DNA from: Allobosea sp. Leaf344
GTDB taxonomy: Bacteria; Pseudomonadota; Alphaproteobacteria; Rhizobiales; Beijerinckiaceae
DNA length: 64,000 nucleotides
Reading direction: 5' to 3'
NCBI RefSeq assembly: GCF_001426225.1
Contig: NZ_LMRT01000014.1
Span: 12,464-76,463, forward strand
Shown here piece after piece: positions 1-64,000 of this stretch. Within the stretch, counting starts at the first letter, position 1. Each line of letters opens with the position of its first letter. The translations under genes and the position numbers were made by a program. Under the pieces are notes generated by a model. It made no database searches. It was not told where the DNA came from and worked only from the letters and a program-made list of their open reading frames with translations.

Positions 1-687
1 TTCCCAGCTCCCCTTGGTGATAGTCTCGGTCTTCTTGTTCTGGCCGTTGCCGGTCTCGCGCGTCTCGGTGAATTTCAGCCAGGGCGCGTCCTTGTAGCTC
101 TGCGGCAGGCGGACCTGCGTCGCGAAGGGAATCATCGAGATCCTGATCTGGTCGCCGCCGGCCGAAGCGTCCTTCATGGTGCGCAACAGCTCGCGCGTCG
201 CCGTCTTGAGCGCGGCCATCTTGCCGGAACTGGCCATGGAGCCGGTATTGTCCAGAGCGAGGGCGAGCTCGATCGTCTTGGTGCCCCAGCTCGACTGGCT
301 CTGCGCGCCGACCTCGATCAGATTCGTGCCGATGACGCGGGCTACCGTCGTATCGACATTGAGCGCGCCGCCGACGGTAACCGTCCGGGCCACCCTGTCG
401 ATGGCGATGTTGGCCGTGCTGAACTGGGCGGCGGTGTCGGATGAGAGATTGGCCTTGACCCATTCGTTGATCCGCGTCCTGAGCTGGCCATCGGTCAGCT
501 TGGAGGCGTCGCGGGCCGCCATCAGCGCCGCATCGTCGAGCGCCGCGGCGAGCTCGGTGCGGGCCTTGCTGGCCCGGGCATAATCGACGGCGGCGCCGAC
601 CAGCCCCAGGATCGGAACCAGGGCCAGTCCGAACATCATGGCGAAGTTTCCGGATTCGTCGTCCCTGAACTTCTGGAAAATCTTCAT
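1..687 (-). CDS. TadG-like Flp/Tad pilus assembly protein (partial, 3' end cut by window)
   Basis: The reading frame opens at ATG 687 and stays open to base 1, so 229 N-terminal residues are seen and the C-terminus is missing. Residues 1-12 are a short basic leader, followed by one hydrophobic segment (FAMMFGLALVPILGLVGAA) and VDYARA, the usual start of TadE/TadG proteins. Farther on comes LDNTGSMASSGKM, a MIDAS-like DxxGS motif of a von Willebrand A domain, as in TadG. The protein should be anchored in the inner membrane with its vWA part outside, acting in Flp pilus assembly. GAGG lies six bases before the start. The rest of the tad locus would be beyond the left edge. Confidence 0.85.
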   Translation of the reverse strand, partial: MKIFQKFRDDESGNFAMMFGLALVPILGLVGAAVDYARASKARTELAAALDDAALMAARDASKLTDGQLRTRINEWVKANLSSDTAAQFSTANIAIDRVARTVTVGGALNVDTTVARVIGTNLIEVGAQSQSSWGTKTIELALALDNTGSMASSGKMAALKTATRELLRTMKDASAGGDQIRISMIPFATQVRLPQSYKDAPWLKFTETRETGNGQNKKTETITKGSWE

Positions 688-910
688 CTCGGCCTCGCTT
701 GCGGTCGAATTCAGAATGGAACCAAGGTGTTAATGGACCGCAACCGAGATATTCAGTTTCAAGCATCGTCTCCTTAAAAGTGTACTTTGTTGGCGAAGAG
801 CCCGATCGGCGGGGGAGGGTGGTCCTGTCCGCGGCCTCGCGGGCAAAAGCGCTGGGGCCGTGAGCGGAGCCGGGTAGCGTCCGGCAGGCCGGGGAAACGC
901 CTTCCGCCCC

Positions 911-2347
911 TCAGATCGCGGCGCGCTGCCGCCGCAACATGGCGCCGAGCCGCTGCCGGTCGAGAAGCGCGCAGGCGGCGAGATAGGACGCGCCGCCGAT
1001 GGCGATCGAAGCGGGCAGGGACCAGGGCCCGCCGGCTCCCGGCGCCGAGGCGAGAGCGGCGGCCATGACGAGACCCGCCACGGAAATCGTGACGAGGTCG
1101 CGAAAAGCGATGGGCCAGCCATAGAGCCGCACCGTCACCACCAGCGCCAGCGCCGTCGCCAGGCTCGTCGCGGCGAGGCAGCCGAGCAGCGCGCCCCAGA
1201 TCCCTCCCGCCAGCGCGCCGATCAGACAGAACAGGATGGTCAGCACCGCCTCCGCCAAATCGAGCCGCGCCATTAGCCCGGGTTTCGCGTCGAGCTGCAG
1301 CATCTCGTCGAGCAGATGGTTGCGGAACACGCGGATCGCGCCGGTCAGCGTCGCCATCGGCAGGATGGCCGCCGTCATCGCCTGATAGGGCGCCGGGGCG
1401 ACGAGCAGCGCCAGAGGCTCCGCGATCGCGAAGACGCCGATGACGGCGGGGACCAGCAGCCCCAGGAACAGCGGCGCGGCGGAGCGCATCACGCCGAGCC
1501 CGGCGGCGAGCGTCTCCTCGCGCGCCCGCTGGGCCGCCAGGGGAAAGATCGCCGTGGTCGCCAGCACGCCGATCTGCGTGGCGATGCGCTGGCCGATCCC
1601 CCAGCCGACGAAGACAAGCCCCACCGCCGCGGCGCCCAGCGTGACGTCGATGATGAAGCGCATGCTCTGCAGGGTGACCCAGGACAGGCCGGCGCCGAGC
1701 GTGGTGAACAGCCCATAGCCGAGCGCCTGGCGCAGGATGGCGCGGTCGAAGCGCAGGCTCTGGAACGGCCCGCGATAGGCGAGGCGATGCAGCATGATCG
1801 GGAGCAGCAGCGCATGGGCGAGCGCCACCGCCCAGAACAGCGTCGTCAGGCCGGGCTGCATGGCGGTGAAGGCGATCAGGGTGAAGGCCAGGCTCAGGCC
1901 CGGGCCGCCCAGTTGCGCGAGGCTGTGCAGGCCGATGGCCTGGGCCGCGCGCGCCCGGATCGCCGCATGCGTCAACGTGGCGCGCAGCACGCCCGAGCAG
2001 GCGGCGGCCGCCATCAGCTCCGGCGATCCGCTCTGCCCGCCGAGCCAAGCGACGCTCGCGGCGATCAGCGCCGCCTGCGCCGCCGCACTGCCGGCGAGCA
2101 CGGCGATCTCGGTGACGTCCTGGCGCCGGCGCAGCGCCTCGTCCCGCCCGTCGAGATAGCGCAGCACATATTGCGACCACCAGGATTGCGTCGCGATCTG
2201 GGTCAGGTCCTGGACCGCGACGATCAGCGCATAGAGCCCGAGCGCCGCCGGCGGAAGCCAATGCGCCAGGACGATGATCGTCGCCAGCTGGAGCAGCGGC
2301 CCGAGAAGGCTCGCCGGCAGATACAGCGCCGTGCTGCGCAGGATCAT
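911..2347 (-). CDS. Wzx/MATE-like polysaccharide flippase family membrane protein
   Basis: The 478-residue protein is made of repeated hydrophobic segments over its whole length (about 12 to 14 membrane spans) with short charged loops, the pattern of MOP-superfamily lipopolysaccharide flippases. The N-terminus (YLPASLLGPLLQLATIIVLA) resembles the first helix of the Wzx/oligosaccharide flippase family. It is the last gene of a minus-strand operon behind a DltA-like ligase, a carrier protein and a GNAT-like protein; only 13 bases separate it from the GNAT-like gene and GAGAGG precedes the start. The context suggests that it moves a lipid-linked or acylated envelope precursor across the inner membrane. 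The substrate cannot be read from sequence. Confidence 0.75.
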   Translation of the reverse strand: MILRSTALYLPASLLGPLLQLATIIVLAHWLPPAALGLYALIVAVQDLTQIATQSWWSQYVLRYLDGRDEALRRRQDVTEIAVLAGSAAAQAALIAASVAWLGGQSGSPELMAAAACSGVLRATLTHAAIRARAAQAIGLHSLAQLGGPGLSLAFTLIAFTAMQPGLTTLFWAVALAHALLLPIMLHRLAYRGPFQSLRFDRAILRQALGYGLFTTLGAGLSWVTLQSMRFIIDVTLGAAAVGLVFVGWGIGQRIATQIGVLATTAIFPLAAQRAREETLAAGLGVMRSAAPLFLGLLVPAVIGVFAIAEPLALLVAPAPYQAMTAAILPMATLTGAIRVFRNHLLDEMLQLDAKPGLMARLDLAEAVLTILFCLIGALAGGIWGALLGCLAATSLATALALVVTVRLYGWPIAFRDLVTISVAGLVMAAALASAPGAGGPWSLPASIAIGGASYLAACALLDRQRLGAMLRRQRAAI

Positions 2348-2360
2348 GCTTGCGCCTCTC

Positions 2361-3218
2361 TCAGGAGACGCCGAGCAGGACGAGCTCGGAATAGGCGTAA
2401 TCCAGCCTCGCGACGCTGTCGCCGGGGCCGCGCCAGAAGCGCTGACGGCCGGCCCGGAACAGCGCGCCGGCCGGACAGATCTCGCGATGCGCGTCGATCG
2501 CGACGAAGAACAGGCGGTTCTTGACCAGGAAGCGCATCACCGCCGGCAGATGTGCGAGCACGCGCTGTCGGTCCGGCGCGTAGATCAGCTGCGCGAAGCG
2601 GACGCCCCGGCGCCTGATCACCCGGAACAGCAGCGGCAGCGCCCTGTCCGGGAGACACAGCACCGCCGCGAGACAGCCATCGCGCCGGTGCCACTCCAGC
2701 AGATCGGCCTCCCAAGGAGGGAGCAGTGTTGCCGCGGCCGCGAGATCGCGGATCTGCACGCCGCGCGAAACCGGCTTTGCCAGCCAGGGCAGGGGCCCGG
2801 CCAGCACCATCCCGCTGCTCCAGGGCGAGAGCCCCGCGGCGGCATTCATCCGGTAGATCGATTCCGCCGCCGTGAGATCGGTGACCAGTTCCGTCTCGTC
2901 TGCGAGCGCGGCGCGCAGCATCGCCGTCGCCTTCAGCCGCTGCGGCGGCTCGATGTACCAGCTCGACAGGTTCATCGCCTCGAAACGGCTGCCGTCGTCG
3001 CGGAAGCGCTGGCTGCGCAGGGTCAGGAGCACGCCGACGACGCCGCTCGCCCGCTCCAGCAGCAGGCCGAAGCGATCCGGCTGCAGCGCGGCCTGCCGCT
3101 CCAGCCCGCGTTCCCAGAAGGAGGGGCAGCTCTGCGGGAAGCCGCGCCGCAGCAGCGCCACCACGGCGCTCCGGTCGCGCGGCTCGATCGGCCGCAGCAT
3201 CGTGCGTCCCGCCGTCAT
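2361..3218 (-). CDS. GNAT-like acyltransferase family protein
   Basis: 285 residues. The N-terminus (MLRPIEPRDRSAVVALLRRGFP) has the beta1-alpha1 pattern of GNAT N-acetyltransferases. The central part shows alternating strands and helices, including a second GNAT-like half near SRGVQIRDLAAAATLLPPWE. No classical acetyl-CoA binding motif is obvious, so the assignment is moderate. The gene is the third enzyme of an operon with a DltA-like adenylating protein and a carrier protein, so it may take an aminoacyl group from the carrier rather than an acyl group from CoA; that is inference. Its start overlaps the stop of a 22-codon mini-ORF (ATGA). Confidence 0.55.
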   Translation of the reverse strand: MTAGRTMLRPIEPRDRSAVVALLRRGFPQSCPSFWERGLERQAALQPDRFGLLLERASGVVGVLLTLRSQRFRDDGSRFEAMNLSSWYIEPPQRLKATAMLRAALADETELVTDLTAAESIYRMNAAAGLSPWSSGMVLAGPLPWLAKPVSRGVQIRDLAAAATLLPPWEADLLEWHRRDGCLAAVLCLPDRALPLLFRVIRRRGVRFAQLIYAPDRQRVLAHLPAVMRFLVKNRLFFVAIDAHREICPAGALFRAGRQRFWRGPGDSVARLDYAYSELVLLGVS

Positions 3219-3283
3219 CGGCCCGCTCTCTCGCCGGCCGAGGCCGCCGCCGCCTGGCGCCGGAGCTGGTGGCGCGCCTGCAT
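3215..3283 (-). CDS. 22-codon mini-ORF coupled to ACP and GNAT-like genes
   Basis: An ATG at 3283 overlaps the ACP stop codon (TGATG) and the frame closes with a TGA at 3217-3215 that overlaps the next ATG (ATGA). The 22-residue product is basic and Ala/Arg rich (MQARHQLRRQAAAASAGERA, then GR). It exactly fills the gap between two genes of an operon. It could be a real small protein, or simply a reinitiation bridge that couples translation. I recognise no family. Confidence 0.3.
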   Translation of the reverse strand: MQARHQLRRQAAAASAGERAGR

Positions 3284-3531
3284 CAGCCCGCGCTCCTGTC
3301 GCGAACCAGCGCCTCGATCTGGGCGAGCGTGTCGATTTCGGTGATGTCGAAATCGGCGTCGCTCAGATCCAGCCCGTGATCCCGCTCGAGAGCGCCCAGC
3401 ACCTCGACCGCGGCCAGGGAATCGAGCCGGCCGCTCAGGAACAGTGAATCATCGGCCGCGAAACCGGCCTTGTCGCCGGCGTCGAGCAGCAAATTTGCGA
3501 TCATCTCGCGCAGCGCGTGGGAAGGCGGCAC
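3283..3531 (-). CDS. Acyl/peptidyl carrier protein (DltC-like)
   Basis: 82 residues, the normal size of a free-standing carrier protein. The motif SGRLDSLAAVE carries the phosphopantetheine-accepting serine (Ser38) in the LDS context, followed by the acidic helix II and a C-terminal helix. The gene begins three bases after the stop of the DltA-like adenylating enzyme and is clearly co-transcribed with it, so it is the likely acceptor of the activated amino acid. A 4'-phosphopantetheinyl transferase is needed to activate it and is not encoded in this window. Confidence 0.9.
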   Translation of the reverse strand: MPPSHALREMIANLLLDAGDKAGFAADDSLFLSGRLDSLAAVEVLGALERDHGLDLSDADFDITEIDTLAQIEALVRDRSAG

Positions 3532-3534
3532 CGG

Positions 3535-5148
3535 TCAAGCTCCCTGCACCAGTTCGGCCGCGGGTCGGGCGGCGGCAGCGTCATTGGCGGGCTCCTCCCT
3601 CGCCAGCTCGTCGCGCAGCGCGCCCCTGTCGATCTTGCCGTTGGCGTTGGGCGGCAGCGCGTCGCGGAACGCGATGCGCTCCGGGATCAGGTAGCGCGGC
3701 AATTCGGCCGCGAGCGCCGCCCGCAGACGCGCGGCATCGCCATGCCCGCCGGCGACGAAGGCCACCAGCCCTTCGGCGGAGCCGTGCCGGACCGGCCAGG
3801 CGACCGTCGCGACCAGCTCGGTCCCGGCCGCCCGGCGCAGATGCGCATCGATCTCCTCGAGCTCGACCCGGTTGCCCTTGAGCTTGATCTGGTTGTCGAC
3901 CCGGCCGAGATGGTGGACCACGCCCTCCGCATCGACGCGGCCGAGATCACCCGTCAGGTACCAGCGCTCGCCGCGAAGCATGCGGAAGCGCTCCTCCGTC
4001 AGCTCGGGCTGGCCGAAATAGCCGATGCCGAGCTGCGGTCCGGCGAGCGCGATCTCGCCCGCCTCGCCAGCCGGGACGGGGCGCTGCTCGCCATCGAGGA
4101 TCGCGACCCGCATCGTCGGATAGGGCCGACCGATGGCCAGGATGTCGCGCCCGGCGGTGACGACCGGCGGGTCGGTCAGCGGCTGGCGAAGCCCGATCAC
4201 GGTGGCTTCCGTGGGGCCGTAGATGTTCTCGACGCGGCCATTGGGCGTCGCCTCCGCCCAGGCCTGGGCGGCCGCGACGGGCAAAGGCTCGCCGCAGAAG
4301 ATCGACAGCCGCAAGGATGGCAGCAGCCCCGGACGCAGGGTGCCGGCCTGCCGCATCAGCGCGATTACCGTCGGCACCGACATCCAGACCGTCAGCGCAT
4401 GGCGGCGGATCGCATGGGCCGGCGCCATGGTTTCCAGCTGTGCGAGCAGGTGCAGCCGCGCACCGGCGCGCAGCGCCAGGAACAGATTATGCACCGAGAG
4501 GTCGAAGGTCAGGTCGCAGGCCTCGGCCAGCCGGTCTTCCGGCCGGTAGTCGGTCCAGCCCGCGCTCTGATCGAGATAATGCGCCAGCGAGCCGGCCGAG
4601 ATCACCACCCCCTTGGGCAGGCCCGTCGTGCCCGAGGTGAAGATGATGTAGCCGGGATCCCCGGCGGCCACCGGCACCGGCGCCGGCAGCGGCGTCTCGG
4701 TCCGCGCATCCAGGGCGAGCAGGCTCTGCGAGGCGCGGGAAGGGGCGATCTCCTCGGGCCGGGGCAGGATCACCAGATCCGGTGCCCGCGCCAGCACCGC
4801 CGGCGTCAGCAGCCGCGCGCCATTGGCGTCTGCGATGATCGCGTCGAGATCGAGCTGGTCGAGCAGAGCCCTGAGCCGCGCCACCGGCCATTTCAGATTG
4901 AGCGGGACATAGGCGGATCCGGCCCAGCAGGCGCCGAGAACGCCGATATAGGCCTCGATGCTGCGGGTGCCGAGGATCCCGATGCGCCCCGAACGCCGCC
5001 TCTTCACCAGATGAGCGGCGAGGCCGGCGGCGCGCTCGGCGAGCTCGCCGTAACTCAGCTGCGCGGTGGCGGTCTGAAGAGCGATGCAGCCGGGCCGGGC
5101 CTGCGCCTGATGAGCGAGGTCCAATGCCAGATTAAAGTCGCTCCGCAT
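3535..5148 (-). CDS. DltA-like amino acid adenylation enzyme (carrier-protein ligase)
   Basis: Taken from ATG 5148 because GAGGGG lies five bases upstream; this gives 537 residues. A TTG at 5208 and an ATG at 5160 are in-frame alternatives. ANL-superfamily core motifs are all present: A3 YIIFTSGTTGLPKG (about 167-180), NIYGPTEATV (about 308), YLTGD (about 397), GRVDNQIKLKGNRVE, and the C-terminal catalytic lysine in NGK (about 505). The segments FDLSVHN, VWMSVPT and FCGEPLP resemble DltA, including the CGE cysteine that in DltA contacts D-alanine. It should activate a small amino acid with ATP and load it onto the adjacent carrier protein. It lacks the condensation and thioesterase domains of an NRPS. 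Confidence 0.85.
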   Translation of the reverse strand: MRSDFNLALDLAHQAQARPGCIALQTATAQLSYGELAERAAGLAAHLVKRRRSGRIGILGTRSIEAYIGVLGACWAGSAYVPLNLKWPVARLRALLDQLDLDAIIADANGARLLTPAVLARAPDLVILPRPEEIAPSRASQSLLALDARTETPLPAPVPVAAGDPGYIIFTSGTTGLPKGVVISAGSLAHYLDQSAGWTDYRPEDRLAEACDLTFDLSVHNLFLALRAGARLHLLAQLETMAPAHAIRRHALTVWMSVPTVIALMRQAGTLRPGLLPSLRLSIFCGEPLPVAAAQAWAEATPNGRVENIYGPTEATVIGLRQPLTDPPVVTAGRDILAIGRPYPTMRVAILDGEQRPVPAGEAGEIALAGPQLGIGYFGQPELTEERFRMLRGERWYLTGDLGRVDAEGVVHHLGRVDNQIKLKGNRVELEEIDAHLRRAAGTELVATVAWPVRHGSAEGLVAFVAGGHGDAARLRAALAAELPRYLIPERIAFRDALPPNANGKIDRGALRDELAREEPANDAAAARPAAELVQGA

Positions 5149-5193
5149 CCCACCCCTCATCGCGTTTTTTGTATAGTCGATGTTCAGTTGGAA

Positions 5194-5199
5194 ATTATA
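5194..5199 (-). promoter_or_regulatory. Possible -10 box of the DltA-like operon
   Basis: On the minus strand a perfect TATAAT lies 45 to 50 bases upstream of the proposed start at 5148, in the only A/T-rich stretch of the neighbourhood. No convincing TTGACA -35 element was found at 17 bases, so this is a weak call. Confidence 0.3.
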
Positions 5200-5247
5200 G
5201 AAACGCAACGAAAAATTTCTAGCATCGGGAATCGCGGTTAAACTTCA

Positions 5248-6084
5248 CTATGCAGGGAGCGCTGTCGGGCGCTGCGATCTATTGGTGACGATGCAGGAGC
5301 GGCGCGGCTTCGGCCTTGACGCGAGCCCGGGCCCCGGCCCCCGACGGGGACCGCTCAAGGCCGAAACAAACCGGGTCCGGCCTGCGCGAACCCCGTGTCC
5401 AGGAACCGCCCAGGATGAGCACCATCGCGGCATAGCCGCGCTGGCGGGCCATCTCGATCGGCGTGACGCCGTTGCGGTCGCCGAGGTCCCGCCTCGCGCC
5501 GGCCTCGACCAGATGACGGACGGTGCGCTGGTGCGGACACCGCCATCGCCGAGGATCACTGCCTCGATCAGCGCGGTCCAGGCCAGATTATTGACATGGT
5601 CGAGCGGCGCCCCCGCCTCGATCAGCGCCTTGACGATTTCGTCATGGCCGAGATGGGCTGCGGCGATCAGCGCCGTGCCGTCATAGGGGCTGGTGATGGC
5701 CCGCGGGTCCCCGCCGATCGCGATAGCCACCCGCAAGGTCTCGAGATCATCCGCCACGGCGGCGATGGTGATGGCGTCGTAACGCTGCCCATCCTGCGCG
5801 CGGGGGTCGGCGCCGAGCCTGACCAGCGCCCGCATCGCCTCGCGCTGCCTTGCATGGGCGGCGATGTGCAGAGCGGTCCGGCGCTGGCCGTCGCGCCTGT
5901 CGATGGCCGCACCGGAAGCGACCAGCCGCTCGATGGCGGGGACGTCGCCGGCCCAGGCGGCCGCGTGCAGCCCGTCATAGGCCGCGATCTCGGCGGCGGA
6001 GGGCGGCATCTGGGCCGAGGCGCGCCCGCCGGCCAGGAGCAGGCCCAGTGCCACCGCCAGGATGGCCGACCAATTCAGCGTCAT
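5248..6084 (-). CDS. Exported ankyrin-repeat protein, apparently frameshifted
   Basis: Start chosen at ATG 6084, with GAGGAG eight bases upstream, rather than an in-frame ATG at 6105. A signal peptide (about 24 residues, ending GGRASA) is followed by ankyrin repeats of the form TALHIAAHARQREAMRALVRLGADP. Near 5535-5544 the repeat pattern stops in this frame but continues perfectly in the -1 neighbour (HQRTVRHLVEAGARRDLGDR, then GVTPIEMARQRGYAAMVLIL), which runs to a TAG at 5279-5281. One inserted base would restore a protein ending at 5279. The current frame instead gives an Arg/Ser/Pro-rich tail to 5248. This is either a true one-base deletion or a sequencing error. Confidence 0.7.
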   Translation of the reverse strand: MTLNWSAILAVALGLLLAGGRASAQMPPSAAEIAAYDGLHAAAWAGDVPAIERLVASGAAIDRRDGQRRTALHIAAHARQREAMRALVRLGADPRAQDGQRYDAITIAAVADDLETLRVAIAIGGDPRAITSPYDGTALIAAAHLGHDEIVKALIEAGAPLDHVNNLAWTALIEAVILGDGGVRTSAPSVIWSRPARGGTSATATASRRSRWPASAAMPRWCSSWAVPGHGVRAGRTRFVSALSGPRRGPGPGLASRPKPRRSCIVTNRSQRPTALPA

Positions 6085-6316
6085 CGCCGCGTCTCCTCTC
6101 GTCACGCCCGGGCCGCCGCGGCCGCAGGCCTAAAGTCCGCGGCCCTCGCTGCGGCCTGCCATGCCCTCGTGAGATTGTGCCAGAACCCGAGTTTGATGCC
6201 GACACATAATCCGGCGTTGGCGTTCGCGGCGCGCCGGAGGATAGTCGCTGTCTCCGCGGGCGCGGATCTTGCTGGTAGCCAGGTCCCGCTCATCTCCGAA
6301 CAGGATCTGAAAGCCT

Positions 6317-8374
6317 ATGACCTCGAAGCGGATCCGGATTGCCGTGGATATCGGCGGGACCTTCACGGATCTGGAATGTCTCGACGAGGCGAGCGGGACG
6401 ACGCACAGCTTCAAGACCGCGACGACGCCGGACGACCCCTCGCTGGGGCTGATGAACGCGATCAGGGGCGCCGCCGCGCGCTTCGGCTTCGCTCTGTCGG
6501 AGGTCGGCTTCCTGATGCACGGCACGACGATCGCGACCAATGCGGTCCTGACGCGCAATCTTCCCGACGGCGCCCTGATCACCACGGCCGGCTTCGAGGA
6601 CGTGCTGGAGATCGGCCGGCATGCCCGCAGCGAAATCTACCGCCTGAAACCGGAACCGCGCGCCGTGCTCGTCCCGCGGCGGCGGCGCTTCGGCGTGGTC
6701 GAGCGGATCGGGCCGGCCGGCGAGGTGCTCGCCCCGCTCGACGAAGCGAGCCTCGAGGCGGCGATCGACCGCGTCGCGGCCTCGGGCGCGAGCGTCTGCG
6801 CGATCGCTTTGCTGAACGGCTTCACCAACCCGGCTCACGAGATCGCCATCCGCGATCGCCTGCGCCGGCGCCTGCCGCAGCTCGCCGTCAGCTGCTCGCA
6901 CGAGGTTTCGCCCGAGATCCGCGAATTCGAGCGCAGCTCCACCACGGTGCTCAACGCGCTGCTGATCCCGGTGGTGCGGCGCTATATCGACGCGCTGCTG
7001 GAGCGGATCGCCGCCGAGGGCCTCGCCGCCCCGCTCTATCTCGTCCAGTCGAATGGCGGCGCCACCACCCCGCGCGCCGCCAGCGACGCCCCGGTCAAGC
7101 TGTTGCTCTCCGGCCCCTCCGGCGGCGTGCTGGCCGCCGAAAGCGTGGCGAGGCAGCTCGGCTTCGCCAATGTCGTCGGCGTCGACATGGGCGGCACCAG
7201 CTATGACGTCGCGGTGATCCGGGATGGCGAGCGTGCCGTCGTCACCCAGGGCGAGGTCGACGGGCTGCCGGTGCGGGTGCCGATGGTCGATATGCGCACG
7301 ATCGGCGCCGGCGGCGGCTCGATCGCTTCGCTCGACGCTTCCGGTCGCCTGCAGGTCGGCCCGCGCAGCGCCGGCGCCAAGCCGGGACCGGTCTGCTATG
7401 GCCGCGGCGGCACCGAGCCGACCGTCACCGACGTCAATCTGATCCTGGGGCGGCTCGACCCCGTCGCCTTCCTGGGCGGGACCTTCGCGCTCGATCTCGA
7501 TGCGGCGCGCGACGCTCTCGACCGCCGGATCGCGACGCCGCTCGGGATCGAACGCGACCGGGCCGCGGCCGGCATCCTCGCCGTGGTCGTGGCCAAGCTG
7601 GCCGGCGCGATCAAGCTGTCGCTGTTCGAACGCGGGCTGGATCCGCGCGATTTCGCGCTGATGTCCTTCGGCGGCGCGGGCGGGCTGCACGCGCTCGAAG
7701 TGGCCGAGGAGCTCGGCATGACGACGGTGATCTTCCCGAAGGATCCCTCGACCTTCTCGGCTCACGGTATCCTGCAATCGGATGTCGTCCACGACCTCGC
7801 CCGGACCAGGGTGTTGCCGCTGAAGCCCGGTGCCGGCCCGGCCCTGGGCGAGCTCGCCGCCGGATTGCTCCGCGAGGGGCGCGCGCTGCTCGCCGCCGAC
7901 GGGCTGTCGGAGGAGCGGTGCCGGCTCGATCTCGCAGCGGATCTGCGCTATCGCGGCCAGGCCTTCGAGCTGCTCGTCCCGCTCGAGGCCGCGCCCGACG
8001 ACGATGCCCGGATCGAGGCGCTCTGCCAGCGCTTCCATGCGCTGCACCGCCAGCGCTTCTCCTTCGACGATCCCGCCGAGACCGTCGAGCTCGTCACCAT
8101 GCGGCTGGCGGCCGTGGGGCTGCTCGGCGGCGTCGCGGCGACGAGCGCGCCCATGCCGGCCGATGCCGCGCCGCCGCGCAGCCGCGCCGTCCATCTGAAC
8201 GGGGCGTGGACCATCGCCGCGGTCCACCAGCAGGAGCAACTCGCGGCACGCGCCCGGCTGCACGGGCCGGCGATCGTCGAGCAGGCCTATACGACATTGC
8301 TGATCCCCGCCGGCTGGTCGCTCGCCGTGGCCGGATCGGGCGATCTCGTCGCAACGCGGGAGTCGGGGATATGA
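6317..8374 (+). CDS. hyuA: Hydantoinase/oxoprolinase family subunit A
   Basis: 685 residues, the usual length of the ATP-dependent hydantoinase A/5-oxoprolinase alpha family. The N-terminus has DIGGTFTD (residues 11-18), the phosphate-binding loop of the actin-like ATPase fold, and the second lobe has GVDMGGTSYDVAVI. Further family signatures are HGTTIATNAVL, PVKLLLSGPSGGVL and FGGAGGLHA. The enzyme cleaves a cyclic amide bond (hydantoin, oxoproline or similar) with ATP, together with subunit B. Its stop overlaps the start of hyuB (ATGA). A TRAP transporter follows on the same strand and may supply the substrate. Confidence 0.92.
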   Translation: MTSKRIRIAVDIGGTFTDLECLDEASGTTHSFKTATTPDDPSLGLMNAIRGAAARFGFALSEVGFLMHGTTIATNAVLTRNLPDGALITTAGFEDVLEIGRHARSEIYRLKPEPRAVLVPRRRRFGVVERIGPAGEVLAPLDEASLEAAIDRVAASGASVCAIALLNGFTNPAHEIAIRDRLRRRLPQLAVSCSHEVSPEIREFERSSTTVLNALLIPVVRRYIDALLERIAAEGLAAPLYLVQSNGGATTPRAASDAPVKLLLSGPSGGVLAAESVARQLGFANVVGVDMGGTSYDVAVIRDGERAVVTQGEVDGLPVRVPMVDMRTIGAGGGSIASLDASGRLQVGPRSAGAKPGPVCYGRGGTEPTVTDVNLILGRLDPVAFLGGTFALDLDAARDALDRRIATPLGIERDRAAAGILAVVVAKLAGAIKLSLFERGLDPRDFALMSFGGAGGLHALEVAEELGMTTVIFPKDPSTFSAHGILQSDVVHDLARTRVLPLKPGAGPALGELAAGLLREGRALLAADGLSEERCRLDLAADLRYRGQAFELLVPLEAAPDDDARIEALCQRFHALHRQRFSFDDPAETVELVTMRLAAVGLLGGVAATSAPMPADAAPPRSRAVHLNGAWTIAAVHQQEQLAARARLHGPAIVEQAYTTLLIPAGWSLAVAGSGDLVATRESGI

Positions 8375-10002
8375 GCAAGGTCGATCCGGTTCTCCTCGAG
8401 ATCGTCTCCCATGCGCTGGTGTCGGCCGCGGAGGAGATGTCGATCACCGTCTGGCGCACCAGCCGCTCCACCACCGTGCGCGAGCTCCTGGATTATTCGA
8501 CCGCCGTCTTCGATGGCGAAGGCCGCAACATCGCCCAGGCGGCGCGCATGCCCGTCCATCTCAACTCGATGGAGCTCTGCCTGCAGGACATCATCGCCCA
8601 TCATCTGCCGCTCGATCGCTGGCAGGAGGGCGATGTCGTCGTCACCAACGATCCCTATTGCGGCGGCCAGCACCTGCCGGATTTCCTCGCCTTCAAGCCC
8701 GTCTTCGTGGCGGGGCGGCGCATCGCCATCACCTGCGTGCTGATCCACCACGTCGATGTCGGCGGTGGCGCGGCCGGCGGCTACAACGCCCATGCCGTCG
8801 AGATCTTCCAGGAGGGGCTGCGCCTGCCGCCGGTGAAGATCGTCCGCCGCGGCGAGATGATGGACGATCTCTTCGCCACGATCCTGCAGAATGTGCGGGA
8901 GCCGGAGACGTTCCGTGGCGATTTCCTCAGCCAGATCGCGGCGCTCGAGGTCGGCGCCCGCGCGATCCGCGCTTTGGCCGGCCGCTATGGCGTGGAGACG
9001 CTGGCCCAGGTCGGCGCGGCACTGCTCGATCATTCCGAGCAAGCCATGCGCTCGGCGCTGCAGGCTCTGCCGGACGGCGTCTACCGGGCCGAGGATTACG
9101 TCGATGGCGACGGCATGGACGAGGGCCAGAAGCGCATCGCCGTGACGCTGACGATCGCCGGGGACTGCGTCGCGATCGATTTCACGGGCTCCTCCGCCCA
9201 GGCGCGCGGTCCGATCAACGCCACGATGGCGACGACCAAATCCGCCGTCTATTACGCGGTGATCGCCGCCTCCGGCATCGAGGCCACGGCCAATTCCGGC
9301 TGCTACCGCCCGATCACGGTCACCGCCCCGCAGGCCAGCCTGGTCAATGCCGGCTTCCCCGCACCGGTCGCGATGCGCATGCTGACCGGCCACCGCATCG
9401 CCACCGCCGTGCTCAGGGCCTTCGCCGAGGCGGTGCCGGCGCGCATCCCGGCCTCCTATTACGGCGTCACCTTCAACCACGCGGTCAATATCCGCCATGC
9501 CGACGGGCGCCGGCAGGTCTATTTCGACGCCGAGATCGGCGGCTGGGGCGGGCATCCCGAAGCCGACGGCCCCTCCGGCCTCTCGGCCGGCTTCCACAAC
9601 GGCCAGAACACGCCGATCGAGATGATCGAGGCGATCTTTCCGCTGCGCTTCGAGCGCTACGCCTTCATCCCGGATTCCGGGGGCGCCGGGCGGATGCGCG
9701 GCGGGTTGGGGCTGGTGCGCGAATGGCGCTTCATCGCTGAGCACGGGCTCCTCAACGCCTCCTTCGACGCTTTCGTCTCGCGGCCCTACGGGCTGCAGGG
9801 CGGGGAGCCGGGGCGCGGCGGACGGCTCAGCGTCATCAGGGCAGGGGAGTTGATGGCGCTGCCGGCCAAGACCATCGGCTTTCCGCTCCGCAGCGGCGAC
9901 ATCGTGCGCATGGAAACGCCGGGCGGCGGAGGACATGGCGAGCCGGCGCTGCGCGATCCCGCCGCCATCGCGGCCGACAGGGCCGACGGGTATGTTTCTT
10001 GA
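8371..10002 (+). CDS. hyuB: Hydantoinase/oxoprolinase family subunit B
   Basis: 543 residues from ATG 8371, which overlaps the hyuA stop. The sequence starts MSKVDPVLLEIVSHALVSAA and holds the family motifs RNIAQAARMPVHLNSM, NDPYCGGQHLPDF and, near the end, GGGGHGEPALRDP. It is the partner subunit of HyuA in ATP-dependent opening of hydantoin or oxoproline-like rings. The ring specificity (N-methylhydantoin, 5-oxoproline, acetophenone-carboxylase type) cannot be told from sequence alone. Confidence 0.92.
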   Translation: MSKVDPVLLEIVSHALVSAAEEMSITVWRTSRSTTVRELLDYSTAVFDGEGRNIAQAARMPVHLNSMELCLQDIIAHHLPLDRWQEGDVVVTNDPYCGGQHLPDFLAFKPVFVAGRRIAITCVLIHHVDVGGGAAGGYNAHAVEIFQEGLRLPPVKIVRRGEMMDDLFATILQNVREPETFRGDFLSQIAALEVGARAIRALAGRYGVETLAQVGAALLDHSEQAMRSALQALPDGVYRAEDYVDGDGMDEGQKRIAVTLTIAGDCVAIDFTGSSAQARGPINATMATTKSAVYYAVIAASGIEATANSGCYRPITVTAPQASLVNAGFPAPVAMRMLTGHRIATAVLRAFAEAVPARIPASYYGVTFNHAVNIRHADGRRQVYFDAEIGGWGGHPEADGPSGLSAGFHNGQNTPIEMIEAIFPLRFERYAFIPDSGGAGRMRGGLGLVREWRFIAEHGLLNASFDAFVSRPYGLQGGEPGRGGRLSVIRAGELMALPAKTIGFPLRSGDIVRMETPGGGGHGEPALRDPAAIAADRADGYVS

Positions 10003-10185
10003 GCAGGCGCTGGCGCCAACTTGATCGGCCGGCGCTTGCGCCGATGCCGGCACGCGTGGTCACATGGCGCCAATGTGGATCGGCCTCGACGCCGTGCCGG
10101 GGGAATGCGCCATGCCTGCGATGAGGATGACGACCGGCGGGGCCGGTCCGCGGGCAGGCTGCGGCCGCTGCGGGATCCTTCCGCG
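10003..10185. other. Spacer between hyuB and the TRAP genes, with a 38-codon ORF
   Basis: The 183-base gap has no recognisable protein gene. An ATG at 10073 opens a 38-codon frame (starting MWIGLDAVPGECAMPAMRM) whose TGA at 10187-10189 overlaps the dctQ start (ATGA). The encoded peptide matches nothing I know; it may only help ribosomes reach dctQ, which has no clear Shine-Dalgarno sequence. Confidence 0.3.
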
Positions 10186-10794
10186 ATGAGCGAGCTGGAT
10201 CGCCTGCTGCCGAGAGAGCCGCTGCCGCAGCGGATATCGCGGATCCTCGCCTGGGCGGCCGGCGCCATCGTGCTGATCGGCTGCAGCCTGCTGATCAGCA
10301 TCGATGTCGTCACCCGCTTCTTCTTCAAGCGCGGCATGGTCGAGAGCTTCGAGATCTCGGGCTATGCGCTGGCGGCCTGCATCGGCCTCGGCCTCGGCTT
10401 CACCGTCACCTCCAAGGCCAATATCCGCGTCGACATCCTGCTGGACGCCCTGCCTGACCGCTTCAGAATCGTCTGCGACCTCCTCGCTTCGGCCGCTCTG
10501 GCCGTCATCGCCGTGGCGCTGGCCTGGTTCGCCTATGGCACGCTGGCGCAATCCTGGGCGCTCAACGCGAAATCGGTCTCGCTGCTGCAGGTGCCGATGG
10601 TCATCCCGCAGGGGATCTGGTGCGTGGGGCTCGTCTGGTTCGCGTGCATGGCGGTGCTGATCCCGATCCAGGCGATAGCCCGCCTCGTTGCTTCCGATCG
10701 TCCGGGCTTCGATGCGCTGATCGGCTCCCTGCGCGTCACGGAGGAGATCGAGCAGTCCGGGGTCGAGCGCCCGGCGGGAGAGCAGGCACGATGA
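10186..10794 (+). CDS. dctQ: TRAP transporter small permease (DctQ type)
   Basis: 202 residues from ATG 10186 (MSELDRLLPREPLPQRISR). The same frame extends upstream to 10021 but that part is Arg-rich and unlike any permease. Four hydrophobic helices are visible, and the first ends in the DctQ signature DVVTRFFFKRGMVESFEISG. The small subunit is the inner-membrane partner of DctM in Na+-driven TRAP uptake. Stop and next start overlap (ATGA). The neighbours suggest import of a carboxylated cyclic amide for HyuAB; this is inference. Confidence 0.9.
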   Translation: MSELDRLLPREPLPQRISRILAWAAGAIVLIGCSLLISIDVVTRFFFKRGMVESFEISGYALAACIGLGLGFTVTSKANIRVDILLDALPDRFRIVCDLLASAALAVIAVALAWFAYGTLAQSWALNAKSVSLLQVPMVIPQGIWCVGLVWFACMAVLIPIQAIARLVASDRPGFDALIGSLRVTEEIEQSGVERPAGEQAR

Positions 10795-12095
10795 TCGGTA
10801 CGGCGCTCTCCCTGCTGGTCGCGCTGGTCGGGCTGAGCCTGCCGGTGGCGGCGGCCCTGGCGATCATGGCCTATGTGCTGCAGGCCAATTACGCCTTCTT
10901 CCCGATGGTCGGGGCGGTGGGCGAGCTCGCCTGGAACTCGTCCAACGATTTCATCCTGATCGCCGCGCCGATGTTCATCATGATGGGCGAGCTGATGCAC
11001 CGATCGGGGATGAGCGAGCGCCTGTTCGCGGCCCTGTCGCCCTGGTTCGCGCGCATCCCCGGGCGGCTGATCCACACCAATATCGCGGCGAGCGCCATCT
11101 TCGCCGCCACCTCGGGCTCCTCCGTCGCGACCGCCGCCACCATCGGCACCGTCGCCATCCCCAACATGGACAAGGGCGGCTACAACCGGCCGCTCTTTCT
11201 CGGCTCGATCGCGGCCGGCGGCACGCTCGGCATCCTGATCCCGCCTTCGATCAACATGATCATCTACGCCGTGCTGACCGACACCTCGGTGGCGGATCTC
11301 TACGCGGCCGGGTTCATTCCCGGCTTTCTGCTGGCGGCGCTGTTTTCGCTGATGATCCTGGGCCTGGCGATCCTGCGCCCCGCCTGGGCCGGGCCGAAGG
11401 TCGATACGACGCGGCTCTGGGCCGAGCGGCTGGCCGGCCTGCGCCACCTCGTCCCGCCCCTCGGGCTGTTCCTGGTGGTCGTCGGCTCGATCTATGCCGG
11501 TGTCGCGACCCCGACCGAAGCGGCGGCGCTGGGGCTGATGGCGACGCTCGGCCTCGTCGCCGCCAACCGGCAATTGACCCTGCCCGTGCTGCTGCGCGCC
11601 TTCGAGGGCACGGTGCGGACGACCTGCATGGTGATGCTGATCGTCATCGCCGCCTTCTTCCTGAATTTCGTGATGGTCTCGATCGGCCTGGTCAAGGCGA
11701 TCACCGATCTCGTCCTGGCGCTCGGCTGGCCGCCTCTGGGCATGCTCGTGGCGATCGTGATCTTCTACCTCATCCTCGGCTGCTTCATGGAGACGCTGTC
11801 GATGATGATCGCGACGACGCCGGTCGTGGTGCCCGTGATCACCGCGCTCGGCTACAGCCCGGTCTGGTGGGGCATCATCTTCGTCATATTGATGGAGGCG
11901 GCGCTGATCACGCCGCCTGTGGGCCTGAACCTCTATGTGGTGCAGGCCGTCCGCGGAAAGGGCAATTTCGCCGATCTCTGCATCGGCTCGCTGCCCTTCG
12001 TCCTCGTCATGCTGGTGATGATCGCGCTGCTGATCGCCTTCCCCCAGCTCGCTCTCTGGCTGCCCACCATCCTCAACCCCAAGGCCGGCGGCTGA
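10791..12095 (+). CDS. dctM: TRAP transporter large permease (DctM type)
   Basis: 434 residues and hydrophobic throughout, matching the 12-helix DctM subunit. Family signatures are GELMHRSGMSERLF, FAATSGSSVATAATIGTVAIP, GGTLGILIPPSINMIIYA and LITPPVGLNLYVVQ. It forms the substrate-conducting channel with DctQ. The start is ATG 10791, overlapping the dctQ stop. Confidence 0.93.
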   Translation: MIGTALSLLVALVGLSLPVAAALAIMAYVLQANYAFFPMVGAVGELAWNSSNDFILIAAPMFIMMGELMHRSGMSERLFAALSPWFARIPGRLIHTNIAASAIFAATSGSSVATAATIGTVAIPNMDKGGYNRPLFLGSIAAGGTLGILIPPSINMIIYAVLTDTSVADLYAAGFIPGFLLAALFSLMILGLAILRPAWAGPKVDTTRLWAERLAGLRHLVPPLGLFLVVVGSIYAGVATPTEAAALGLMATLGLVAANRQLTLPVLLRAFEGTVRTTCMVMLIVIAAFFLNFVMVSIGLVKAITDLVLALGWPPLGMLVAIVIFYLILGCFMETLSMMIATTPVVVPVITALGYSPVWWGIIFVILMEAALITPPVGLNLYVVQAVRGKGNFADLCIGSLPFVLVMLVMIALLIAFPQLALWLPTILNPKAGG

Positions 12096-12132
12096 GCCGA
12101 AACCGCCGCCACCCACGCGACAGGAGACGACG

Positions 12133-13176
12133 ATGAAAAGCCTGCTTCCGATTGCCGCTCTCGCCACCTCCCTGATGGGGTCCGCGGCGCTCGCCCAAGC
12201 CCTGCCGCCGACGAGCTTCAACGTCGTCGGCAGCATCGGCAATCTCTCGATGTATACGAGCCGGGAGGTGCCGTTCTGGAACGAGACGGTTCCCAAGGAG
12301 ACGAACGGCGCACTCAAGGTGCAGGTCAAGCCCTTCACCGAACTCGGCTTCAAGGGCCCCGAGATCTTCAGGCTCGTCTCCGCCGGCACGCTGCAATTCG
12401 CCACCACCGTGCTCAACTATAATTCCGGCGAAGTCCCGATGAACGAGGCGACGGATCTCGTCGGCCTGGTCGGCTCGGTCGAGGAATTGCAGAAGGTCGT
12501 CGACGTCTTCCGGCCGACCTACGCCAAATTCCTGGAGGAGAAGCACGGTCTGAAACTGCTCGGCTTCGGCACCTATCAGGCACAGGTGATCTATTGCCGT
12601 GACAGCTTCTCCAAGGTCGCCGATCTCAAGGGCCGCAAGGTCCGTGCGTCGGGCGCCTCGCAGCAGGCCTTCGTCAGCCATATCGGCGGCTCGCCGATCA
12701 ACCTCGCATTCGCGGAGGTCCAGCCGGCGCTGGCGAGCGGGGTGATCGATTGTGCGATCACCGGCGCTCTCTCCGGCTATCGCTCGAAATGGCACGAGGC
12801 GGCGAAATTCATCTCGCCCATGCCGATCAATTTCGGCCTCTCCGCCCAGCTCGCCAATCTGAAATGGTGGAACGGCCTCGACCCGAAGGTCCAGGCCTAT
12901 CTCACGACGGGGCTGCGCAAGCTCGAGGATTCGATCTTCGACCAGGCCAAGTCCGAGACGCAGATCGGGCTGGACTGCAACACCGGCAAGAGCTGCAGCG
13001 AAGGCGCCCCCGCCGCCATGAAGCTGGTTCCCGTCACGGCGGAGGACGAGGCGCTGCGCAAGGACGCCCTGGTCAAGGTCATCCTGCCGGCCTTCGCCGG
13101 GCGCTGCGGCGCCGAATGCGTCACCACCTGGAACGCCACCATCGGCGACTTCCTGAAGGTCAAGATCGGCCAATAA
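12133..13176 (+). CDS. dctP: TRAP transporter solute-binding protein (DctP family)
   Basis: 347 residues with a signal peptide (MKSLLPIAALATSLMGSAALAQ) and the DctP fold. The segment LKGRKVRASGASQQAFVSHI contains the arginine that in this family binds the ligand carboxylate. The gene has a good ribosome-binding site (CAGGAGACGACG before ATG) and ends a five-gene unit (hyuA, hyuB, dctQ, dctM, dctP), followed at once by a strong hairpin terminator. Two cysteine pairs (DCNTGKSC and RCGAEC) near the C-terminus may form disulfides. Confidence 0.9.
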   Translation: MKSLLPIAALATSLMGSAALAQALPPTSFNVVGSIGNLSMYTSREVPFWNETVPKETNGALKVQVKPFTELGFKGPEIFRLVSAGTLQFATTVLNYNSGEVPMNEATDLVGLVGSVEELQKVVDVFRPTYAKFLEEKHGLKLLGFGTYQAQVIYCRDSFSKVADLKGRKVRASGASQQAFVSHIGGSPINLAFAEVQPALASGVIDCAITGALSGYRSKWHEAAKFISPMPINFGLSAQLANLKWWNGLDPKVQAYLTTGLRKLEDSIFDQAKSETQIGLDCNTGKSCSEGAPAAMKLVPVTAEDEALRKDALVKVILPAFAGRCGAECVTTWNATIGDFLKVKIGQ

Positions 13177-13210
13177 GCCTTCGCCGACGAGCCGCGCCGC
13201 GATCTCAGGG

Positions 13211-13237
13211 CCCCGCCGCAGCAGCGGCGGGGTTTTT
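13211..13237 (+). terminator. Rho-independent terminator after dctP
   Basis: A perfect nine-base stem CCCCGCCGC / GCGGCGGGG (13211-13219 and 13224-13232) with loop AGCA is followed directly by TTTTT (13233-13237). It lies 35 bases after the dctP stop and is the clearest intrinsic terminator in the window. Confidence 0.9.
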
Positions 13238-13366
13238 CGTGGCCGCCGTTCGGGGTCCCGCCGGCCATCGCCGGAACCGCATCGCGGCAATCTCGTTGGG
13301 TAGCAGCGCAGACAGGACGGTCGATACGGCCCGCACGGCAGCGCGATCAGGGGAAGGATTTCCTGA

Positions 13367-14509
13367 ATGCCCAGCTTTGCACCACGCGCGCGCCCGGTGG
13401 CGAATCGGTCGCCCATGCGCTGGCTCGTCGTGACCGGGATCCTGCTCAGCCTGGCGCTGGCGACGGCCTTCGGCCTGCGCTGGTACAGGAGCCCCACCAT
13501 CCTGACCATCGCGCTGACCCCGGCCTCGGATCGCAGCCAGCCCTTCATCCAGGCGCTGGTCAATTCGCGGCTGAACTTCCGCTTCGCGCTGGTTCGCTTC
13601 GACGACAACGCCAAGGCCTTCGCGGCGCTGCGCAATGGGACCGTGCAATTCGTCGTGGCCCGGGTCGATCAGGAGACGACCGGCGATATCCGCGCCGTCG
13701 CCGTGCTGTCGACCCGCTACCTCATCCAGTCCGAAGCCGCGGCGCCGGCCGATGAGGATCTCGCCTTCGCCGGGCGGGAGCTGACACGGGTGCTCAACCG
13801 GCCCGTTTCGGTGAGCGGGCTCGATGTCCGCGCGGCGCGCCGCTTCGAGACCGAGCCCAAGGCGCTGGCGACCCGCAGGAGCCTGAAGCTGACGGATGAT
13901 CAGGCCGACCGGATCTGGTATCTCGGCGCGGCGCGGGACGAGCCTGAGGAGGCCGATGATTGGCGCGGCAAGGCGCTGACCGTGTCGCGGATGCTGGTGA
14001 CGACGGAGCGGCTGGACCGGCAGCTGGTCCATGACGTCGCCATGCAGATCACCGACGTCATCCGCTCGACGCGCGCCGAAATCCCCGCCGCGCGCGAGGT
14101 CTCGCTGGCCCCCATCGACGAGGCCAAGGGCATCCTGCGGGCCCATGACGGCATCGCCCGCTTCATCAACCGCGAGGGCCAGGCCTTCTTCGAGCGCTAT
14201 GGCGACCTCGTCTATGTCGGGATCAGCGTGTTCGGCCTGCTGCTCACCGCGATGGGGGCGCTGGCGGCCTGGATCCGCTACCGGATCGCCGATAACGGCC
14301 GGCGCTATTTGACGCGCATGCAGATGCTGGTCCACCGCGCCGCGCGCCGCCCCCAGGACGCGGACAGGATCCGGATCGTCGCCACGCGGCTCTCGCTGCG
14401 TTTCGCCGAGGAAGTCGCCGCCCGGCGCATCGCGCATGATGTGCTCAGCGCCTATGAGGTGCTGCAGAAGACGTTGGACACCTGGCTCGCGCGGCAAGCC
14501 AGCCCCTGA
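13367..14509 (+). CDS. Membrane-anchored TAXI-like solute-binding domain protein
   Basis: 380 residues with a membrane helix near 18-36, an outside domain of about 240 residues, a second helix at about 281-304 and a cytoplasmic tail of about 75 residues rich in Arg and Ala. The outside domain begins with ILTIALTPASDRSQPFIQAL and shows the alternating pattern of TRAP-associated extracytoplasmic immunogenic (TAXI) proteins. Unlike a true TAXI receptor it is tethered at both ends and has no partner permease nearby, so a sensing or scaffold role is possible. Function unproven. Confidence 0.6.
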   Translation: MPSFAPRARPVANRSPMRWLVVTGILLSLALATAFGLRWYRSPTILTIALTPASDRSQPFIQALVNSRLNFRFALVRFDDNAKAFAALRNGTVQFVVARVDQETTGDIRAVAVLSTRYLIQSEAAAPADEDLAFAGRELTRVLNRPVSVSGLDVRAARRFETEPKALATRRSLKLTDDQADRIWYLGAARDEPEEADDWRGKALTVSRMLVTTERLDRQLVHDVAMQITDVIRSTRAEIPAAREVSLAPIDEAKGILRAHDGIARFINREGQAFFERYGDLVYVGISVFGLLLTAMGALAAWIRYRIADNGRRYLTRMQMLVHRAARRPQDADRIRIVATRLSLRFAEEVAARRIAHDVLSAYEVLQKTLDTWLARQASP

Positions 14510-14577
14510 CAGTCCCAGCCGCTGACAGTGCCGGCCCGCCGGTTGCCGGCCTGCCCGCGCCGTGCCAAGGCTCGGGC

Positions 14578-14946
14578 ATGCTGGAACGCTTGAAGCAATG
14601 GGCGCGCAGGCTGAAACGGGACGTCGTCGCGCTCTGGATCGCGGCGCGTTCGCCGGCCACGCCTTGGCTGGCGAAGCTCGTCGCCGCCGCCGTCGCGGCC
14701 TATGCCCTGAGCCCGATCGACCTGATCCCCGATTTCATCCCGGTCCTGGGCTATCTCGACGATCTGCTGATCGTCCCGGCCGGCATCGCGCTGGCGGTCC
14801 GGCTGATCCCCGCGGCGCTGATGGCCGATTTCCGCAGGCAGGCGGAGGTGCGGAACGAGCGCCCGCGCAGCCTCGCCGCCGCGCTGGTCATCCTTCTGCT
14901 CTGGGCGGGGAGCGGCCTGGCCCTGGCGCTGTGGATCCTGGGCTAG
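14578..14946 (+). CDS. DUF1232 (YkvA-type) small membrane protein
   Basis: 122 residues. The centre has AYALSPIDLIPDFIPVLGYL, the diagnostic motif of DUF1232, followed by a DDLLIVPAGI segment. One more hydrophobic helix ends the protein. The family is common in bacteria and has no firm function. The gene faces the following minus-strand pair, 27 bases apart. Confidence 0.85.
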   Translation: MLERLKQWARRLKRDVVALWIAARSPATPWLAKLVAAAVAAYALSPIDLIPDFIPVLGYLDDLLIVPAGIALAVRLIPAALMADFRRQAEVRNERPRSLAAALVILLLWAGSGLALALWILG

Positions 14947-14973
14947 CGCCGGCCGCGAATGCGGCTGCGCCGC

Positions 14974-16101
14974 CTATTTCAGCTCGGAGGACCAGCCGAA
15001 ATCGACATAATCGGCGCGGCTGTCATGGCAGATATTGCCATAGGCCTTGAGATAGGCCTCGCGCCGCGCCGGGTCGTGATAGACCGCCGCCGGGTCGGCC
15101 GTGTCGCGCTCGAACTGGCCGAGGCTTTCCCGGGAGATCAGGCTCGGCAGGATGTCGAGGCCCTGCGGCACCGAGCCGCCATCGAGCCAGTCGGCGGCGT
15201 GCTGCGCCAGCGCATAGCCGAAGATCGGCGAGGCGAGCCCGACGCTGGCCTTGTAGGGCCCGCTGCGCCGCATTTCGGCGATCGCCTCCGGCTCGCCGTC
15301 GATCCCCCCGATGAACTGGTCGTCACGGGCGAGGCCGGCTTCGCGCAGCGCCGCCAGCGCACCGAGCACGACCGTGTCGGCGCCGAGCACGACATCGACC
15401 CGCGAATGCGCCAGCAGGATCGTGCGCATGGTCGCATGGCCGCCCGCCTTGTCGACGGTCTTGGGCGAGATGTCGGCGATGATGCGCACGCCCGGCAGGC
15501 TCTTGAGCGCGGCGCGGATGGCGACGAAGCGCTGCGCCAGGAACTGGTTGCTGTCATGGGTCAGCAGCACGACGCGGGCTTCGCCGCCCTTGCGCGTCCG
15601 GATGTATTCCGCGGCGGCATCGCCCAGCGCCTTGCCTGTCGCCAGCTGCGGGGCGTTGAGGATGGTGGTGGCGGGCGGCGGAACGATCGACCCGACATAG
15701 CCCCCCTGGGCGATGAACTGCCGGAGCACCGGGGCGAGCGTGGCGACGTCGATCGGCGCCACGATCAGCGCACCCGCCCGCTCGGCGAGCGCCTTGCGGA
15801 CCTGGCCGACCATCGCCCGCGGATCATTGTCGGCCAGGGCGACCTCGAAGGCGAGGCCGCGCTGCCGCGCCGCCAGCGCCATGCCACGGGCGGCGCTCTG
15901 CACGAATTCGCGCTGGTTGTCCTGGGCGAAGACCAGGGTCCTGCTCAGCCCGCCCGGAGGCGCGCAGCGCGCCGCGCCGGCATCGAAGGGGGCGAAGCGC
16001 CGCGGCGCGGTGATGCCGCGGGCGACCTCCTGCGAACGCGGCAGGGAAGGCATCGCCGCCAGCCCCAGCGCGCCCAGCACCGCCCTGCGTGAAACGCTCA
16101 T
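14974..16101 (-). CDS. Periplasmic sugar-binding-like protein (Peripla_BP_4/LacI fold), orphan
   Basis: 375 residues from ATG 16101. The N-terminus MSVSRRAVLGALGLAAMP is a Tat-like signal. The mature part shows the ribose-binding-protein pattern: RTLVFAQDNQREFVQSAARG, ALIVAPIDVATLAPVL, VDVVLGADTVVLGALAALRE. No ABC permease or ATPase lies nearby. The gene follows a CHASE3 histidine kinase by 28 bases on the same strand, so it may present a ligand to that kinase, as LuxP does to LuxQ; this is inference. Confidence 0.75.
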   Translation of the reverse strand: MSVSRRAVLGALGLAAMPSLPRSQEVARGITAPRRFAPFDAGAARCAPPGGLSRTLVFAQDNQREFVQSAARGMALAARQRGLAFEVALADNDPRAMVGQVRKALAERAGALIVAPIDVATLAPVLRQFIAQGGYVGSIVPPPATTILNAPQLATGKALGDAAAEYIRTRKGGEARVVLLTHDSNQFLAQRFVAIRAALKSLPGVRIIADISPKTVDKAGGHATMRTILLAHSRVDVVLGADTVVLGALAALREAGLARDDQFIGGIDGEPEAIAEMRRSGPYKASVGLASPIFGYALAQHAADWLDGGSVPQGLDILPSLISRESLGQFERDTADPAAVYHDPARREAYLKAYGNICHDSRADYVDFGWSSELK

Positions 16102-16129
16102 CCGCCTGCTCCGATCCTGCCCGGCCCGG

Positions 16130-17470
16130 TCACGAGGCCGGCTCCAGCGCCATGACGAGCCGCGCCTCGGTGCCGGGATTGCGCCTGATGTAATCGACCT
16201 CGGCCTTGAGCGAGCGCGCGATCGAGGTGACGATCTTGGAGCCGACGCCCGTGCCGCGCGCCGGCCCGCCGACCGGCATGCCAACGCCGTCATCCTCGAC
16301 CGCGACGAGCAGATTGGAGTCCAGCCTGCGCGCCAGCACGCGAACCTCGCCGCTTTGCCCGCCATAGGCATATTTGAAGGCGTTGGTGACCCATTCCGTG
16401 ATGATGATGCCGAGGCTGATGCTGGCGCTGGTGGAAATCCGCACCGGCTCGATCTCATGGCTGATCGACGCGCCGAAACCGCCGGATGCCAGCGTCTGCT
16501 CGAGCTGCGCCAGCAGCGCGCTCATATAGCTGTCCAGCGCCACCGAGGTGACGTCCCCCGAGGTGTAGAGATGCTTGTGGATCTCCGCCACGGCCTGGAT
16601 GCGCGCGCCGGTCTCGTCCAGCGCGGCCTTGGCCGCCTTGTCGGGAAGCGCCTGGCGCTGCAGGCGGATCAGCGCCCCGATGAAGGAGAGGTTGTTGGCG
16701 ACGCGGTGGTTGACCTCGGTCAGCAGCACCTCGGCCCGGTCGCGCGCGCGGACCAGATCCTCCGTCCGCTCGGCGACCCTCGCTTCCAGACTGGCATTGG
16801 CGAGGGCGAGCTCGTCGCGGGCCTGCACGATCTCGCGGGTATAGCGGGCGAAGGTCACGACCACGCCGATCACCACCCCGATGATCAGCAGGCTCGCCAG
16901 AATCGTGCCGACGCGCAGCGCCAGGATATTCGTCGTCTGCGTCCGCAGCCGGCCGGTCAGCGCATCCTCGGCTGCGATCACGATCGCGGAGAGAAACACC
17001 TCCACCTCGTCCATCAGGGCCTTGCCCTGGTTGGTGGCGACGATGGCCAAGGCATCGCCGAGGCCGCCGCTGGTCCGCGCCCGCATCGTCTCGTCGAGAT
17101 CCGCGATCCTCTGGTCGACCAGGGCCTTGAGGCGCGGCATCATCGCCTGGAAACGCGCGCTGCCCGCGAGATCCGCAGCGAGCTTGCCGATCTGCTCCTG
17201 CGCCACCAGCTTGGCGTTCTCATAGGGCGCGAGATAGATCTCGTTGCTGGTCAGCACATAGCCCCTCAGGCTCGACTCCGCCGAGAGCAGGGCCTCCCTG
17301 ACCCCGACGGAGCGATCGCGCACCAGGCGCTGCTCGTCGATGATCGAGGCATCGGTCTGGGCGCGCTGGCTCAGCCAGACGGTCGCACCAACCAGGCCCA
17401 TCAGCGCCGCTGCCGCGGTGAGCAGGAAGGCGATGGTGGAGGTTACGAGAAATCGCCGGGAGATCGGCAT
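16130..17470 (-). CDS. Sensor histidine kinase, CHASE3 plus HisKA_2/HATPase
   Basis: 446 residues from ATG 17470; the frame extends to 17581 but that part lacks family character. Order: membrane helix (about 10-30), CHASE3-like four-helix sensor with RSVGVREALLSAESSLRGYV, second helix (about 190-215), coiled coil (ARDELALANASLEARVAERT), HisKA_2 phosphoacceptor box EVNHRVANNLSFIGALIRLQ, then an ATPase with N box EWVTNAFKYAYGG and G boxes VEDDGVGMPVG and GTGVGSKIV. It should autophosphorylate on the H-box histidine. No response regulator is adjacent. It is in operon with an orphan periplasmic binding protein. Confidence 0.88.
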   Translation of the reverse strand: MPISRRFLVTSTIAFLLTAAAALMGLVGATVWLSQRAQTDASIIDEQRLVRDRSVGVREALLSAESSLRGYVLTSNEIYLAPYENAKLVAQEQIGKLAADLAGSARFQAMMPRLKALVDQRIADLDETMRARTSGGLGDALAIVATNQGKALMDEVEVFLSAIVIAAEDALTGRLRTQTTNILALRVGTILASLLIIGVVIGVVVTFARYTREIVQARDELALANASLEARVAERTEDLVRARDRAEVLLTEVNHRVANNLSFIGALIRLQRQALPDKAAKAALDETGARIQAVAEIHKHLYTSGDVTSVALDSYMSALLAQLEQTLASGGFGASISHEIEPVRISTSASISLGIIITEWVTNAFKYAYGGQSGEVRVLARRLDSNLLVAVEDDGVGMPVGGPARGTGVGSKIVTSIARSLKAEVDYIRRNPGTEARLVMALEPAS

Positions 17471-17820
17471 TCTGTTGCGCCCTCGACATCCTGCGCGCAA
17501 GTCCGAATGGCGACACGCGGGACGTCCGGCCCCACGATCAACAGCGCGTAGAAACTGTACCGAGAACCGATGCGCGAGCAATCCGATTCTGCAGGCGGCC
17601 CGCAGGCCGACGCCGTCGCAAGTGCGGCAGGATCGAGCGCGTCAGCCCCTGTGGCGCCGCATCGGCCCGTGGTTCCGCCCGTTTTCCGCGGCTGACGAAG
17701 TCGTGTGCGGGGCGGGGACGAAGCGAATGAACTGACCGGCCTCTCGCCCGTTCTCTTTCGCAATGCGGCAGGCCCGGGTGTTTCCCGATGCCGCCCTTGG
17801 CCAATCATCGGAGGCGGGAC
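17471..17820. other. 350-base divergent intergenic region
   Basis: This separates the histidine kinase from the paoABC operon and should hold both promoters. I saw no gene and no strong repeat. Only the GGAGG site just before 17821 is clear. Confidence 0.4.
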
Positions 17821-18456
17821 ATGCCAACCCCAGGAGAATTGAGTTTGAACAGGCGAGACCTCATGGTGGCCGCCGGCGCATGTGCGGCTTTGCCCGCGAT
17901 GCCGGGCGCAGCGCGGGCACAGCCCGTATCGCGGGGTGAGCCGGTCACGGCTTCGGTGTCGATGAGCGTGAATGGTGAGAACCGCACGCTGCAGCTCGAT
18001 ACCCGCACAACCCTGCTGGACGCGCTACGCGAGCATCTGCACCTGACCGGGACCAAAAAGGGCTGCGACCACGGCCAATGCGGCGCCTGCACGGTGATCG
18101 TCGACGGGCAGCGGATCAATTCCTGCCTGACGCTGGCGATCATGAACCAGGGTGTCCAGGTCACGACCATCGAGGGGCTCGGCACCGTCGACGACCTCCA
18201 TCCCATGCAGGAAGCCTTCGTCAAGCATGACGGCTTCCAATGCGGCTATTGCACGCCGGGGCAGATCTGCTCCAGCGTCGCCGTGCTCGACGAGATCAAG
18301 GCCGGGATTCCCAGCCATGTCACAGCCGATCTCACCGCGCCCATGGCGGTCAGCGAGGCCGAAATCCGCGAGCGCTTGAGCGGCAATATCTGCCGCTGCG
18401 GGGCCTATTCCAACATCGTCGCGGCGGTGTCCGATGTCGCGGGGAGGCAGGGATGA
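17821..18456 (+). CDS. paoA: Aldehyde oxidoreductase [2Fe-2S] subunit (PaoA type)
   Basis: 211 residues from ATG 17821, preceded by GGAGGCGGGAC. A Tat signal ([20 protein letters not shown]) shows export of a folded cofactor protein. The ferredoxin-like domain has [16 protein letters not shown] and the second cluster domain has [13 protein letters not shown] and [12 protein letters not shown], the eight-cysteine set of xanthine dehydrogenase-family small subunits. It passes electrons from the molybdenum subunit PaoC. The start of paoB overlaps its stop. Confidence 0.93.
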
Positions 18457-19403
18457 GAGCGTTCTCCTATGAGAAGCCGGCTTCGCCCGCCGAAGCCGCC
18501 ACGGCCGCTTCCCGCAACCCGGAAGCGAAATTCATCGCCGGCGGCACCAATCTGCTCGATCTGATGAAGCTCGAGATCGAGGCGCCGACGCATCTGATCG
18601 ACGTCAACGGGCTCGGTCTGGACACGATCGAACCGACGCAGGAGGGCGGCCTGCGCATCGGCGCGCTGGTGCGCAACACCACGCTCGCCGCCGATCAGCG
18701 CGTGCGCCGCGATTACGCGGTGCTGTCCCGGGCGCTGCTCTCCGGCGCCTCCGGCCAGCTCCGCAACCGGGCGACCACCGCCGGCAATCTGCTGCAGCGG
18801 ACGCGTTGCCCGTATTTCTACGACACGGCGCAGCCCTGCAACAAGCGCCAGCCCGGCAGCGGCTGTTCGGCGCTCGGCGGCTTCTCGCGTCAGCTCGGCG
18901 TGGTCGGCACCAGCGACGCCTGCATCGCGACGCATCCCTCCGACATGGCGGTGGCGATGCGCGTGCTCGACGCGACCGTCGAGACGGTAAAGCCCGACGC
19001 GTCCACCCGCACCATCCCGCTCGGCGATCTGCACCGCCTGCCGGGCGACAGCCCGCATCTCGAGACGGTGCTGGAAAAGGGCGAGCTGATCACCGCGGTG
19101 ACGCTGCCGAAGCCGGCCGGTGGCACGCAGATCTACCGCAAGGTGCGCGACCGCGCCTCCTATGCCTTCGCGCTCATCTCCGTCGCCGCCATCGTGCAGC
19201 GCGACGGCAGCGGCCGCGTGGCGATCGGCGGCGTGGCTCCCAAGCCCTGGCGCGTCGAGAAGGCGGAGGCCGAGCTGCCGCGAGGCGCCAAGGCCGCCGC
19301 ATCGGCACTCTTCGCCGACGCCCGCCCCACCCATGAGAACGCGTTCAAGCTGCCATTGGTCGAGCGGACGCTCGATGCCGTGCTGGCGCAGGCGAGGAGC
19401 TGA
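18453..19403 (+). CDS. paoB: Aldehyde oxidoreductase FAD-binding subunit (PaoB type)
   Basis: 316 residues. The FAD domain starts [19 protein letters not shown] and has [11 protein letters not shown]. The block [17 protein letters not shown] is followed by [12 protein letters not shown], giving the cysteines that in E. coli PaoB hold an extra [4Fe-4S] cluster. It has no signal of its own; in the known system the subunits are carried out on the PaoA Tat signal. The ATG overlaps the paoA stop and GGGGAGGCAGGG precedes it. Confidence 0.92.
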
Positions 19404-19406
19404 TCC

Positions 19407-21614
19407 ATGAAATTCGACAAACCCGCCGCCGACAACCCGATCGACCGCCTGCAGGTCGTCGGCAAGCCGCTCGACCGCATCGACGGCCCCCGCAAGGTCA
19501 CCGGCACCGCGCGCTATGCCTATGAGCAGCACGATGTCGTGCCCGGCCAGGCCTATGGCTACGTGCTCGGCGCCGGCATCGCCAAGGGCCGTATCGGCGC
19601 GATGGACGTCGAGCCCGCCCGCCGGGCGCCCGGCGTCATCGCCGTGGTCACCGCCAAGGAGGCCGGCGCCCTGAAGAAGGGCAAGCGCAACACCGCGCGC
19701 CTGCTCGCGGGGCCAGAGGTGGAGCATTATCATCAGGCCGTGGCGCTGGTGGTGGCCGAGAGCTTCGAGCAGGCCCGCGCCGCGGCCTCGCTGATCAAGG
19801 TGGAGTACGCCGCCGCCGAAGGCGCCTTCGATCTGAAGGCGGCGATGAACGAGGCGAAGAAGCCGGAAGGCGACGATCCGAGCCTCGACGACACCAAGGT
19901 CGGCGATTTCGCCGGCGCCTTCGCCGCCGCGCCGGTGAAGCTCGACGAGACCTATACGACGCCGGACGAGAGCCATGCGATGATGGAACCGCATGCGACT
20001 CTGGCGGCCTGGGAGGGCGAACGGCTCACCCTCTGGACCTCCAACCAGATGGTCGATTGGGGCGTCACGGACATGGCGACGACGCTCGGCATCCCCAAGG
20101 AGAACATCCGCATCGTCTCGCCCTTCATCGGTGGCGGCTTCGGCGGCAAGCTGTTCCTGCGCTCCGACGTGCTGCTGGCGGCGCTCGGCGCGCGGGCGGC
20201 GCGGCGCCCGGTCAAGGTGACGCTGCAGCGCCCGCTGATGATCAACAACACCACGCATCGTCCCGCCACGGTCCAGCGCATCCGGATCGGCACCACGGGC
20301 GAGGGCAAGATCACCGCGATCGCGCATGAGAGCTGGTCCGGCGATCTGCCGGGGGGCGGGCCGGAGGTCGCCGTTCAGCAGACCCGGCTGCTCTATGCCG
20401 GCGCGAACCGGATGACCGCGATGCGCCTGGCCGAGCTTGACCTGCCCGAGGGCAATGCGATGCGTGCGCCGGGCGAGGCGCCCGGGTTGATGGCGCTCGA
20501 AATGGCCATGGACGAGATGGCCGAGAAGCTCGGCATGGACCCGATCGCCTTCCGCCTGCTCAACGATACGCAGGTCGATCCGGAAAAACCGGAGCGGCCC
20601 TTCTCGATGCGCCGGCTCGACGAATGCTTCCGGGTCGGGTCCGAGCGCTTCGGCTGGTCGCGCCGCTCGGCGCGCCCGGGCCAGCAGCGGGACGGCAACT
20701 GGCTGGTCGGCATCGGCGTCGCCGCCGCCTTCCGCAACAATCTGGTGATGAAATCCGGCGCCCGCGTCAGCCTCGACGCGCAGGGGATCGTCACCGTCGA
20801 AACCGACATGACCGATATCGGCACCGGCAGCTACACCATCATCGGCCAGACCGCGGCCGAGATGCTCGGCGTCGGGATCGACAAGGTCGTGGTGAAGCTC
20901 GGCGATTCCGCCTTCCCGGTCTCCGCCGGCTCGGGCGGGCAATGGGGCGGCAACAGCTCGACGGCCGGCGTCTACGCCGCTTGCGTCAAGCTGCGCGAGG
21001 CCGTGGCGCAGAAGCTCGGCATCAACTCGACCGAGGCGATCTTCGCCAATGGCGAGGTCAAGGCCGGCAATCGCAGCCTGCCTCTGGCCAGCGCGGCGGA
21101 GGCCGGACCGCTGACCGGCGAGGACACGATCGAATACGGCGATCTGGACAAGACCCATCAGCAATCGACCTTCGGCGCGCATTTCGTCGAGGTCGCGGTC
21201 GATGCGGCCACGGCGGAGACGCGCATCCGGCGCATGCTCGCTGTCTGCGCCGCGGGGCGGATTCTCAACCCGAAGACCGCGCGCAGCCAGGTCATCGGCG
21301 CGATGACGATGGGGGCGGGGGCCGCGCTGATGGAGGAGCTGGCGGTCGACAAGCGCCGTGGCTTCTTCGTCAATCACGATCTCGCCGGATACGAGGTGCC
21401 GGTCCATGCCGATATCCCGCATCAGGAGGTCGTCTTCCTCGACGAGACAGACCCGATGTCCTCGCCGATGAAGGCCAAGGGCGTGGGCGAACTCGGGATT
21501 TGCGGGGTCGGCGCGGCGGTGGCCAATGCGATCTACAACGCCACCGGCGTGCGGGTGCGCGACTATCCGATCACGCTCGACAAGCTGCTGACACGCATGC
21601 CCGACGCGGCCTGA
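19407..21614 (+). CDS. paoC: Aldehyde oxidoreductase molybdopterin subunit (PaoC type)
   Basis: 735 residues, close to E. coli PaoC. Recognisable segments are DRIDGPRKVTGTARYAYE, SPFIGGGFGGKLFLR for the molybdenum cofactor, SGGQWGGNSSTAGVY, and KGVGELGICGVGAAVANAIY, where the glutamate of VGEL is the catalytic base of the xanthine dehydrogenase family. Expected reaction: oxidation of aldehydes to acids in the periplasm. GAGGAGCTGATCC precedes the ATG. No PaoD/XdhC-like maturation gene follows, although such chaperones are usually encoded beside these operons. Confidence 0.93.
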   Translation: MKFDKPAADNPIDRLQVVGKPLDRIDGPRKVTGTARYAYEQHDVVPGQAYGYVLGAGIAKGRIGAMDVEPARRAPGVIAVVTAKEAGALKKGKRNTARLLAGPEVEHYHQAVALVVAESFEQARAAASLIKVEYAAAEGAFDLKAAMNEAKKPEGDDPSLDDTKVGDFAGAFAAAPVKLDETYTTPDESHAMMEPHATLAAWEGERLTLWTSNQMVDWGVTDMATTLGIPKENIRIVSPFIGGGFGGKLFLRSDVLLAALGARAARRPVKVTLQRPLMINNTTHRPATVQRIRIGTTGEGKITAIAHESWSGDLPGGGPEVAVQQTRLLYAGANRMTAMRLAELDLPEGNAMRAPGEAPGLMALEMAMDEMAEKLGMDPIAFRLLNDTQVDPEKPERPFSMRRLDECFRVGSERFGWSRRSARPGQQRDGNWLVGIGVAAAFRNNLVMKSGARVSLDAQGIVTVETDMTDIGTGSYTIIGQTAAEMLGVGIDKVVVKLGDSAFPVSAGSGGQWGGNSSTAGVYAACVKLREAVAQKLGINSTEAIFANGEVKAGNRSLPLASAAEAGPLTGEDTIEYGDLDKTHQQSTFGAHFVEVAVDAATAETRIRRMLAVCAAGRILNPKTARSQVIGAMTMGAGAALMEELAVDKRRGFFVNHDLAGYEVPVHADIPHQEVVFLDETDPMSSPMKAKGVGELGICGVGAAVANAIYNATGVRVRDYPITLDKLLTRMPDAA

Positions 21615-21644
21615 CGGCCGCCTGCAACGACCGCAGGGCCAGGC

Positions 21645-22508
21645 TTAGGCCAGGCCCGGCGGTCGCGGGTCGGGTTTCGAGAACCGCGCCAGCCGGCGCA
21701 GCTCCTCCGGCGTCGTCGTCGGCAGACCGAAAAAGTCGAGATAGGCCGGGATCTGCTCGAACAGCATGTCGGTCCCGACCTGATAGGCGCAGCCGCGGGA
21801 GCGCGCTTCCGCGAGGAGCGGCGTGATCTCCTGCGACATCACGACCTCGCCGACGAAGCTTTCCGGCGCGAGGCGCGTGACGTCGATCGGCAGAGGGTCG
21901 CCCGGCTTCATGCCGAGCGGCGTGGCATTGGCGACGATGTCCTGGCCGGCCGGATCGGCCGAGCCCAGCACCAGCGCCAGCTCCGGATAATGCCGGCGTA
22001 GCCGCCCCGCCAAGGCCTCCATCGCCGCGGCATCCGGATCGAACAGCGTCAGCCGCGCCAGCCCCGCCCTGGCCAGCGAGGCCGCGATCGCCGATCCGAC
22101 GCCGCCACACCCCACCACCAGCGCCGTCGCGCCGGCGACGACCCGCCCCTTGCGCGTCAGGCCGCGCACGAACCCCTCGCCGTCGAACATCTCGCCGACC
22201 AGCCGCCCCCGATCGTCCAGACGCACCGCATTGCAGGCGCCGGCCACCGCCGCCGTCGTGCCGATCTCGTCGAGCAGGGCGATGGTGGTGACCTTGTGCG
22301 GCATGGTGATCAGCGCCCCCAGACTGTTCGAGAGCCTGAAAAACAGCTTGAGGAAGTCGGGATACTCGACCGCGCGGCAGCCCATCGGCACGACCACGGC
22401 ATCGATGCCGCGATCCGTGAAATAGGGGTTGTAGATCATCGGCGCCTTGAAGCTGCCGGTGGGGTAGCCGAGATGGGCGATGAGCCTGGTCGTGCCGCTG
22501 ATGATCAT
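21645..22508 (-). CDS. Divergent shikimate dehydrogenase-like enzyme (AroE family)
   Basis: 287 residues from ATG 22508. The fold is that of AroE: catalytic lysine in TMPHK (Lys72), AGACNAV (Asn93), aspartate in MFDGEGF (Asp109), a Rossmann loop VVGCGGVGSA (about 131-140), NATPLGMKPGD and DMLFEQIPAYLDFFG. The substrate-binding serines of the usual N-terminal HSxSP motif are replaced (GYPTGSFKAPMIYN). With the lysine and aspartate kept but the pocket altered, it is probably a catabolic NAD(P)-dependent dehydrogenase for a quinate/shikimate-like compound. It lies behind a GntR gene and opposite a TRAP operon that ends in an AroQ-like gene. Confidence 0.8.
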   Translation of the reverse strand: MIISGTTRLIAHLGYPTGSFKAPMIYNPYFTDRGIDAVVVPMGCRAVEYPDFLKLFFRLSNSLGALITMPHKVTTIALLDEIGTTAAVAGACNAVRLDDRGRLVGEMFDGEGFVRGLTRKGRVVAGATALVVGCGGVGSAIAASLARAGLARLTLFDPDAAAMEALAGRLRRHYPELALVLGSADPAGQDIVANATPLGMKPGDPLPIDVTRLAPESFVGEVVMSQEITPLLAEARSRGCAYQVGTDMLFEQIPAYLDFFGLPTTTPEELRRLARFSKPDPRPPGLA

Positions 22509-22551
22509 GGATCTCGTCTGTGCTGATGCGTCGTCGCGGCTTTCGACCCGC

Positions 22552-23229
22552 TCATGCCAGGGGCAGGGCGCCGCTGGCGGCGGTGTGGTCGACGCAGCCT
22601 TCGACATGGGTGGAGAGGATCGCGATCGCGCGGGCCGTGTCGCGCGCCATGGCGCAGTCGAGCAGGAGTCGATGCTCCTCGGCGGCGATCTCCCCGCGGA
22701 ACACCACCGCGACCATTTGATAGCGGAGATATTTGTCGTAGATCGCCGCATGAGTCTCATGCAGCACCTGCGAGCTGCAGGCCGAGATCAGCGCGTGATG
22801 GAACTCCCAATCATAGCGCTTCCACAGCTCCGGCTCGCTGCGATCGCCCGAGAGCATGCGCCGCTCCATCAGAGCGAGCTTGTGATGGGCGGCGACCACG
22901 CGACCTTCCCATTCCATGTCGCCGGCGGCGAAGGATTGCGCCAGAGCGTGGCTCTCCAGCAGCAGGCGCATCGCCGCGATCTCGCGCAGATTGGTCGCGG
23001 AGATTCGCGAGACCACGAAACCTTTCTGGCCCTCGGCCTCGACGAGGCCTTCCGAGGCCAGCCGGTTGAGCAATTCGCGCAGGGTGCTGACGCTCGCATC
23101 ATAGCTCGTCCTGAGCAGGTCGAGCTTCAGCTTCTGCCCCGGCGCGAGCCGGCCGAAGATGATGTCGTCGCGGATCCGCCGATAGGCGATCTCGGCGACG
23201 GAGAGAGAGGGCGGCGTGACGGTGAGCAT
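22552..23229 (-). CDS. GntR family transcriptional regulator (FCD type)
   Basis: 225 residues from ATG 23229 (AGGGA seven bases upstream). The winged helix includes RRIRDDIIFGRLAPGQKLKL, STLRELLNRLASEGLVEAEG and GFVVSRI. The C-terminal helical FCD domain has the metal-binding type residues seen in WEFHHALISACSS and EEHRLLLD. It is followed by the AroE-like gene after 43 bases and faces the TRAP operon starting at 23429, so it probably controls both. FCD regulators usually respond to small organic acids. Confidence 0.9.
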   Translation of the reverse strand: MLTVTPPSLSVAEIAYRRIRDDIIFGRLAPGQKLKLDLLRTSYDASVSTLRELLNRLASEGLVEAEGQKGFVVSRISATNLREIAAMRLLLESHALAQSFAAGDMEWEGRVVAAHHKLALMERRMLSGDRSEPELWKRYDWEFHHALISACSSQVLHETHAAIYDKYLRYQMVAVVFRGEIAAEEHRLLLDCAMARDTARAIAILSTHVEGCVDHTAASGALPLA

Positions 23230-23428
23230 GCGTGTCCCTGGCCTGCGCGCCCACTCATAGAAGGTGCGCCGGGTGCCAGCATAGTCGCACCGGCGCCGCG
23301 CGCAATCCAAATGGCAAAACAGAAAATCTCATACGAAACGCAAAATCCGTGTTGCGCATGGGCGGGTGTGCGTCGATAGTGCCTCCACAAGGCGGCACCA
23401 GAATCCGCTCATCACGGGGAGAACTTTC
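23230..23428. promoter_or_regulatory. Divergent promoter region of the GntR and TRAP genes
   Basis: This 199-base gap lies between the GntR gene and dctP, which read away from each other. Its centre (about 23307-23352) is clearly more A/T rich than the surroundings and is the probable place of promoters and operator. I could not define a perfect palindrome. GGGGAG lies just before the dctP start. Confidence 0.4.
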
Positions 23429-24418
23429 ATGGCCATGTCACTCGATCGGCGCACCCTGCTCGCGGGCGGTCTCGCCACCATGGGCGTCGGCCTGGCCGGC
23501 GGAGCTTTGGCTCAGGGCAAGCCCAATCTGCGCTTTTCCGCCGTCTTCTCCGAGCAGGACATCCGCGCGGAGATGATGAAGCGCTTCGGCGACGCGATCA
23601 AAGAGGACTTCACCCTCCAGCCCTATTTCGGCGGCAACCTGTTCAAGCAGGGCACCGAACTGGTGGCGATGCAGCGCAACAATCTGGAGATGGGCAATAT
23701 CGCGCCCCAGGACATCTCCAACCAGATCCCGGCCTGGTCGATCCTGACCTCCGGCTATCTGCTGCGCGACGCCGCGCATCTGAAGGCGGTGTTCGCCAGC
23801 CCCGTCGGCACCGAGCTGAAGAAGATGGCGGAGGACAAGCTCAACATCCGCATCCTCGGGCCGACCTATTTCGGCGCGCGCCATGTCGGGCTGAAGCCGA
23901 AGAAGAAGATCAACACCCCCGCCGACATGGCCGGCATCAAGCTGCGCATGCCCGGCGGCGACGCCTGGCAGTTCCTCGGCCAGTCGCTCGGCGCCAACCC
24001 GACGCCGATGGCCTATGCGGAGGTCTATACCGGGCTGCAGAGCGGCGCGATCGACGGGCAGGACAACCCGCTGCCCAACGTCCAGAACATGAAGTTCTAC
24101 GAGGTCTCCTCGCAGATCGTGCTGACGTCGCACCTCGTCGGCTTCGACCTGCTCTGCGTCACCGACAGGATCTGGAAGGCGATGTCGCCGGAGAAGCAGA
24201 AGGCCTTCCAGGCCGCGGCCGATGCGGCGATCGACTGGAGCACCCAGGAGCATGTGAAGAAGGAGAGCGAGCTCGTCGACTTCTTCAAGAAGCAGGGGCT
24301 CGAGGTCTATCAGCCCGATGTCGCCGCCTTCCGCGACTTCGCCCAGAAGAAATATCTCGCCTCCGACCTCGCCAAGAGCTGGCCGGCCGGCATGGTCGAC
24401 AAGATCAACGCGCTCTGA
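23429..24418 (+). CDS. dctP: TRAP transporter solute-binding protein (DctP family)
   Basis: 329 residues from ATG 23429 (GGGGAG about nine bases upstream). A Tat-like signal (LDRRTLLAGGLATMGVG) leads to a DctP domain: GIKLRMPGGDAWQFLGQSLG holds the carboxylate-binding arginine, and PTPMAYAEVYTGLQSGAIDG is the usual continuation. It should capture an organic acid for the following DctQM. The adjacent AroQ- and AroE-like genes suggest a hydroxylated cyclic acid. Confidence 0.92.
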   Translation: MAMSLDRRTLLAGGLATMGVGLAGGALAQGKPNLRFSAVFSEQDIRAEMMKRFGDAIKEDFTLQPYFGGNLFKQGTELVAMQRNNLEMGNIAPQDISNQIPAWSILTSGYLLRDAAHLKAVFASPVGTELKKMAEDKLNIRILGPTYFGARHVGLKPKKKINTPADMAGIKLRMPGGDAWQFLGQSLGANPTPMAYAEVYTGLQSGAIDGQDNPLPNVQNMKFYEVSSQIVLTSHLVGFDLLCVTDRIWKAMSPEKQKAFQAAADAAIDWSTQEHVKKESELVDFFKKQGLEVYQPDVAAFRDFAQKKYLASDLAKSWPAGMVDKINAL

Positions 24419-24443
24419 GCCAAGCGCGAGCCCGGAGGGTGCG

Positions 24444-24962
24444 GTGAGACATCGGATGGCCGCGCTCGGCGGCTGGCTCGCGCGCCGCGCGGAAAACGTT
24501 CTGGTGCTGATGCTCGGCGCGATGTTCGCCGTCTTCATCCTGCAGATCGTCTTCCGCTACGGGCTCAATCTGCCGATCGGCTGGACGCATGAGATCAGTG
24601 TGCTGCTCTGGCTGTGGCTGGTGCTGTTCGGCGCGGCCTTCGTGACGCGCGAGAGCGACGAGATCCGCTTCGACATCATCTATGGCGCGGTCGGCCCCCG
24701 GGCCCGCCGCGTCATGGCGGTGATCACGGCGGCCGCGCTCGTCGCGCTCTACGCCGTCTCGCTGCCCGCGATGGCCGACTATGTCGCCTTCATGAAAGTC
24801 GAGCGGACCGCCTATCTGAAGCTGCCCTTCAACTGGGTCTATGCGATCTATCTGGCGTTCGCGGTCGCCGCGATCGCGCGCTATCTCTGGCTCGGCTTCC
24901 GGGCGCTGCGCGGCGAGGCGCCCGAGGCGTTCGACCCGACAAAGGCCGGCTCCGGCGTATGA
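24444..24962 (+). CDS. dctQ: TRAP transporter small permease (DctQ type)
   Basis: 172 residues from GTG 24444, chosen because GGAGGG ends four bases upstream; an ATG at 24456 is possible. Four helices, with FRYGLNLPIGWTHEISVLLW as the DctQ signature. The stop overlaps the dctM start (ATGA). Confidence 0.88.
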   Translation: MRHRMAALGGWLARRAENVLVLMLGAMFAVFILQIVFRYGLNLPIGWTHEISVLLWLWLVLFGAAFVTRESDEIRFDIIYGAVGPRARRVMAVITAAALVALYAVSLPAMADYVAFMKVERTAYLKLPFNWVYAIYLAFAVAAIARYLWLGFRALRGEAPEAFDPTKAGSGV

Positions 24963-26254
24963 CCAGCCCCTTCGGTCTCTGCATCCTCGCCATCGTGACG
25001 CTGTCGCTGCTCGGGCTGCCGATCGGCCATGCGATGATCGCCGGCTCGATCTTCTACCTGCTGCTGGCCGGCCAGGATCTCAGCATCGCCGCCGAGCAGC
25101 TGCTCAACGGCATGTACACCAACTACGTCATCCTGGCGGTGCCGCTCTTCATCCTGGCGGCCGAGCTGATGAATATCGGCTCGATGACCGAGCGGCTGCT
25201 GCGCTTCTGCGACGCGCTGGTCGGCCGCTTTCGCGGCGGGCTCGCCCAGGTCAACATCGTCCAGAGCGTGATCTTCGCCGGCATGTCCGGCTCGGCCATC
25301 GCCGATGCCGCCGGGACGGGGCGGATGATGCAGGCGATGATGACGAAGGACGGCAAATATCCGCCGAGCTTCGCCGCCGCCTTGACCGCCGTCTCCTCCG
25401 TCATCGGGCCGATCATTCCGCCCTCGATCCCGATGGTGCTGTACGCGCTCGTCTCCGACGCCTCGATCGGTTTCCTGTTTTTGGCCGGGGTGGTGCCCGG
25501 GCTGCTGATGGCGGGCGTCCAGATGGCCATCGTCGCGATGACCGCGCGCCGCCGCAATTTCCCGGTCGAGCCGCCGATCCCGCTGCGCGCCTTGCCGGGC
25601 ATCACATGGCGCGCCTTTCCGGCGCTGATGATGCCGGTGGTCCTGCTCGGCGGCATCTATGGCGGCGCCACCACACCGACCGAAGCCGCGGCCGTGGCGG
25701 CCGCCTATGCGCTGGCGATCTCGGCCTTGCTCTATCGCAGCGTCTCGGCGCGGGCGCTCTATGATTCGCTCGCCTACAGCGCGCGCACCACCGCCTCGAT
25801 CGGCATGCTGATCGCCGGCGCGCTGGTCTTCAACTACGTCGTCACCATCGAGAATATTCCGGACAGCCTGAAACTCCTGCTCGCGGGCTGGCAGCTCTCG
25901 CCGCTGGAATTCCTGCTGCTCGTCAATCTCGTCCTGCTGGTCCTCGGCTGCCTGCTCGAAGGCACCGCGATCCTGCTGATCGTCGTCCCGGTGATGATCC
26001 CGACGGCGAAGGCGCTGGGCGTCGACATGGTGCATTTCGGCGTCGTGGTCGTGGTCAACATCATGCTCGGCCTGATCACGCCGCCCTATGGGCTGCTGCT
26101 CTTCATCATGAACAACATCACCGGGGTGCCGCTCCGGGACCTGGTGCGGGAGTGCATGCCCTTCCTCCTGGCGATGCTCGCCGCGCTCGCCGTGATCACC
26201 CTGTCGCCGGGTCTCGTGCTCTGGCTGCCGCGCCTCATGGGCTATGCCGGTTAG
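24959..26254 (+). CDS. dctM: TRAP transporter large permease (DctM type)
   Basis: 431 residues, hydrophobic throughout. DctM signatures: AAELMNIGSMTERLLRF, FAGMSGSAIADAAGTG, GPIIPPSIPMVLYALVS, GATTPTEAAAVAAAYA and LITPPYGLLLFIMNN. Third gene of the TRAP set, overlapping dctQ. It is followed after 34 bases by an AroQ-like gene. Confidence 0.92.
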   Translation: MTSPFGLCILAIVTLSLLGLPIGHAMIAGSIFYLLLAGQDLSIAAEQLLNGMYTNYVILAVPLFILAAELMNIGSMTERLLRFCDALVGRFRGGLAQVNIVQSVIFAGMSGSAIADAAGTGRMMQAMMTKDGKYPPSFAAALTAVSSVIGPIIPPSIPMVLYALVSDASIGFLFLAGVVPGLLMAGVQMAIVAMTARRRNFPVEPPIPLRALPGITWRAFPALMMPVVLLGGIYGGATTPTEAAAVAAAYALAISALLYRSVSARALYDSLAYSARTTASIGMLIAGALVFNYVVTIENIPDSLKLLLAGWQLSPLEFLLLVNLVLLVLGCLLEGTAILLIVVPVMIPTAKALGVDMVHFGVVVVVNIMLGLITPPYGLLLFIMNNITGVPLRDLVRECMPFLLAMLAALAVITLSPGLVLWLPRLMGYAG

Positions 26255-26288
26255 CCGGTACCCCTTCTCGAACCCGACTGGTGCTCTC

Positions 26289-26732
26289 GTGACCAAGCCG
26301 ATCTACGTCATCAACGGTCCGAACCTGAACCGCCTCGGCACGCGGGAGCCGCATCTCTACGGCAGCACCACCTTGGCCGAGGTCGAGGCGATGTGCCGTG
26401 ACGCGGCCGGCGATACGCCCCTGGAGTTTCGCCAGTCCAACCGCGAATACGAGCTGATCGACTGGATCCACGAGGCCATCGATCGCGGCTGCGGGATCGT
26501 CATCAACCCGGCCGCCTTCACCTTCACCTCGATGGCGATCCTCGACGCGCTGAAGATGTTCCCGGGGCCGATCATCGAACTGCACATCACCAATATCCAC
26601 CGGCGCGAGCCGATCTATCACCGCTCCTTCGTCTCGCTGGTCGCCACCGCGATCATCGCCGGGCTGGGGGCGGGGGGCTATCCCGTGGCGGTCCAGGCGG
26701 TGAAGGACCTCGCCCGGCAGGCGGCTGCGTGA
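26289..26732 (+). CDS. Type II 3-dehydroquinate dehydratase-like enzyme with altered pocket
   Basis: 147 residues from GTG 26289, which matches the usual family start before KPIYVINGPNLN; the frame also has an ATG at 26244 inside dctM. The catalytic residues of the family are kept: Arg19 and Tyr24 (LGTREPHLYG), Asn73, Glu97 and His99 (ELHITN). Three pocket positions differ from the norm: NHEG is NREY (51-54), the THTS histidine is Phe79, and the second arginine after HARE is Tyr110. The protein is therefore probably not the housekeeping AroQ but a relative with another substrate, working with the TRAP transporter and the AroE-like enzyme. Confidence 0.82.
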   Translation: MTKPIYVINGPNLNRLGTREPHLYGSTTLAEVEAMCRDAAGDTPLEFRQSNREYELIDWIHEAIDRGCGIVINPAAFTFTSMAILDALKMFPGPIIELHITNIHRREPIYHRSFVSLVATAIIAGLGAGGYPVAVQAVKDLARQAAA

Positions 26733-26744
26733 CGAAACCGCGCC

Positions 26745-27356
26745 TCACGCGCGGATGAGCGTCTCGATCGCCCGCTTCAGCTCCAGCTGCGAGAAGGGTT
26801 TCGACAGCCGCGGCACGTCGATCGGGCCGACCCCCGGAGGCAGATCGGCATAGCCCGTGGCCAGCAGGATCGGCAGGGCGGGCTTGCGGGCGCCGGCCTC
26901 GGCGATCAGCTGGGCGCCGGTCATCCGCGGCATGGCGTGGTCGGTGACGACGCGATCGAAATCGCGCCCCGAAAGCTGCTCCAGCGCATCCTGGCTCGAA
27001 TAGGCCGGCGCCACCTCAAGACCGAGATCCTCCAGCAGGTCGCCGGTGTTCATCAGCACCAGCGCGTCGTCATCGGCCGCCAGGATCGACAGGCGGCGTG
27101 AACCGGCGCGCTCCTGCGCCTCCGCCGCTTCCGCCGGCGCAGGCGCGGCCTCGCCGCCATCGGCGACCGCCGCCAGGGTGATCGTCGCCGTGGTGCCGCG
27201 CCCCCGGTGCGCTGTCCAGCGCCACATGATCACGACCACCGCCAGGCCGAAGATCAGCATGACCGCAGCGGCGCGGCGGTGGAGCCGGCCGGGAAAGCCG
27301 CCGGCAGGTTCGGGCCCCCCGTTCCCTTGCTGTCGCCGCGCCTTCCCATTAGCCAT
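26745..27356 (-). CDS. Receiver-domain protein, likely remnant of a hybrid histidine kinase
   Basis: 203 residues. A basic N-terminus and one membrane helix (AAAVMLIFGLAVVVIMW) run straight into GRGTTATITL, which looks like the last strand of a histidine kinase ATPase domain, then an Ala/Glu/Pro linker and a full receiver domain. The receiver keeps the acidic pair (ADDDALV), phospho-Asp (VVTDHAMPRMTG) and lysine (LSKPF). The sensor, H-box and most of the ATPase part are absent, so this seems to be an internal-deletion product of a hybrid kinase. No clear ribosome-binding site precedes the start. Confidence 0.65.
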   Translation of the reverse strand: MANGKARRQQGNGGPEPAGGFPGRLHRRAAAVMLIFGLAVVVIMWRWTAHRGRGTTATITLAAVADGGEAAPAPAEAAEAQERAGSRRLSILAADDDALVLMNTGDLLEDLGLEVAPAYSSQDALEQLSGRDFDRVVTDHAMPRMTGAQLIAEAGARKPALPILLATGYADLPPGVGPIDVPRLSKPFSQLELKRAIETLIRA

Positions 27357-27494
27357 TCTGAAGATCGGCGCTCTATTCGTGCATGTAAAACTTCGCCGGA
27401 CGACTTAAAGTGATCAGCGCTGAAGAGGTCGAGGGCAGGGCGTGCCGGAGCTGTCGGCGCGCCTGTCCCGATCGGGCATGCGCCGGGGGGATTC

Positions 27495-29687
27495 ATGATG
27501 GCAGAGGCAATCGGTCGGCGACTCGCGATCGTGCTGCTGGTCGCAGCCGCCTGGCTGGCGGCACCGGCGCCGCCGGCTTTGGCCCAGGCGGATCAGCCGG
27601 TCGTGCTGACGCTGCAGGGCAGCGAGACCGCCGAGCAGATCCGCCAGGCCGTCGACGCCATCACCGCGACCGGGCGCAGGGTCGAGATCAGGATGGGCGC
27701 CAAGGCCAGCCCGGTGCAGGCCGAGCCGGTCTCGAAGCTCGGCGTATTCTGGCGGGACTTCGAAGCCGGGCTGGACAGCGGCAATGCCGCGATCCCGCAG
27801 GTGACGCGGTTGCCCGGCGATGTCGCGGAGCGCTGGCTGGCGGCCCGGAACCCGCAGCCGGGCCTGCGCCTGCTCGCGATCATCCTCGCCGCGGCCGGCG
27901 CGGCCTGGGCCTTCCGCCGGGCGACGGGCGGCTGGTTCGCCCGCAGGCTGGTACCGGCCGGCCCGGATTTCCTGCCGCGCCTGCGGATCTCGCTGCTGGC
28001 CGCCCTCCAGGACGGGCTGACGGCGATCATCGTCATCGGGGCGCTTGCGCTCGGGCGCAACGCGCTGCTGCCGCAGCCGGACATCGCCGCCGCGACCGCA
28101 GCCAGCCTCGGCGCCGCATCGGTCATGGTCGCGCTGCATCTGGTGGCCGCGCGCTTTCTGCTCTCGCCGGGGCGGCCCGAGCGGCGGCTGGTGCCGATCG
28201 AGCGGGCGGAGCGGCATTATGCCTGGCTGCTCGCCTATGTCGGGCTCGGCGGCTTCGCGATCTTGCTGGCGCGCCTGGCGCTGGATGTGGCGCGCGACCC
28301 CGCCACCGTCATGGGCGTGGTGGCGCTCGGCGGCTATGCTGTGCTCGTGCTGAAGCTGTGCTGGTTCTTCGATGCGCGCCGCGATCTCAGGCAGCTGGTG
28401 CTGAGATCCGCCCGGGAGCCGGGCCCGGGCCCAGCCCTGCGCCTGCTGGCCTGGGCCGCACCCTTCATCTTCATGGCCAGCGCGGTCGCGATCTGGATGG
28501 TCGGGCGCGCCTCCTTCGTGATGGTCGACGGCCAGCGCTGGGGAGCCGCCGCCGGGCTGACGCAGTTCATCATCATCCTTACCCCCGTGGTGGCCATCGG
28601 CGCGACGACGCTGTTGCGGGCCTGGCAGGCGCGCGAGCAGGCGCGGACCGATGTTCCGGCCACGCCGGTGGCGGTGGCGGTCGGCGCCATGATCCAGGCC
28701 GGCATGGGCGGGCTCGTCTGGATCGGTGCCGCCTTCTGGCTGTCCCAGATCTGGGCCGCCCTGTTCGTCGATACCGCCACGGCCGATTACGCCGCCTTCC
28801 GCAAACACGCCTTTGCCCAGGCCATGCTGCTGTTCTCCGGCTGGGTCGCGCTGGTCTTCCTGCGCGCCTTCTTCGGCGCCTTCTCGCCCCGTCCGACCTC
28901 GACTTTGCCGTTCGACGAGGAGACCCAGCATGACGAGGCGGTGCCGAGCCGGCTCGCCACCGTGCTGCCCGTCGTGCGCGGCATCGTGCTCTCCGGCGTC
29001 ATCGTTCTGACGGCGCTGGTCGCCTTGTCGCAGCTCGGGGTCGATATCGGCCCGCTTTTGGCCGGCTTCGGCATTCTCGGCCTGGCCATCTCCTTCGGCT
29101 CCCAGGCTCTGGTGCGCGATATCGTCTCCGGCTTCTTCTTCATGGTCGAAGATGCGTTCCGGGTCGGCGAATATGTCGATACCGGGCGGCTGAAGGGCAC
29201 GGTCGAGAAGATCTCGCTGCGCTCCGTCCAGCTGCGCCATCAGAGCGGGCAGATCCACACCATCCCGTTCGGACAGATCCCGTCCCTCACCAATGCCAGC
29301 CGCGACTGGGCGACGGTCAAGTTCAATGTCCGGCTCGACCGCTCGGTCGATCTGGAAAAGGCGCGCAAGGCCATCAAGAAGGTCGGGCTCGCCCTGCTGG
29401 AGGATCCGGAATACGGCCCGCATTTCATCGCGCCGCTGAAGATGCAGGGCGTCGCGGACATCGCCGATACCGCGCTGGTGATCCGGCTGAAATTCACCGC
29501 CAAGCCGAACCAGGCCTCCGGCCTGCAGCGTGAGGCGCTGAAGCGGGTCTACCGGGCGCTGGGCGAGGCGGGGATCGATTTCGCCTCGAACCAGGTCACG
29601 GTCCGCGGCGGGGAGGGCGGAGCGGCCCATGCCGGTGCCGCGCTCTCCGTCGTCCCGCCGCCGACCCCCTTGGCGCCGACCGGCTAG
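27495..29687 (+). CDS. Mechanosensitive channel, MscS family, large form
   Basis: 730 residues with a signal peptide (to about 32), a periplasmic N-terminal region, about ten further membrane helices and a C-terminal MscS domain. The pore region reads DIGPLLAGFGILGLAISFGS followed by QALVRDIVSGFFFMVED, and the beta domain has GTVEKISLRSVQLRHQSGQ and TIPFGQIPSLTNASRDWATV. Large MscS proteins release solutes on osmotic downshock. The start is one of two adjacent ATGs behind a G-rich stretch. Confidence 0.9.
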   Translation: MMAEAIGRRLAIVLLVAAAWLAAPAPPALAQADQPVVLTLQGSETAEQIRQAVDAITATGRRVEIRMGAKASPVQAEPVSKLGVFWRDFEAGLDSGNAAIPQVTRLPGDVAERWLAARNPQPGLRLLAIILAAAGAAWAFRRATGGWFARRLVPAGPDFLPRLRISLLAALQDGLTAIIVIGALALGRNALLPQPDIAAATAASLGAASVMVALHLVAARFLLSPGRPERRLVPIERAERHYAWLLAYVGLGGFAILLARLALDVARDPATVMGVVALGGYAVLVLKLCWFFDARRDLRQLVLRSAREPGPGPALRLLAWAAPFIFMASAVAIWMVGRASFVMVDGQRWGAAAGLTQFIIILTPVVAIGATTLLRAWQAREQARTDVPATPVAVAVGAMIQAGMGGLVWIGAAFWLSQIWAALFVDTATADYAAFRKHAFAQAMLLFSGWVALVFLRAFFGAFSPRPTSTLPFDEETQHDEAVPSRLATVLPVVRGIVLSGVIVLTALVALSQLGVDIGPLLAGFGILGLAISFGSQALVRDIVSGFFFMVEDAFRVGEYVDTGRLKGTVEKISLRSVQLRHQSGQIHTIPFGQIPSLTNASRDWATVKFNVRLDRSVDLEKARKAIKKVGLALLEDPEYGPHFIAPLKMQGVADIADTALVIRLKFTAKPNQASGLQREALKRVYRALGEAGIDFASNQVTVRGGEGGAAHAGAALSVVPPPTPLAPTG

Positions 29688-30865
29688 CGCCCCGCCAGCG
29701 CCCGCAGCGGCGCGCTGACGATGGTGATCGGCAGTTTCACCAGCGCCTCGAGCGAGCCGCTGGCGATCTCGCCGGGCTGGCCGCCCTGCTGGCCGGGCGT
29801 GATGCCGCGCGCCAGAACGGCGCTCAGATTCGGCGCCACGGCGGCGAGCTGCGCGAATTTGCCGTGATTGCTCGAATCCAGCCCCTTCACCTCGGTCATG
29901 TCGATGACCACCGCGCCGAGACTGGCGAGTTCCTCGGTGTTGCTGTCGGAGCCGAGCCGGCCCTGGCCCCCGGCGAGGAAATTCGACAGGCCGAGCGCCT
30001 TGTCGTCCTTCGACAGCACGATGAAGAAGGGTTTGGAGGGGCGGCCGAACCGGCGCATCTGCGATTTGAACACGTCGATATCGATATCGGGCGCGGCGAG
30101 GAACAGGGCGGCGAGCTTGTCGACCTGCGGCAGCCCGCCGCTGATCCTGATCTGCCGCAGCGCCTCGACGGTGACCCAATTGCCCATGGAATGGGCGAGG
30201 ATCGTCACCTTCTCCGCCTGGCTCGCGAAGACCAGCCGCAAGGTCCGCTCGAGATCGTCCCGCGCGGCGGTCGCGCTGTTGTTGTCGTAGATATATTGCG
30301 AGACCTGGCCGCGCGAGGCCCAGGTGAAGAGAACCGGCACGGCCGGCGCCCGGGAATCGTGAACCACCTGCGCGAAGCGATAGACGCCCTCGGCGAACAT
30401 TGTGTTGTAGCCATGCACGAAGAGGAAGACGTTTCGCTTTCCCTTGGGGCGGGCCGCGAGCTGCGTATTGAGCTCGGCCACGAACGCCTTCTCGCCTTCG
30501 AGATAGCCGGCCTCGCGCACCACGAAATCGGTCTTGGGATCGCCCGGCGCCGTCGAGGCCCAGGAGATCTCGCCGGCCTTGTGCCCCGGCGGGACGGAGA
30601 CGACGAGCCGCGCGAAATCGAGCGGCGTCGCCCGTTCGCCATTGAACAGCGTGCCGGGGCGGGCGTCGCGCTGGCGCGTCGTCGCGACCAGCAGGGTGTG
30701 GGGCGTGGCGTCCGGCGCCGGTTGCGCGACGGGCGCCAGGAAACCCGTCTCCGGACGCGAGCCGCAGCCCGCCAAAGCGAGCGCCAGCACGATCAGGCAG
30801 GGCAGCAGTACGCGGCCGCCGCCGCTTTGGCGCGGGACATCGGCGAAGGGAAAGACGAGCTGCAT
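29684..30865 (-). CDS. Alpha/beta hydrolase lipoprotein (DUF900 family)
   Basis: 393 residues from ATG 30865. The N-terminal helix ends in a lipobox (LALAGC), so it should be an outer- or inner-membrane lipoprotein. The DUF900 hydrolase domain has VFLFVHGYNTMFAEGVYRF and the nucleophile elbow AHSMGN, followed by LFLAAPDIDIDVFK. The substrate is unknown. Its stop overlaps the end of the mscS gene, which converges with it. Confidence 0.85.
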   Translation of the reverse strand: MQLVFPFADVPRQSGGGRVLLPCLIVLALALAGCGSRPETGFLAPVAQPAPDATPHTLLVATTRQRDARPGTLFNGERATPLDFARLVVSVPPGHKAGEISWASTAPGDPKTDFVVREAGYLEGEKAFVAELNTQLAARPKGKRNVFLFVHGYNTMFAEGVYRFAQVVHDSRAPAVPVLFTWASRGQVSQYIYDNNSATAARDDLERTLRLVFASQAEKVTILAHSMGNWVTVEALRQIRISGGLPQVDKLAALFLAAPDIDIDVFKSQMRRFGRPSKPFFIVLSKDDKALGLSNFLAGGQGRLGSDSNTEELASLGAVVIDMTEVKGLDSSNHGKFAQLAAVAPNLSAVLARGITPGQQGGQPGEIASGSLEALVKLPITIVSAPLRALAGR

Positions 30866-31148
30866 CGAACGCGATCCTGCTGACGAGGCGGAGCCTGAGC
30901 CATGCCCTGGGCCATGGCGGGGGCTGCCGGCCGCCAGCGCCACGGGCGCTTCGCCATCCGTGCCGCTGCGATTGCCTCCCCCCGCGCCACCATCGCCGCT
31001 CTTCCGAGATTTTGCAAATTGGCGTCAGTTGCGTCAGCCTTGAAAGGCGCTTTAGAATTCGCGAACGAGACCGACGGGAAGAGGCTGCGGAGCGACCGCC
31101 ATGACGCAAGTGCTTCTTTCCTCCTTCGCGCCGTGAAGGCTGCGATCA

Positions 31149-32501
31149 TTGTCGATTGACCAGCAGATCGCACCGGCGATTGCAGCTTGCCTACCGGGCC
31201 GGACAGGTTTCGCGGGCGCGCTTGCGCTGCTGGCGGGCTGCCTGCTGCCGTTCCACATCCAGCCCGCCGCCGCAAAACCCCTGCCGGCGGGCGCCTTCCT
31301 GCGCGCCTGCAAGATCGTCGTACCGGAGCAGACGCCGCTGTTCCCCGGCAGCCCCGCGGCGGCCGCGGCCGAGCCCGACGAGGACGGGACCGGGTCCGAT
31401 GACGACGACGAAGAGGAGGATGAGGACGAGGAGGATGAGGAGGAGGCCGTTCCGGGTTTCGTCTCGCCTGGAATGGGGCATTGCGTGGCGATCTCCGGGG
31501 TGCTCAGCCTCGGGATCCAGAGCGACAGTTTTCGCGCCAGCACCCTGGCCCGCGCGGCCGGGCTCGTCCCGGCCAATGGGCTGAGCTATCCGCGCAGCCT
31601 GTCCTTTCGCATCGAAAGCGCCCGCACCCTGCCGAGCGGCCTGCATGTCGCCAGCGCCTTCGAATTCTCCTTCGACCAGACCAATGATCCCGCGACCGGC
31701 TCGACGCCGAGCTTCGCCGAGGCGAGCGTCACCATCGGGCCCTTCGTCTTCGGCGTCGCGGGCTCGCGCTTCGATTTCTGGACCGGCGACGAATTCGTGT
31801 TTTCGACGCGGGTGCCGAGCCGCACCGTCGGCCTGATCGGCTATGAACGCCTGCTCTGGCCCGATCTCAAACTGTCGATCTCGGCCGAGGACACGCAGAT
31901 CGACGCCGCCCGGGCGCTGCCCGGCGCCTCCGGCCTGCGTATGCCCGATGGCGTGGTGCGCCTGCTCCACGAAGGCGAGGCCTGGACCCTGCACGGCGCG
32001 GCGGCGCTGCGCGACGTGCCCCGCGGCCCGGGCGTCAGCGCGCGCATGGGCCGCGCCGCCCTGCTCGGCCTGACCTATGAGGCGCCCCTGCTGGGCAAGA
32101 CCACGAGCGTCACCGCCCAGCTCGCCGGCGCGGTCGATGCCGCGCCCTATATCGGCTCCTCGCTCGATCTCAGGGTGTTGCGCCAGGTGATCGGCGCGAC
32201 CGACGCCACACGCGGCTGGTCCGGTGTGCTCGCCTTGGGGCGGGACTGGACGGATACGCTGGCGAGCCATGTCTTCGTCAGCCGCTACCAGCTCAGCCTG
32301 CCGGGCAGGGCGGGCGGCACGGGGCGGGTCCGCATCGACCGCGTGGCGGCCAATCTCGCCTGGACTCCGGTCGAGGGCTTCAAGACCGGGCTCGAGGCCT
32401 CGGTCGCCTGGCAGAAGCTCGATCTCGGCAGCGCGGTCGTGCCGGTCGGGCTCGCCGGACGGCAGAGTTCGCTGCAACTGTTTCTGGAGCGGAGCTTCTG
32501 A
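31149..32501 (+). CDS. Porin-like outer-membrane protein with an acidic insert
   Basis: 450 residues read from TTG 31149; a TGA lies just upstream in frame and GAAGG sits ten bases before. A signal peptide ends near AAAK (about 43). Residues about 76-100 are almost only Asp and Glu. The rest consists of amphipathic beta strands, starting GHCVAISGVLSLGI as in alphaproteobacterial porins and ending in ...QLFLERSF, the terminal Phe typical of outer-membrane beta barrels. The acidic tract before the barrel is unusual and could bind metal ions. Confidence 0.7.
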   Translation: MSIDQQIAPAIAACLPGRTGFAGALALLAGCLLPFHIQPAAAKPLPAGAFLRACKIVVPEQTPLFPGSPAAAAAEPDEDGTGSDDDDEEEDEDEEDEEEAVPGFVSPGMGHCVAISGVLSLGIQSDSFRASTLARAAGLVPANGLSYPRSLSFRIESARTLPSGLHVASAFEFSFDQTNDPATGSTPSFAEASVTIGPFVFGVAGSRFDFWTGDEFVFSTRVPSRTVGLIGYERLLWPDLKLSISAEDTQIDAARALPGASGLRMPDGVVRLLHEGEAWTLHGAAALRDVPRGPGVSARMGRAALLGLTYEAPLLGKTTSVTAQLAGAVDAAPYIGSSLDLRVLRQVIGATDATRGWSGVLALGRDWTDTLASHVFVSRYQLSLPGRAGGTGRVRIDRVAANLAWTPVEGFKTGLEASVAWQKLDLGSAVVPVGLAGRQSSLQLFLERSF

Positions 32502-32553
32502 CCGGCCTCGCCGATCGGAACGGGGCGAGCCCGGCCGAGCCTGATCCGGCCGC

Positions 32554-33138
32554 TCAGAAGCCGGCGAAAGCCCGTGTCGCGAGCAGTCCCGCCAGGAGCG
32601 CCAGGGCGCCGGCGCTGGCGCGGTAGCCGATCCGGGCCCGCTGCGGGTTCTGGAAGCTGCGATGCAGGGCGCCTCCGAAGAGCAGCCAGGCGAGGCCGGC
32701 CGAGAGGATCAGCCCCGACAAAAGAGCGAGCCGGGCCGCCAGCTCCGGCGTCGCGCCTCCGGGCGGCAGGATGGCGAAGGCGAAGATCACGGCCTTGGGA
32801 TTGAGCGATGTCGTCAGCAGCACCCGCTTGAAGCCGATCGCGGCACCGCCGGCGGAACCCGCTCCGCCGCGCAGCCAGAGCGCCAGCGCGATCCTGACGA
32901 GATAGGCCGCCGAGAGCCCCTGCAGGACGCTCAGGAGCATGGGCTGCGACGCGATCGCCGGACCGAGCCCGATGCGCAGCCCGGCGATGGCGACGAGATA
33001 ACCGGCGAGCTCGGCGCCGAGCAGCGGGATCGAGCGGCGCCAGCCCGTCTCCGCAGCCGCTGTCGCCAGCAGCGTATTGGTCGGGCCGGGCGTCGCGAGC
33101 AGCGCCAGGCTCACGGTGATGAAGCTGATCGGATCCAT
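32554..33138 (-). CDS. LysE/RhtB family amino acid exporter
   Basis: 194 residues with about five or six helices. The N-terminus MDPISFITVSLALLATPGPT has the ATPGP motif of LysE/RhtB translocators, and TTSLNPKAVIFAFAILP is the second signature. It should export an amino acid or related metabolite across the inner membrane. Confidence 0.88.
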   Translation of the reverse strand: MDPISFITVSLALLATPGPTNTLLATAAAETGWRRSIPLLGAELAGYLVAIAGLRIGLGPAIASQPMLLSVLQGLSAAYLVRIALALWLRGGAGSAGGAAIGFKRVLLTTSLNPKAVIFAFAILPPGGATPELAARLALLSGLILSAGLAWLLFGGALHRSFQNPQRARIGYRASAGALALLAGLLATRAFAGF

Positions 33139-33333
33139 GCCGGCTGTGTCGCAGCCGGTCCGCCGAGGCGCCTTGATCTCGCTCAGTCCTTCGCATCCCC
33201 GTCGGCGGAGCGCTCGCGCCGGCGGCTATGCCGCGGCTATGGAAACAGCTGCCCGGCGCCATGGAACGGCTAAGCCCGCAGCCGCTATGCAGGGCGTCAG
33301 GGCGGCCGGCCGCCGCCACCGGGATCGACCAGC

Positions 33334-33876
33334 ATGCTGACGTCAGGCTCCGCCGCGCGCCACGCGCTCCACGCCGAGGATGAGATCGTCGATCCCGCGC
33401 ATCCGGACAGGCAGGGCGCCGATCGCGAGGCGCGGCTGGCCCGTTTGGCCGCGCGCTGCGAGGCCGCCGATGCGATCGGCCGCGATCTCGATTGCGAGAT
33501 CTATGAGGCGCTCGGTTTCGTGGTGAGGCGCAAGCCGACCTCGATGCGCACGCACAGGACGCCCCATGGCGGCATTTTTTTGCAGGGCGTCACCTGGAAG
33601 GCGGTCGGGCGCATCACGGTCGAGACCAGCGTCGTCATCGACATTCTCGGCCGGACCTTCCCCGATCTCACCTGGCGGCTCGGGCATGATCCGGCTGGCA
33701 CCGTGGCCTTCGTCGCGACGGTGGAAGGCGAGAGTGCGGCGGCGCCGACGCCGGCCCTGGCCCTGACGGCCGCGCTGCTGCGCGCCAGCTTCGCGCTCGG
33801 CACCGCCCAAGCCCGGCTGGCGCCCAGAGAAATGCGCGCCGCCGCGAAGGCCCGCGCTTTGGTGCCGATGCGCTAG
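33334..33876 (+). CDS. Small conserved protein, resembling the phage ABA sandwich family
   Basis: 180 residues. The pattern ARLARLAARCEAADAIGRDL followed by DCEIYEALGF and, near the end, PALALTAALLRA is like small phage-type ABA sandwich proteins often found in rhizobial genomes (REL..LEAA.GPDRELD...ALCAAALRA). No catalytic residues can be named. The ribosome-binding site is weak, and the first residues may not be translated. Confidence 0.5.
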   Translation: MLTSGSAARHALHAEDEIVDPAHPDRQGADREARLARLAARCEAADAIGRDLDCEIYEALGFVVRRKPTSMRTHRTPHGGIFLQGVTWKAVGRITVETSVVIDILGRTFPDLTWRLGHDPAGTVAFVATVEGESAAAPTPALALTAALLRASFALGTAQARLAPREMRAAAKARALVPMR

Positions 33877-34290
33877 CGGCGAGCGGCGCGCGACGGTCTG
33901 CGATCCCGCGACGCTGATGCTGGCTTGAATAAGGCAGCATGAAGCGGCCACCGCGCCGACTGTGGAGAGCAGCCTAAGTCTGGCGGGACTTTCTGCTTAT
34001 GGCCCATTCCCGACATTCGGACATTCGGCTTTCGGGCAGGCAGATGCCAAAGCTGGCTAGCGAAAGAGAGGGCTCCTTGAGCACGGTCATGCGAGTCGTT
34101 GATCAGAGTCGAGGCGGAACCCCGCCGGTCCGACGCAGCGGGTGACTGGGCTTCCACCTAAGCTTGAGACTAACCGCGCCACGGTGGAGAAGCGCCTCGG
34201 CGATGCGCTGCCGCTTGCCCGTGGGACGTGCAGTGCAGGTAGGCGACACGCCCCGGAACAGTTCGGTAAGGACAGGCGGTGCTTCCAGAA
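33877..34290. repeat. Gene-free stretch with remnant of a dispersed short repeat
   Basis: No convincing gene in 414 bases. On the minus strand around 33985-34032 the text reads as MSGMGHKQKVPPDL, much like the MSAxGQKRT peptides encoded by a dispersed repeat family that I recall from Bradyrhizobium-type genomes. A small tandem repeat (GACATTCG twice, 34012-34026) lies inside. It is probably repeat debris at the edge of the accessory region. Confidence 0.35.
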
Positions 34291-34551
34291 TCATCGCGGT
34301 GCCCAGTCGACCACCTCCATGCGCGACAGGCCGATGTCGTTCAGCGTCCGGTCGTCGAGGCGCGTTGCGCCGTAACCAGGGCGACGGCCTGCGGGCGAGC
34401 GGTTCAGCCGCAGGCGCACGCTGCGGAGCGCCCATGAAATTCGTTTCAGGAAGGAGCACTCTCCCCTGCGCGCTGCCGGCGCAGCCTCGCCGAGCGGTTC
34501 GAGAGCTAGTGATCCCGAATGCGTATTGTGACGGTTGCAGACATCCGGCAT
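34291..34551 (-). CDS. DUF1127 domain protein (first of three)
   Basis: 86 residues from ATG 34551, chosen for GAGGAG seven bases upstream. The C-terminus LDDRTLNDIGLSRMEVVDWA is the DUF1127 motif (LxDxxLxDIGLSR). Such small basic proteins are common in alphaproteobacteria; some affect phosphate, arginine or RNA metabolism. Two paralogs lie at 39443 and 46549. Confidence 0.8.
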   Translation of the reverse strand: MPDVCNRHNTHSGSLALEPLGEAAPAARRGECSFLKRISWALRSVRLRLNRSPAGRRPGYGATRLDDRTLNDIGLSRMEVVDWAPR

Positions 34552-34711
34552 TGTCGGTCTCCTCGTGGGATCAGCTCGCGCCATGACCGCATCAGTGCGG
34601 TAGAGCCGCCGATCGGTCCGGCTTTTTTGGGCCATTCAGGCCCAAGATTCTGTGCGCCGGGTCACAGAGGCTGCGGCTGGCGTCGTCAGGGTTAGATGTC
34701 GGAGGCCGACG

Positions 34712-35395
34712 ATGACCGTTAGTCCCGATCGCGTTGTGAGCCTGCTGTCCGCCAACCCCTTCTTCGCGGGCTTCACCGAGGATGCGCTGGCGAAGATGGC
34801 GGCGATCTGCCGGCTACGTGACCTTTCTGCGCGGGAGGTGCTGTTCCTGAAAGGCGATCCGAGCGACGGCCTTTACGCGATCCGGCGCGGCCTGATCCGC
34901 ATTGGAACGACGGATGATCTCGGCAAGCAGATGACGATAAACCTCCTCGGCGGCGGCGACGTTTTCGGCGAAATCGCGCTGCTTGATGGTCGGTCCCGTA
35001 CCGCCGATGCGGTCGCGCTAGAGGACACTGCGATGTTCTTTCTGCCGCGTCGTGATTTCCTGAGCCTGCTCGATCGTGAGTCTTCGATTGCGCAGCAACT
35101 GATCGGGCTGCTCTGCGCTCGGCTGCGGGACGTCATCGGCCGTATGGAGGAGACCACATTCCTGCCCGCGGCGACCCGGCTTGCGCGACGCATCCTAATC
35201 CTCGTCACGGATTACGGGATGGAGGTCCACGCCTCCCAGGAGGAACTCGCATCACTCACCGGCGTGACGCGCGAAACGGTTAACCGGCAGCTCCAGTGCT
35301 GGAAACGCGCCGGCGTACTCTCCCTAGCGCGGGGGCGCCTGGTGATCCACGATATCGACGTCTTACGGCGGCTGGCGAACGTCGACGCCGCGTGA
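34712..35395 (+). CDS. Crp/Fnr family transcription factor
   Basis: 227 residues from ATG 34712 behind GGAGGCCGACG. An N-terminal cNMP-binding beta barrel has GDVFGEIALLDGRSRTADAV, which keeps the Glu and Arg that contact the cyclic nucleotide in CRP. The C-terminal helix-turn-helix reads ASQEELASLTGVTRETVNRQ. No cysteine set for an Fnr-type cluster is present. The nearby class III cyclases (35408, 41603) make a cAMP-responsive role plausible. Confidence 0.9.
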   Translation: MTVSPDRVVSLLSANPFFAGFTEDALAKMAAICRLRDLSAREVLFLKGDPSDGLYAIRRGLIRIGTTDDLGKQMTINLLGGGDVFGEIALLDGRSRTADAVALEDTAMFFLPRRDFLSLLDRESSIAQQLIGLLCARLRDVIGRMEETTFLPAATRLARRILILVTDYGMEVHASQEELASLTGVTRETVNRQLQCWKRAGVLSLARGRLVIHDIDVLRRLANVDAA

Positions 35396-35407
35396 CTTAC
35401 CGGCATC

Positions 35408-37129
35408 CTATTCTGAGACGTCATCGGAAGCGGCGAACACCGGGACGGGACGGTCGAAGCCCTTCAGCATCCGCGCAGCCCGCTCGACAAGGCGCACCCG
35501 ACCGCTCACAGCGCTGGCGGCGACCGCATCGATCAAGATTTCCGCATCGGCCGCGCTGGCGCACAGCCGCGAGGCGAGATTCACGACGCTGCCTATCGCG
35601 GTGTAATCGAGCCGGCCTCCGGAGCCGATCCGTCCCACCGTCGCCGGACCCATCGCCAGTCCTACGCCAAAGCCGAGCCCGTGGTCGAGCAGGAGCGCCT
35701 GAACGCTCGCGTGCATGTCGCGCGCCATATGAATGGCACGCAGCGCCGGATCCGAACAGGTCACGGGGGCGTTGAGCAGCACCATCATGCCGTCGCCGGA
35801 GAAGTGCGTCAGCGTGGCCCCGTAGTCGCTGACCACCTTGTCGAGAGCGTCGTAGTAATCGCTCAGGACGCCCATCACGGCTTCGGGCTCGGCGCGCCCG
35901 GAAAAGGCGGTGAAACCTCGCAGGTCGCCGAACACCACCACCACCTCAATGCGGCGGCCGTCGAGAACGCCGTCGTCGCTCGTCCGGTCAACCAGTTCGG
36001 CAACCTGCGGCGCGAGAAAGCGCTTGAGCCGGATGATGCGTTCCGAACGCTCCTGCGACACGGCAAGCTCGCCCGCCATCTCGTTGAAGCGCGTCGCCAG
36101 CCGCTCGAACTCGTCACCGGTAGCAAGGTCGATCCGGTGGTTGAAATGTCCGGCCCCGATCCGCGCGACACCGTCTTCCAAAAGCCTGATTGGGCCTATC
36201 ATGCGCCTTGTCAACCAGTAGGCGAGCGCCGCCGCGAGCGCCGCGCCGCCGATCAACGACGCGGCTGTCCGCCACAGCGTCGCATAGATGGGTCCGAAGG
36301 CCTCAACGACCGGCTGCTTGACGACGACGCTCCAGTCGACGCGGGGAATCTGCGCCATCGCGGCGAGCACCGTCTGTCCCGCGACGTCGCGGCCGGTGAC
36401 TGCCCGCCCCCCCTGTGCGACAATGCCTGCCCGCAGCGTCTTGAGAGGAAGTGTCGCCGTTTCGTCGGCCCGCAGGACAAGGCTGATGTCGGGATGGGCG
36501 ACGAGGCGGCCCGGCTGATCGAGCACAAACGCTTCCCCGGTCCGTCCGACCCGGATCGCCGAAATCACGTCCCAGATCAGCTTGAGATTGACCTCGGCCA
36601 CGGCGATGCCGACCGCCGCGCGGTTGCCCGCTACGGCTATGGTCATGAAGGGTTCGGAGCCGGCGTGGAACGTCACGGGGCCAAACCAGATCGGGCTCGA
36701 TTTAACTCCAATGACCGCCGGATTCGCCGAGTGGTCGGCGCCCCCCTCGCTTCGGTTCAGGCCGAGGCGCGAGACAAACAGCCGCTCCCGGCCGACGGCG
36801 TCGACTAGGGTCAAGCTGACGACCGCCGGAACTTGGCGAAGCAGACGAAACGCGTCGAGCCTGCGCCTTTCGTCGGCGCTTTCAGACCATGGCAGCTGCA
36901 CGGTCCAGGTAAGCTGGTCACCGATGCCGTCCAAGAAGTCTTGGATTTTCGCAGCGGCCGAGCGGGCTTCCGCATCGAGAAGATCGTTCAGCCTGGCGCG
37001 CTGGTCATGGTGGCCAAACCACGCTTCGCTTCCGACGGCGGCGAGAAGCGGCACGACCACCGCCGCGAACAATGCGAGAAAGTATCTCGCGAAAAGCGAG
37101 CTCCGTGGGGCGGGTGGCGAGTGGGTCAC
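35408..37129 (-). CDS. Membrane class III adenylate/guanylate cyclase with sensor and HAMP
   Basis: 573 residues from GTG 37129. A membrane helix (about 12-35), a large periplasmic sensor resembling dCache (IWFGPVTFHAGSEPFMTIAV, FVLDQPGRLVAHPDISLV), a second helix (about 290-310), a HAMP domain (RRMIGPIRLLEDGVARIGAG) and a catalytic domain. The latter has metal-binding Asp in VVVFGDLRGFTAF and FSGDGMMVLL, and DYTAIGSVVNLASRL with the Asn and Arg of the active site. The lysine that usually precedes the GD motif is His here (LTHFSGD), so base specificity is uncertain. Confidence 0.88.
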   Translation of the reverse strand: MTHSPPAPRSSLFARYFLALFAAVVVPLLAAVGSEAWFGHHDQRARLNDLLDAEARSAAAKIQDFLDGIGDQLTWTVQLPWSESADERRRLDAFRLLRQVPAVVSLTLVDAVGRERLFVSRLGLNRSEGGADHSANPAVIGVKSSPIWFGPVTFHAGSEPFMTIAVAGNRAAVGIAVAEVNLKLIWDVISAIRVGRTGEAFVLDQPGRLVAHPDISLVLRADETATLPLKTLRAGIVAQGGRAVTGRDVAGQTVLAAMAQIPRVDWSVVVKQPVVEAFGPIYATLWRTAASLIGGAALAAALAYWLTRRMIGPIRLLEDGVARIGAGHFNHRIDLATGDEFERLATRFNEMAGELAVSQERSERIIRLKRFLAPQVAELVDRTSDDGVLDGRRIEVVVVFGDLRGFTAFSGRAEPEAVMGVLSDYYDALDKVVSDYGATLTHFSGDGMMVLLNAPVTCSDPALRAIHMARDMHASVQALLLDHGLGFGVGLAMGPATVGRIGSGGRLDYTAIGSVVNLASRLCASAADAEILIDAVAASAVSGRVRLVERAARMLKGFDRPVPVFAASDDVSE

Positions 37130-37162
37130 CGTCTCAGCTCATGCGCGGGCCCATCGGCCGGG

Positions 37163-38182
37163 TTACTCGATCACGACGTCGGCGCTGCTCAGGAGCGATG
37201 GCGGGATGGCCAGTCCGAGCCCGGTAGCCGCCTTGAGGTTGACGAACAGCTCCACCTTGGTCACGCGCTGGACCGGCAGATCGGACGGCTTCTCGCCCTT
37301 GATGATGCGGCCGGCATAGATCCCGGTATGACGGTGCGACTGCTGGAAATCGCCGCCATAGCTCATTAATCCGCCGGCAATCGGGAAATCTCTCGCTTGG
37401 GTGATCGTGGGCACCCCGTGCCGGATCGCCAGCGCCGCAAGCTGGCGACTGCGATAGGCGAAATAGGGATCGGAAGTGAAGACCAGCCCACCGGCTCGCA
37501 TCTCGGAGGCAGCCCTGAACACATTGTCCAGTTCCGTTTCGCTGCTGGCGGTCAGGATGCGAAGCTGCAGTCCAAGGCTATCCGCGGCCGCCTGCAGGTT
37601 CCGCAATTGCAGACCAGAGGTCGGGCTGGCCATATTGACGGCGATCCCGAAGATTCGGGCGGCGGGGACCAACTCGCTGATGAACTCGAGCCGCTTGCGC
37701 GAGACCTCCACGCTCAAGCTGGTCACACCGGTGAGATTGCCGTCCGGCCGGGCCAGGCTGGCTACCAGGCCGAGCGCCAACGGGTCGCCCCCCATCTCGA
37801 AGACGATCGGAATTGTTGTAGTCGCGGAGCTTGCGGCAAGCGCTACCTCGGCGCCGCCGGGCGCGACGATGACGGCGACCCGACGGGCGGCCAGTTCCAT
37901 CGCGAGAGCCGGCAACCGGCTATACTGGCCTTCCGCCCAGCGAAAATCGATCGCGACATTGCGCCCCTCGACATAACCGGTCTCCGACAGGCCCTCACGA
38001 AAGGCGGCAAGGCGACTGGCGTAGGGTTCTGGAGATTCGGAGCCGAGATAGCCGATGACGGGCATGGCCTGCGGCTGCGCGGGAGCCGCGACTGGCCAGG
38101 CGGCCGCTGCGCCGATGATCGCGATAACGTCGCGGCGTGTCGTGCGGCCGGCACGGCCAAAGGCGCAGGACTTCAAACGCAC
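37163..38182 (-). CDS. Orphan ABC-type substrate-binding protein (PF04392 family)
   Basis: 339 residues from GTG 38182, with GGAGGGG just upstream; the frame continues to 38254 without family likeness. A Tat-like signal (TTRRDVIAIIGAAAAW) is followed by MPVIGYLGSESPEPYASRLA, FREGLSETGYVEGRNVAIDF and RPDGNLTGVTSLSVEVSRKR, all typical of the TrpX-like ABC_sub_bind family. No permease or ATPase is near. It is downstream-adjacent to the cyclase gene at 35408 on the same strand (33 bases apart), so it may feed that sensor. Confidence 0.85.
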   Translation of the reverse strand: MRLKSCAFGRAGRTTRRDVIAIIGAAAAWPVAAPAQPQAMPVIGYLGSESPEPYASRLAAFREGLSETGYVEGRNVAIDFRWAEGQYSRLPALAMELAARRVAVIVAPGGAEVALAASSATTTIPIVFEMGGDPLALGLVASLARPDGNLTGVTSLSVEVSRKRLEFISELVPAARIFGIAVNMASPTSGLQLRNLQAAADSLGLQLRILTASSETELDNVFRAASEMRAGGLVFTSDPYFAYRSRQLAALAIRHGVPTITQARDFPIAGGLMSYGGDFQQSHRHTGIYAGRIIKGEKPSDLPVQRVTKVELFVNLKAATGLGLAIPPSLLSSADVVIE

Positions 38183-38519
38183 GGCCGTCCCCTCCGGACA
38201 GACGCCTGCAGTGACGCGGAACGCTGATCCGCTACTGGTCTCGCATCCTAGCATAGCCGCATGGCCGTCGGTGCGAAAGCCGTCCCTTGCGGGTTAGATT
38301 GCTCGAGCGAGGCTACAGATGGCGGCAGGGCAGCTTCGCCCGGGTCGCGCCTTTCCAGGCGCCTCTGCGAAATTCGGCTCCGGAAAGCCGGCTAGAGCGG
38401 TGGATGGAACTGGCGAGATGCCGCAGACTGAGACAATCGCGCCGGCCCTTGGCGCCGCCCTGCCCTGGGGGCTGCCAGCCCCCCGAACTGCGGCGCGGGC
38501 GGGGGGGACACGCGTATCG
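38183..38519. other. 337-base gap without a gene
   Basis: No supported coding region. At 38467-38483 there is a perfect seven-base hairpin (GGGGGCT-GCC-AGCCCCC) with no T-run on either side. It may be a structural remnant or a factor-independent pause site. Confidence 0.35.
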
Positions 38520-39362
38520 CTATCGCCGCGTGCCGACAATCTCAAGATAGCTGCTCGGCAGAATCACGGTTGTGTCGCCCGATCGGTTGAATCGCTCGAC
38601 CACCGTCCTCAGATCGTCCTCCAGCGCCTTCTTTTGCGATGGCGCCAGCGCGGCAAACGCCTTTAGGACGGGCCCGTAATACGTCTTGAATACGTCAAGC
38701 CAGTGGTCCGGCGAGCGGTAGCGGAAGACGAAAGTGCGCTGCGTGGCTTCGACGGTCGTGCTGTCCGGGTCGAACAACTCGGCCAGACGGGCCTGCGTTC
38801 CCCATAGCGCCGGCGACCGTGCACCGGGGGGCGGCGCGACATGCCGGCCGATCGTTTGGAAGAGATGGCCGATGAAGCCGTCGGGCGTCCAGTTGGCAAG
38901 ACCAATCTTGCCGCCAGGCCTGCAGACGCGCAGCAATTCCCTCGCGGCGCGCTCCTGATTTGGCGTGAACATCACCCCGAAGGTCGACATGACCACGTCG
39001 AAGCTGCCGTCGGCGAAAGGCAACGCCTCCGCGTCGGCCTCAAGAAAGACGATTTCGAGGCGCTCGGCCTTGGCGCGCTCCCGGCCGCGCTCAAGGAGCG
39101 CTTCAACATAGTCTGTGCTGGTGACTTCGCACCAGCGGCGCGCCGCTGCAAGACTAGCGTTGCCATTGCCGGCGGCGACATCTAGCACCGTCTGACCCGC
39201 GCGCACGTCGAGCGACTCGCACAGGCGCTCGCCGACGATCTGGAGGGTCGTACCGACGACGGAATAGTCTCCCGACGACCAGGCACCGCGCTGGCGGGCC
39301 TTGATCGCCTCGTAGTTGATAGTCTCCGGTACCTTGCTTTCACGCGTGGCTGAGGCCGGCAT
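38520..39362 (-). CDS. SAM-dependent class I methyltransferase
   Basis: 280 residues. Motif I reads VLDVAAGNGNASLAAARR, motif II EIVFLEADAEALPFADGSFD, then VVMSTFGVMFTPNQERAARE and a motif LRVCRPGGKIGLANWTPDGF, as in the UbiE/MT11 type. It transfers a methyl group from S-adenosylmethionine to a small acceptor that cannot be predicted. It lies just after the DUF1127 gene start region at 39443 on the same strand. Confidence 0.88.
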   Translation of the reverse strand: MPASATRESKVPETINYEAIKARQRGAWSSGDYSVVGTTLQIVGERLCESLDVRAGQTVLDVAAGNGNASLAAARRWCEVTSTDYVEALLERGRERAKAERLEIVFLEADAEALPFADGSFDVVMSTFGVMFTPNQERAARELLRVCRPGGKIGLANWTPDGFIGHLFQTIGRHVAPPPGARSPALWGTQARLAELFDPDSTTVEATQRTFVFRYRSPDHWLDVFKTYYGPVLKAFAALAPSQKKALEDDLRTVVERFNRSGDTTVILPSSYLEIVGTRR

Positions 39363-39442
39363 TGTCGATCTCCTTGGTGAGTGCCATTCAGAGAGGTTGG
39401 CGCAGTCCCGGCGGCGAGCCGCCGGGCATGTTGCGCCGCTGC

Positions 39443-39817
39443 TCAGACGTCGGGGCGGTGGATCGGCGTGCCGAAGACGGCGCAGTCGATCTCAGAACGG
39501 GCGATGCCCATGTCTTTCAGCATACTGTCGTCGAGGCAGGCCAGCTCGTTGGCCGCTCGCCGCAGCCGAACCAGTCTGGCGATGCCGCCCAGCTGGCCCG
39601 ATAGCGCCTCGATCAGCCGCGTCGTCATGGGACGCCGGATCGGCTCCCGACCAGGGGCGACGAATGGACCATGAACCTCGTAGAGGAAATGGTCCCCGCA
39701 TATCTGCCCGACCGCCAGGCGCCCTACCAGCCGGTCGATCACCGTCTTGCGACGGGGGCGGATCATGTCTGCGAGGTCGCCGATGTCGAAGAAAATGTCT
39801 CCATTCGGGGTATGCAT
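39443..39817 (-). CDS. DUF1127 domain protein with N-terminal extension (second of three)
   Basis: 124 residues from ATG 39817 (CGGAG upstream). The N-terminal half IRPRRKTVIDRLVGRLAVGQ, ICGDHFLYEVHGPFVAPG is shared with the protein at 46549. The C-terminal half LACLDDSMLKDMGIARSEID is DUF1127. The shared first half is not part of the classic DUF1127 and could be a separate RNA- or protein-binding module. Confidence 0.78.
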   Translation of the reverse strand: MHTPNGDIFFDIGDLADMIRPRRKTVIDRLVGRLAVGQICGDHFLYEVHGPFVAPGREPIRRPMTTRLIEALSGQLGGIARLVRLRRAANELACLDDSMLKDMGIARSEIDCAVFGTPIHRPDV

Positions 39818-40089
39818 GTCACGCTCCGTTGCCAGATCTGCCGCCTCCTTTGGCGTGGTGCGGTCTTTTCGCCATTTCGGGCGCGGTGCGTCTGTGATGC
39901 GTCGCACAGAGGAACGTTTAGGGTCGGCTCGCAGCGCCAGCTTTCCGGCAGCTTTTGCGCCTGGATTGCCTGCAAGGGCGAGCGGGCGGGCGCAATTCAG
40001 GGCCGGATGCCGCTCAGTGAGCTGAATCACAGCGCCAGCGCCTTCGACTGCTTATCGCTACCGCGTTCATCGAACCCGGAGCGTGCGCC

Positions 40090-40407
40090 ATGACCATTGC
40101 CGAACATGAGCTTGAGTTTCATCGCAGGGCGATCGAACAGGCGCGGGGAGCGGGGCTGTCCGCCTATGTCCTGAACGAGAACGGCAGCGTGCTGCGAATA
40201 TGGCCCGATGGCACAAAGCAGTTCATCGTGGTCCGGCACGGTCTGTGGAGCGAGTCTGATCCGCGCGACGCATCGCGGCCCACCTTCAACTCCGAAATGC
40301 GGATGGTCCCGATCGATGTCCGGGAGATAACGCGACGACCTGCCGAAAACGGGGCATGCGAACGCGCTTGCGCCGTCAGGTTCGATCTCCCGCTGTCAAC
40401 GCCTTGA
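40090..40407 (+). CDS. Hypothetical protein
   Basis: 105 residues behind a good ribosome-binding site (GGAGCGTGCGCC). The segment AGLSAYVLNENGSVLRIWPD followed by GTKQFIVVRHG suggests a small beta-rich fold. I recognise no family. It stands alone between two minus-strand genes. Confidence 0.5.
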   Translation: MTIAEHELEFHRRAIEQARGAGLSAYVLNENGSVLRIWPDGTKQFIVVRHGLWSESDPRDASRPTFNSEMRMVPIDVREITRRPAENGACERACAVRFDLPLSTP

Positions 40408-40476
40408 CCGAGGCCGACTAGGGTTAGGCGGCCGAATGGGCCTCTACCGTCTGGCGCATCGCAGAGAGGCGCGGCG

Positions 40477-41559
40477 TCACTGGCGCGGCTCCCACTCCCG
40501 GCGCGCGAGGGCAAGCCAGCCGTCGTCGTAGATCGGCTGACCGGCGATCGACAAAGGCCCGCCGGAATCGTCTGCGAGAAGGTTATCTGGAACGCCGTCG
40601 CCGTCGGTGTCGACACCCCCGGCGATCCGTGGGCACCTGAGCATCAGCGGGAATGCGCTTTCCGCCAGACGCAGACCGCCTTTGGTGTCGCTCGGATAAT
40701 GCACTCCGAGGACCTCGCGGAGCTTTGCGATGCGCTCGGCCAGCAACCAGAACGGACTCTGCCTGTCTGCGGGGCCCGTACCCAGCACGACCGGCACCAC
40801 CTGCTCGAGGCATCTCGCAATGAGGAAGGCCTGGGTCGCGTGTCCGCTCGGATAGGCTGGATGCCCTGGAGGGTCGATCGGTGCGAGCAGGCTCGGATCG
40901 AGGCGCATGGGCCGGGGGCGACTATAAACGCCTTTATAGTACATGCAAAGAAACTGCCCTAACCGCAGCGCAGTAGCCGCCAGGTAATAAGTGTACGGAT
41001 GCGTTTGAATATTGAACTGCAGTAAGGCGCGAAAATAGCCGATGATACCGTTGCGTTGAGCCAACGCCTCCGACATTGCGCCTGCCCGGAACTGCGCCAA
41101 TCGCCGCAGGTGTTTCAACTCACGCTGAACGTTCGAACATGGATCGCCATCGACGTCGAAAATGGAGTCGATATCGTCCGCCATGTCGTTGGGCTGCATC
41201 AGCTCAGCCCAGGCGGGTCGGCCCGCGGCATTCTTCAACTGCACGAATTCCGCAAGGACGAGCAACGATGCGTTGTCCGGGGTGAAGTCGGATAGGCGCG
41301 GCAGGATCGCTTCGGGCGCGATGGGCCAGCAATCGGTTGGCGAGGTCGGCGGCCAAGCGTGGCCCAGGCGCGGCGGCCAGCGATGGCCGCGATAATCCGA
41401 TTCGACGGGGTTTTGCCGGATCGCTGTTTCCGGCGCGACGCCGATTGGACGAAAAGCGGAGCGGCCACCGCCGCCCAGCGCATCGAAGTTCTCGAAGCCC
41501 TCCGCGCCGTCGGCTCCATCGGCTCCATCGGCCGGCCCGAATGCTGCATCGCGCGCCAT
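40477..41559 (-). CDS. PAP2 superfamily/vanadium haloperoxidase-like protein
   Basis: 360 residues behind GAGGAGGGACGC. The three active-site blocks are present: KGVYSRPRP (Kx6RP), YPSGHATQAF (PSGH) and REVLGVHYPSD (Rx5HxxxD), the arrangement shared by vanadium haloperoxidases and acid phosphatases. The protein is longer than simple PAP2 enzymes and has no signal peptide or membrane helices, which favours the haloperoxidase-like branch. DTDGDGVPDN near residues 316-325 looks like a calcium-binding loop. Halide or phosphate activity cannot be decided from sequence. Confidence 0.8.
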   Translation of the reverse strand: MARDAAFGPADGADGADGAEGFENFDALGGGGRSAFRPIGVAPETAIRQNPVESDYRGHRWPPRLGHAWPPTSPTDCWPIAPEAILPRLSDFTPDNASLLVLAEFVQLKNAAGRPAWAELMQPNDMADDIDSIFDVDGDPCSNVQRELKHLRRLAQFRAGAMSEALAQRNGIIGYFRALLQFNIQTHPYTYYLAATALRLGQFLCMYYKGVYSRPRPMRLDPSLLAPIDPPGHPAYPSGHATQAFLIARCLEQVVPVVLGTGPADRQSPFWLLAERIAKLREVLGVHYPSDTKGGLRLAESAFPLMLRCPRIAGGVDTDGDGVPDNLLADDSGGPLSIAGQPIYDDGWLALARREWEPRQ

Positions 41560-41602
41560 GCGTCCCTCCTCGTCAGGAAATTGATGCCGTGATCGCTACA
41601 CG

Positions 41603-43420
41603 TCAGTTCGGAAGGCCCGCCTCCTTCAGATGCGAGGCGAACGCCTCGCGCAGGCCCGGCGCAAAAAACGGAAGGCGTGTGCGCGAATAGGTTTCCAGCG
41701 AAAAGCCGGGGCGCACCGCCATGAACCGGGCGGCGACCTGCCGGGCATCCTCTCGCGAGCCTGTCGCCGCCAAAGCTGCCGCTAGCAGCAGGAGCGTGGC
41801 CCCATGCAGCGGGTTTTCAGCCAAGGCGCGTCGTTGCCATCGCACCGCCTCGTCGAAGCTGCCGCTGGCATAGTGCGCGATACCCAGAAACATGAGCTGC
41901 GAATAGCGCATTGGGTCGTGCGGCGAGAGCCGCAGTCCTTGTTCGGCGCGGCGCACCGCCTCCTCGCCATTGCCCAAATAGGCGAGCGTCGCGCTCGATA
42001 GCGTCCAGACGAGGGGGTGGTTCGGGCAGGCCGCGAGGGCCTCGCTGAAACACTGGAGCGCAGCGTCACTGTCGCGCCGCAGCATCGTATTCATGTGACC
42101 CATGGTGGCGAGGGCCAATGCGTTCGCCCTGTCGATACGGGTGGCGCGTGCGGCAAGCTGAAGGGCCTGCGCTGCATCGTCGTCGGGGTCCTGCGACCAT
42201 CCGCGTCCGATACGCACGCTGTGCCATCGCGCCGCCCAGGCGACCGGTAGTGCAAACTCGGGCTCCTCCACCATGGCCTCGGCCAAGTAGCTGCGCGCTC
42301 GCTCGAACGTGTCGTAGTCCGCGCTCCCTATCGTGTACAGGGCCCGCAGCATGCGATCATAGGCCGTCTGGCTCTCCGGCGGCTTTCGCATAGCGCGTCG
42401 GAGTTCGGCGAAGCGCACCTGCGGCGCAAGCAACATGGCGCTCTTGCGGGCAACCTCGTCCTGCAAATCGAAAATCTCGCCGATGCCGATACGCACGCGA
42501 TCACCCCAGAGCATCGCGCCCGAATACGTGTCGCAAAGTTGGAGCGAGATACTGTACCCTTGGCTCATCCGGCGCATTCGCCCAAGCAGCGCGTAGCGCA
42601 CGCCGAGTGCGCGGCCGACTTCCCTCGGGTCGGCCTCGCGCCCGCGGAAAATGGCGCTCGATGCCGGAGAAACAACGAACAATTCGTGCAAGCCGGCGAG
42701 CGACATGCCCACGTCTTCGGCGAATCCGTCCGCGAAATGAGCATCATCGGCATCCCCGCTCTGATCGAGGAGCGGCAGCACGGCAAGGGATGGCAGTCCG
42801 GCGACGGCCTGGATCGGAACGGTGAACCGCACCAGTTCGGTTTCGCTCGCGAACAGGCGCGCGCGCTTGTCGAAGCCCTTCAGTTCGACATATCCCAAGT
42901 CTCGAAAATCAACCCGGGCCGAGGCGTCCAGCGCGTCCAGCACGCGTTCGGAGATCACGATTCCGCCGGGCGCTGCGTGGCACTGCAGCCGCGCCGCAAA
43001 ATTCACCGCATCTCCGAAAATCTGGGAGTTGCTCTCGAATACGTCGCCAACGTGGATCCCAATGCGGAGCACGACAGGCACCGGATCAACCGACCCTGCA
43101 GCCTCGACATCGGCCCTTATCCCGCGCTGGATGGCGCGAGCCCATGTTACCGCATTGGCTGGGTTCTGGAACGCGCCGAGGACACCGTCGCCCAACACGT
43201 CCACGATTCGGCCTCCGCACCGCTGCGTCGCTGGCTCTATCAATCCGTGCAGCAGGTCCATCCATCGCCGATAGGTGCCGTCCTCGTCGGCGGCCATGAG
43301 CGTCGAGTAGCCGACAATATCGGCGAAGGCGATAGCGACCGTGCGGCGCTCGCCACGGGCTGACGAGAGGGCATTTCCGGTGGCGTCGACGTCGGAAGCG
43401 AACACCATCGCCACATCCAC
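41603..43420 (-). CDS. Class III cyclase fused to TPR domain
   Basis: 605 residues from GTG 43420 (an ATG at 43408 is possible). Residues about 27-190 are a class III cyclase: AIAFADIVGYSTLMAADEDG, VLGDGVLGAF and FGDAVNFAARL keep two metal aspartates plus the Asn and Arg. The usual purine-contacting lysine before GDG is Asp (RIVDVLGDG). Then comes an extracytoplasmic-like linker domain starting SLAVLPLLDQSGDADDAHFA and a TPR array. The part after the cyclase is homologous to residues about 285-675 of the BTAD protein at 47043. Confidence 0.85.
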   Translation of the reverse strand: MDVAMVFASDVDATGNALSSARGERRTVAIAFADIVGYSTLMAADEDGTYRRWMDLLHGLIEPATQRCGGRIVDVLGDGVLGAFQNPANAVTWARAIQRGIRADVEAAGSVDPVPVVLRIGIHVGDVFESNSQIFGDAVNFAARLQCHAAPGGIVISERVLDALDASARVDFRDLGYVELKGFDKRARLFASETELVRFTVPIQAVAGLPSLAVLPLLDQSGDADDAHFADGFAEDVGMSLAGLHELFVVSPASSAIFRGREADPREVGRALGVRYALLGRMRRMSQGYSISLQLCDTYSGAMLWGDRVRIGIGEIFDLQDEVARKSAMLLAPQVRFAELRRAMRKPPESQTAYDRMLRALYTIGSADYDTFERARSYLAEAMVEEPEFALPVAWAARWHSVRIGRGWSQDPDDDAAQALQLAARATRIDRANALALATMGHMNTMLRRDSDAALQCFSEALAACPNHPLVWTLSSATLAYLGNGEEAVRRAEQGLRLSPHDPMRYSQLMFLGIAHYASGSFDEAVRWQRRALAENPLHGATLLLLAAALAATGSREDARQVAARFMAVRPGFSLETYSRTRLPFFAPGLREAFASHLKEAGLPN

Positions 43421-43563
43421 CTGCGGCTGGATTCGATCGGTTGGGACGCCGCGCGCCGGCCTCCCGGGGATGACGATTATTATGGCGCTCGAAACGCCCA
43501 GGCGCTAGTCTTTTAACAGTGGTGGCCGGCAGCAGCGGGACTGCGGCAGGATCGGGGGCTCTG

Positions 43564-44976
43564 ATGTCGGACCCGAACGATATCCGCTTAATCTTGTCCA
43601 TCCGCGGCTGGGACAGCCTGCGCGAAGCCTACAGGAACTGGGATTCCGACAGCGTTCAACGGCAACTCAATGCCAGAATGCGCCTGGATCTCGATGACCT
43701 GTTCAGGGTGGTCGCCTACCCGTCGAACATCCCAATCCCCGATGCAATCGACATCAGTGATGACGAACTTCGCGCGTTTCTCGTTTTCGGGATCGTCATT
43801 CGCGGTGGACCGACGGCCGCGCGAACCTTCGCGATGGCCGTTAAGAACCTGGGGCATGACGCGGGTGTCGGCGCTGATCTCGTGGTCAATCCGGCGCACG
43901 ATCCATTCTGGACCCACTGGTGCCCGAATGAGGCCGGCCATGGACTATTGGGAGATCGCGCCTGGGCGCTCAGGACGATCCGGGCTGACCCGCCCGCTCT
44001 GAGGGCGGCAGGATTCCCTGGGCCCGAGCAGGTCAACCTCGTCTTCCTAGACACCGGCTTGCCGCTGGATCTGCTTCCTGCGGACAATTTCAAAGGCTGG
44101 TCCGTGCTCGAGGATTCCACGCGCCCCGGCGGCGCGGTGCGGAGGCCTGGCAATCCCCTAACTTACCACGGTGAGATGGTGGCGAGAAACGCTCAGGCTG
44201 TTGCGCTGGCGGCGGCTCCCTCCGCCAGGATCAAACTCCTGGACTGCCCGGCAATCCCCGACGGCATCAAGCGATTGCCGGTCTTCCTCCATACCGTCGC
44301 AGCCGCGCTGTTTTCCATATTGGCTACCATTGTCACCGCGCCGCGGAAGGCAGATGGCTGGGTCATATGCAACGCTTGGGGAGTTTTCGATCCGACCGTG
44401 AAACCGGGCCAGGTTCCCTACTCCGACAATCCCCTGCACCCGGTCGCCATTGCATTAAAGCTGCTGAACCTGATGGGAGCGGATCTTGTCTTCGCCGCCG
44501 GCAACTGTGGCCAATTCTGCCCGAACCCCCGCTGCTCTCCCGCTTTCACCGGTCCGTCCCGCAGCATCAACGGCGCCAATGCGTTGCGGGAGGTGCTCAC
44601 GGTGGGGGCAGTGCGCGCCGACAAAGTTTGGCTCGGCTATTCGGGCCAGGGTCCGGGAATCGCGCGCATGGCGAAGGAGAAGCCGGACATATGTGCGCCC
44701 AGCCAGTTTGCAAGCGACGACTATCCGGGCCACAACACCGGTTCCTCCGCGGCATGTGGCCTTGCGGCGGGTGCCGTCGCGCTTCTGCGTACAAGGTGGC
44801 AGCCCAGCACCCTGACAACGGAACAGCTCAGGGGCGCCATCAAGCGTCATGCAGTACAGCCCTATGGTCCCGTGGGCTGGCAGGAGCGAACCGGGCACGG
44901 CATTCTCGATCTCGCGGCAACCGCTGAGGCATTGAACCGGCGCGAACGATCCGCAGTCAGACCAAAGCGCCGCTAG
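43564..44976 (+). CDS. Subtilisin-like (S8) serine protease with divergent motifs
   Basis: 470 residues from ATG 43564 (a GTG at 43519 is an upstream option). Catalytic elements: Asp in LVFLDTGLP, His in YHGEMVARNA, oxyanion Asn in FAAGNCGQF, and nucleophile Ser in NTGSSAACGLAAGA. The usual GTSMAAP is GSSAACG, an atypical form. No signal peptide is seen, so it may act in the cytoplasm. The first 150 residues (DIRLILSIRGWDSLREAYRN, DLDDLFRVVAYPS) form a domain I do not recognise. It is divergent from the cyclase-TPR gene, 143 bases apart. Confidence 0.8.
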   Translation: MSDPNDIRLILSIRGWDSLREAYRNWDSDSVQRQLNARMRLDLDDLFRVVAYPSNIPIPDAIDISDDELRAFLVFGIVIRGGPTAARTFAMAVKNLGHDAGVGADLVVNPAHDPFWTHWCPNEAGHGLLGDRAWALRTIRADPPALRAAGFPGPEQVNLVFLDTGLPLDLLPADNFKGWSVLEDSTRPGGAVRRPGNPLTYHGEMVARNAQAVALAAAPSARIKLLDCPAIPDGIKRLPVFLHTVAAALFSILATIVTAPRKADGWVICNAWGVFDPTVKPGQVPYSDNPLHPVAIALKLLNLMGADLVFAAGNCGQFCPNPRCSPAFTGPSRSINGANALREVLTVGAVRADKVWLGYSGQGPGIARMAKEKPDICAPSQFASDDYPGHNTGSSAACGLAAGAVALLRTRWQPSTLTTEQLRGAIKRHAVQPYGPVGWQERTGHGILDLAATAEALNRRERSAVRPKRR

Positions 44977-45112
44977 GCGGTCAGGAGCGCAGAGGCGGTT
45001 TTGCGCGGGCAGGCCCTCAATGTCAGCTTGTCGCGCACTTCAGTCTGATGCTGTCCACCACCGCGCGACGCTTCTTGGGCTAGCGCGGTGGTGAGTTGAT
45101 TGGCCCTCCCCC

Positions 45113-46474
45113 TCAGTGCGGGGCGCCGCCGCAGGTGCTGCTCCCACACTTGGCGCATTGCGTACCGCTAGCGCGGCGGGCAAAGAGCTTGGCGAGCGGG
45201 CTCTCATGCTTTGCGGCAATCCGCTCTGCTGCCAGCGCCTGCGCAAGATCACGGTCGCCGCTACGCAAAGCGGCCTCGATCAGCGTCAGGTCGATCACAT
45301 CACGCTGGGCGTTGCTGCCCCCGAAGCGAGCCGCGATCGCCCGTACCGGCCGGATCAAGCTTATCGTCTCGGCATAATTGCCCACGCCGAACGCGGCAAA
45401 AGCCTTCATCAGGGGATAGCCCACCTCCTGTGAGAAGACGGCATTATCGCTTGCCGACAATGCTACGAAGGCCTGTGCCTCCAGCGTCGCCTGGATCAGG
45501 TCCCGGCGCCCCGCCCCGACGAAGGCCATGATCGCATGCAGGTCGTTGAAGGCATATGCGCCAGGTGCCCACATCGCTTGATAGCGCTCCGTGAGCCTGC
45601 GCCAGCGCCCCCCGAGTTCAACACCGCGTAGATGCAGCCGCCATAGCATCGCCGAGGCATCGACAAGCTCGAGCATCTGAGGTTCGGCCATGTTGGTGAT
45701 TGGCCCGTCAACCAGTTCGAGCACTTCGTCGATCTGACCAAGTTCAAGATGGTAGAGCGCCAGATGCCACCAGTTGTGGACCGCAATGAAGCTGTCGATC
45801 GTCCAGCTCTGCAGGTCCTCACGCATGAAAGCGATGCCTTCATCGTGCCGGCCCTCCATTTCGAGGACATGGGCGACCGCGTGTCTGGCCCAGCCGTCGC
45901 GTGGCTCCTCAAGGATCGCCTGCCTGCCATGGCGCTCGGCCGCAGCGTACTGGCCGTTCTCTTCCAGTCCGAAGGCGTACATGGCCAGCACGGAATGACG
46001 GCCGGGCGTGCCGGGCGACCAGGCTGGCAGCGCTCTGGCTACGCGATCTCGCAGCATGCGGGCGTTGCCGGTGAAATAGTCGAGTTGGTGGCCGGCGATC
46101 AGAGCCAGCAGATCCCGCGGGTTTTCGATGGCGACGTCCTCGATTACCCGCGAGGCGTCGTGCAGGCGACCAGCGGCAAGATGATCGAGGGCCGCAAGAT
46201 GACCACGTTCGCCGCGATTCATCGGCAGTGTTTTGGCGGCCTCGATCGTCTGCCTGGCGGCAGGGACTGCCGCCGGGGCCGATCCAAGCAGGTAGAGCCA
46301 GGCTTTCAACGCATGGCCCATGACGAGGCCGGGCTGCTGCTGAATCAAACCTTCAGCTGCGCTCACGGGATCTCCGGCGAAGATGGCGAACTGGTGGACC
46401 GCGTTCGAGTAAAGAAGTGCGGTGTCGGCCGTCGCACCCGTCAGGGCTTGGCCGCGAATGTCGTTGATGCACAT
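45113..46474 (-). CDS. TTC38-like tetratricopeptide repeat protein
   Basis: 453 residues of helix-turn-helix repeats. Features such as GHALKAWLYLLGS, WARHAVAHVLEMEGRHDEGI and AVHNWWHLALYHLELGQIDE are characteristic of the TTC38 family, whose function is unknown. The end of the protein has a small cysteine cluster (CAKCGSSTCGG) that may bind a metal. A protein-interaction or small-molecule role is possible. Confidence 0.78.
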   Translation of the reverse strand: MCINDIRGQALTGATADTALLYSNAVHQFAIFAGDPVSAAEGLIQQQPGLVMGHALKAWLYLLGSAPAAVPAARQTIEAAKTLPMNRGERGHLAALDHLAAGRLHDASRVIEDVAIENPRDLLALIAGHQLDYFTGNARMLRDRVARALPAWSPGTPGRHSVLAMYAFGLEENGQYAAAERHGRQAILEEPRDGWARHAVAHVLEMEGRHDEGIAFMREDLQSWTIDSFIAVHNWWHLALYHLELGQIDEVLELVDGPITNMAEPQMLELVDASAMLWRLHLRGVELGGRWRRLTERYQAMWAPGAYAFNDLHAIMAFVGAGRRDLIQATLEAQAFVALSASDNAVFSQEVGYPLMKAFAAFGVGNYAETISLIRPVRAIAARFGGSNAQRDVIDLTLIEAALRSGDRDLAQALAAERIAAKHESPLAKLFARRASGTQCAKCGSSTCGGAPH

Positions 46475-46548
46475 GACGATCGACTTTTTGGATTGAGTGA
46501 GGTGGTGTGTGGCGGTCCCATCTCGAGAATGGGCCGCCGTCTTGGTGT

Positions 46549-46914
46549 TCAGTTGAGACCAGCCCGGCTCAGACAGCCCTTGGCCGCGAACGCGATGTCG
46601 AGGCGTGTCAGTCCGATGTCCTTCAGCATCCGGTCGTCGAGCCGGGACATTTCATGAACCGCGCGGCGCGCGTGTTGGCGTTGCACGAACGTGGTCAGCG
46701 CGGCGACCACGGGCGCGATCAGGCGGCGCGACGACCGCCGCGCTCGGTCCGGGACGACATACGGACCGTGAACCTCGTAGACGTACTGGTCGCCCCAGAT
46801 CTGGCCTGCCGCCAGGCGGCCGATCAGGCGATCGAGCAATGTCTTCCGGCGCGGCCTGATGAGCTCCGACAGGTTGCCGGTTTCGAGGAGAAGGGGATGG
46901 GTGTGGGCGTTCAT
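46549..46914 (-). CDS. DUF1127 domain protein with N-terminal extension (third of three)
   Basis: 121 residues. The first half, LIRPRRKTLLDRLIGRLAAG then QIWGDQYVYEVHGPYVVPD, is closely similar to the protein at 39443. The second half has the DUF1127 box SRLDDRMLKDIGLTRLDIAF. The two genes look like duplicates, about 7 kb apart on the same strand. Confidence 0.8.
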   Translation of the reverse strand: MNAHTHPLLLETGNLSELIRPRRKTLLDRLIGRLAAGQIWGDQYVYEVHGPYVVPDRARRSSRRLIAPVVAALTTFVQRQHARRAVHEMSRLDDRMLKDIGLTRLDIAFAAKGCLSRAGLN

Positions 46915-47042
46915 GATGGGGCTCCGCTCGTTATGGCCGCGTCGTGGGAAGCGCTTTCGCTGCGGCTTGAGAGGGATTTACGGGGGAGCCGTCCTTTCAC
47001 CGTGGAACGCGCGTGAAACTTGCGTTAAATCGATGAGAATTC

Positions 47043-49070
47043 GTGCAGGGAGATCGTTTACCGGTGAGGGGCACGGCAGCGACCATCTTCCCGGGATATA
47101 CGCTGGACCTTCTAGGCGGCTTCCAACTGCGGTCCTGCGATGGCCGGCTATTCGTACTGCCGACGCGCAAGGCACAGCTTCTGCTGGCCTATCTCGCGCT
47201 CCCGATCGGGCGAGCTCATTCGCGCGAGAAGCTTGCCCAGCTGCTTTGGGGAGATAGGCTCGACCAGCAGGCGCGTGGCAGCCTCCGCAACGCGGTGGCT
47301 GCGATCCGCGGTGCGCTTGGCACGGGGATACTGGCAGCCGAGCGCGATACGCTTGCCCTCGTAAGCGGGAGCCTGACGACGGACGTCGATCGGCTCGCAG
47401 CAGCGGCGCCGGACTGCATCTCGGACGAGGAGCTGGAAGCGATGCTTCGATCGCAACTCCTCGACGGCATCGCGTCGCCGTCGGAAGCCTTCGATGAATG
47501 GCTTGCTTTCGAAAGAGCCCGGTGCCGCACCCTGGCCCAGAGCGCCGCGCAGAAGGCGATCACCGCGCACGAGAAGGCCGGTCGCCTCGGCGCAGCAATC
47601 CTGCTCGCGCAGCGGCTGGTCGCGTACGATCCGCTGCGCGAGCAGAGTCATAGGCTTCTGATCCGCCTGCTAGCCATGTCCGGCGAGCGGTCCCAGGCCA
47701 TGGCACAGTACAAGGCGTGTTGCGACATCCTGAAGCGCGAACTCGGTGTAGAGCCTTCTGCCGAGACGAATGAGACCGCCCGTCATATTGCATCCGAGGG
47801 CGACGCGGCGCTGACGCAGTCCTTGCTGCCGGTCGAAGCAGACGGACAGGCGCCAAGGGTGGCGCCACAGACAAGGGGCTTCGCCATCGCCGTACTGCCG
47901 TTCGCCAGCATGGCTGGTGAGCTCGACCGTACCTTTCTGGCGGAAGGGTTCACGGAGGACCTGATCACAGAACTGGCGCGCCATCGCGATTTTATGGTGA
48001 TCGCGAAACAGTCGAGCGGCCTCTTCTCCGGCGCGCCGGCGACGGCCGCCGTCGCGGCCGCAGAGCTTTCGGTTCGCTACGCCCTGGCCGGCAGCTTGCG
48101 GCTTGCCTCCGGGCGACTGCGCGTTACGGTCCAACTCATCGACGCTCTCGGCAATCGCTGCATCTGGGCCGATCGCTACGACCGCGAACTGGCCGATATC
48201 TTCGCGCTGCAGGACGAGATTGTCGCAAGCATCGTCGGAAGCCTCGACGCCGAGGTCCGGCACGAGGAGCGAGAGCGCGCTGCCCGCAAGCTGCCGAGCG
48301 AGCTCGATGCGTGGGAGCTGTTTCACCGGGGGCTCTGGCATGCCTACCGCTTCACACGAGAGGACATCGAAACGGCGGAAGGTCTGTTCCGCCAGGCTAT
48401 GCTTCGTGCTCCCGAGTTCGCCTTGCCGTATGCTGGGCTCGGCTATGCTGCCTTCGTCAAGGCCGTGTGGTATTTTGCGCCCGATCCTGCCGGCGCCATA
48501 GCAGACGGCCTTTCCTGCGCGCGCAGGGCGCTCCAGCTGGATGATGGCAATGTGTTCTGCCACGTCGTGCTCGGCCGTCTGCTGATCCTCACCGGAGACC
48601 TCGACGGTTCTCTCGTTCATCTGCGTCTCGCGACGGACCTGAACCCGAGCTACGCGCCGGCCCACTTCGGCATGGCCCAGGCGCTGATCTACTCGGGGCG
48701 ATCGGCCGAAGCCCTCGCTGAGATTGAACTGGCGCTCCGCTTGAGTCCCAAAGATCCTCTGCTCAGCATGTTTCTCACATTACAATCATTCTGCCATTTC
48801 AGCCTCGGCAACTACGTCGAAGCCTGCAAAGCGGCACGTCTCGCAACGCAGCTTCAGGCAAGTGAGACATGGTCGCAGATTGCGCTGATCGCTTCTCTGG
48901 TAGAGCTTGGCCAGCTCGATGATGCGCGAGCTGCCGCACGAAGCATGCGCAGGGTGGAAAGCGGCTTTTCGACCAGCCGCTTCGCACAACTCGTCGCCCA
49001 TGTGCCGTCGGCGCTCAGAGAACGGGTTAGCTCGCACCTGAAATCAGCCGGGGTTGCGGCGGGAAACTAG
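47043..49070 (+). CDS. BTAD/SARP-like transcriptional regulator with TPR region
   Basis: 675 residues from GTG 47043; GTG 47064 behind AGGGAG is an alternative. The N-terminal winged helix starts LDLLGGFQLRSCDGRLFVLP and has RKAQLLLAYLALPIGRAHSR and LAQLLWGDRLDQQARGSLRN, followed by a bacterial transcriptional activation domain (BTAD) ending LKRELGVEPSAET. Residues about 285-675 (FAIAVLPFASMAGELDRTFL, AEGFTEDLITEL, FALQDEIVASIVGSLD) match the part after the cyclase domain in 41603, including the TPR array. It seems to be a paralogous tail joined to a DNA-binding head in place of a cyclase. Confidence 0.85.
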   Translation: MQGDRLPVRGTAATIFPGYTLDLLGGFQLRSCDGRLFVLPTRKAQLLLAYLALPIGRAHSREKLAQLLWGDRLDQQARGSLRNAVAAIRGALGTGILAAERDTLALVSGSLTTDVDRLAAAAPDCISDEELEAMLRSQLLDGIASPSEAFDEWLAFERARCRTLAQSAAQKAITAHEKAGRLGAAILLAQRLVAYDPLREQSHRLLIRLLAMSGERSQAMAQYKACCDILKRELGVEPSAETNETARHIASEGDAALTQSLLPVEADGQAPRVAPQTRGFAIAVLPFASMAGELDRTFLAEGFTEDLITELARHRDFMVIAKQSSGLFSGAPATAAVAAAELSVRYALAGSLRLASGRLRVTVQLIDALGNRCIWADRYDRELADIFALQDEIVASIVGSLDAEVRHEERERAARKLPSELDAWELFHRGLWHAYRFTREDIETAEGLFRQAMLRAPEFALPYAGLGYAAFVKAVWYFAPDPAGAIADGLSCARRALQLDDGNVFCHVVLGRLLILTGDLDGSLVHLRLATDLNPSYAPAHFGMAQALIYSGRSAEALAEIELALRLSPKDPLLSMFLTLQSFCHFSLGNYVEACKAARLATQLQASETWSQIALIASLVELGQLDDARAAARSMRRVESGFSTSRFAQLVAHVPSALRERVSSHLKSAGVAAGN

Positions 49071-49370
49071 TGGTAGTGCAACATCGGCATGGCAGAAAAT
49101 CTCAAATGCCAACTTCTCCGGTATCTCAATGCTGGCGATGGACACAGGCACCCGAGGTCCGAGGTCCTCGTGCAAGGTCCGGTCTCAGGCTGCCTATCAA
49201 AGTCCGCTTATGGCGCGTGGCCGCCTTCCATTCGATACGGCAGGCGAGTTCGTAATTGCGCCAGGAGCCGACATTCGCGGTATGGCCGCAAGCAGACCCT
49301 CATTGCTGGAGAACGCAATGTTGTGCAGCATTGGATTGCTCCAGCTCAACTATCGCAGTAGGCAGGAGGC
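49071..49370. other. 300-base gap without a gene
   Basis: No supported gene. Short open frames here have no homology I recognise and no good ribosome-binding site. The region marks the change from the signalling stretch to the catabolic cluster, and no direct repeat or tRNA remnant was seen. Confidence 0.4.
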
Positions 49371-50534
49371 TCAGTAAGACTTTGGTTGACCAAGCACTTT
49401 CTCAGCGATGAATGACAGGATCAGTTGCTCGCTGACCGGCGCGATGCGAGTCACGAGCACTTCGCGCAACAGCCGCTCGACCTGGTATTCCTTCGCGTAG
49501 CCCATGCCGCCATGGGTGAGCACGGCCTGTAGACAGGCATCATAGCCAGCGCGAGCGCCGAGGAACTTCGCACCATTCGCCTCCGCGCCGCAGGGTTGTC
49601 CAGCGTCGTAGAGCGCGGCGGCCTTCATCGTCATCAGCCAGGCGGCCTCCAAGGCCAGCCAGCGCTCGGCCAGGGGATGCTGGATACCCTGGTTCTGGCC
49701 GATCGGGCGGCCGAAGACCGTACGCTCGCGTGCATACCGGGCGGCGCGGGCGAGGGCGTCCTGACCGATTGCAATTGCCTCCACCGCAACGAGAATGCGC
49801 TCCGGATTCAGGCTGTCCAGCATATAGGAGAAGCCTTTGCCCTCCTCGCCGATCCTGTCCTCGTCGGGAATGAAGACATCGTCGATAAAGACCATGTTGG
49901 AATCGACAGCGGCGCGGCCATGCTTCTCGATGCTCTTGACCTCGAACTTGCTGCGGTCGAGATCGGTATAGAACACCGTCATGCCGTCGACCGGGCGCTT
50001 GCCCTCGTTCTTGGCGGTGGTCCGGGTCAGCAGCAGGATCTTGTTGGCGACCTGGGCGGTCGAGGTCCAGATCTTGCGGCCGGAGACCCGGTAGCCGCCT
50101 TCGACCTTCCTGGCGAAGGTGGTGATGCTGGTGGTGTCGAGGCCGGCATTGGGTTCGGTCACGCCGAAACAGACCTGGTCCTCTCCCGAAACCAGCCGCG
50201 GCAGCCAACGCTGCTTCTGCTCCGCGCTGCCGTGGACCACGATGGGGTGGGGGCCGAACATGTTGATGTGGATCGAGGAAGCGGCAGCCATCGCTCCGCC
50301 GCAGCCGGCGACGGTGTGCATCACCAGGGCGGCATCGGTGACGCCGAGGCCGGCTCCGCCATAGGCCTCGGGCATGGTCACGCCGAGCCAGCCATCGGCC
50401 GCCATAGCCTGGTGGAACTCGCGCGGGAAGCGGGCCTCGCGCTCGCATTGCGACCAGTATTCATCGCCGAAGCGCTTGCAGACCGAGGCAACTCCGTCGC
50501 AAAGCGCTCTCTGGTCGTCATTGAGCTCGATCAT
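49371..50534 (-). CDS. Acyl-CoA dehydrogenase
   Basis: 387 residues, full length. FAD and substrate motifs include CFGVTEPNAGLDTTSITTFA, GYRVSGRKIWTSTAQVANKI, SLNPERILVAVEAIAIGQDA and TVFGRPIGQNQGIQHPLAER. The C-terminal region where most family members have YEGT with the catalytic Glu reads RIAPVSEQLILSFIAEK, so the base is not at the usual place. It should introduce a double bond into a CoA thioester of the ketone-derived acid. Last gene of the operon starting at 53484. Confidence 0.9.
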   Translation of the reverse strand: MIELNDDQRALCDGVASVCKRFGDEYWSQCEREARFPREFHQAMAADGWLGVTMPEAYGGAGLGVTDAALVMHTVAGCGGAMAAASSIHINMFGPHPIVVHGSAEQKQRWLPRLVSGEDQVCFGVTEPNAGLDTTSITTFARKVEGGYRVSGRKIWTSTAQVANKILLLTRTTAKNEGKRPVDGMTVFYTDLDRSKFEVKSIEKHGRAAVDSNMVFIDDVFIPDEDRIGEEGKGFSYMLDSLNPERILVAVEAIAIGQDALARAARYARERTVFGRPIGQNQGIQHPLAERWLALEAAWLMTMKAAALYDAGQPCGAEANGAKFLGARAGYDACLQAVLTHGGMGYAKEYQVERLLREVLVTRIAPVSEQLILSFIAEKVLGQPKSY

Positions 50535-50558
50535 GGCAGGGACAGGCTCCGTTTCCGA

Positions 50559-51491
50559 TCAGAAGGCGGTCTGGTCCGCGCCCTTCAGGCCCAGCATGGC
50601 GCGGGCGTCGGCGGGCGTGGCAACCTTGAGCGACAATTCTCCGAGAATGCGCCTGATCTTGGCGACCTGCTCCGCATTGGAGCGCGCCAGCACGCCCTTG
50701 CCGAGATGGATCGAATCCTCAAGCCCGACGCGCACGCAGCCGCCGAGGATCGCCCCCATGGTGACCAGGTTCATCTGGTGACGTCCGGCACCCAGCACGG
50801 ACAGAATATAGTCGTTGCCGAACAGCCCGTCGGCAATGCGCTTCATATGCATCAGGTTTTCGGCGTCCGGGCCGATGCCGCCGAGAATGCCGAAAATCGA
50901 CTGCACCAGGAAGGGCGGCTCGATCAGCTTCCGGTCCACGCACCAGGCGAGATTGTAGAGATGGCCGACATCATAGCACTCGAATTCGAAGCGCGTGCCA
51001 TGGGCGCTGAGCTCAGCGATTCCCCGCTCGATCTGGGCGAAGGTGTTGGAGAGGATGAAATCCCGGGTCATGCCGAGATAGGCCGGCTCCCACGCATGTT
51101 TGAAGCTCTTGATCTTATCGAGCGCCGGGAAGAGCCCGAAATTGAGCGATCCCATGTTCATCGAGGCGAGTTCAGGTTTCAGCGTGTTGGCAGCCAGCAG
51201 GCGCTGGTCCAGGCTCATCCCCAGACCGCCGCCGGTGGTGATGTTGACCACGGCATCGCAGCCCTGGCTGATCCGCGGCAGGAAACGCATGTAATCGGCC
51301 GGGTCGGAGGAGGGCTGGCCATCCTCCTCCTTGCGGGCGTGGAGATGCAGGATCGCGGCGCCGGCCGTCGCCGCGTCCAGCGCCTGCCCAGCGATCGTCT
51401 CGGCCGTGACCGGCAGCGCCTCCGACATGGTCGGCGTGTGGATCGAGCCGGTGACGGCGCAGCTGATGATGACCTTGTCCAGATGTTTCAC
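50559..51491 (-). CDS. BKACE (DUF849) beta-keto acid cleavage enzyme
   Basis: 310 residues from GTG 51491, which overlaps the stop of the hydrolase gene (GTGA). Metal-binding HLHARKEEDGQPSSDP, VNITTGGG and FECYDVGHLYNLAWC are typical. GAGRHQMN and CVRVGLEDSIHL complete the active site. The family condenses a beta-keto acid with acetyl-CoA to give acetoacetate and a shortened acyl-CoA. The residues that set substrate class were not assigned. Confidence 0.92.
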   Translation of the reverse strand: MKHLDKVIISCAVTGSIHTPTMSEALPVTAETIAGQALDAATAGAAILHLHARKEEDGQPSSDPADYMRFLPRISQGCDAVVNITTGGGLGMSLDQRLLAANTLKPELASMNMGSLNFGLFPALDKIKSFKHAWEPAYLGMTRDFILSNTFAQIERGIAELSAHGTRFEFECYDVGHLYNLAWCVDRKLIEPPFLVQSIFGILGGIGPDAENLMHMKRIADGLFGNDYILSVLGAGRHQMNLVTMGAILGGCVRVGLEDSIHLGKGVLARSNAEQVAKIRRILGELSLKVATPADARAMLGLKGADQTAF

Positions 51492-52414
51492 GGCGCATGC
51501 TCCCGGCAGGCCAGTGCGATGGCCTGCGCCATGTCGTCGACCGCCCGCTCGGCAAGGTCGACATGGTTGTGCAGCCGCGCGAAGCCATGGGTGAGGCTGT
51601 CCGCCCGCAGCAGCCGGACGGGCACGCCCGCCTGCTCGAGCGCCTTCGCATAGGCTTCGCCCTCGTCGCGCAGCACGTCATATTCGGCGGTGATCACCAA
51701 AGCGGGCGGCAGCCCGGCGAGATCGGCATGGAGCGGCGCGATATCAGGGTCGCGCCGCTGGTCGCGCGGCGCATACTGATCGAAGAACCAGATCATGTCC
51801 TCGCGGCTGAGCGGCATGCCCGCGCTGTGCGCGTGATAGCTCGGCCGCTCGAAATCACTATCGGTGACCGGGTAGAACAGGCCCTGGAAGATCGGCTCGA
51901 CCCGGCCCTTCAGGCGACGCGTGGCGACGGTGGCGAGGTTGGCGCCGGCGCTGTCCCCTGCGATGGCGAGCGGCACGCGCGCCCCGCACAGCGCCTCGAT
52001 TTGGGATGCGGCGAACGCCAGGCAATCCTCGCTATCCTCCAGCCCCGCCGGAAAGCAATGCTCGGGGGCGAGACGGTAATCCGGCAGCAGCACCGCGCAG
52101 CCGCTGCGGGCAACGATCAGCCTGGCCAGCGCCTCGAAATCCCGCGGCGAGCCCAACACCCAGCCGCCGCCATGCAGATAGACGACGAGCCCGGCCGGTC
52201 TGCCCGCCGGTTTCAGCAGCAGCGCGCCGATCGCGCCGCCGCGCGTCGGCACCAGGATCTCCGTGACGGCGCCGATGGCGGGCCCGTCTCCAAGGGCGGC
52301 GCGCGAGGCGGCGACGAGGGCGCGGCCCTGCTCCGGGGTGCCCGCCGACAGAGCGGGCCGGCCAGCCGCCGCGAGCTGCTTCAGCATGGTCTCGATGACG
52401 GGATGCAGCGGCAT
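51488..52414 (-). CDS. Alpha/beta hydrolase, GDXG (hormone-sensitive lipase) family
   Basis: 308 residues from ATG 52414. The oxyanion HGGGW (YLHGGGWVLGSPRDFEALA), nucleophile GDSAGANLA, acid Asp in TAEYDVLRDEGEAYAKALEQ and His in LTHGFARLHNHV are all present. The family includes esterases and the monoterpene epsilon-lactone hydrolase of Rhodococcus. In this cluster it may cleave the ester or lactone made by the Baeyer-Villiger enzyme; that is inference. Confidence 0.9.
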   Translation of the reverse strand: MPLHPVIETMLKQLAAAGRPALSAGTPEQGRALVAASRAALGDGPAIGAVTEILVPTRGGAIGALLLKPAGRPAGLVVYLHGGGWVLGSPRDFEALARLIVARSGCAVLLPDYRLAPEHCFPAGLEDSEDCLAFAASQIEALCGARVPLAIAGDSAGANLATVATRRLKGRVEPIFQGLFYPVTDSDFERPSYHAHSAGMPLSREDMIWFFDQYAPRDQRRDPDIAPLHADLAGLPPALVITAEYDVLRDEGEAYAKALEQAGVPVRLLRADSLTHGFARLHNHVDLAERAVDDMAQAIALACREHAP

Positions 52415-52422
52415 GATCGGGC

Positions 52423-53484
52423 TCAGGGCGTGAGCACGACGCGGCCGACGACCCGGCCGAGGCGCAGATCGGTGAGCGCCGCGGCGGCCTCGGCGAGCGG
52501 GCGCCGATCGATCGGGGTCGCGGGCAGGCCATGGCTGCGGACGAGATCCACGAGCTCGCGCAATTCGGCCGGGCTGCCGATATAGCTGCCCTGGATCGTC
52601 AGCGCCTTCATCGGGACCAGGGGCACGGGCAGCGTCATGGCGCCGCCGAACAGACCGACGATGACCAGCCGCCCGCCCTTGTCCAGGGTTTCGACCGCGA
52701 GCGTCGCGGTCTCGCCGCTGCCGACGAGATCCAGCACGCCGAGAACGCTGCCGCCGAGAGCCTGGCGCAGCGTCGCCCCGGCGTCGGGCGCCTTCGGATC
52801 GACCGTCGCGAGCGCCCCGGCGGCCATCGCAGCCTCCCGCTTGCGCGGATCGATCTCGACGACCACCGCGCCTTGGCCGCCGAGCATCTTCAGCACGCCG
52901 AGCGCGATCAGGCCGAGCCCGCCCGCACCGATGATGGCGATGGGCTGGCGCGCCAGCAAAGCTCCGAATTTCTTGAGGGCGCTGTAGGTCGTCAGGCCGG
53001 AGCAGACGAGCGGCGCCGCGGCGACCGGGTCGAGATCGCCGATCTCCACGATATAGCGGGGATGGGGCACCAGCACGTAATCCGCGTAGCCGCCATCGCG
53101 ATTGACGCCGAGAAAACGCGGCGCTGTGCAGAGATGTTCGTCGCCGGTCTCGCAGGCGGCGCATTCGCGGCAGCCGATCCAGGAACAGACGATGCAGGTT
53201 GCCCCCTCCGTGACGTCATCGACCTCGGGGCCCAGAGCGACGATCTCGCCGGCGGATTCATGGCCAAGCGTCAGCGGCAGTTTGAGACGATCCGCGAAGG
53301 ACAGCTTGCGGTCCCCGCCGAGATCGTAATGCCCCTCCCAGAGATGCACGTCGCTGTGGCAGACGCCGGCGCCGCCGATCTTGACCAGAACCTCAGTGCC
53401 AGTCGGCACGGGCCGCGGCTGCTCCCGGGCCGCAAGATCTTGGCCGAAGCCGGTCAGCTGATAGCAGCGCATCATTGGACGCAT
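52423..53484 (-). CDS. Zinc-dependent alcohol dehydrogenase (MDR family)
   Basis: 353 residues from ATG 53484 behind GGGAGGAAGCGCG. Catalytic-zinc ligands lie in GVCHSDVHLWEGHYD and LGHESAGEI. Structural-zinc cysteines lie in CSWIGCRECAACETGDEHLC. NAD(P) binding is at AIIGAGGLGLIALGVLKMLG. First gene of the minus-strand operon (alcohol dehydrogenase, hydrolase, BKACE, acyl-CoA dehydrogenase) and transcribed from the divergent region with the first operator copy. Confidence 0.92.
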   Translation of the reverse strand: MRPMMRCYQLTGFGQDLAAREQPRPVPTGTEVLVKIGGAGVCHSDVHLWEGHYDLGGDRKLSFADRLKLPLTLGHESAGEIVALGPEVDDVTEGATCIVCSWIGCRECAACETGDEHLCTAPRFLGVNRDGGYADYVLVPHPRYIVEIGDLDPVAAAPLVCSGLTTYSALKKFGALLARQPIAIIGAGGLGLIALGVLKMLGGQGAVVVEIDPRKREAAMAAGALATVDPKAPDAGATLRQALGGSVLGVLDLVGSGETATLAVETLDKGGRLVIVGLFGGAMTLPVPLVPMKALTIQGSYIGSPAELRELVDLVRSHGLPATPIDRRPLAEAAAALTDLRLGRVVGRVVLTP

Positions 53485-53569
53485 CGCGCTTCCTCCCGGT
53501 CGAGATCCCTGGCGTGGCGGCAGGCGGGGATCCCCGCTCCACGACCCCAGGGGTAAACGGGCCATGTTC

Positions 53570-53593
53570 AATCGTCAAATGGTTTGACCATTT
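53570..53593. promoter_or_regulatory. FadR-type operator, copy 1
   Basis: The core AAATGGTTTGACCATTT (53577-53593) is a perfect palindrome with seven-base arms and a TTG centre. It contains TGGTNNNACCA, the consensus of FadR-subfamily GntR regulators. The 24-base block 53570-53593 recurs identically at 59053-59076. It lies between the divergent starts at 53484 and 53691 and probably binds the regulator encoded at 57365. Confidence 0.88.
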
Positions 53594-53690
53594 AATCCGG
53601 CGTGTTACCACTGACGCCAGAAGCAGGTTCCCGCGGCCCGCAAGACCGGCTCCCGCGGCGAAAATCACCACGCAAAGGGAGCGAAGCATC

Positions 53691-54926
53691 ATGTCGACCG
53701 AGGGCTCACAGCTGGATGTCTTCAAGAGGTTGCGACCTGCGCGGCTGCTGCCGGCCGTCGCGCTCCTGTCCTACGCCGCCGGTATGCCGGCGCTGGCGCA
53801 GGAGCCGTTCAAGATCGGCGCGCTCAGCGACATGTCCGGCGTCGTGGTCGATCTCTCGGGCCCGGGCACCGTCACAGCGATGAAGCTCGCGGTCGAGGAT
53901 TTCGGCGGCAAGGTTCTCGGCCGGCCGATTCAGGTGCTCGAAGCCGACCATCTCAACAAGCCCGATGTCGGGATCGCCGCCGCCCGCAAATGGTATGATG
54001 AGGGCGTCAGCGCGATCTTCGACATCGGCATCACCTCGGTGGCGCTCGGCGTCCAGCAGCTCACCCGCGACAAGAACAAGATGGCGATCTATCTGAGCTC
54101 GGCATCCAGCGACCTGACGGGCAAGGCCTGCAGCCCCTATGGCATCCACTGGACTTACAATAATTACAGCCAGGCTCTCGGCGTCACCAAATTCTACAAT
54201 GATGCCGGTGAGAAGAACTGGTACTTCATGACCGTCGACTATGCCTATGGCCACAACGTCCAGCGCGACACGGCGGCGATCATCGAGGGCGCCGGCGGCA
54301 AGGTGGTCGGCTCGACGCGCCACCCCTTCGACACCACGGACTTCGCCTCCGACCTGCTCAAGGCGCAAGGCTCCGGCGCCAGCGTGATCGCTCTGGCGAC
54401 GACCACGGCGCATGTCGCCAACATCGTCAAACAGGCCGATGAGTTCGGCATCCGGCCGAAGCAGAAGCTGGCGGCGCTCAGCCTCACGCTGCACGACGTC
54501 AAGGGCATCGGCCTGCCCTCGGCGCAGGGGCTGCTCGTCACCGCGCCCTTCTACTGGGACCAGACCGACGAGACCCGCGCCTTCGCCAAACGCTATTTCG
54601 AACGCTTCAAGAAGATGCCCAATATGGTCCAGGGCAGCGCCTATGGCGCCGTGATGCATTACCTCAAGGCGGTCGAGGCGGTCGGGGCGGATGATACGGC
54701 GAAAATCGCCGCCAAGATGAAGGAAACGCCGATCAACGACTTCATGACCAGGAACGGCAAGATCCGCGAGGACGGCCGTGTCGTCCGCGACATGTATGTC
54801 TTCAGGGTCAAGGCGCCCGCCGCCTCCAAGGGGGAATGGGATCTCTACGAGCAGCTCTCGGTAATTCCCGGCGAGCAGGCCTTCCAGAAGGCCGACCCCG
54901 CCGCGTGCCAACTCGTCAAGGGCTGA
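53691..54926 (+). CDS. Branched-chain amino acid-type ABC substrate-binding protein, orphan
   Basis: 411 residues from ATG 53691. After a leader with a hydrophobic segment ending PALAQ comes FKIGALSDMSGVVVDLSGPG and AARKWYDEGVSAIFDIG, typical of Peripla_BP_6. Middle and end match too (YFMTVDYAYGHNVQRDTAAI). No matching permease or ATPase genes are in the window, so it may share a transporter encoded elsewhere. First gene of the plus-strand operon under operator copy 1. Confidence 0.88.
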   Translation: MSTEGSQLDVFKRLRPARLLPAVALLSYAAGMPALAQEPFKIGALSDMSGVVVDLSGPGTVTAMKLAVEDFGGKVLGRPIQVLEADHLNKPDVGIAAARKWYDEGVSAIFDIGITSVALGVQQLTRDKNKMAIYLSSASSDLTGKACSPYGIHWTYNNYSQALGVTKFYNDAGEKNWYFMTVDYAYGHNVQRDTAAIIEGAGGKVVGSTRHPFDTTDFASDLLKAQGSGASVIALATTTAHVANIVKQADEFGIRPKQKLAALSLTLHDVKGIGLPSAQGLLVTAPFYWDQTDETRAFAKRYFERFKKMPNMVQGSAYGAVMHYLKAVEAVGADDTAKIAAKMKETPINDFMTRNGKIREDGRVVRDMYVFRVKAPAASKGEWDLYEQLSVIPGEQAFQKADPAACQLVKG

Positions 54927-54945
54927 GCGTCGGGCGCGTTCCGTC

Positions 54946-54962
54946 GCCCGGCCCGGCCGGGC
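54946..54962. terminator. GC hairpin after the substrate-binding gene
   Basis: Perfect seven-base stem GCCCGGC-CCG-GCCGGGC, 20 bases after the stop and without a T-run. It could stabilise the 3' end of the binding-protein mRNA or lower read-through into the next gene. Confidence 0.3.
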
Positions 54963-55093
54963 GGCGGCACCGGCGCCCTTTCTCATCGACGGATCGCGTG
55001 CCAAGGATCAAACGCCGAAAATCACGGGCCGAGGATCGCGTTTGAACGATCGCGTTTCGGATCCCCGGCGATCGCCCGAAGCCAGGAGCCCCC

Positions 55094-56116
55094 ATGATGA
55101 ATCGCCAATGGCGCCTCGCCGCCCATCCGCAGGGAGCCGCCCAGCTCGACACCTGGAGCCTGCACGAGGCGCCAATGCCTGAGCCGGGACCGGGCCAGAT
55201 CCTGATCAGGACGCAATGGCTCTCGCTCGATCCCTATATGCGCGGCCGCATCAGCCCGGCCGCCAATTATGCCAAGGGAGTCGGCATCGGCGAGGTGATG
55301 CAGGGCGGTGGGGTCGGCGAGGTCGTGAGCTCGAACCATCCCGACTGGAAGCCCGGCGACATAGCCGAGGCGATGGGCGTGGGTTGGCAGGAATATGCGG
55401 TCCTCACGCCGGACCTGCCCGGTGCGGCCAAGGTCAACAAGGTCGATCCCGAGCTCGCGCCGCCGCAGGCTACCCTGTCTTGGCTGGGCATGCCCGGGCT
55501 CACCGCCTATATCGGCACGCTGGAGATAGGCAGGCCGAAACCCAGCGACACCATGATCGTCTCGGCCGCATCAGGCGCGGTCGGCCAGATCGCTGGGCAG
55601 ATCGGCAAGCTCTGCGGCGCGCGCGTGATCGGCATCGCCGGCTCCGACGAAAAGCTGGACTGGTGCCGCTCGGTCGGGTTCGACGCGACGATCAACTACA
55701 AGACCACCAACGACATGACCGCGGCCATCGCGGCGCTCGCGCCCAACGGCGTCGACGTCTTCTTCGACAATACCGGCGGCCCGATCCACGACGCGGTGCT
55801 GCGCAACCTCGCCGTCGCGGCCCGCGTCGTGATCTGCGGGCGCATCGCGCTCGCCAATGATTTCGAGCAGGAGGATATAGGCCTGCGCGCCTCGTCGCGG
55901 CTGGTGGTGACGCGTGCCATGCTGCAGGGCCTCGTCGTCTTCGACTGGTGGCATCGCCGTGACGAGGCCGGCGAACGCCTGCGCCTGTGGCATCGCGAGG
56001 GCAGGCTGCAGGCTAGAGAGGATGTGCTGGACGGGTTCGAACGCGTGCCTGAGGCCTTTTTGCGGATGATGGCAGGCCGCAATTTCGGCAAGCAGCTCGT
56101 GCGCGTCGGCTCGTGA
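55094..56116 (+). CDS. NADP-dependent oxidoreductase, CurA/leukotriene B4 dehydrogenase type
   Basis: 340 residues. Typical text: QILIRTQWLSLDPYMRGRIS near the start, SWLGMPGLTAYIGTLEIGRP, then the NADPH loop VSAASGAVGQIAGQIGKLCG and VDVFFDNTGGPIHDAVL. No zinc ligands, as expected for this MDR branch. Members reduce the C=C bond of alpha,beta-unsaturated ketones or aldehydes. In the cluster it could saturate an enone before the Baeyer-Villiger step (inference). Confidence 0.9.
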   Translation: MMNRQWRLAAHPQGAAQLDTWSLHEAPMPEPGPGQILIRTQWLSLDPYMRGRISPAANYAKGVGIGEVMQGGGVGEVVSSNHPDWKPGDIAEAMGVGWQEYAVLTPDLPGAAKVNKVDPELAPPQATLSWLGMPGLTAYIGTLEIGRPKPSDTMIVSAASGAVGQIAGQIGKLCGARVIGIAGSDEKLDWCRSVGFDATINYKTTNDMTAAIAALAPNGVDVFFDNTGGPIHDAVLRNLAVAARVVICGRIALANDFEQEDIGLRASSRLVVTRAMLQGLVVFDWWHRRDEAGERLRLWHREGRLQAREDVLDGFERVPEAFLRMMAGRNFGKQLVRVGS

Positions 56117-57294
56117 GCCTGGATCCACAAGCTGATCGCGCGCCGATGGCCGGCGTGCGCGTGCTCGATCTGACCGCGATCGTGATGGGCCCGCTCGCCA
56201 CCCAGCTCCTGGCCGATCTCGGCGCGGACGTCATCAAGATCGAACCGCCGGAGGGCGATGTGCTGCGAAAGGTCGGGGCGCCGCCGGGCTCCGATCGCGG
56301 ACCCCTGTTTCTTCACCTCAACCGCAACAAGCGCAGCGTCGTCCTTGACCTCAAGGCGGCCGCGGATCGCGACGCCCTGCTGCGGCTGGCCGGGCAGGCC
56401 GACATCCTGGTGCATTCCATGCGGCCGCAGGCGATGGCGCGGCTCGGGCTGGATCATGCCGTGCTGGCCGCGCTCAATCCGAGGCTGATCTATGCCGGGC
56501 TGTTCGGCTTCGGCCAGAGCGGCCCCTATGCCGAGGATGGCGCGTTCGACGACCTCATCCAAGCGATTTCCGGTCTGGCGGATCTGATGGGCCGCAGCAC
56601 CGATGGGCGCCCGCGCTATGTGCCCGCCAATCTCGCGGACCGCACGGTCGGGCTCTACGCTTTCGGCCTGATCAGCGCCGCCCTGTTCCGTCGCGAGCGG
56701 ACCGGGCTTGGTTGCGAACTCGGCGTGCCCATGTTCGAAACGCTGGCAGGCCTGCTGTTCGGCGATCATCTCTTCGGCAACAGCTTCGTTCCTGCGCGCG
56801 GCCCGATGGGCTATCCGCGCCTGATGGTCCGCGACCGGGGGCCGTTCCCGACGCGGGACGGCCATATCTGCTGCATGATCTATACCGATGCGCAATGGCG
56901 CGCCTTTCTCAAGGCGATCGGCCGAGACGGCGATCTCGCTGCCGATGTGAGACTGACCGATATGGCGGCGCGGACCCGCCACAGCGAGGAACTCTTCGCG
57001 CTTATCGCCGCCGCCACTAGCGAGCATCCGACCGCGCATTGGCTCGGCTTGCTGCGCGGGGCCGGCCTGACCGTGGTGGCGATGCGCAGCCTCGACGCGC
57101 TGCTCGACGACCCGCATCTCGGCGCTACGGGCTTTTTCCAAGAGACGGTATTACCCGGGGGCGAAACCCTGCGCCTGTTGCGGCCGGCCGGGGATTGGAG
57201 CGATTGGCGCCACGTCACCCGCCGGGCGCCGCCGCATCTCGGCGAGCACACCCGGGACGTGCTGGGCGAGGGCAGGGGCCGAGGCTGGTCATGA
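56113..57294 (+). CDS. CaiB/BaiF family CoA-transferase (first of two)
   Basis: 393 residues from GTG 56113, overlapping the previous stop. Family text: VRVLDLTAIVMGPLATQLLA, DLGADVIKIEPPEGDVLRK, HLNRNKRSVVLDLKAAADRD and NPRLIYAGLFGFGQSGPYAE. The aspartate in ADRTVGLYAFGLISAAL is the likely acyl-anhydride residue. It should move CoA from a donor thioester onto a pathway acid. A second family member at 61908 suggests two acids to activate. Confidence 0.93.
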   Translation: MSLDPQADRAPMAGVRVLDLTAIVMGPLATQLLADLGADVIKIEPPEGDVLRKVGAPPGSDRGPLFLHLNRNKRSVVLDLKAAADRDALLRLAGQADILVHSMRPQAMARLGLDHAVLAALNPRLIYAGLFGFGQSGPYAEDGAFDDLIQAISGLADLMGRSTDGRPRYVPANLADRTVGLYAFGLISAALFRRERTGLGCELGVPMFETLAGLLFGDHLFGNSFVPARGPMGYPRLMVRDRGPFPTRDGHICCMIYTDAQWRAFLKAIGRDGDLAADVRLTDMAARTRHSEELFALIAAATSEHPTAHWLGLLRGAGLTVVAMRSLDALLDDPHLGATGFFQETVLPGGETLRLLRPAGDWSDWRHVTRRAPPHLGEHTRDVLGEGRGRGWS

Positions 57295-57364
57295 GTGGGA
57301 ATGATTTGCTCTTACCATTACCGCATTGTAGCTGTCTTGGCTGCTTAACCGAACGAGGATGGCG

Positions 57365-58114
57365 ATGACGAAGCCCGAGAACGCCCCGGAGCCTGTGCTG
57401 GGACGGATTTCGGTCCAGAAATCCTATGAGATCCTCGCCGATCGGCTGCGCCAGACCATTCTGGACGGCGCCATGGTCGAAGGCTCGCGCCTGCCGACGG
57501 AGCGCGAACTGGTCAGCCAGACCGGGCTCAGCCGCGGCTCGGTCCGAGAGGCGCTGCGCAAGCTCGAGGTCGAGGGGCTCGTCAAAACCCGGCTCGGGCG
57601 TCTCGGCGGCAATATCGTCAGCCGTCCCGGCAATGAGGCGATGGCGCATTTCATCACCCAATTCGTGCGCGGACGCAGGCTGTCCTTGCGAGCCCTGCAG
57701 GAAACCCGCGAGACGCTGGAGCCGGCGCTGGCGCAATTGGCGGCGGAGCGGCGCAGCGAGGCGGATGTGCTGCGCCTGCGCGAGCTCAACGAGGAAATGG
57801 CGAACGCGCTCGGCGACCGCCAGCAATTCGCGGCGATCAACATCGAATGGCACAATGCCGTGGCCGCGGCGAGCCGCAACGACCTGCTCGCGGCCTTCCT
57901 CTATTCGATCTCCTATGGCGTCATGGTCTCGACCGTGATCGAGGAATACGACACGCCGAGCCTGCGCGGCGAGGTCGTCAAGGCGCATGAGAAGATCATC
58001 GCCGCGATCGAGGCCGGCGACGGCGCCGCTGCCTTCCGCCGCATGCAGCGCCATGTCCAGGCGACGCGCGCCATGTCGAAGGCCCGCGAGGACACCGAGC
58101 TTCCGCTGGAATAA
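57365..58114 (+). CDS. FadR-subfamily GntR transcriptional regulator
   Basis: 249 residues from ATG 57365, since GAGG then has a six-base spacing; ATG 57359 lies too close. The winged helix has LADRLRQTILDGAMVEGSRL, PTERELVSQTGLSRGSVREA and LRKLEVEGLVKTRLGRLGGN, with the SRxxVREAL pattern of FadR-type GntR proteins. The C-terminal FCD domain has IEWHNAVAAASRN. It ends four bases before the convergent CitE-like gene. It is the natural candidate to bind both TGGTTTGACCA sites. Confidence 0.92.
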   Translation: MTKPENAPEPVLGRISVQKSYEILADRLRQTILDGAMVEGSRLPTERELVSQTGLSRGSVREALRKLEVEGLVKTRLGRLGGNIVSRPGNEAMAHFITQFVRGRRLSLRALQETRETLEPALAQLAAERRSEADVLRLRELNEEMANALGDRQQFAAINIEWHNAVAAASRNDLLAAFLYSISYGVMVSTVIEEYDTPSLRGEVVKAHEKIIAAIEAGDGAAAFRRMQRHVQATRAMSKAREDTELPLE

Positions 58115-58118
58115 TCCG

Positions 58119-58988
58119 CTACGCCCCCGCCGCCGCCACGATCCGGCGTGCCAGTTTCAGATGCGGGATGTCGTACATCTTGCCGTCGATGCCGATGGTG
58201 CCGATGCCGGGATCAGCGTCGAACGCCTCCACTATGCGCTTGGCCTGGGCGAGATCTTCCGCAGAGGGCGAGAAGCAGCGATTGATCGTCTCGACCTGAT
58301 CGGGGTGGATCGCGATCCGGCCGGTGAAACCGTCGCGCTGCGAGGCGAGGCAACTCTCCGCCAGGCCCTTGGGGTCGCGAAAATCGGCATAGAGCGTGTC
58401 GATGCGCGCGACCTCCGCGGCCGCGGCGGCGAACAGGCAGAGCGAGCGCACCACGCGATAGGGCTGGGTCCAATCGCCGTCCGGCTGCTTGTTGACGCTG
58501 GAGCCGACGATCGCGCCTAGATCCTCCGCGCCCCAGGTCAGCCCCGCCAGTCGCTCATGCGCCGGGGCGTAGCTGCCGAGATTGAACATGGCGGTAGCCG
58601 TTTCGGTGGCGACGACGATGATCTTGACGGTGCCGCGCGCCATGCCGCTGCGGGTTTCGAAGGCGTCGAGATAATGCCCGATGCGGAAGATGTCGGCGGC
58701 GCCATTGGCCTTGGGCACCATGATTCCGTCGAGCCCCGGCCGCACCACCGCAGAGAGGTCGTCCAGCGTCAGCCCGGTGTCGAGGGCGTTGACGCGGACC
58801 CAGAAGCTCCAGGGCCGTTCGCTGCCGGAACCCAGCATGTCCTGCACCATGGCGCGCGCCTGCGCCTTGCGCGGTGGGGCCACAGCATCCTCCAGATCGA
58901 GGATCAGCCCATCGGCGCCGCTGGCCTGGGCCTTGGCGAATTTCCGCTCGCTGTCAGCGGGGACGAAAAGCATGGACCGCAGCTTCAT
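58119..58988 (-). CDS. HpcH/HpaI aldolase/CitE-like lyase
   Basis: 289 residues from ATG 58988 with GGGAG about nine bases upstream (ATG 59012 is an alternative). Text: MLFVPADSERKFAKAQASGA, DGLILDLEDAVAPPRKAQAR, GIMVPKAN and GLTWGAEDLGAIVGSS, as in the beta subunit of citrate lyase and malyl-CoA lyases, with metal-binding acidic residues in the LEDAV and AEDL positions. It likely cleaves or forms a hydroxyacyl-CoA bond. It is divergent from the monooxygenase operon at operator copy 2. Confidence 0.9.
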   Translation of the reverse strand: MKLRSMLFVPADSERKFAKAQASGADGLILDLEDAVAPPRKAQARAMVQDMLGSGSERPWSFWVRVNALDTGLTLDDLSAVVRPGLDGIMVPKANGAADIFRIGHYLDAFETRSGMARGTVKIIVVATETATAMFNLGSYAPAHERLAGLTWGAEDLGAIVGSSVNKQPDGDWTQPYRVVRSLCLFAAAAAEVARIDTLYADFRDPKGLAESCLASQRDGFTGRIAIHPDQVETINRCFSPSAEDLAQAKRIVEAFDADPGIGTIGIDGKMYDIPHLKLARRIVAAAGA

Positions 58989-59052
58989 GATCTCGATCTC
59001 CCAGGTAGTCACAGGAACCGGCAGGCCGAGAGGGTTAGCGCGTTGCGAGACT

Positions 59053-59076
59053 AATCGTCAAATGGTTTGACCATTT
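59053..59076. promoter_or_regulatory. FadR-type operator, copy 2
   Basis: Identical 24-base block to 53570-53593, with the palindrome AAATGGTTTGACCATTT at 59060-59076. It lies between the divergent starts at 58988 and 59145. Two exact copies 5.5 kb apart at the two divergent promoter regions point to joint control of four transcription units. Confidence 0.88.
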
Positions 59077-59144
59077 CTGGATTTGCGCTAGCCTGCAGGT
59101 AACGACGACGCGACAGGCGTCGCATGGCCAGGGAGAAGCGGCCC

Positions 59145-60824
59145 ATGACCCAGCCGAGCGAAGCCCCAGCGCGGCGCCCCGCCGACGCAGAGCAACTCGA
59201 CGTTGCCATCGTTGGGGCGGGCTTTGCCGGCCTCTATATGCTGCACAGGCTCCGCAAGCTTGGCTTCAGGACGCGCGTCTTCGAGGCGGCGTCAGATGTT
59301 GGCGGCACATGGTTCTGGAACCGCTATCCCGGGGCGCGCTGCGATGTTGAAAGCATGCAGTATTCCTATTCCTTCGACGAGGAACTGCAGCAGGAATGGC
59401 GCTGGAGCGAGCGCTTCGCCGCCCAGCCGGAAATCCTGCGTTACATCAACCACGTCGCCGACCGCTTCGATCTGCGCCGCGATGTCGTGTTGGACACGCG
59501 CATCGCTTCGGCGCGCTTCGACGAGGCCACTGCGTGCTGGACGCTGCAGACGCAGGGCGGCGAAAGGATAGTCGCGCCGTTCTGCATCATGGCGACGGGC
59601 TGCCTCTCGGCGGCTCGCCTGCCGGATTTTCCTGGTATGGCCGATTATCGCGGAAAAATTTTGCATACAGGGCAATGGCCGCATGAGGGCGTCGCATTCG
59701 ACGGGCTGAACGTCGCAGTGGTCGGAACAGGCTCTTCGGCCATCCAGTCCATTCCGCCTATCGCGGCGCAGGCGCGCCATCTCACGGTATTCCAGCGAAC
59801 GCCGAATTTCAGCGTGCCGGCGCGCAACTGGGCGATGACTCCGGAGTATGAGGAGAGATGGAAGCGCGACTACGCCGCCCTGCGCCAGCGCGCCCGCGCC
59901 GAAACCCGCTCGGGCACGATCTACGAGTTCAGCGACAAGGGCGCGCTCCAGGTCGATGCGCAGGCCCGCAAGGCGGAATATGAGCGCCGCTGGCAGAAGG
60001 GCGGCGCCAATTTCATGCACGCCTTCAACGATATCTTGGTCGACCGCCAGGCCAACGACACCGCTGCCGACTTCGTCCGCGACAAGATCCGCGAAACCGT
60101 CGCCGACCCCGAACGGGCCGAAGCGCTACTGCCCCATGATCATCCGCTAGGGACAAAGCGGATCTGCGTCGACACCGATTATTACGAGACCTTCAACCGC
60201 GACAATGTCAGCCTCGTCGATATCCGCGCAACGCCGATCGAGACGCTGACGGAGGCGGGCCTGCGCGTCGGCGGGCGCGACTACGCCTTCGATGCGATCG
60301 TCTTCGCCACAGGCTTCGACGCGATGACGGGCGCGCTGGCCGCGATCGACATCCGGGGCCGCGATGGCCTTGCTTTGAAACAGGCCTGGGCTTCGGGCCC
60401 ACGCACCTATCTCGGGCTGATGAGTGAGGGCTTCCCCAATCTCTTCACCATCACCGGGCCAGGCAGCCCGTCGGTGCTGAGCAACGTCATCGTCTCGATC
60501 GAACAGCATGTCGACTGGATCGCTGATTGCCTTGACCATCTCCGGCAGGCCGGCATCCGCACAATCGAGCCCGAGCCGGAGGCGCAGGAGGAGTGGGTCG
60601 CCCATGTCAACGAGGTCGCCCACCGGACGCTCTATCCGCAGGCGAACTCCTGGTACATGGGGGCCAATATCCCCGGCAAGACGCGAGTCTTCATGCCGTA
60701 TATCGGCGGTGTCGGCGCCTATCGGCAGATCTGCGAACAGGTCGCGGCGAATGGCTATCGCGGCTTCCGGCTGATGCCCGCGCCGGGCGCCGACAGGCTC
60801 GAGAGCCTATCCGTCGCGAGCTGA
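59145..60824 (+). CDS. Baeyer-Villiger-type flavin monooxygenase
   Basis: 559 residues from ATG 59145 (GGGAGAAG upstream; ATG 59124 is less likely). FAD loop: DVAIVGAGFAGLYMLHRLRK. NADPH loop: VAVVGTGSSAIQSIPPIAAQ. Between them is YRGKILHTGQWPH, a Phe-to-Tyr form of the Baeyer-Villiger fingerprint FxGxxxHxxxWP. GGTWFWNRYPGARCDVES is also typical of the group. It should insert oxygen next to a ketone carbonyl to give an ester or lactone. First gene of the operon under operator copy 2. Confidence 0.92.
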   Translation: MTQPSEAPARRPADAEQLDVAIVGAGFAGLYMLHRLRKLGFRTRVFEAASDVGGTWFWNRYPGARCDVESMQYSYSFDEELQQEWRWSERFAAQPEILRYINHVADRFDLRRDVVLDTRIASARFDEATACWTLQTQGGERIVAPFCIMATGCLSAARLPDFPGMADYRGKILHTGQWPHEGVAFDGLNVAVVGTGSSAIQSIPPIAAQARHLTVFQRTPNFSVPARNWAMTPEYEERWKRDYAALRQRARAETRSGTIYEFSDKGALQVDAQARKAEYERRWQKGGANFMHAFNDILVDRQANDTAADFVRDKIRETVADPERAEALLPHDHPLGTKRICVDTDYYETFNRDNVSLVDIRATPIETLTEAGLRVGGRDYAFDAIVFATGFDAMTGALAAIDIRGRDGLALKQAWASGPRTYLGLMSEGFPNLFTITGPGSPSVLSNVIVSIEQHVDWIADCLDHLRQAGIRTIEPEPEAQEEWVAHVNEVAHRTLYPQANSWYMGANIPGKTRVFMPYIGGVGAYRQICEQVAANGYRGFRLMPAPGADRLESLSVAS

Positions 60825-60867
60825 CCAGCGACAAGTCGACAATCAAAAAACCCGGGAGACATGCAGC

Positions 60868-61842
60868 ATGATCACCGACATCACCAGGCGGCTCTGCATC
60901 GCGGCCCTCATAGCGGCCGCATCGACAGCGGCCTTCGCCCAAGGCGGCGCCTATCCGCAATCGCCTGTAACGATCATCGTGCCGTTCCCGGCCGGCAGCG
61001 CGACCGATGCGGTGGCGCGGAAGGTCGGGGAGGGGCTGCAGAAGCAGCTCGGCCAGAATTTCGTGATCGAGAACAAGGCCGGCGCCGACGGAATCCTGGC
61101 GGCGCGGGCGGTCGCCTCGGCGCAGCCGGACGGATACACCCTGTTCATCACCACCAACACGACCCATTCCGCCAATCCGGCGATCTACCGGCAATTGCCC
61201 TACGATCCCAGGAAGGATTTTGCCCCGGTCGGGGGCATCATCCGCATCCCTTTCATGGTCGCGACGCGGCTCGATTTCCCCGCCGACGACTTCGCCGGCT
61301 TCGTCAGCGCGGCCAAGGCGGCGAAACCAGCCCTGACCTATGGCAGCGGCAATACGGGCAGTCGCGCTTCGGGCGAGCTGCTCAAGGCGCGGCTCGGCTT
61401 CGACATGGTGCATGTGCCCTATCGCGGGTCGCCACAGGCACTGACCGACCTGATCGGCGGGCGGATCGACGTCTTCTTTCCCGATCCGGCCAGCGCGCTC
61501 GGCATGCTGCAAGAAAAGAAGTTCAAGGTCATGGCCGTGACCGGCCCAAAGCGCATCCCGACCCTACCGGCAATCCCGACCGTGATCGAGCTCGGCGTGC
61601 CTGATTTCAACATCGTCGCCTGGGTCGCGGCCTTCGCCCCGGCGGGCACGCCCTCGGCCGTCGTTCAGCGTCTCAACACGGCGCTGAACACGCTGCTGCG
61701 CGATCCGGAGATGGTCGCCTTCATCGACAGGATCGGCTCGGAAATCCTCTCCACCACCCCGCCCGAACTCGCCGCCTATGTCGATGAGGACGCCAAGCGC
61801 TGGGTCGATCTCGTCGAGATCGCCAAGATCGAGAAGAAGTGA
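60868..61842 (+). CDS. Bug/TctC family solute-binding protein, orphan
   Basis: 324 residues with a signal peptide (LCIAALIAAASTAAFAQ). Text: YPQSPVTIIVPFPAGSATDA, VIENKAGADGILAARAVA, QPDGYTLFITTNTTHSANPA and LTYGSGNTGSRASGELLKAR, typical of tripartite tricarboxylate transporter receptors. The partner genes tctA and tctB are not in the window. It probably binds a carboxylated substrate or intermediate. Confidence 0.92.
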   Translation: MITDITRRLCIAALIAAASTAAFAQGGAYPQSPVTIIVPFPAGSATDAVARKVGEGLQKQLGQNFVIENKAGADGILAARAVASAQPDGYTLFITTNTTHSANPAIYRQLPYDPRKDFAPVGGIIRIPFMVATRLDFPADDFAGFVSAAKAAKPALTYGSGNTGSRASGELLKARLGFDMVHVPYRGSPQALTDLIGGRIDVFFPDPASALGMLQEKKFKVMAVTGPKRIPTLPAIPTVIELGVPDFNIVAWVAAFAPAGTPSAVVQRLNTALNTLLRDPEMVAFIDRIGSEILSTTPPELAAYVDEDAKRWVDLVEIAKIEKK

Positions 61843-61907
61843 GGCCCCCTCGGCCCGCGCCGGTCGTCGGGATAGGCGGCGCCGCATCACGCAGCAGGAG
61901 AATAATC

Positions 61908-63095
61908 GTGCCTAAGCCGTTGAAGGGAGTCAGGGTTCTCGACCTGACAAAGGTTCTGGCCGGGCCCCTCTGCTGCCAGTATCTCGGCGAAATGGGCGCC
62001 GAGGTGATCAAGGTCGAGCCGCTCGGCGGCGACGAGACTCGCGGCTGGCCGCCGTTCCGCGGCCCCGGGCTGGGTGCCGTCTTCCTCAGCGCCAACCGCA
62101 ACAAGCGCAGCATCGCTGTCGACTTAAAGACGCAGGCCGGGCGCGACATCGTCCACCGGCTCGCGGAACGCGCCGACATCGCGATCGAGAGCTTTGGCAC
62201 CGGCGTGGTCGAGCGGCTTGGTATCGACGCGCAGACTCTGCGCCAGCTCAACCCGCGGCTGATCTATTGCAGCATCTCCGGCTTCGGACGAACCGGCCCG
62301 ATGCGCGATGCGCCGGGCTACGACGTCATCCTCCAGGCCTTCTGCGGGGTGATGGCGCTGACCGGCGACGCGGCGGGCGGGCATATCCGCAGCCCGATCT
62401 CGCCGATCGACCAGATGACCGGCACCCATGCGCTGAGCGGCATCCTTGCGCTGCTCTACCAGCGCGCAATGACCGGTAAGGCCGGCACCGTCAATGTCTC
62501 GCTCTATGACACGGCGATGGGGCTGCTCGGATACAATCTGCAGACCTATTGGGAGAAGGGCGTCCAGCCGCCCAAATGCGGCTCGAGCCATGAGGCGCTG
62601 TGCCCCTACCAGGCGTTCGAGGCGCAGGACGGGCCGATCATGATAGGCGTCGCCAATGATCATCTTTGGCGCAAATTCTGCGCGGCGGCGGGGCTGGAGG
62701 CGATCGTCGATCACCCACATTTCCGCAGCAATGCCGACCGGGTCCGGAACCGATCAGCGACGCTCGTCCATGTCCAGACCGCGCTCGCGGCACGAACGGT
62801 GGCGCATTGGCACGAGGCCCTGTCGCGAGCCGGTATCCCATGCTCGCCGATCAACTCGCTGGCGCAATTGCTCGCGCACCCCCACACCGCCGCGAGCGGC
62901 ATCGTTTTGGATTACGAGCACCCAACCGGCGGCCGGCTGAAGGGCATCGGCCAGCCGGTGCGCTTCGACGGGGAGCCGGCGCAGCCGGGCCTGCCGCCAC
63001 CCGATCTCGGTGCGCATACCGACGCCGTGCTCGCCGAAATCGGATTCTCGGCCGCCGACATCGCCTCGCTGCGCGATGAGCGGGCGGTCGCCTGA
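61908..63095 (+). CDS. CaiB/BaiF family CoA-transferase (second of two)
   Basis: 395 residues from GTG 61908 behind GGAGAATAATC. Text: LKGVRVLDLTKVLAGPLCCQ, YLGEMGAEVIKVEPLGGDET, LSANRNKRSIAVDLKTQAGR and YCSISGFGRTGPMRDAPGYD. The aspartate in SPIDQMTGTHALSGI is the likely catalytic residue. It lies between the binding protein and enoyl-CoA hydratase genes and should start CoA-dependent breakdown of the acid. Confidence 0.93.
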   Translation: MPKPLKGVRVLDLTKVLAGPLCCQYLGEMGAEVIKVEPLGGDETRGWPPFRGPGLGAVFLSANRNKRSIAVDLKTQAGRDIVHRLAERADIAIESFGTGVVERLGIDAQTLRQLNPRLIYCSISGFGRTGPMRDAPGYDVILQAFCGVMALTGDAAGGHIRSPISPIDQMTGTHALSGILALLYQRAMTGKAGTVNVSLYDTAMGLLGYNLQTYWEKGVQPPKCGSSHEALCPYQAFEAQDGPIMIGVANDHLWRKFCAAAGLEAIVDHPHFRSNADRVRNRSATLVHVQTALAARTVAHWHEALSRAGIPCSPINSLAQLLAHPHTAASGIVLDYEHPTGGRLKGIGQPVRFDGEPAQPGLPPPDLGAHTDAVLAEIGFSAADIASLRDERAVA

Positions 63096-63121
63096 GCCCC
63101 CACGCTTGACGGAGTGCGCTC

Positions 63122-63895
63122 ATGTCGATCGACCTGACCCGGGACGGATCGGTCGCGATCATCACGATAAACCGGCCGGAGCGGCGTAATGCCATGGATG
63201 CGGCGCATTACCGGGCCTTGTCCGAGGCTTGGATCGAGATCCGTGACGATGCGCGCATCCGTGCCGCCATCGTCACCGGCGCCGGCGACCAAGCCTTCAC
63301 CGCCGGCGCCGACATCAAGAGCTTCACCGCGGCCGCGCCGCCGCTCGCCGAGCTGATGCTGACGCAGCAGGGCCAGCTCTTGAACCGGGGGCTCGAACTG
63401 TGGAAACCAGTGATCGCTGCCGTTAATGGCGATTGCCTCGGCGGCGGCATGACCTTGATGCTGGCGACCGACATCCGGATCGCCGCACCCCATGCCCGCT
63501 TCGGCGTGACGGAGGTCAAGCGCGGGCTGTTCCCAGCGAATGGCGGCACCCAGAGGCTGATCCGGCAATTGCCGCATGCGCTCGCGATGGAGCTGCTGCT
63601 GACCGGCGACAGCGTCGACGCGGCCTTGGCCGAGCGCTGGGGGCTGATCAACCGAATCGTCCCGGCTGACACGGTGATGAGCGTGGCGCGCAATTATGCC
63701 GACCGCATCTGCGCGAATGCGCCGCTCGCCGTGCAGGCGGCCAAGGAGCTGGCCCTGCGCAGCTGGGATGTCGACCTGCCGACCGGCCTGCGGCTCGAAC
63801 AGCTCATGCTGCGCCTGCTCCAGACCAGCGAGGACATCCAGGAGGGGTCGCTGGCCTTTTCCGAGAAGCGGCCGCCGCGCTTCACCGGCTCCTGA
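63122..63895 (+). CDS. Enoyl-CoA hydratase/isomerase (crotonase family)
   Basis: 257 residues. ITINRPERRNAMDAAHYRAL, TGAGDQAFTAGADIKSF and PVIAAVNGDCLGGGMTLMLA give the CoA and oxyanion sites. The two catalytic glutamates of the hydratase branch are kept (TEVKRGLFPANGGTQRL and ALAMELLLTGD). It should hydrate the enoyl-CoA formed by the acyl-CoA dehydrogenase. Confidence 0.92.
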   Translation: MSIDLTRDGSVAIITINRPERRNAMDAAHYRALSEAWIEIRDDARIRAAIVTGAGDQAFTAGADIKSFTAAAPPLAELMLTQQGQLLNRGLELWKPVIAAVNGDCLGGGMTLMLATDIRIAAPHARFGVTEVKRGLFPANGGTQRLIRQLPHALAMELLLTGDSVDAALAERWGLINRIVPADTVMSVARNYADRICANAPLAVQAAKELALRSWDVDLPTGLRLEQLMLRLLQTSEDIQEGSLAFSEKRPPRFTGS

Positions 63896-63935
63896 GCCGC
63901 GATCCGCCACCGTCACATCAGAGAGGACGCCCGCC

Positions 63936-64000
63936 ATGGCTGGCTTGTATTTCGACGACTTGTCCATTGGCCAGGTCTTCCGCCACGAGATCCGGCGGAC
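63936..64000 (+). CDS. MaoC-like dehydratase (partial, cut by window end)
   Basis: Only 21 complete codons are seen: MAGLYFDDLSIGQVFRHEIR and one more Arg. FDDLSIGQVF is the typical start of MaoC hotdog-fold enoyl-CoA hydratases. It continues the operon that starts with the monooxygenase. Confidence 0.7.
   Translation, partial: MAGLYFDDLSIGQVFRHEIRR

Follow-up and report, generated by a model that had tools for sequence, protein, structure and literature searches.

The window, a 64,000-nucleotide stretch of Allobosea sp. Leaf344, ends in a 14-gene set that spans position 49371 to just beyond the window end. The first four genes lie on the reverse strand and encode an acyl-CoA dehydrogenase (ACAD, 49371–50534; Pfam PF00441/PF02770/PF02771), a beta-keto acid cleavage enzyme (BKACE, 50559–51491; PF05853 and NCBIfam NF053538), a GDXG/HSL-family alpha-beta hydrolase of putative esterase function (51488–52414; PF07859, with GDSAG and HGGGW motifs), and a zinc alcohol dehydrogenase (ADH, 52423–53475; PF08240/PF00107, start from gene calling). 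Four forward-strand genes follow, encoding an ABC-type substrate-binding protein of the Peripla_BP_6 type (53691–54926; PF13458, 335 bits, start from gene calling), a CurA/PTGR-family enone/double-bond reductase (ENR, 55094–56116; NCBIfam NF058644), a first CaiB family III CoA-transferase (56113–57294; PF02515), and a GntR/FCD transcription factor (57359–58114; PF00392 and PF07729). A CitE-like CoA-ester lyase (CitE, 58119–59012; PF03328) is on the reverse strand, divergent from a forward-strand row consisting of a type I Baeyer-Villiger monooxygenase (BVMO, 59124–60824) similar to phenylacetone monooxygenase, a TctC-type periplasmic binding protein (60868–61842; PF03401), a second CaiB family III CoA-transferase (CaiB2, 61839–63095, start possibly at 61908), a crotonase-fold enoyl-CoA hydratase/isomerase (63122–63895; PF00378), and a MaoC-type hydratase (PF01575, placed by its reading frame and start). 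Only the first part of the MaoC gene (~63936–64000) lies in the window; the gene continues to C13:76857. All enzyme classes named in the original prediction are thus confirmed by Pfam and NCBIfam, MaoC being completed only outside the window, and the ABC substrate-binding protein, the GntR/FCD regulator, and the TctC-type binding protein, which it did not name, join them. No permease genes adjoin the two binding proteins within the window, and Rfam searches at gathering scores returned no matches.

The set is conserved within the genus, probably Bosea. All 14 genes occur in the same order in three other genomes (G013, G049, and G050), and 13 of the 14 do so in G004, where BKACE is absent; two more genomes of the genus carry rearranged versions. 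Because this order is kept, the cluster is not a chance neighborhood. Of the 67 genomes searched in the genus, 6, its own included, have a CitE ortholog of at least 83% identity; the block is therefore accessory. Pfam identifies an aldehyde dehydrogenase (ALDH) inside the G050 block, and ALDHs of 85–87% identity are present in the G013 and G049 blocks; the window, its downstream 18 kb, and the G004 stretch gave no ALDH match. Insertion of an island at a tRNA was considered and rejected: no tRNA is present in the window, in locus L002, or in the five relatives' stretches.

Both divergent promoters contain the same 23-bp imperfect palindrome, AATCGTCAAATGGTTTGACCATT, a candidate operator located at 53570–53592 between the ADH and substrate-binding protein genes and at 59053–59075 between the CitE and BVMO genes. 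Its 15-bp core is found at 12 of 12 promoter places in the six genomes checked (6/6), and the 23-bp form at 10 of them, with one mismatch in the remaining two. In the whole 4.35-Mb genome, the exact core occurs at two sites, both in the cluster, and no core site is expected by chance within the window. Since gene order is kept and the palindrome is common to both promoters, the 14 genes probably form one regulon, which the GntR/FCD protein, a candidate reader of the operator, probably controls. Near-matches with one mismatch occur at two other places in the genome, both inside called genes; they were rejected as further operators, the surrounding called genes matching no cluster or ALDH query.

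The cluster ACAD lacks the usual C-terminal catalytic Glu and has a Glu at the isovaleryl/long-chain position; in an alignment of six members, all six rows have their Glu where isovaleryl-CoA dehydrogenase has it. The crotonase has Thr in place of one member of the usual, presumably functional Glu pair. BKACE scores 327 bits against PF05853, placing it in that family, and its best solved relative is 3e02. It also exceeds the cutoff of NF053538, the 3,5-dioxohexanoate enzyme (492 versus 430 bits). Four of four other BKACEs tested pass this cutoff as well, so the label is broad, and the Paracoccus BKACE with 3,5-dioxohexanoate activity was also confirmed on other beta-keto acids, according to the portion of PMC11961710 available. 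The literal NF053538 label was rejected as a guide to the substrate on these two grounds. The available portions of PMC4922564 and PMC12133276 contain no usable residue guide to BKACE substrate.

Related sets occur beyond the genus. Novosphingobium plasmid pHR1a carries a related core set, with identities of 61% for BVMO, 53% for BKACE, 69% for ACAD, 33% for the hydrolase, 42% for ADH, 53% for CitE, and 82% for MaoC, as well as counterparts of the G041/G050 versions of an ENR-type protein, a CaiB, a second CoA-transferase, and an ALDH. Four of the plasmid loci fetched have a CitE below 50% identity, and in all of them MaoC and CitE (56–58% and 47–49% identity, respectively) are the last genes of a row that follows carboxylase genes. 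These four loci are of the leucine type, and three have an annotated isovaleryl-CoA dehydrogenase. The other 10 of the 14 fetched plasmid loci with CitE are not of the leucine type, and two more MaoC-CitE pairs (L139 and L157) lie outside any leucine-type operon.

Alternatively, the lower part could be a module of the itaconate/alkylsuccinate type that degrades a dicarboxylate, either C5 or alkylated, supplied by the upper part. RipABC itaconate degradation employs a CoA-transferase, MaoC, and CitE, a logic that the cluster shares. Among NCBIfam models, CitE matches RipC, the itaconate lyase, best; the best solved relative of CaiB2 is succinate-hydroxymethylglutarate CoA-transferase, a likeness to dicarboxylate CoA-transferases; and a CoA-transferase of the acetyl-CoA hydrolase/transferase type adjoins MaoC-CitE in G041, pHR1a, and pMaq22A_2p. 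However, the cluster CitE falls far under the RipC cutoff (168.7 versus 375 bits), and the leucine-type operons that contain relatives of the MaoC-CitE pair would present it with methylglutaconyl-CoA as substrate. We downgraded this alternative because of the low score and the leucine-operon context, and consider it rather unlikely. The available portion of PMC12977620 holds nothing bearing on the MaoC-CitE pair.

The MaoC-CitE-ACAD part recurs in several lineages without a match to this BVMO in the DNA fetched, and related lower-part clusters have branched-chain-type ABC transporters, some annotated and others recognized by sequence inspection. Within the stretches available, many of them short, only 2 of 80 BVMO loci also contain CitE: L034, from Bosea, and L094. 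A class-wide scan of 385 genomes, with strict cutoffs and scoring limited to a few top candidates in each genome, found the two on the same contig in 0 of 17 other CitE-matching genomes, among the BVMO matches listed. The separate occurrence of the lower part in several lineages would fit two unrelated pathways that are neighbors by chance, but both divergent promoters carry the same sequence, four genomes preserve the gene order, and the rearranged clusters retain much of the content, which makes this reading very improbable.

The BVMO aligns with phenylacetone monooxygenase (PAMO) over residues 18–550 with a score of 690 bits, and 300 of 531 aligned residues are identical. PAMO R337, which we take to be the catalytic Arg, corresponds to R346 of the BVMO, and PAMO D66 to D74. 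Type I BVMOs have the fingerprints [AG]GxWxxxx[FY]P[GM]xxxD and FxGxxxHxxxW[PD]. The first is present as GGTWFWNRYPGARCD; a strict search for the second was empty, and the site reads YRGKILHTGQWP, with Tyr replacing Phe. The ENR scores 339.8 bits against NF058644 (CurA curcumin reductase), under the cutoff of 440, and its solved relatives include double-bond, pulegone, zingerone (ketone/zingerone synthase), and prostaglandin reductases. The hydrolase belongs to family IV (HSL), having an Abhydrolase_3 domain with HGGGW and GDSAG; its best solved relatives are alpha/beta-hydrolase-3 type esterases/lipases, and it scores 265 bits against the LipP1 equivalog, which requires 350.

The original prediction likened the first steps to the carvone/menthone route of Rhodococcus, which comprises a reductase, a BVMO, and a GDXG-type hydrolase. 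Compared by description only, the cluster resembles that route in these three enzymes and differs in its CoA-dependent lower part and in a BVMO that is nearer, among solved structures, to methyl-ketone enzymes. Phenylacetone monooxygenase (690 bits) and steroid monooxygenase (636 bits), whose substrates are methyl ketones, outscore the best cyclohexanone enzyme (508 bits), and conversion of a cyclic ketone to a lactone for a GDXG lactone hydrolase is accordingly not favored. Import of a cyclic or monoterpene ketone, followed by reduction, lactone formation by the BVMO, opening by the GDXG enzyme, and breakdown of the hydroxy acid via CoA esters, would call on families that the cluster proteins belong to. 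It would also suit the pulegone reductases among the ENR relatives and the GDXG1 match that shares the locus in 9 of 80 BVMO loci. We nevertheless regard it as unlikely: the closest solved BVMOs act on methyl ketones, the lower part is found without a BVMO match and with ABC transporters, and the TctC receptor and ABC binding protein point to an acid. These same observations suggest that an acid is what enters the cell and that the ketone is an intermediate formed from it. An aryl ketone of the benzalacetone, raspberry-ketone, or zingerone type, converted to an arylethyl acetate, the alcohol, and then an arylacetate, would agree with PAMO as the nearest relative of the BVMO and with ketone/zingerone synthase among the ENR relatives. 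However, no ring-hydroxylating or ring-cleaving family is found among the 14 genes, and MaoC, CitE, and BKACE would be left unexplained; this route is improbable.

Methyl branches at the beta-carbon prevent normal beta-oxidation, and the bypass known from bacteria relies on a carboxylase. In the Liu/Atu (leucine/acyclic terpene utilization) pathway, which includes a biotin-dependent acyl-CoA carboxylase, an acyl-CoA dehydrogenase, a hydratase, and a lyase cleave 3-hydroxy-3-methyl-type acyl-CoA; the Liu hydratase is of the crotonase family, and the Liu lyase is an HMG-CoA lyase. The cluster has these types of ACAD, hydratase, and lyase, but MaoC and CitE families replace crotonase and HMG-CoA lyase, and none of its 14 genes encodes a biotin-dependent acyl-CoA carboxylase, which sets it outside Liu/Atu. 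With no carboxylase step, the lyase would release a methyl ketone.

We tentatively propose, at somewhat less than an even chance, that the regulon serves to degrade a carboxylic acid of the isoprenoid type, methyl-branched at the beta-carbon, via a methyl ketone. Gene content, conservation, the shared promoter sequence, enzyme families, and the occurrence of MaoC-CitE relatives in leucine-type operons are directly observed; from these, we infer the reactions, their order, the substrate, and recognition of the palindrome by GntR. The substrate would be taken up as a carboxylate (step 1), converted to its CoA ester by CaiB (step 2), and, where needed, dehydrogenated by ACAD (step 3). MaoC would hydrate the 3-methyl-enoyl-CoA to a tertiary alcohol (step 4), and the CitE-like lyase would carry out a retro-aldol cleavage to acetyl-CoA and a methyl ketone (step 5). 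If the ketone is an enone, ENR would saturate it (step 6); oxygen insertion by the BVMO would then yield an acetate ester (step 7). The GDXG esterase would release acetate and a primary alcohol (step 8), which ADH and the ALDH of the relatives' cluster would oxidize to a shorter acid (step 9). The second CaiB, the crotonase, and BKACE may complete breakdown (step 10), the placement of BKACE being the weakest. The earlier view of a catabolic unit with a ketone-oxidizing step, possibly for a terpenoid, is supported. No description of the enzyme combination, and no assignment of the gene set to another substrate, appears among the titles listed in the literature searches, which covered few subscription papers.

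Further points in favor of the proposed route are the pHR1a core set, the ACAD Glu at the isovaleryl-CoA dehydrogenase position, the ALDHs in the relatives' blocks, the solved relatives of BVMO, ENR, and CaiB2, and the Castellaniella row described below. Several observations count against it. BKACE is not required for steps 2–9 and is missing from the G004 block. In many cases the lower part stands without a BVMO match, class-wide co-location was negative, CitE accompanies few BVMO loci (2/80), and most plasmid loci (10/14) are not of the leucine type. The loss of a crotonase Glu, the lack of an ALDH match, and the lack of adjoining permease genes belong here as well.

The Castellaniella defragrans monoterpene island, as far as described in the available part of PMC4109377, contains a row of (R)-specific enoyl-CoA hydratase, citrate lyase, and acyl-CoA dehydrogenase, of which the hydratase and dehydrogenase were raised or seen only on phellandrene and the lyase was unchanged. 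A similarly annotated row lies in a terpene-degradation island, the link being one of annotation and order; unlike the cluster, the island's table in that source has no BVMO or BKACE (PMC4109377).

Abscisic acid is a testable lead as a candidate substrate. Its breakdown in Rhodococcus yields dehydrovomifoliol and then rhodococcal acid in the available parts of PMC7996341 and PMC9599779, and these metabolites are what proposed steps 5–9 would yield. A BVMO is proposed in PMC9599779, and no genes are named in those parts of either source. A further reading, which is quite unlikely, takes the cluster to be a carboxylase-free route for beta-methyl-branched isoprenoid acids via retro-aldol cleavage and BVMO whose natural substrate is an apocarotenoid acid of plants, for example abscisic acid; the cluster would then be the first set of genes assigned to the degradation of this hormone by bacteria. 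If the route holds, retro-aldol cleavage plus Baeyer-Villiger oxidation would be a second bypass of the beta-methyl block, carried as an accessory regulon; were the substrate abscisic acid or a related apocarotenoid, the cluster would supply genes for a reported conversion of a plant stress hormone. Short of abscisic acid, it defines a testable candidate operator and a recurring MaoC-CitE-ACAD module. A sequence similar to this operator is present between the GntR and CaiB2 genes of L155, a distant lower-part cluster.

The original prediction of an enzyme cluster running from position 49371 to the right end of the window (C13:12464-76463, genome size 4.35 Mb) was borne out, with its enzymes recovered by gene calling and Pfam/NCBIfam scans, which also gave the gene order. 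Left to right, genes for an acyl-CoA dehydrogenase (ACAD), a β-keto acid cleavage enzyme (BKACE), a GDXG esterase, and a zinc alcohol dehydrogenase (ADH) lie on the minus strand, followed on the plus strand by an ABC-type substrate-binding protein (SBP), a CurA-like enone reductase (ENR), a first CaiB CoA-transferase (CaiB1), and a GntR/FCD regulator (57359-58114). A CitE-like lyase gene on the minus strand separates the regulator from the rightmost, plus-strand group, which comprises a Baeyer-Villiger monooxygenase (BVMO), a TctC binding protein, a second CaiB (CaiB2), a crotonase, and a MaoC protein, whose gene extends beyond the window end. Two neighboring Ferritin_2 domain proteins are encoded directly downstream of the cluster (L002, 5206-6600, minus strand).

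The 14 genes form one unit. All of them, in identical order, are present in the fetched neighborhoods of G013, G049, and G050, three genomes of the same genus; the G004 block has 13 of the 14 (BKACE is missing), that of G038 is rearranged and lacks CaiB1, and that of G041 is rearranged more strongly. The genes flanking the block vary between genomes, as judged by visual comparison of printed protein starts, and a CitE ortholog of at least 83% identity occurs in 6 of the 67 genus genomes searched; the block is therefore accessory. An additional aldehyde dehydrogenase (ALDH) gene lies within the blocks of G013, G049, and G050 (assigned by Pfam in G050; the other two are 85-87% identical), and one of 67% identity lies near the G038 block; no ALDH match was found in the window, L002, or the G004 stretch. 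Genes that look primase-like and integrase-like by sequence adjoin the G004 cluster (L133, 90-4718), which points to a mobile island there.

The cluster is real, conserved, and catabolic, and it is probably co-regulated. An identical 23-bp imperfect palindrome, AATCGTCAAATGGTTTGACCATT, occurs in both divergent intergenic regions, ADH/SBP and CitE/BVMO. Its 15-bp core is found at 12 of 12 places (both regions of the six genomes examined), and the full pattern is exact at 10 and has one mismatch at 2. The called CitE start in G004 falls upstream of the site, and this gene has probably been called too long. The region preceding GntR lacks the core in the same six genomes. The window holds two matches versus 0 expected from shuffles, and genome-wide the core is perfect at two places, both within the cluster; one-mismatch sites occur at two places, each inside another called gene. 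With up to two mismatches, a reversed control pattern gives 6 sites per strand versus 7 for the core, so only perfect sites are informative. In a cluster from another family of the class (L155; GntR 46%, no BVMO match), the gap between GntR and CaiB2 contains a resembling sequence, GTCAAATGGTAGGACCA. We infer that GntR reads the palindrome as a candidate operator.

MaoC and CitE probably catalyze hydration of a 3-methyl-enoyl-CoA and then retro-aldol cleavage of the tertiary alcohol. Fourteen plasmid loci with CitE were fetched; all four with CitE below 50% are of the leucine type, and the other 10 are not. In these four, MaoC (56-58%) and CitE (47-49%) are placed after carboxyl-transferase and biotin-carboxylase genes. 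An annotated isovaleryl-CoA dehydrogenase heads the row in Rhizobium etli p42c, Agrobacterium larrymoorei, and Novosphingobium capsulatum; the row of Rhizobium sp. CC-CFT758 carries genes for branched-chain oxoacid dehydrogenase and aminotransferase, and an ACAD match falls in a stretch that has no annotation. Neither crotonase nor HMG-CoA lyase is annotated inside the four rows, for which the collection's gene table is incomplete, and MaoC-CitE thus most simply replaces them. All four of these leucine/isovalerate-type rows (L150, L158, L159, and L160; rhizobia and one Novosphingobium) end with MaoC and CitE, in the position where a crotonase-type hydratase and HMG-CoA lyase would be expected. 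Outside such rows, two more MaoC-CitE pairs (CitE 50-53%) occur, one in the window's own genome (L139, 8486-10017) and one in a different genus of the family (L157, 9452-10868). A CitE match at E ≤ 1e-60 is present in 65 of 67 genus genomes. All six aligned ACAD members have Glu at the isovaleryl/long-chain position and lack it at the usual catalytic position.

A similar hydratase-lyase-dehydrogenase set, likened to that of the window by annotation and gene order, occurs in the Castellaniella monoterpene island, for which the published gene list gives (R)-specific enoyl-CoA hydratase, citrate lyase, and acyl-CoA dehydrogenase, with acetoacetyl-CoA synthetase beyond the four transporter genes following that trio (PMC4109377). 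On α-phellandrene the hydratase was reported to be 19-fold up, the lyase was unchanged, and the dehydrogenase was detected there only; the authors of that paper describe atu genes as absent. An Azoarcus KH32C plasmid has the order MaoC-CitE-ACAD-acetoacetate-CoA ligase.

The substrate and all reactions of the cluster are proposals; the enzyme families themselves are known, and this combination of them was not found described in the literature searched. Because the cluster has no carboxylase, cleavage of a β-methyl acyl-CoA would yield a methyl ketone. After ENR and BVMO, acetate and a shorter acid would result from the action of the GDXG esterase and ADH, together with the ALDH that relatives carry. 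Phenylacetone and steroid monooxygenases are closest to BVMO among solved structures; 300 of 531 residues are identical to phenylacetone monooxygenase, and the catalytic Arg and Asp are conserved. The top three solved relatives of ENR have no telling name, and the next are mostly double-bond, 2-alkenal, pulegone, zingerone, or prostaglandin reductases by name. The nearest solved structure to CaiB2 is succinate-hydroxymethylglutarate CoA-transferase. BKACE, which requires a free β-keto acid and acetyl-CoA and whose NCBIfam label is not specific, is a loose end of the proposed pathway.

The best case in the plasmid collection is pHR1a of Novosphingobium resinovorum, on which the gene set fits within about 19 kb: alkene reductase and BVMO come first, then an NADP-dependent oxidoreductase with BKACE, a CoA transferase, and ACAD, and after these α/β hydrolase, ADH, a second CoA-transferase, CitE, MaoC, and ALDH. 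Its oxidoreductase (45%) and CaiB (68%) are closer to the G041 versions than to those of the window. MaoC and CitE with BKACE and/or ACAD, and with no BVMO match in the fetched DNA, recur on plasmids (Methylobacterium aquaticum, Sphingopyxis, Sphingobium, Diaphorobacter, Tistrella, and Azoarcus) and at L152-L155. Among 385 genomes of the class, CitE (E ≤ 1e-86) occurs in 18 and BVMO (E ≤ 1e-195) in 65, and, the window genome excepted, none of the matches listed places both on one contig. In DNA fetched around 80 BVMO loci, CitE is near BVMO in only two: L034 (Bosea vaviloviae SD260) and L094, where BVMO lies near a CaiB-CitE-MaoC-ACAD row. This rarity counts against a tight link between CitE and BVMO. 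In the lower-part clusters of G041 (L118 and L138) and M. aquaticum pMaq22A_2p (L144), genes for HyuA/B and CoA transferase, along with those for a DUF7065-type protein and a phosphotransferase of the APH type, follow one shared order.

One substrate lead is abscisic acid, which Rhodococcus P1Y converts to dehydrovomifoliol and then rhodococcal acid, according to PMC9599779 and PMC7996341; PMC12349427 and PMC12509608 treat the same topic. Dehydrovomifoliol is a conjugated methyl ketone, whereas in rhodococcal acid the ring bears an acetic acid side chain; a BVMO is suggested for the step between them (PMC9599779). In the text examined, these four articles name no genes for the conversion. By chemistry rather than from this genome, the proposed steps from CoA ester to shorter acid would yield these two compounds; other isoprenoid acids also fit.

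Elsewhere in the window, two small related proteins (39443-39817 and 46549-46914, both minus strand; 45% identical over 116 residues) sit among larger regulator-like genes, and their stretches are possibly a duplicated unit. By their sequence, a hydantoinase A/B-like gene pair (6317-10002, plus strand) is followed by transporter-like genes (10186-13176).
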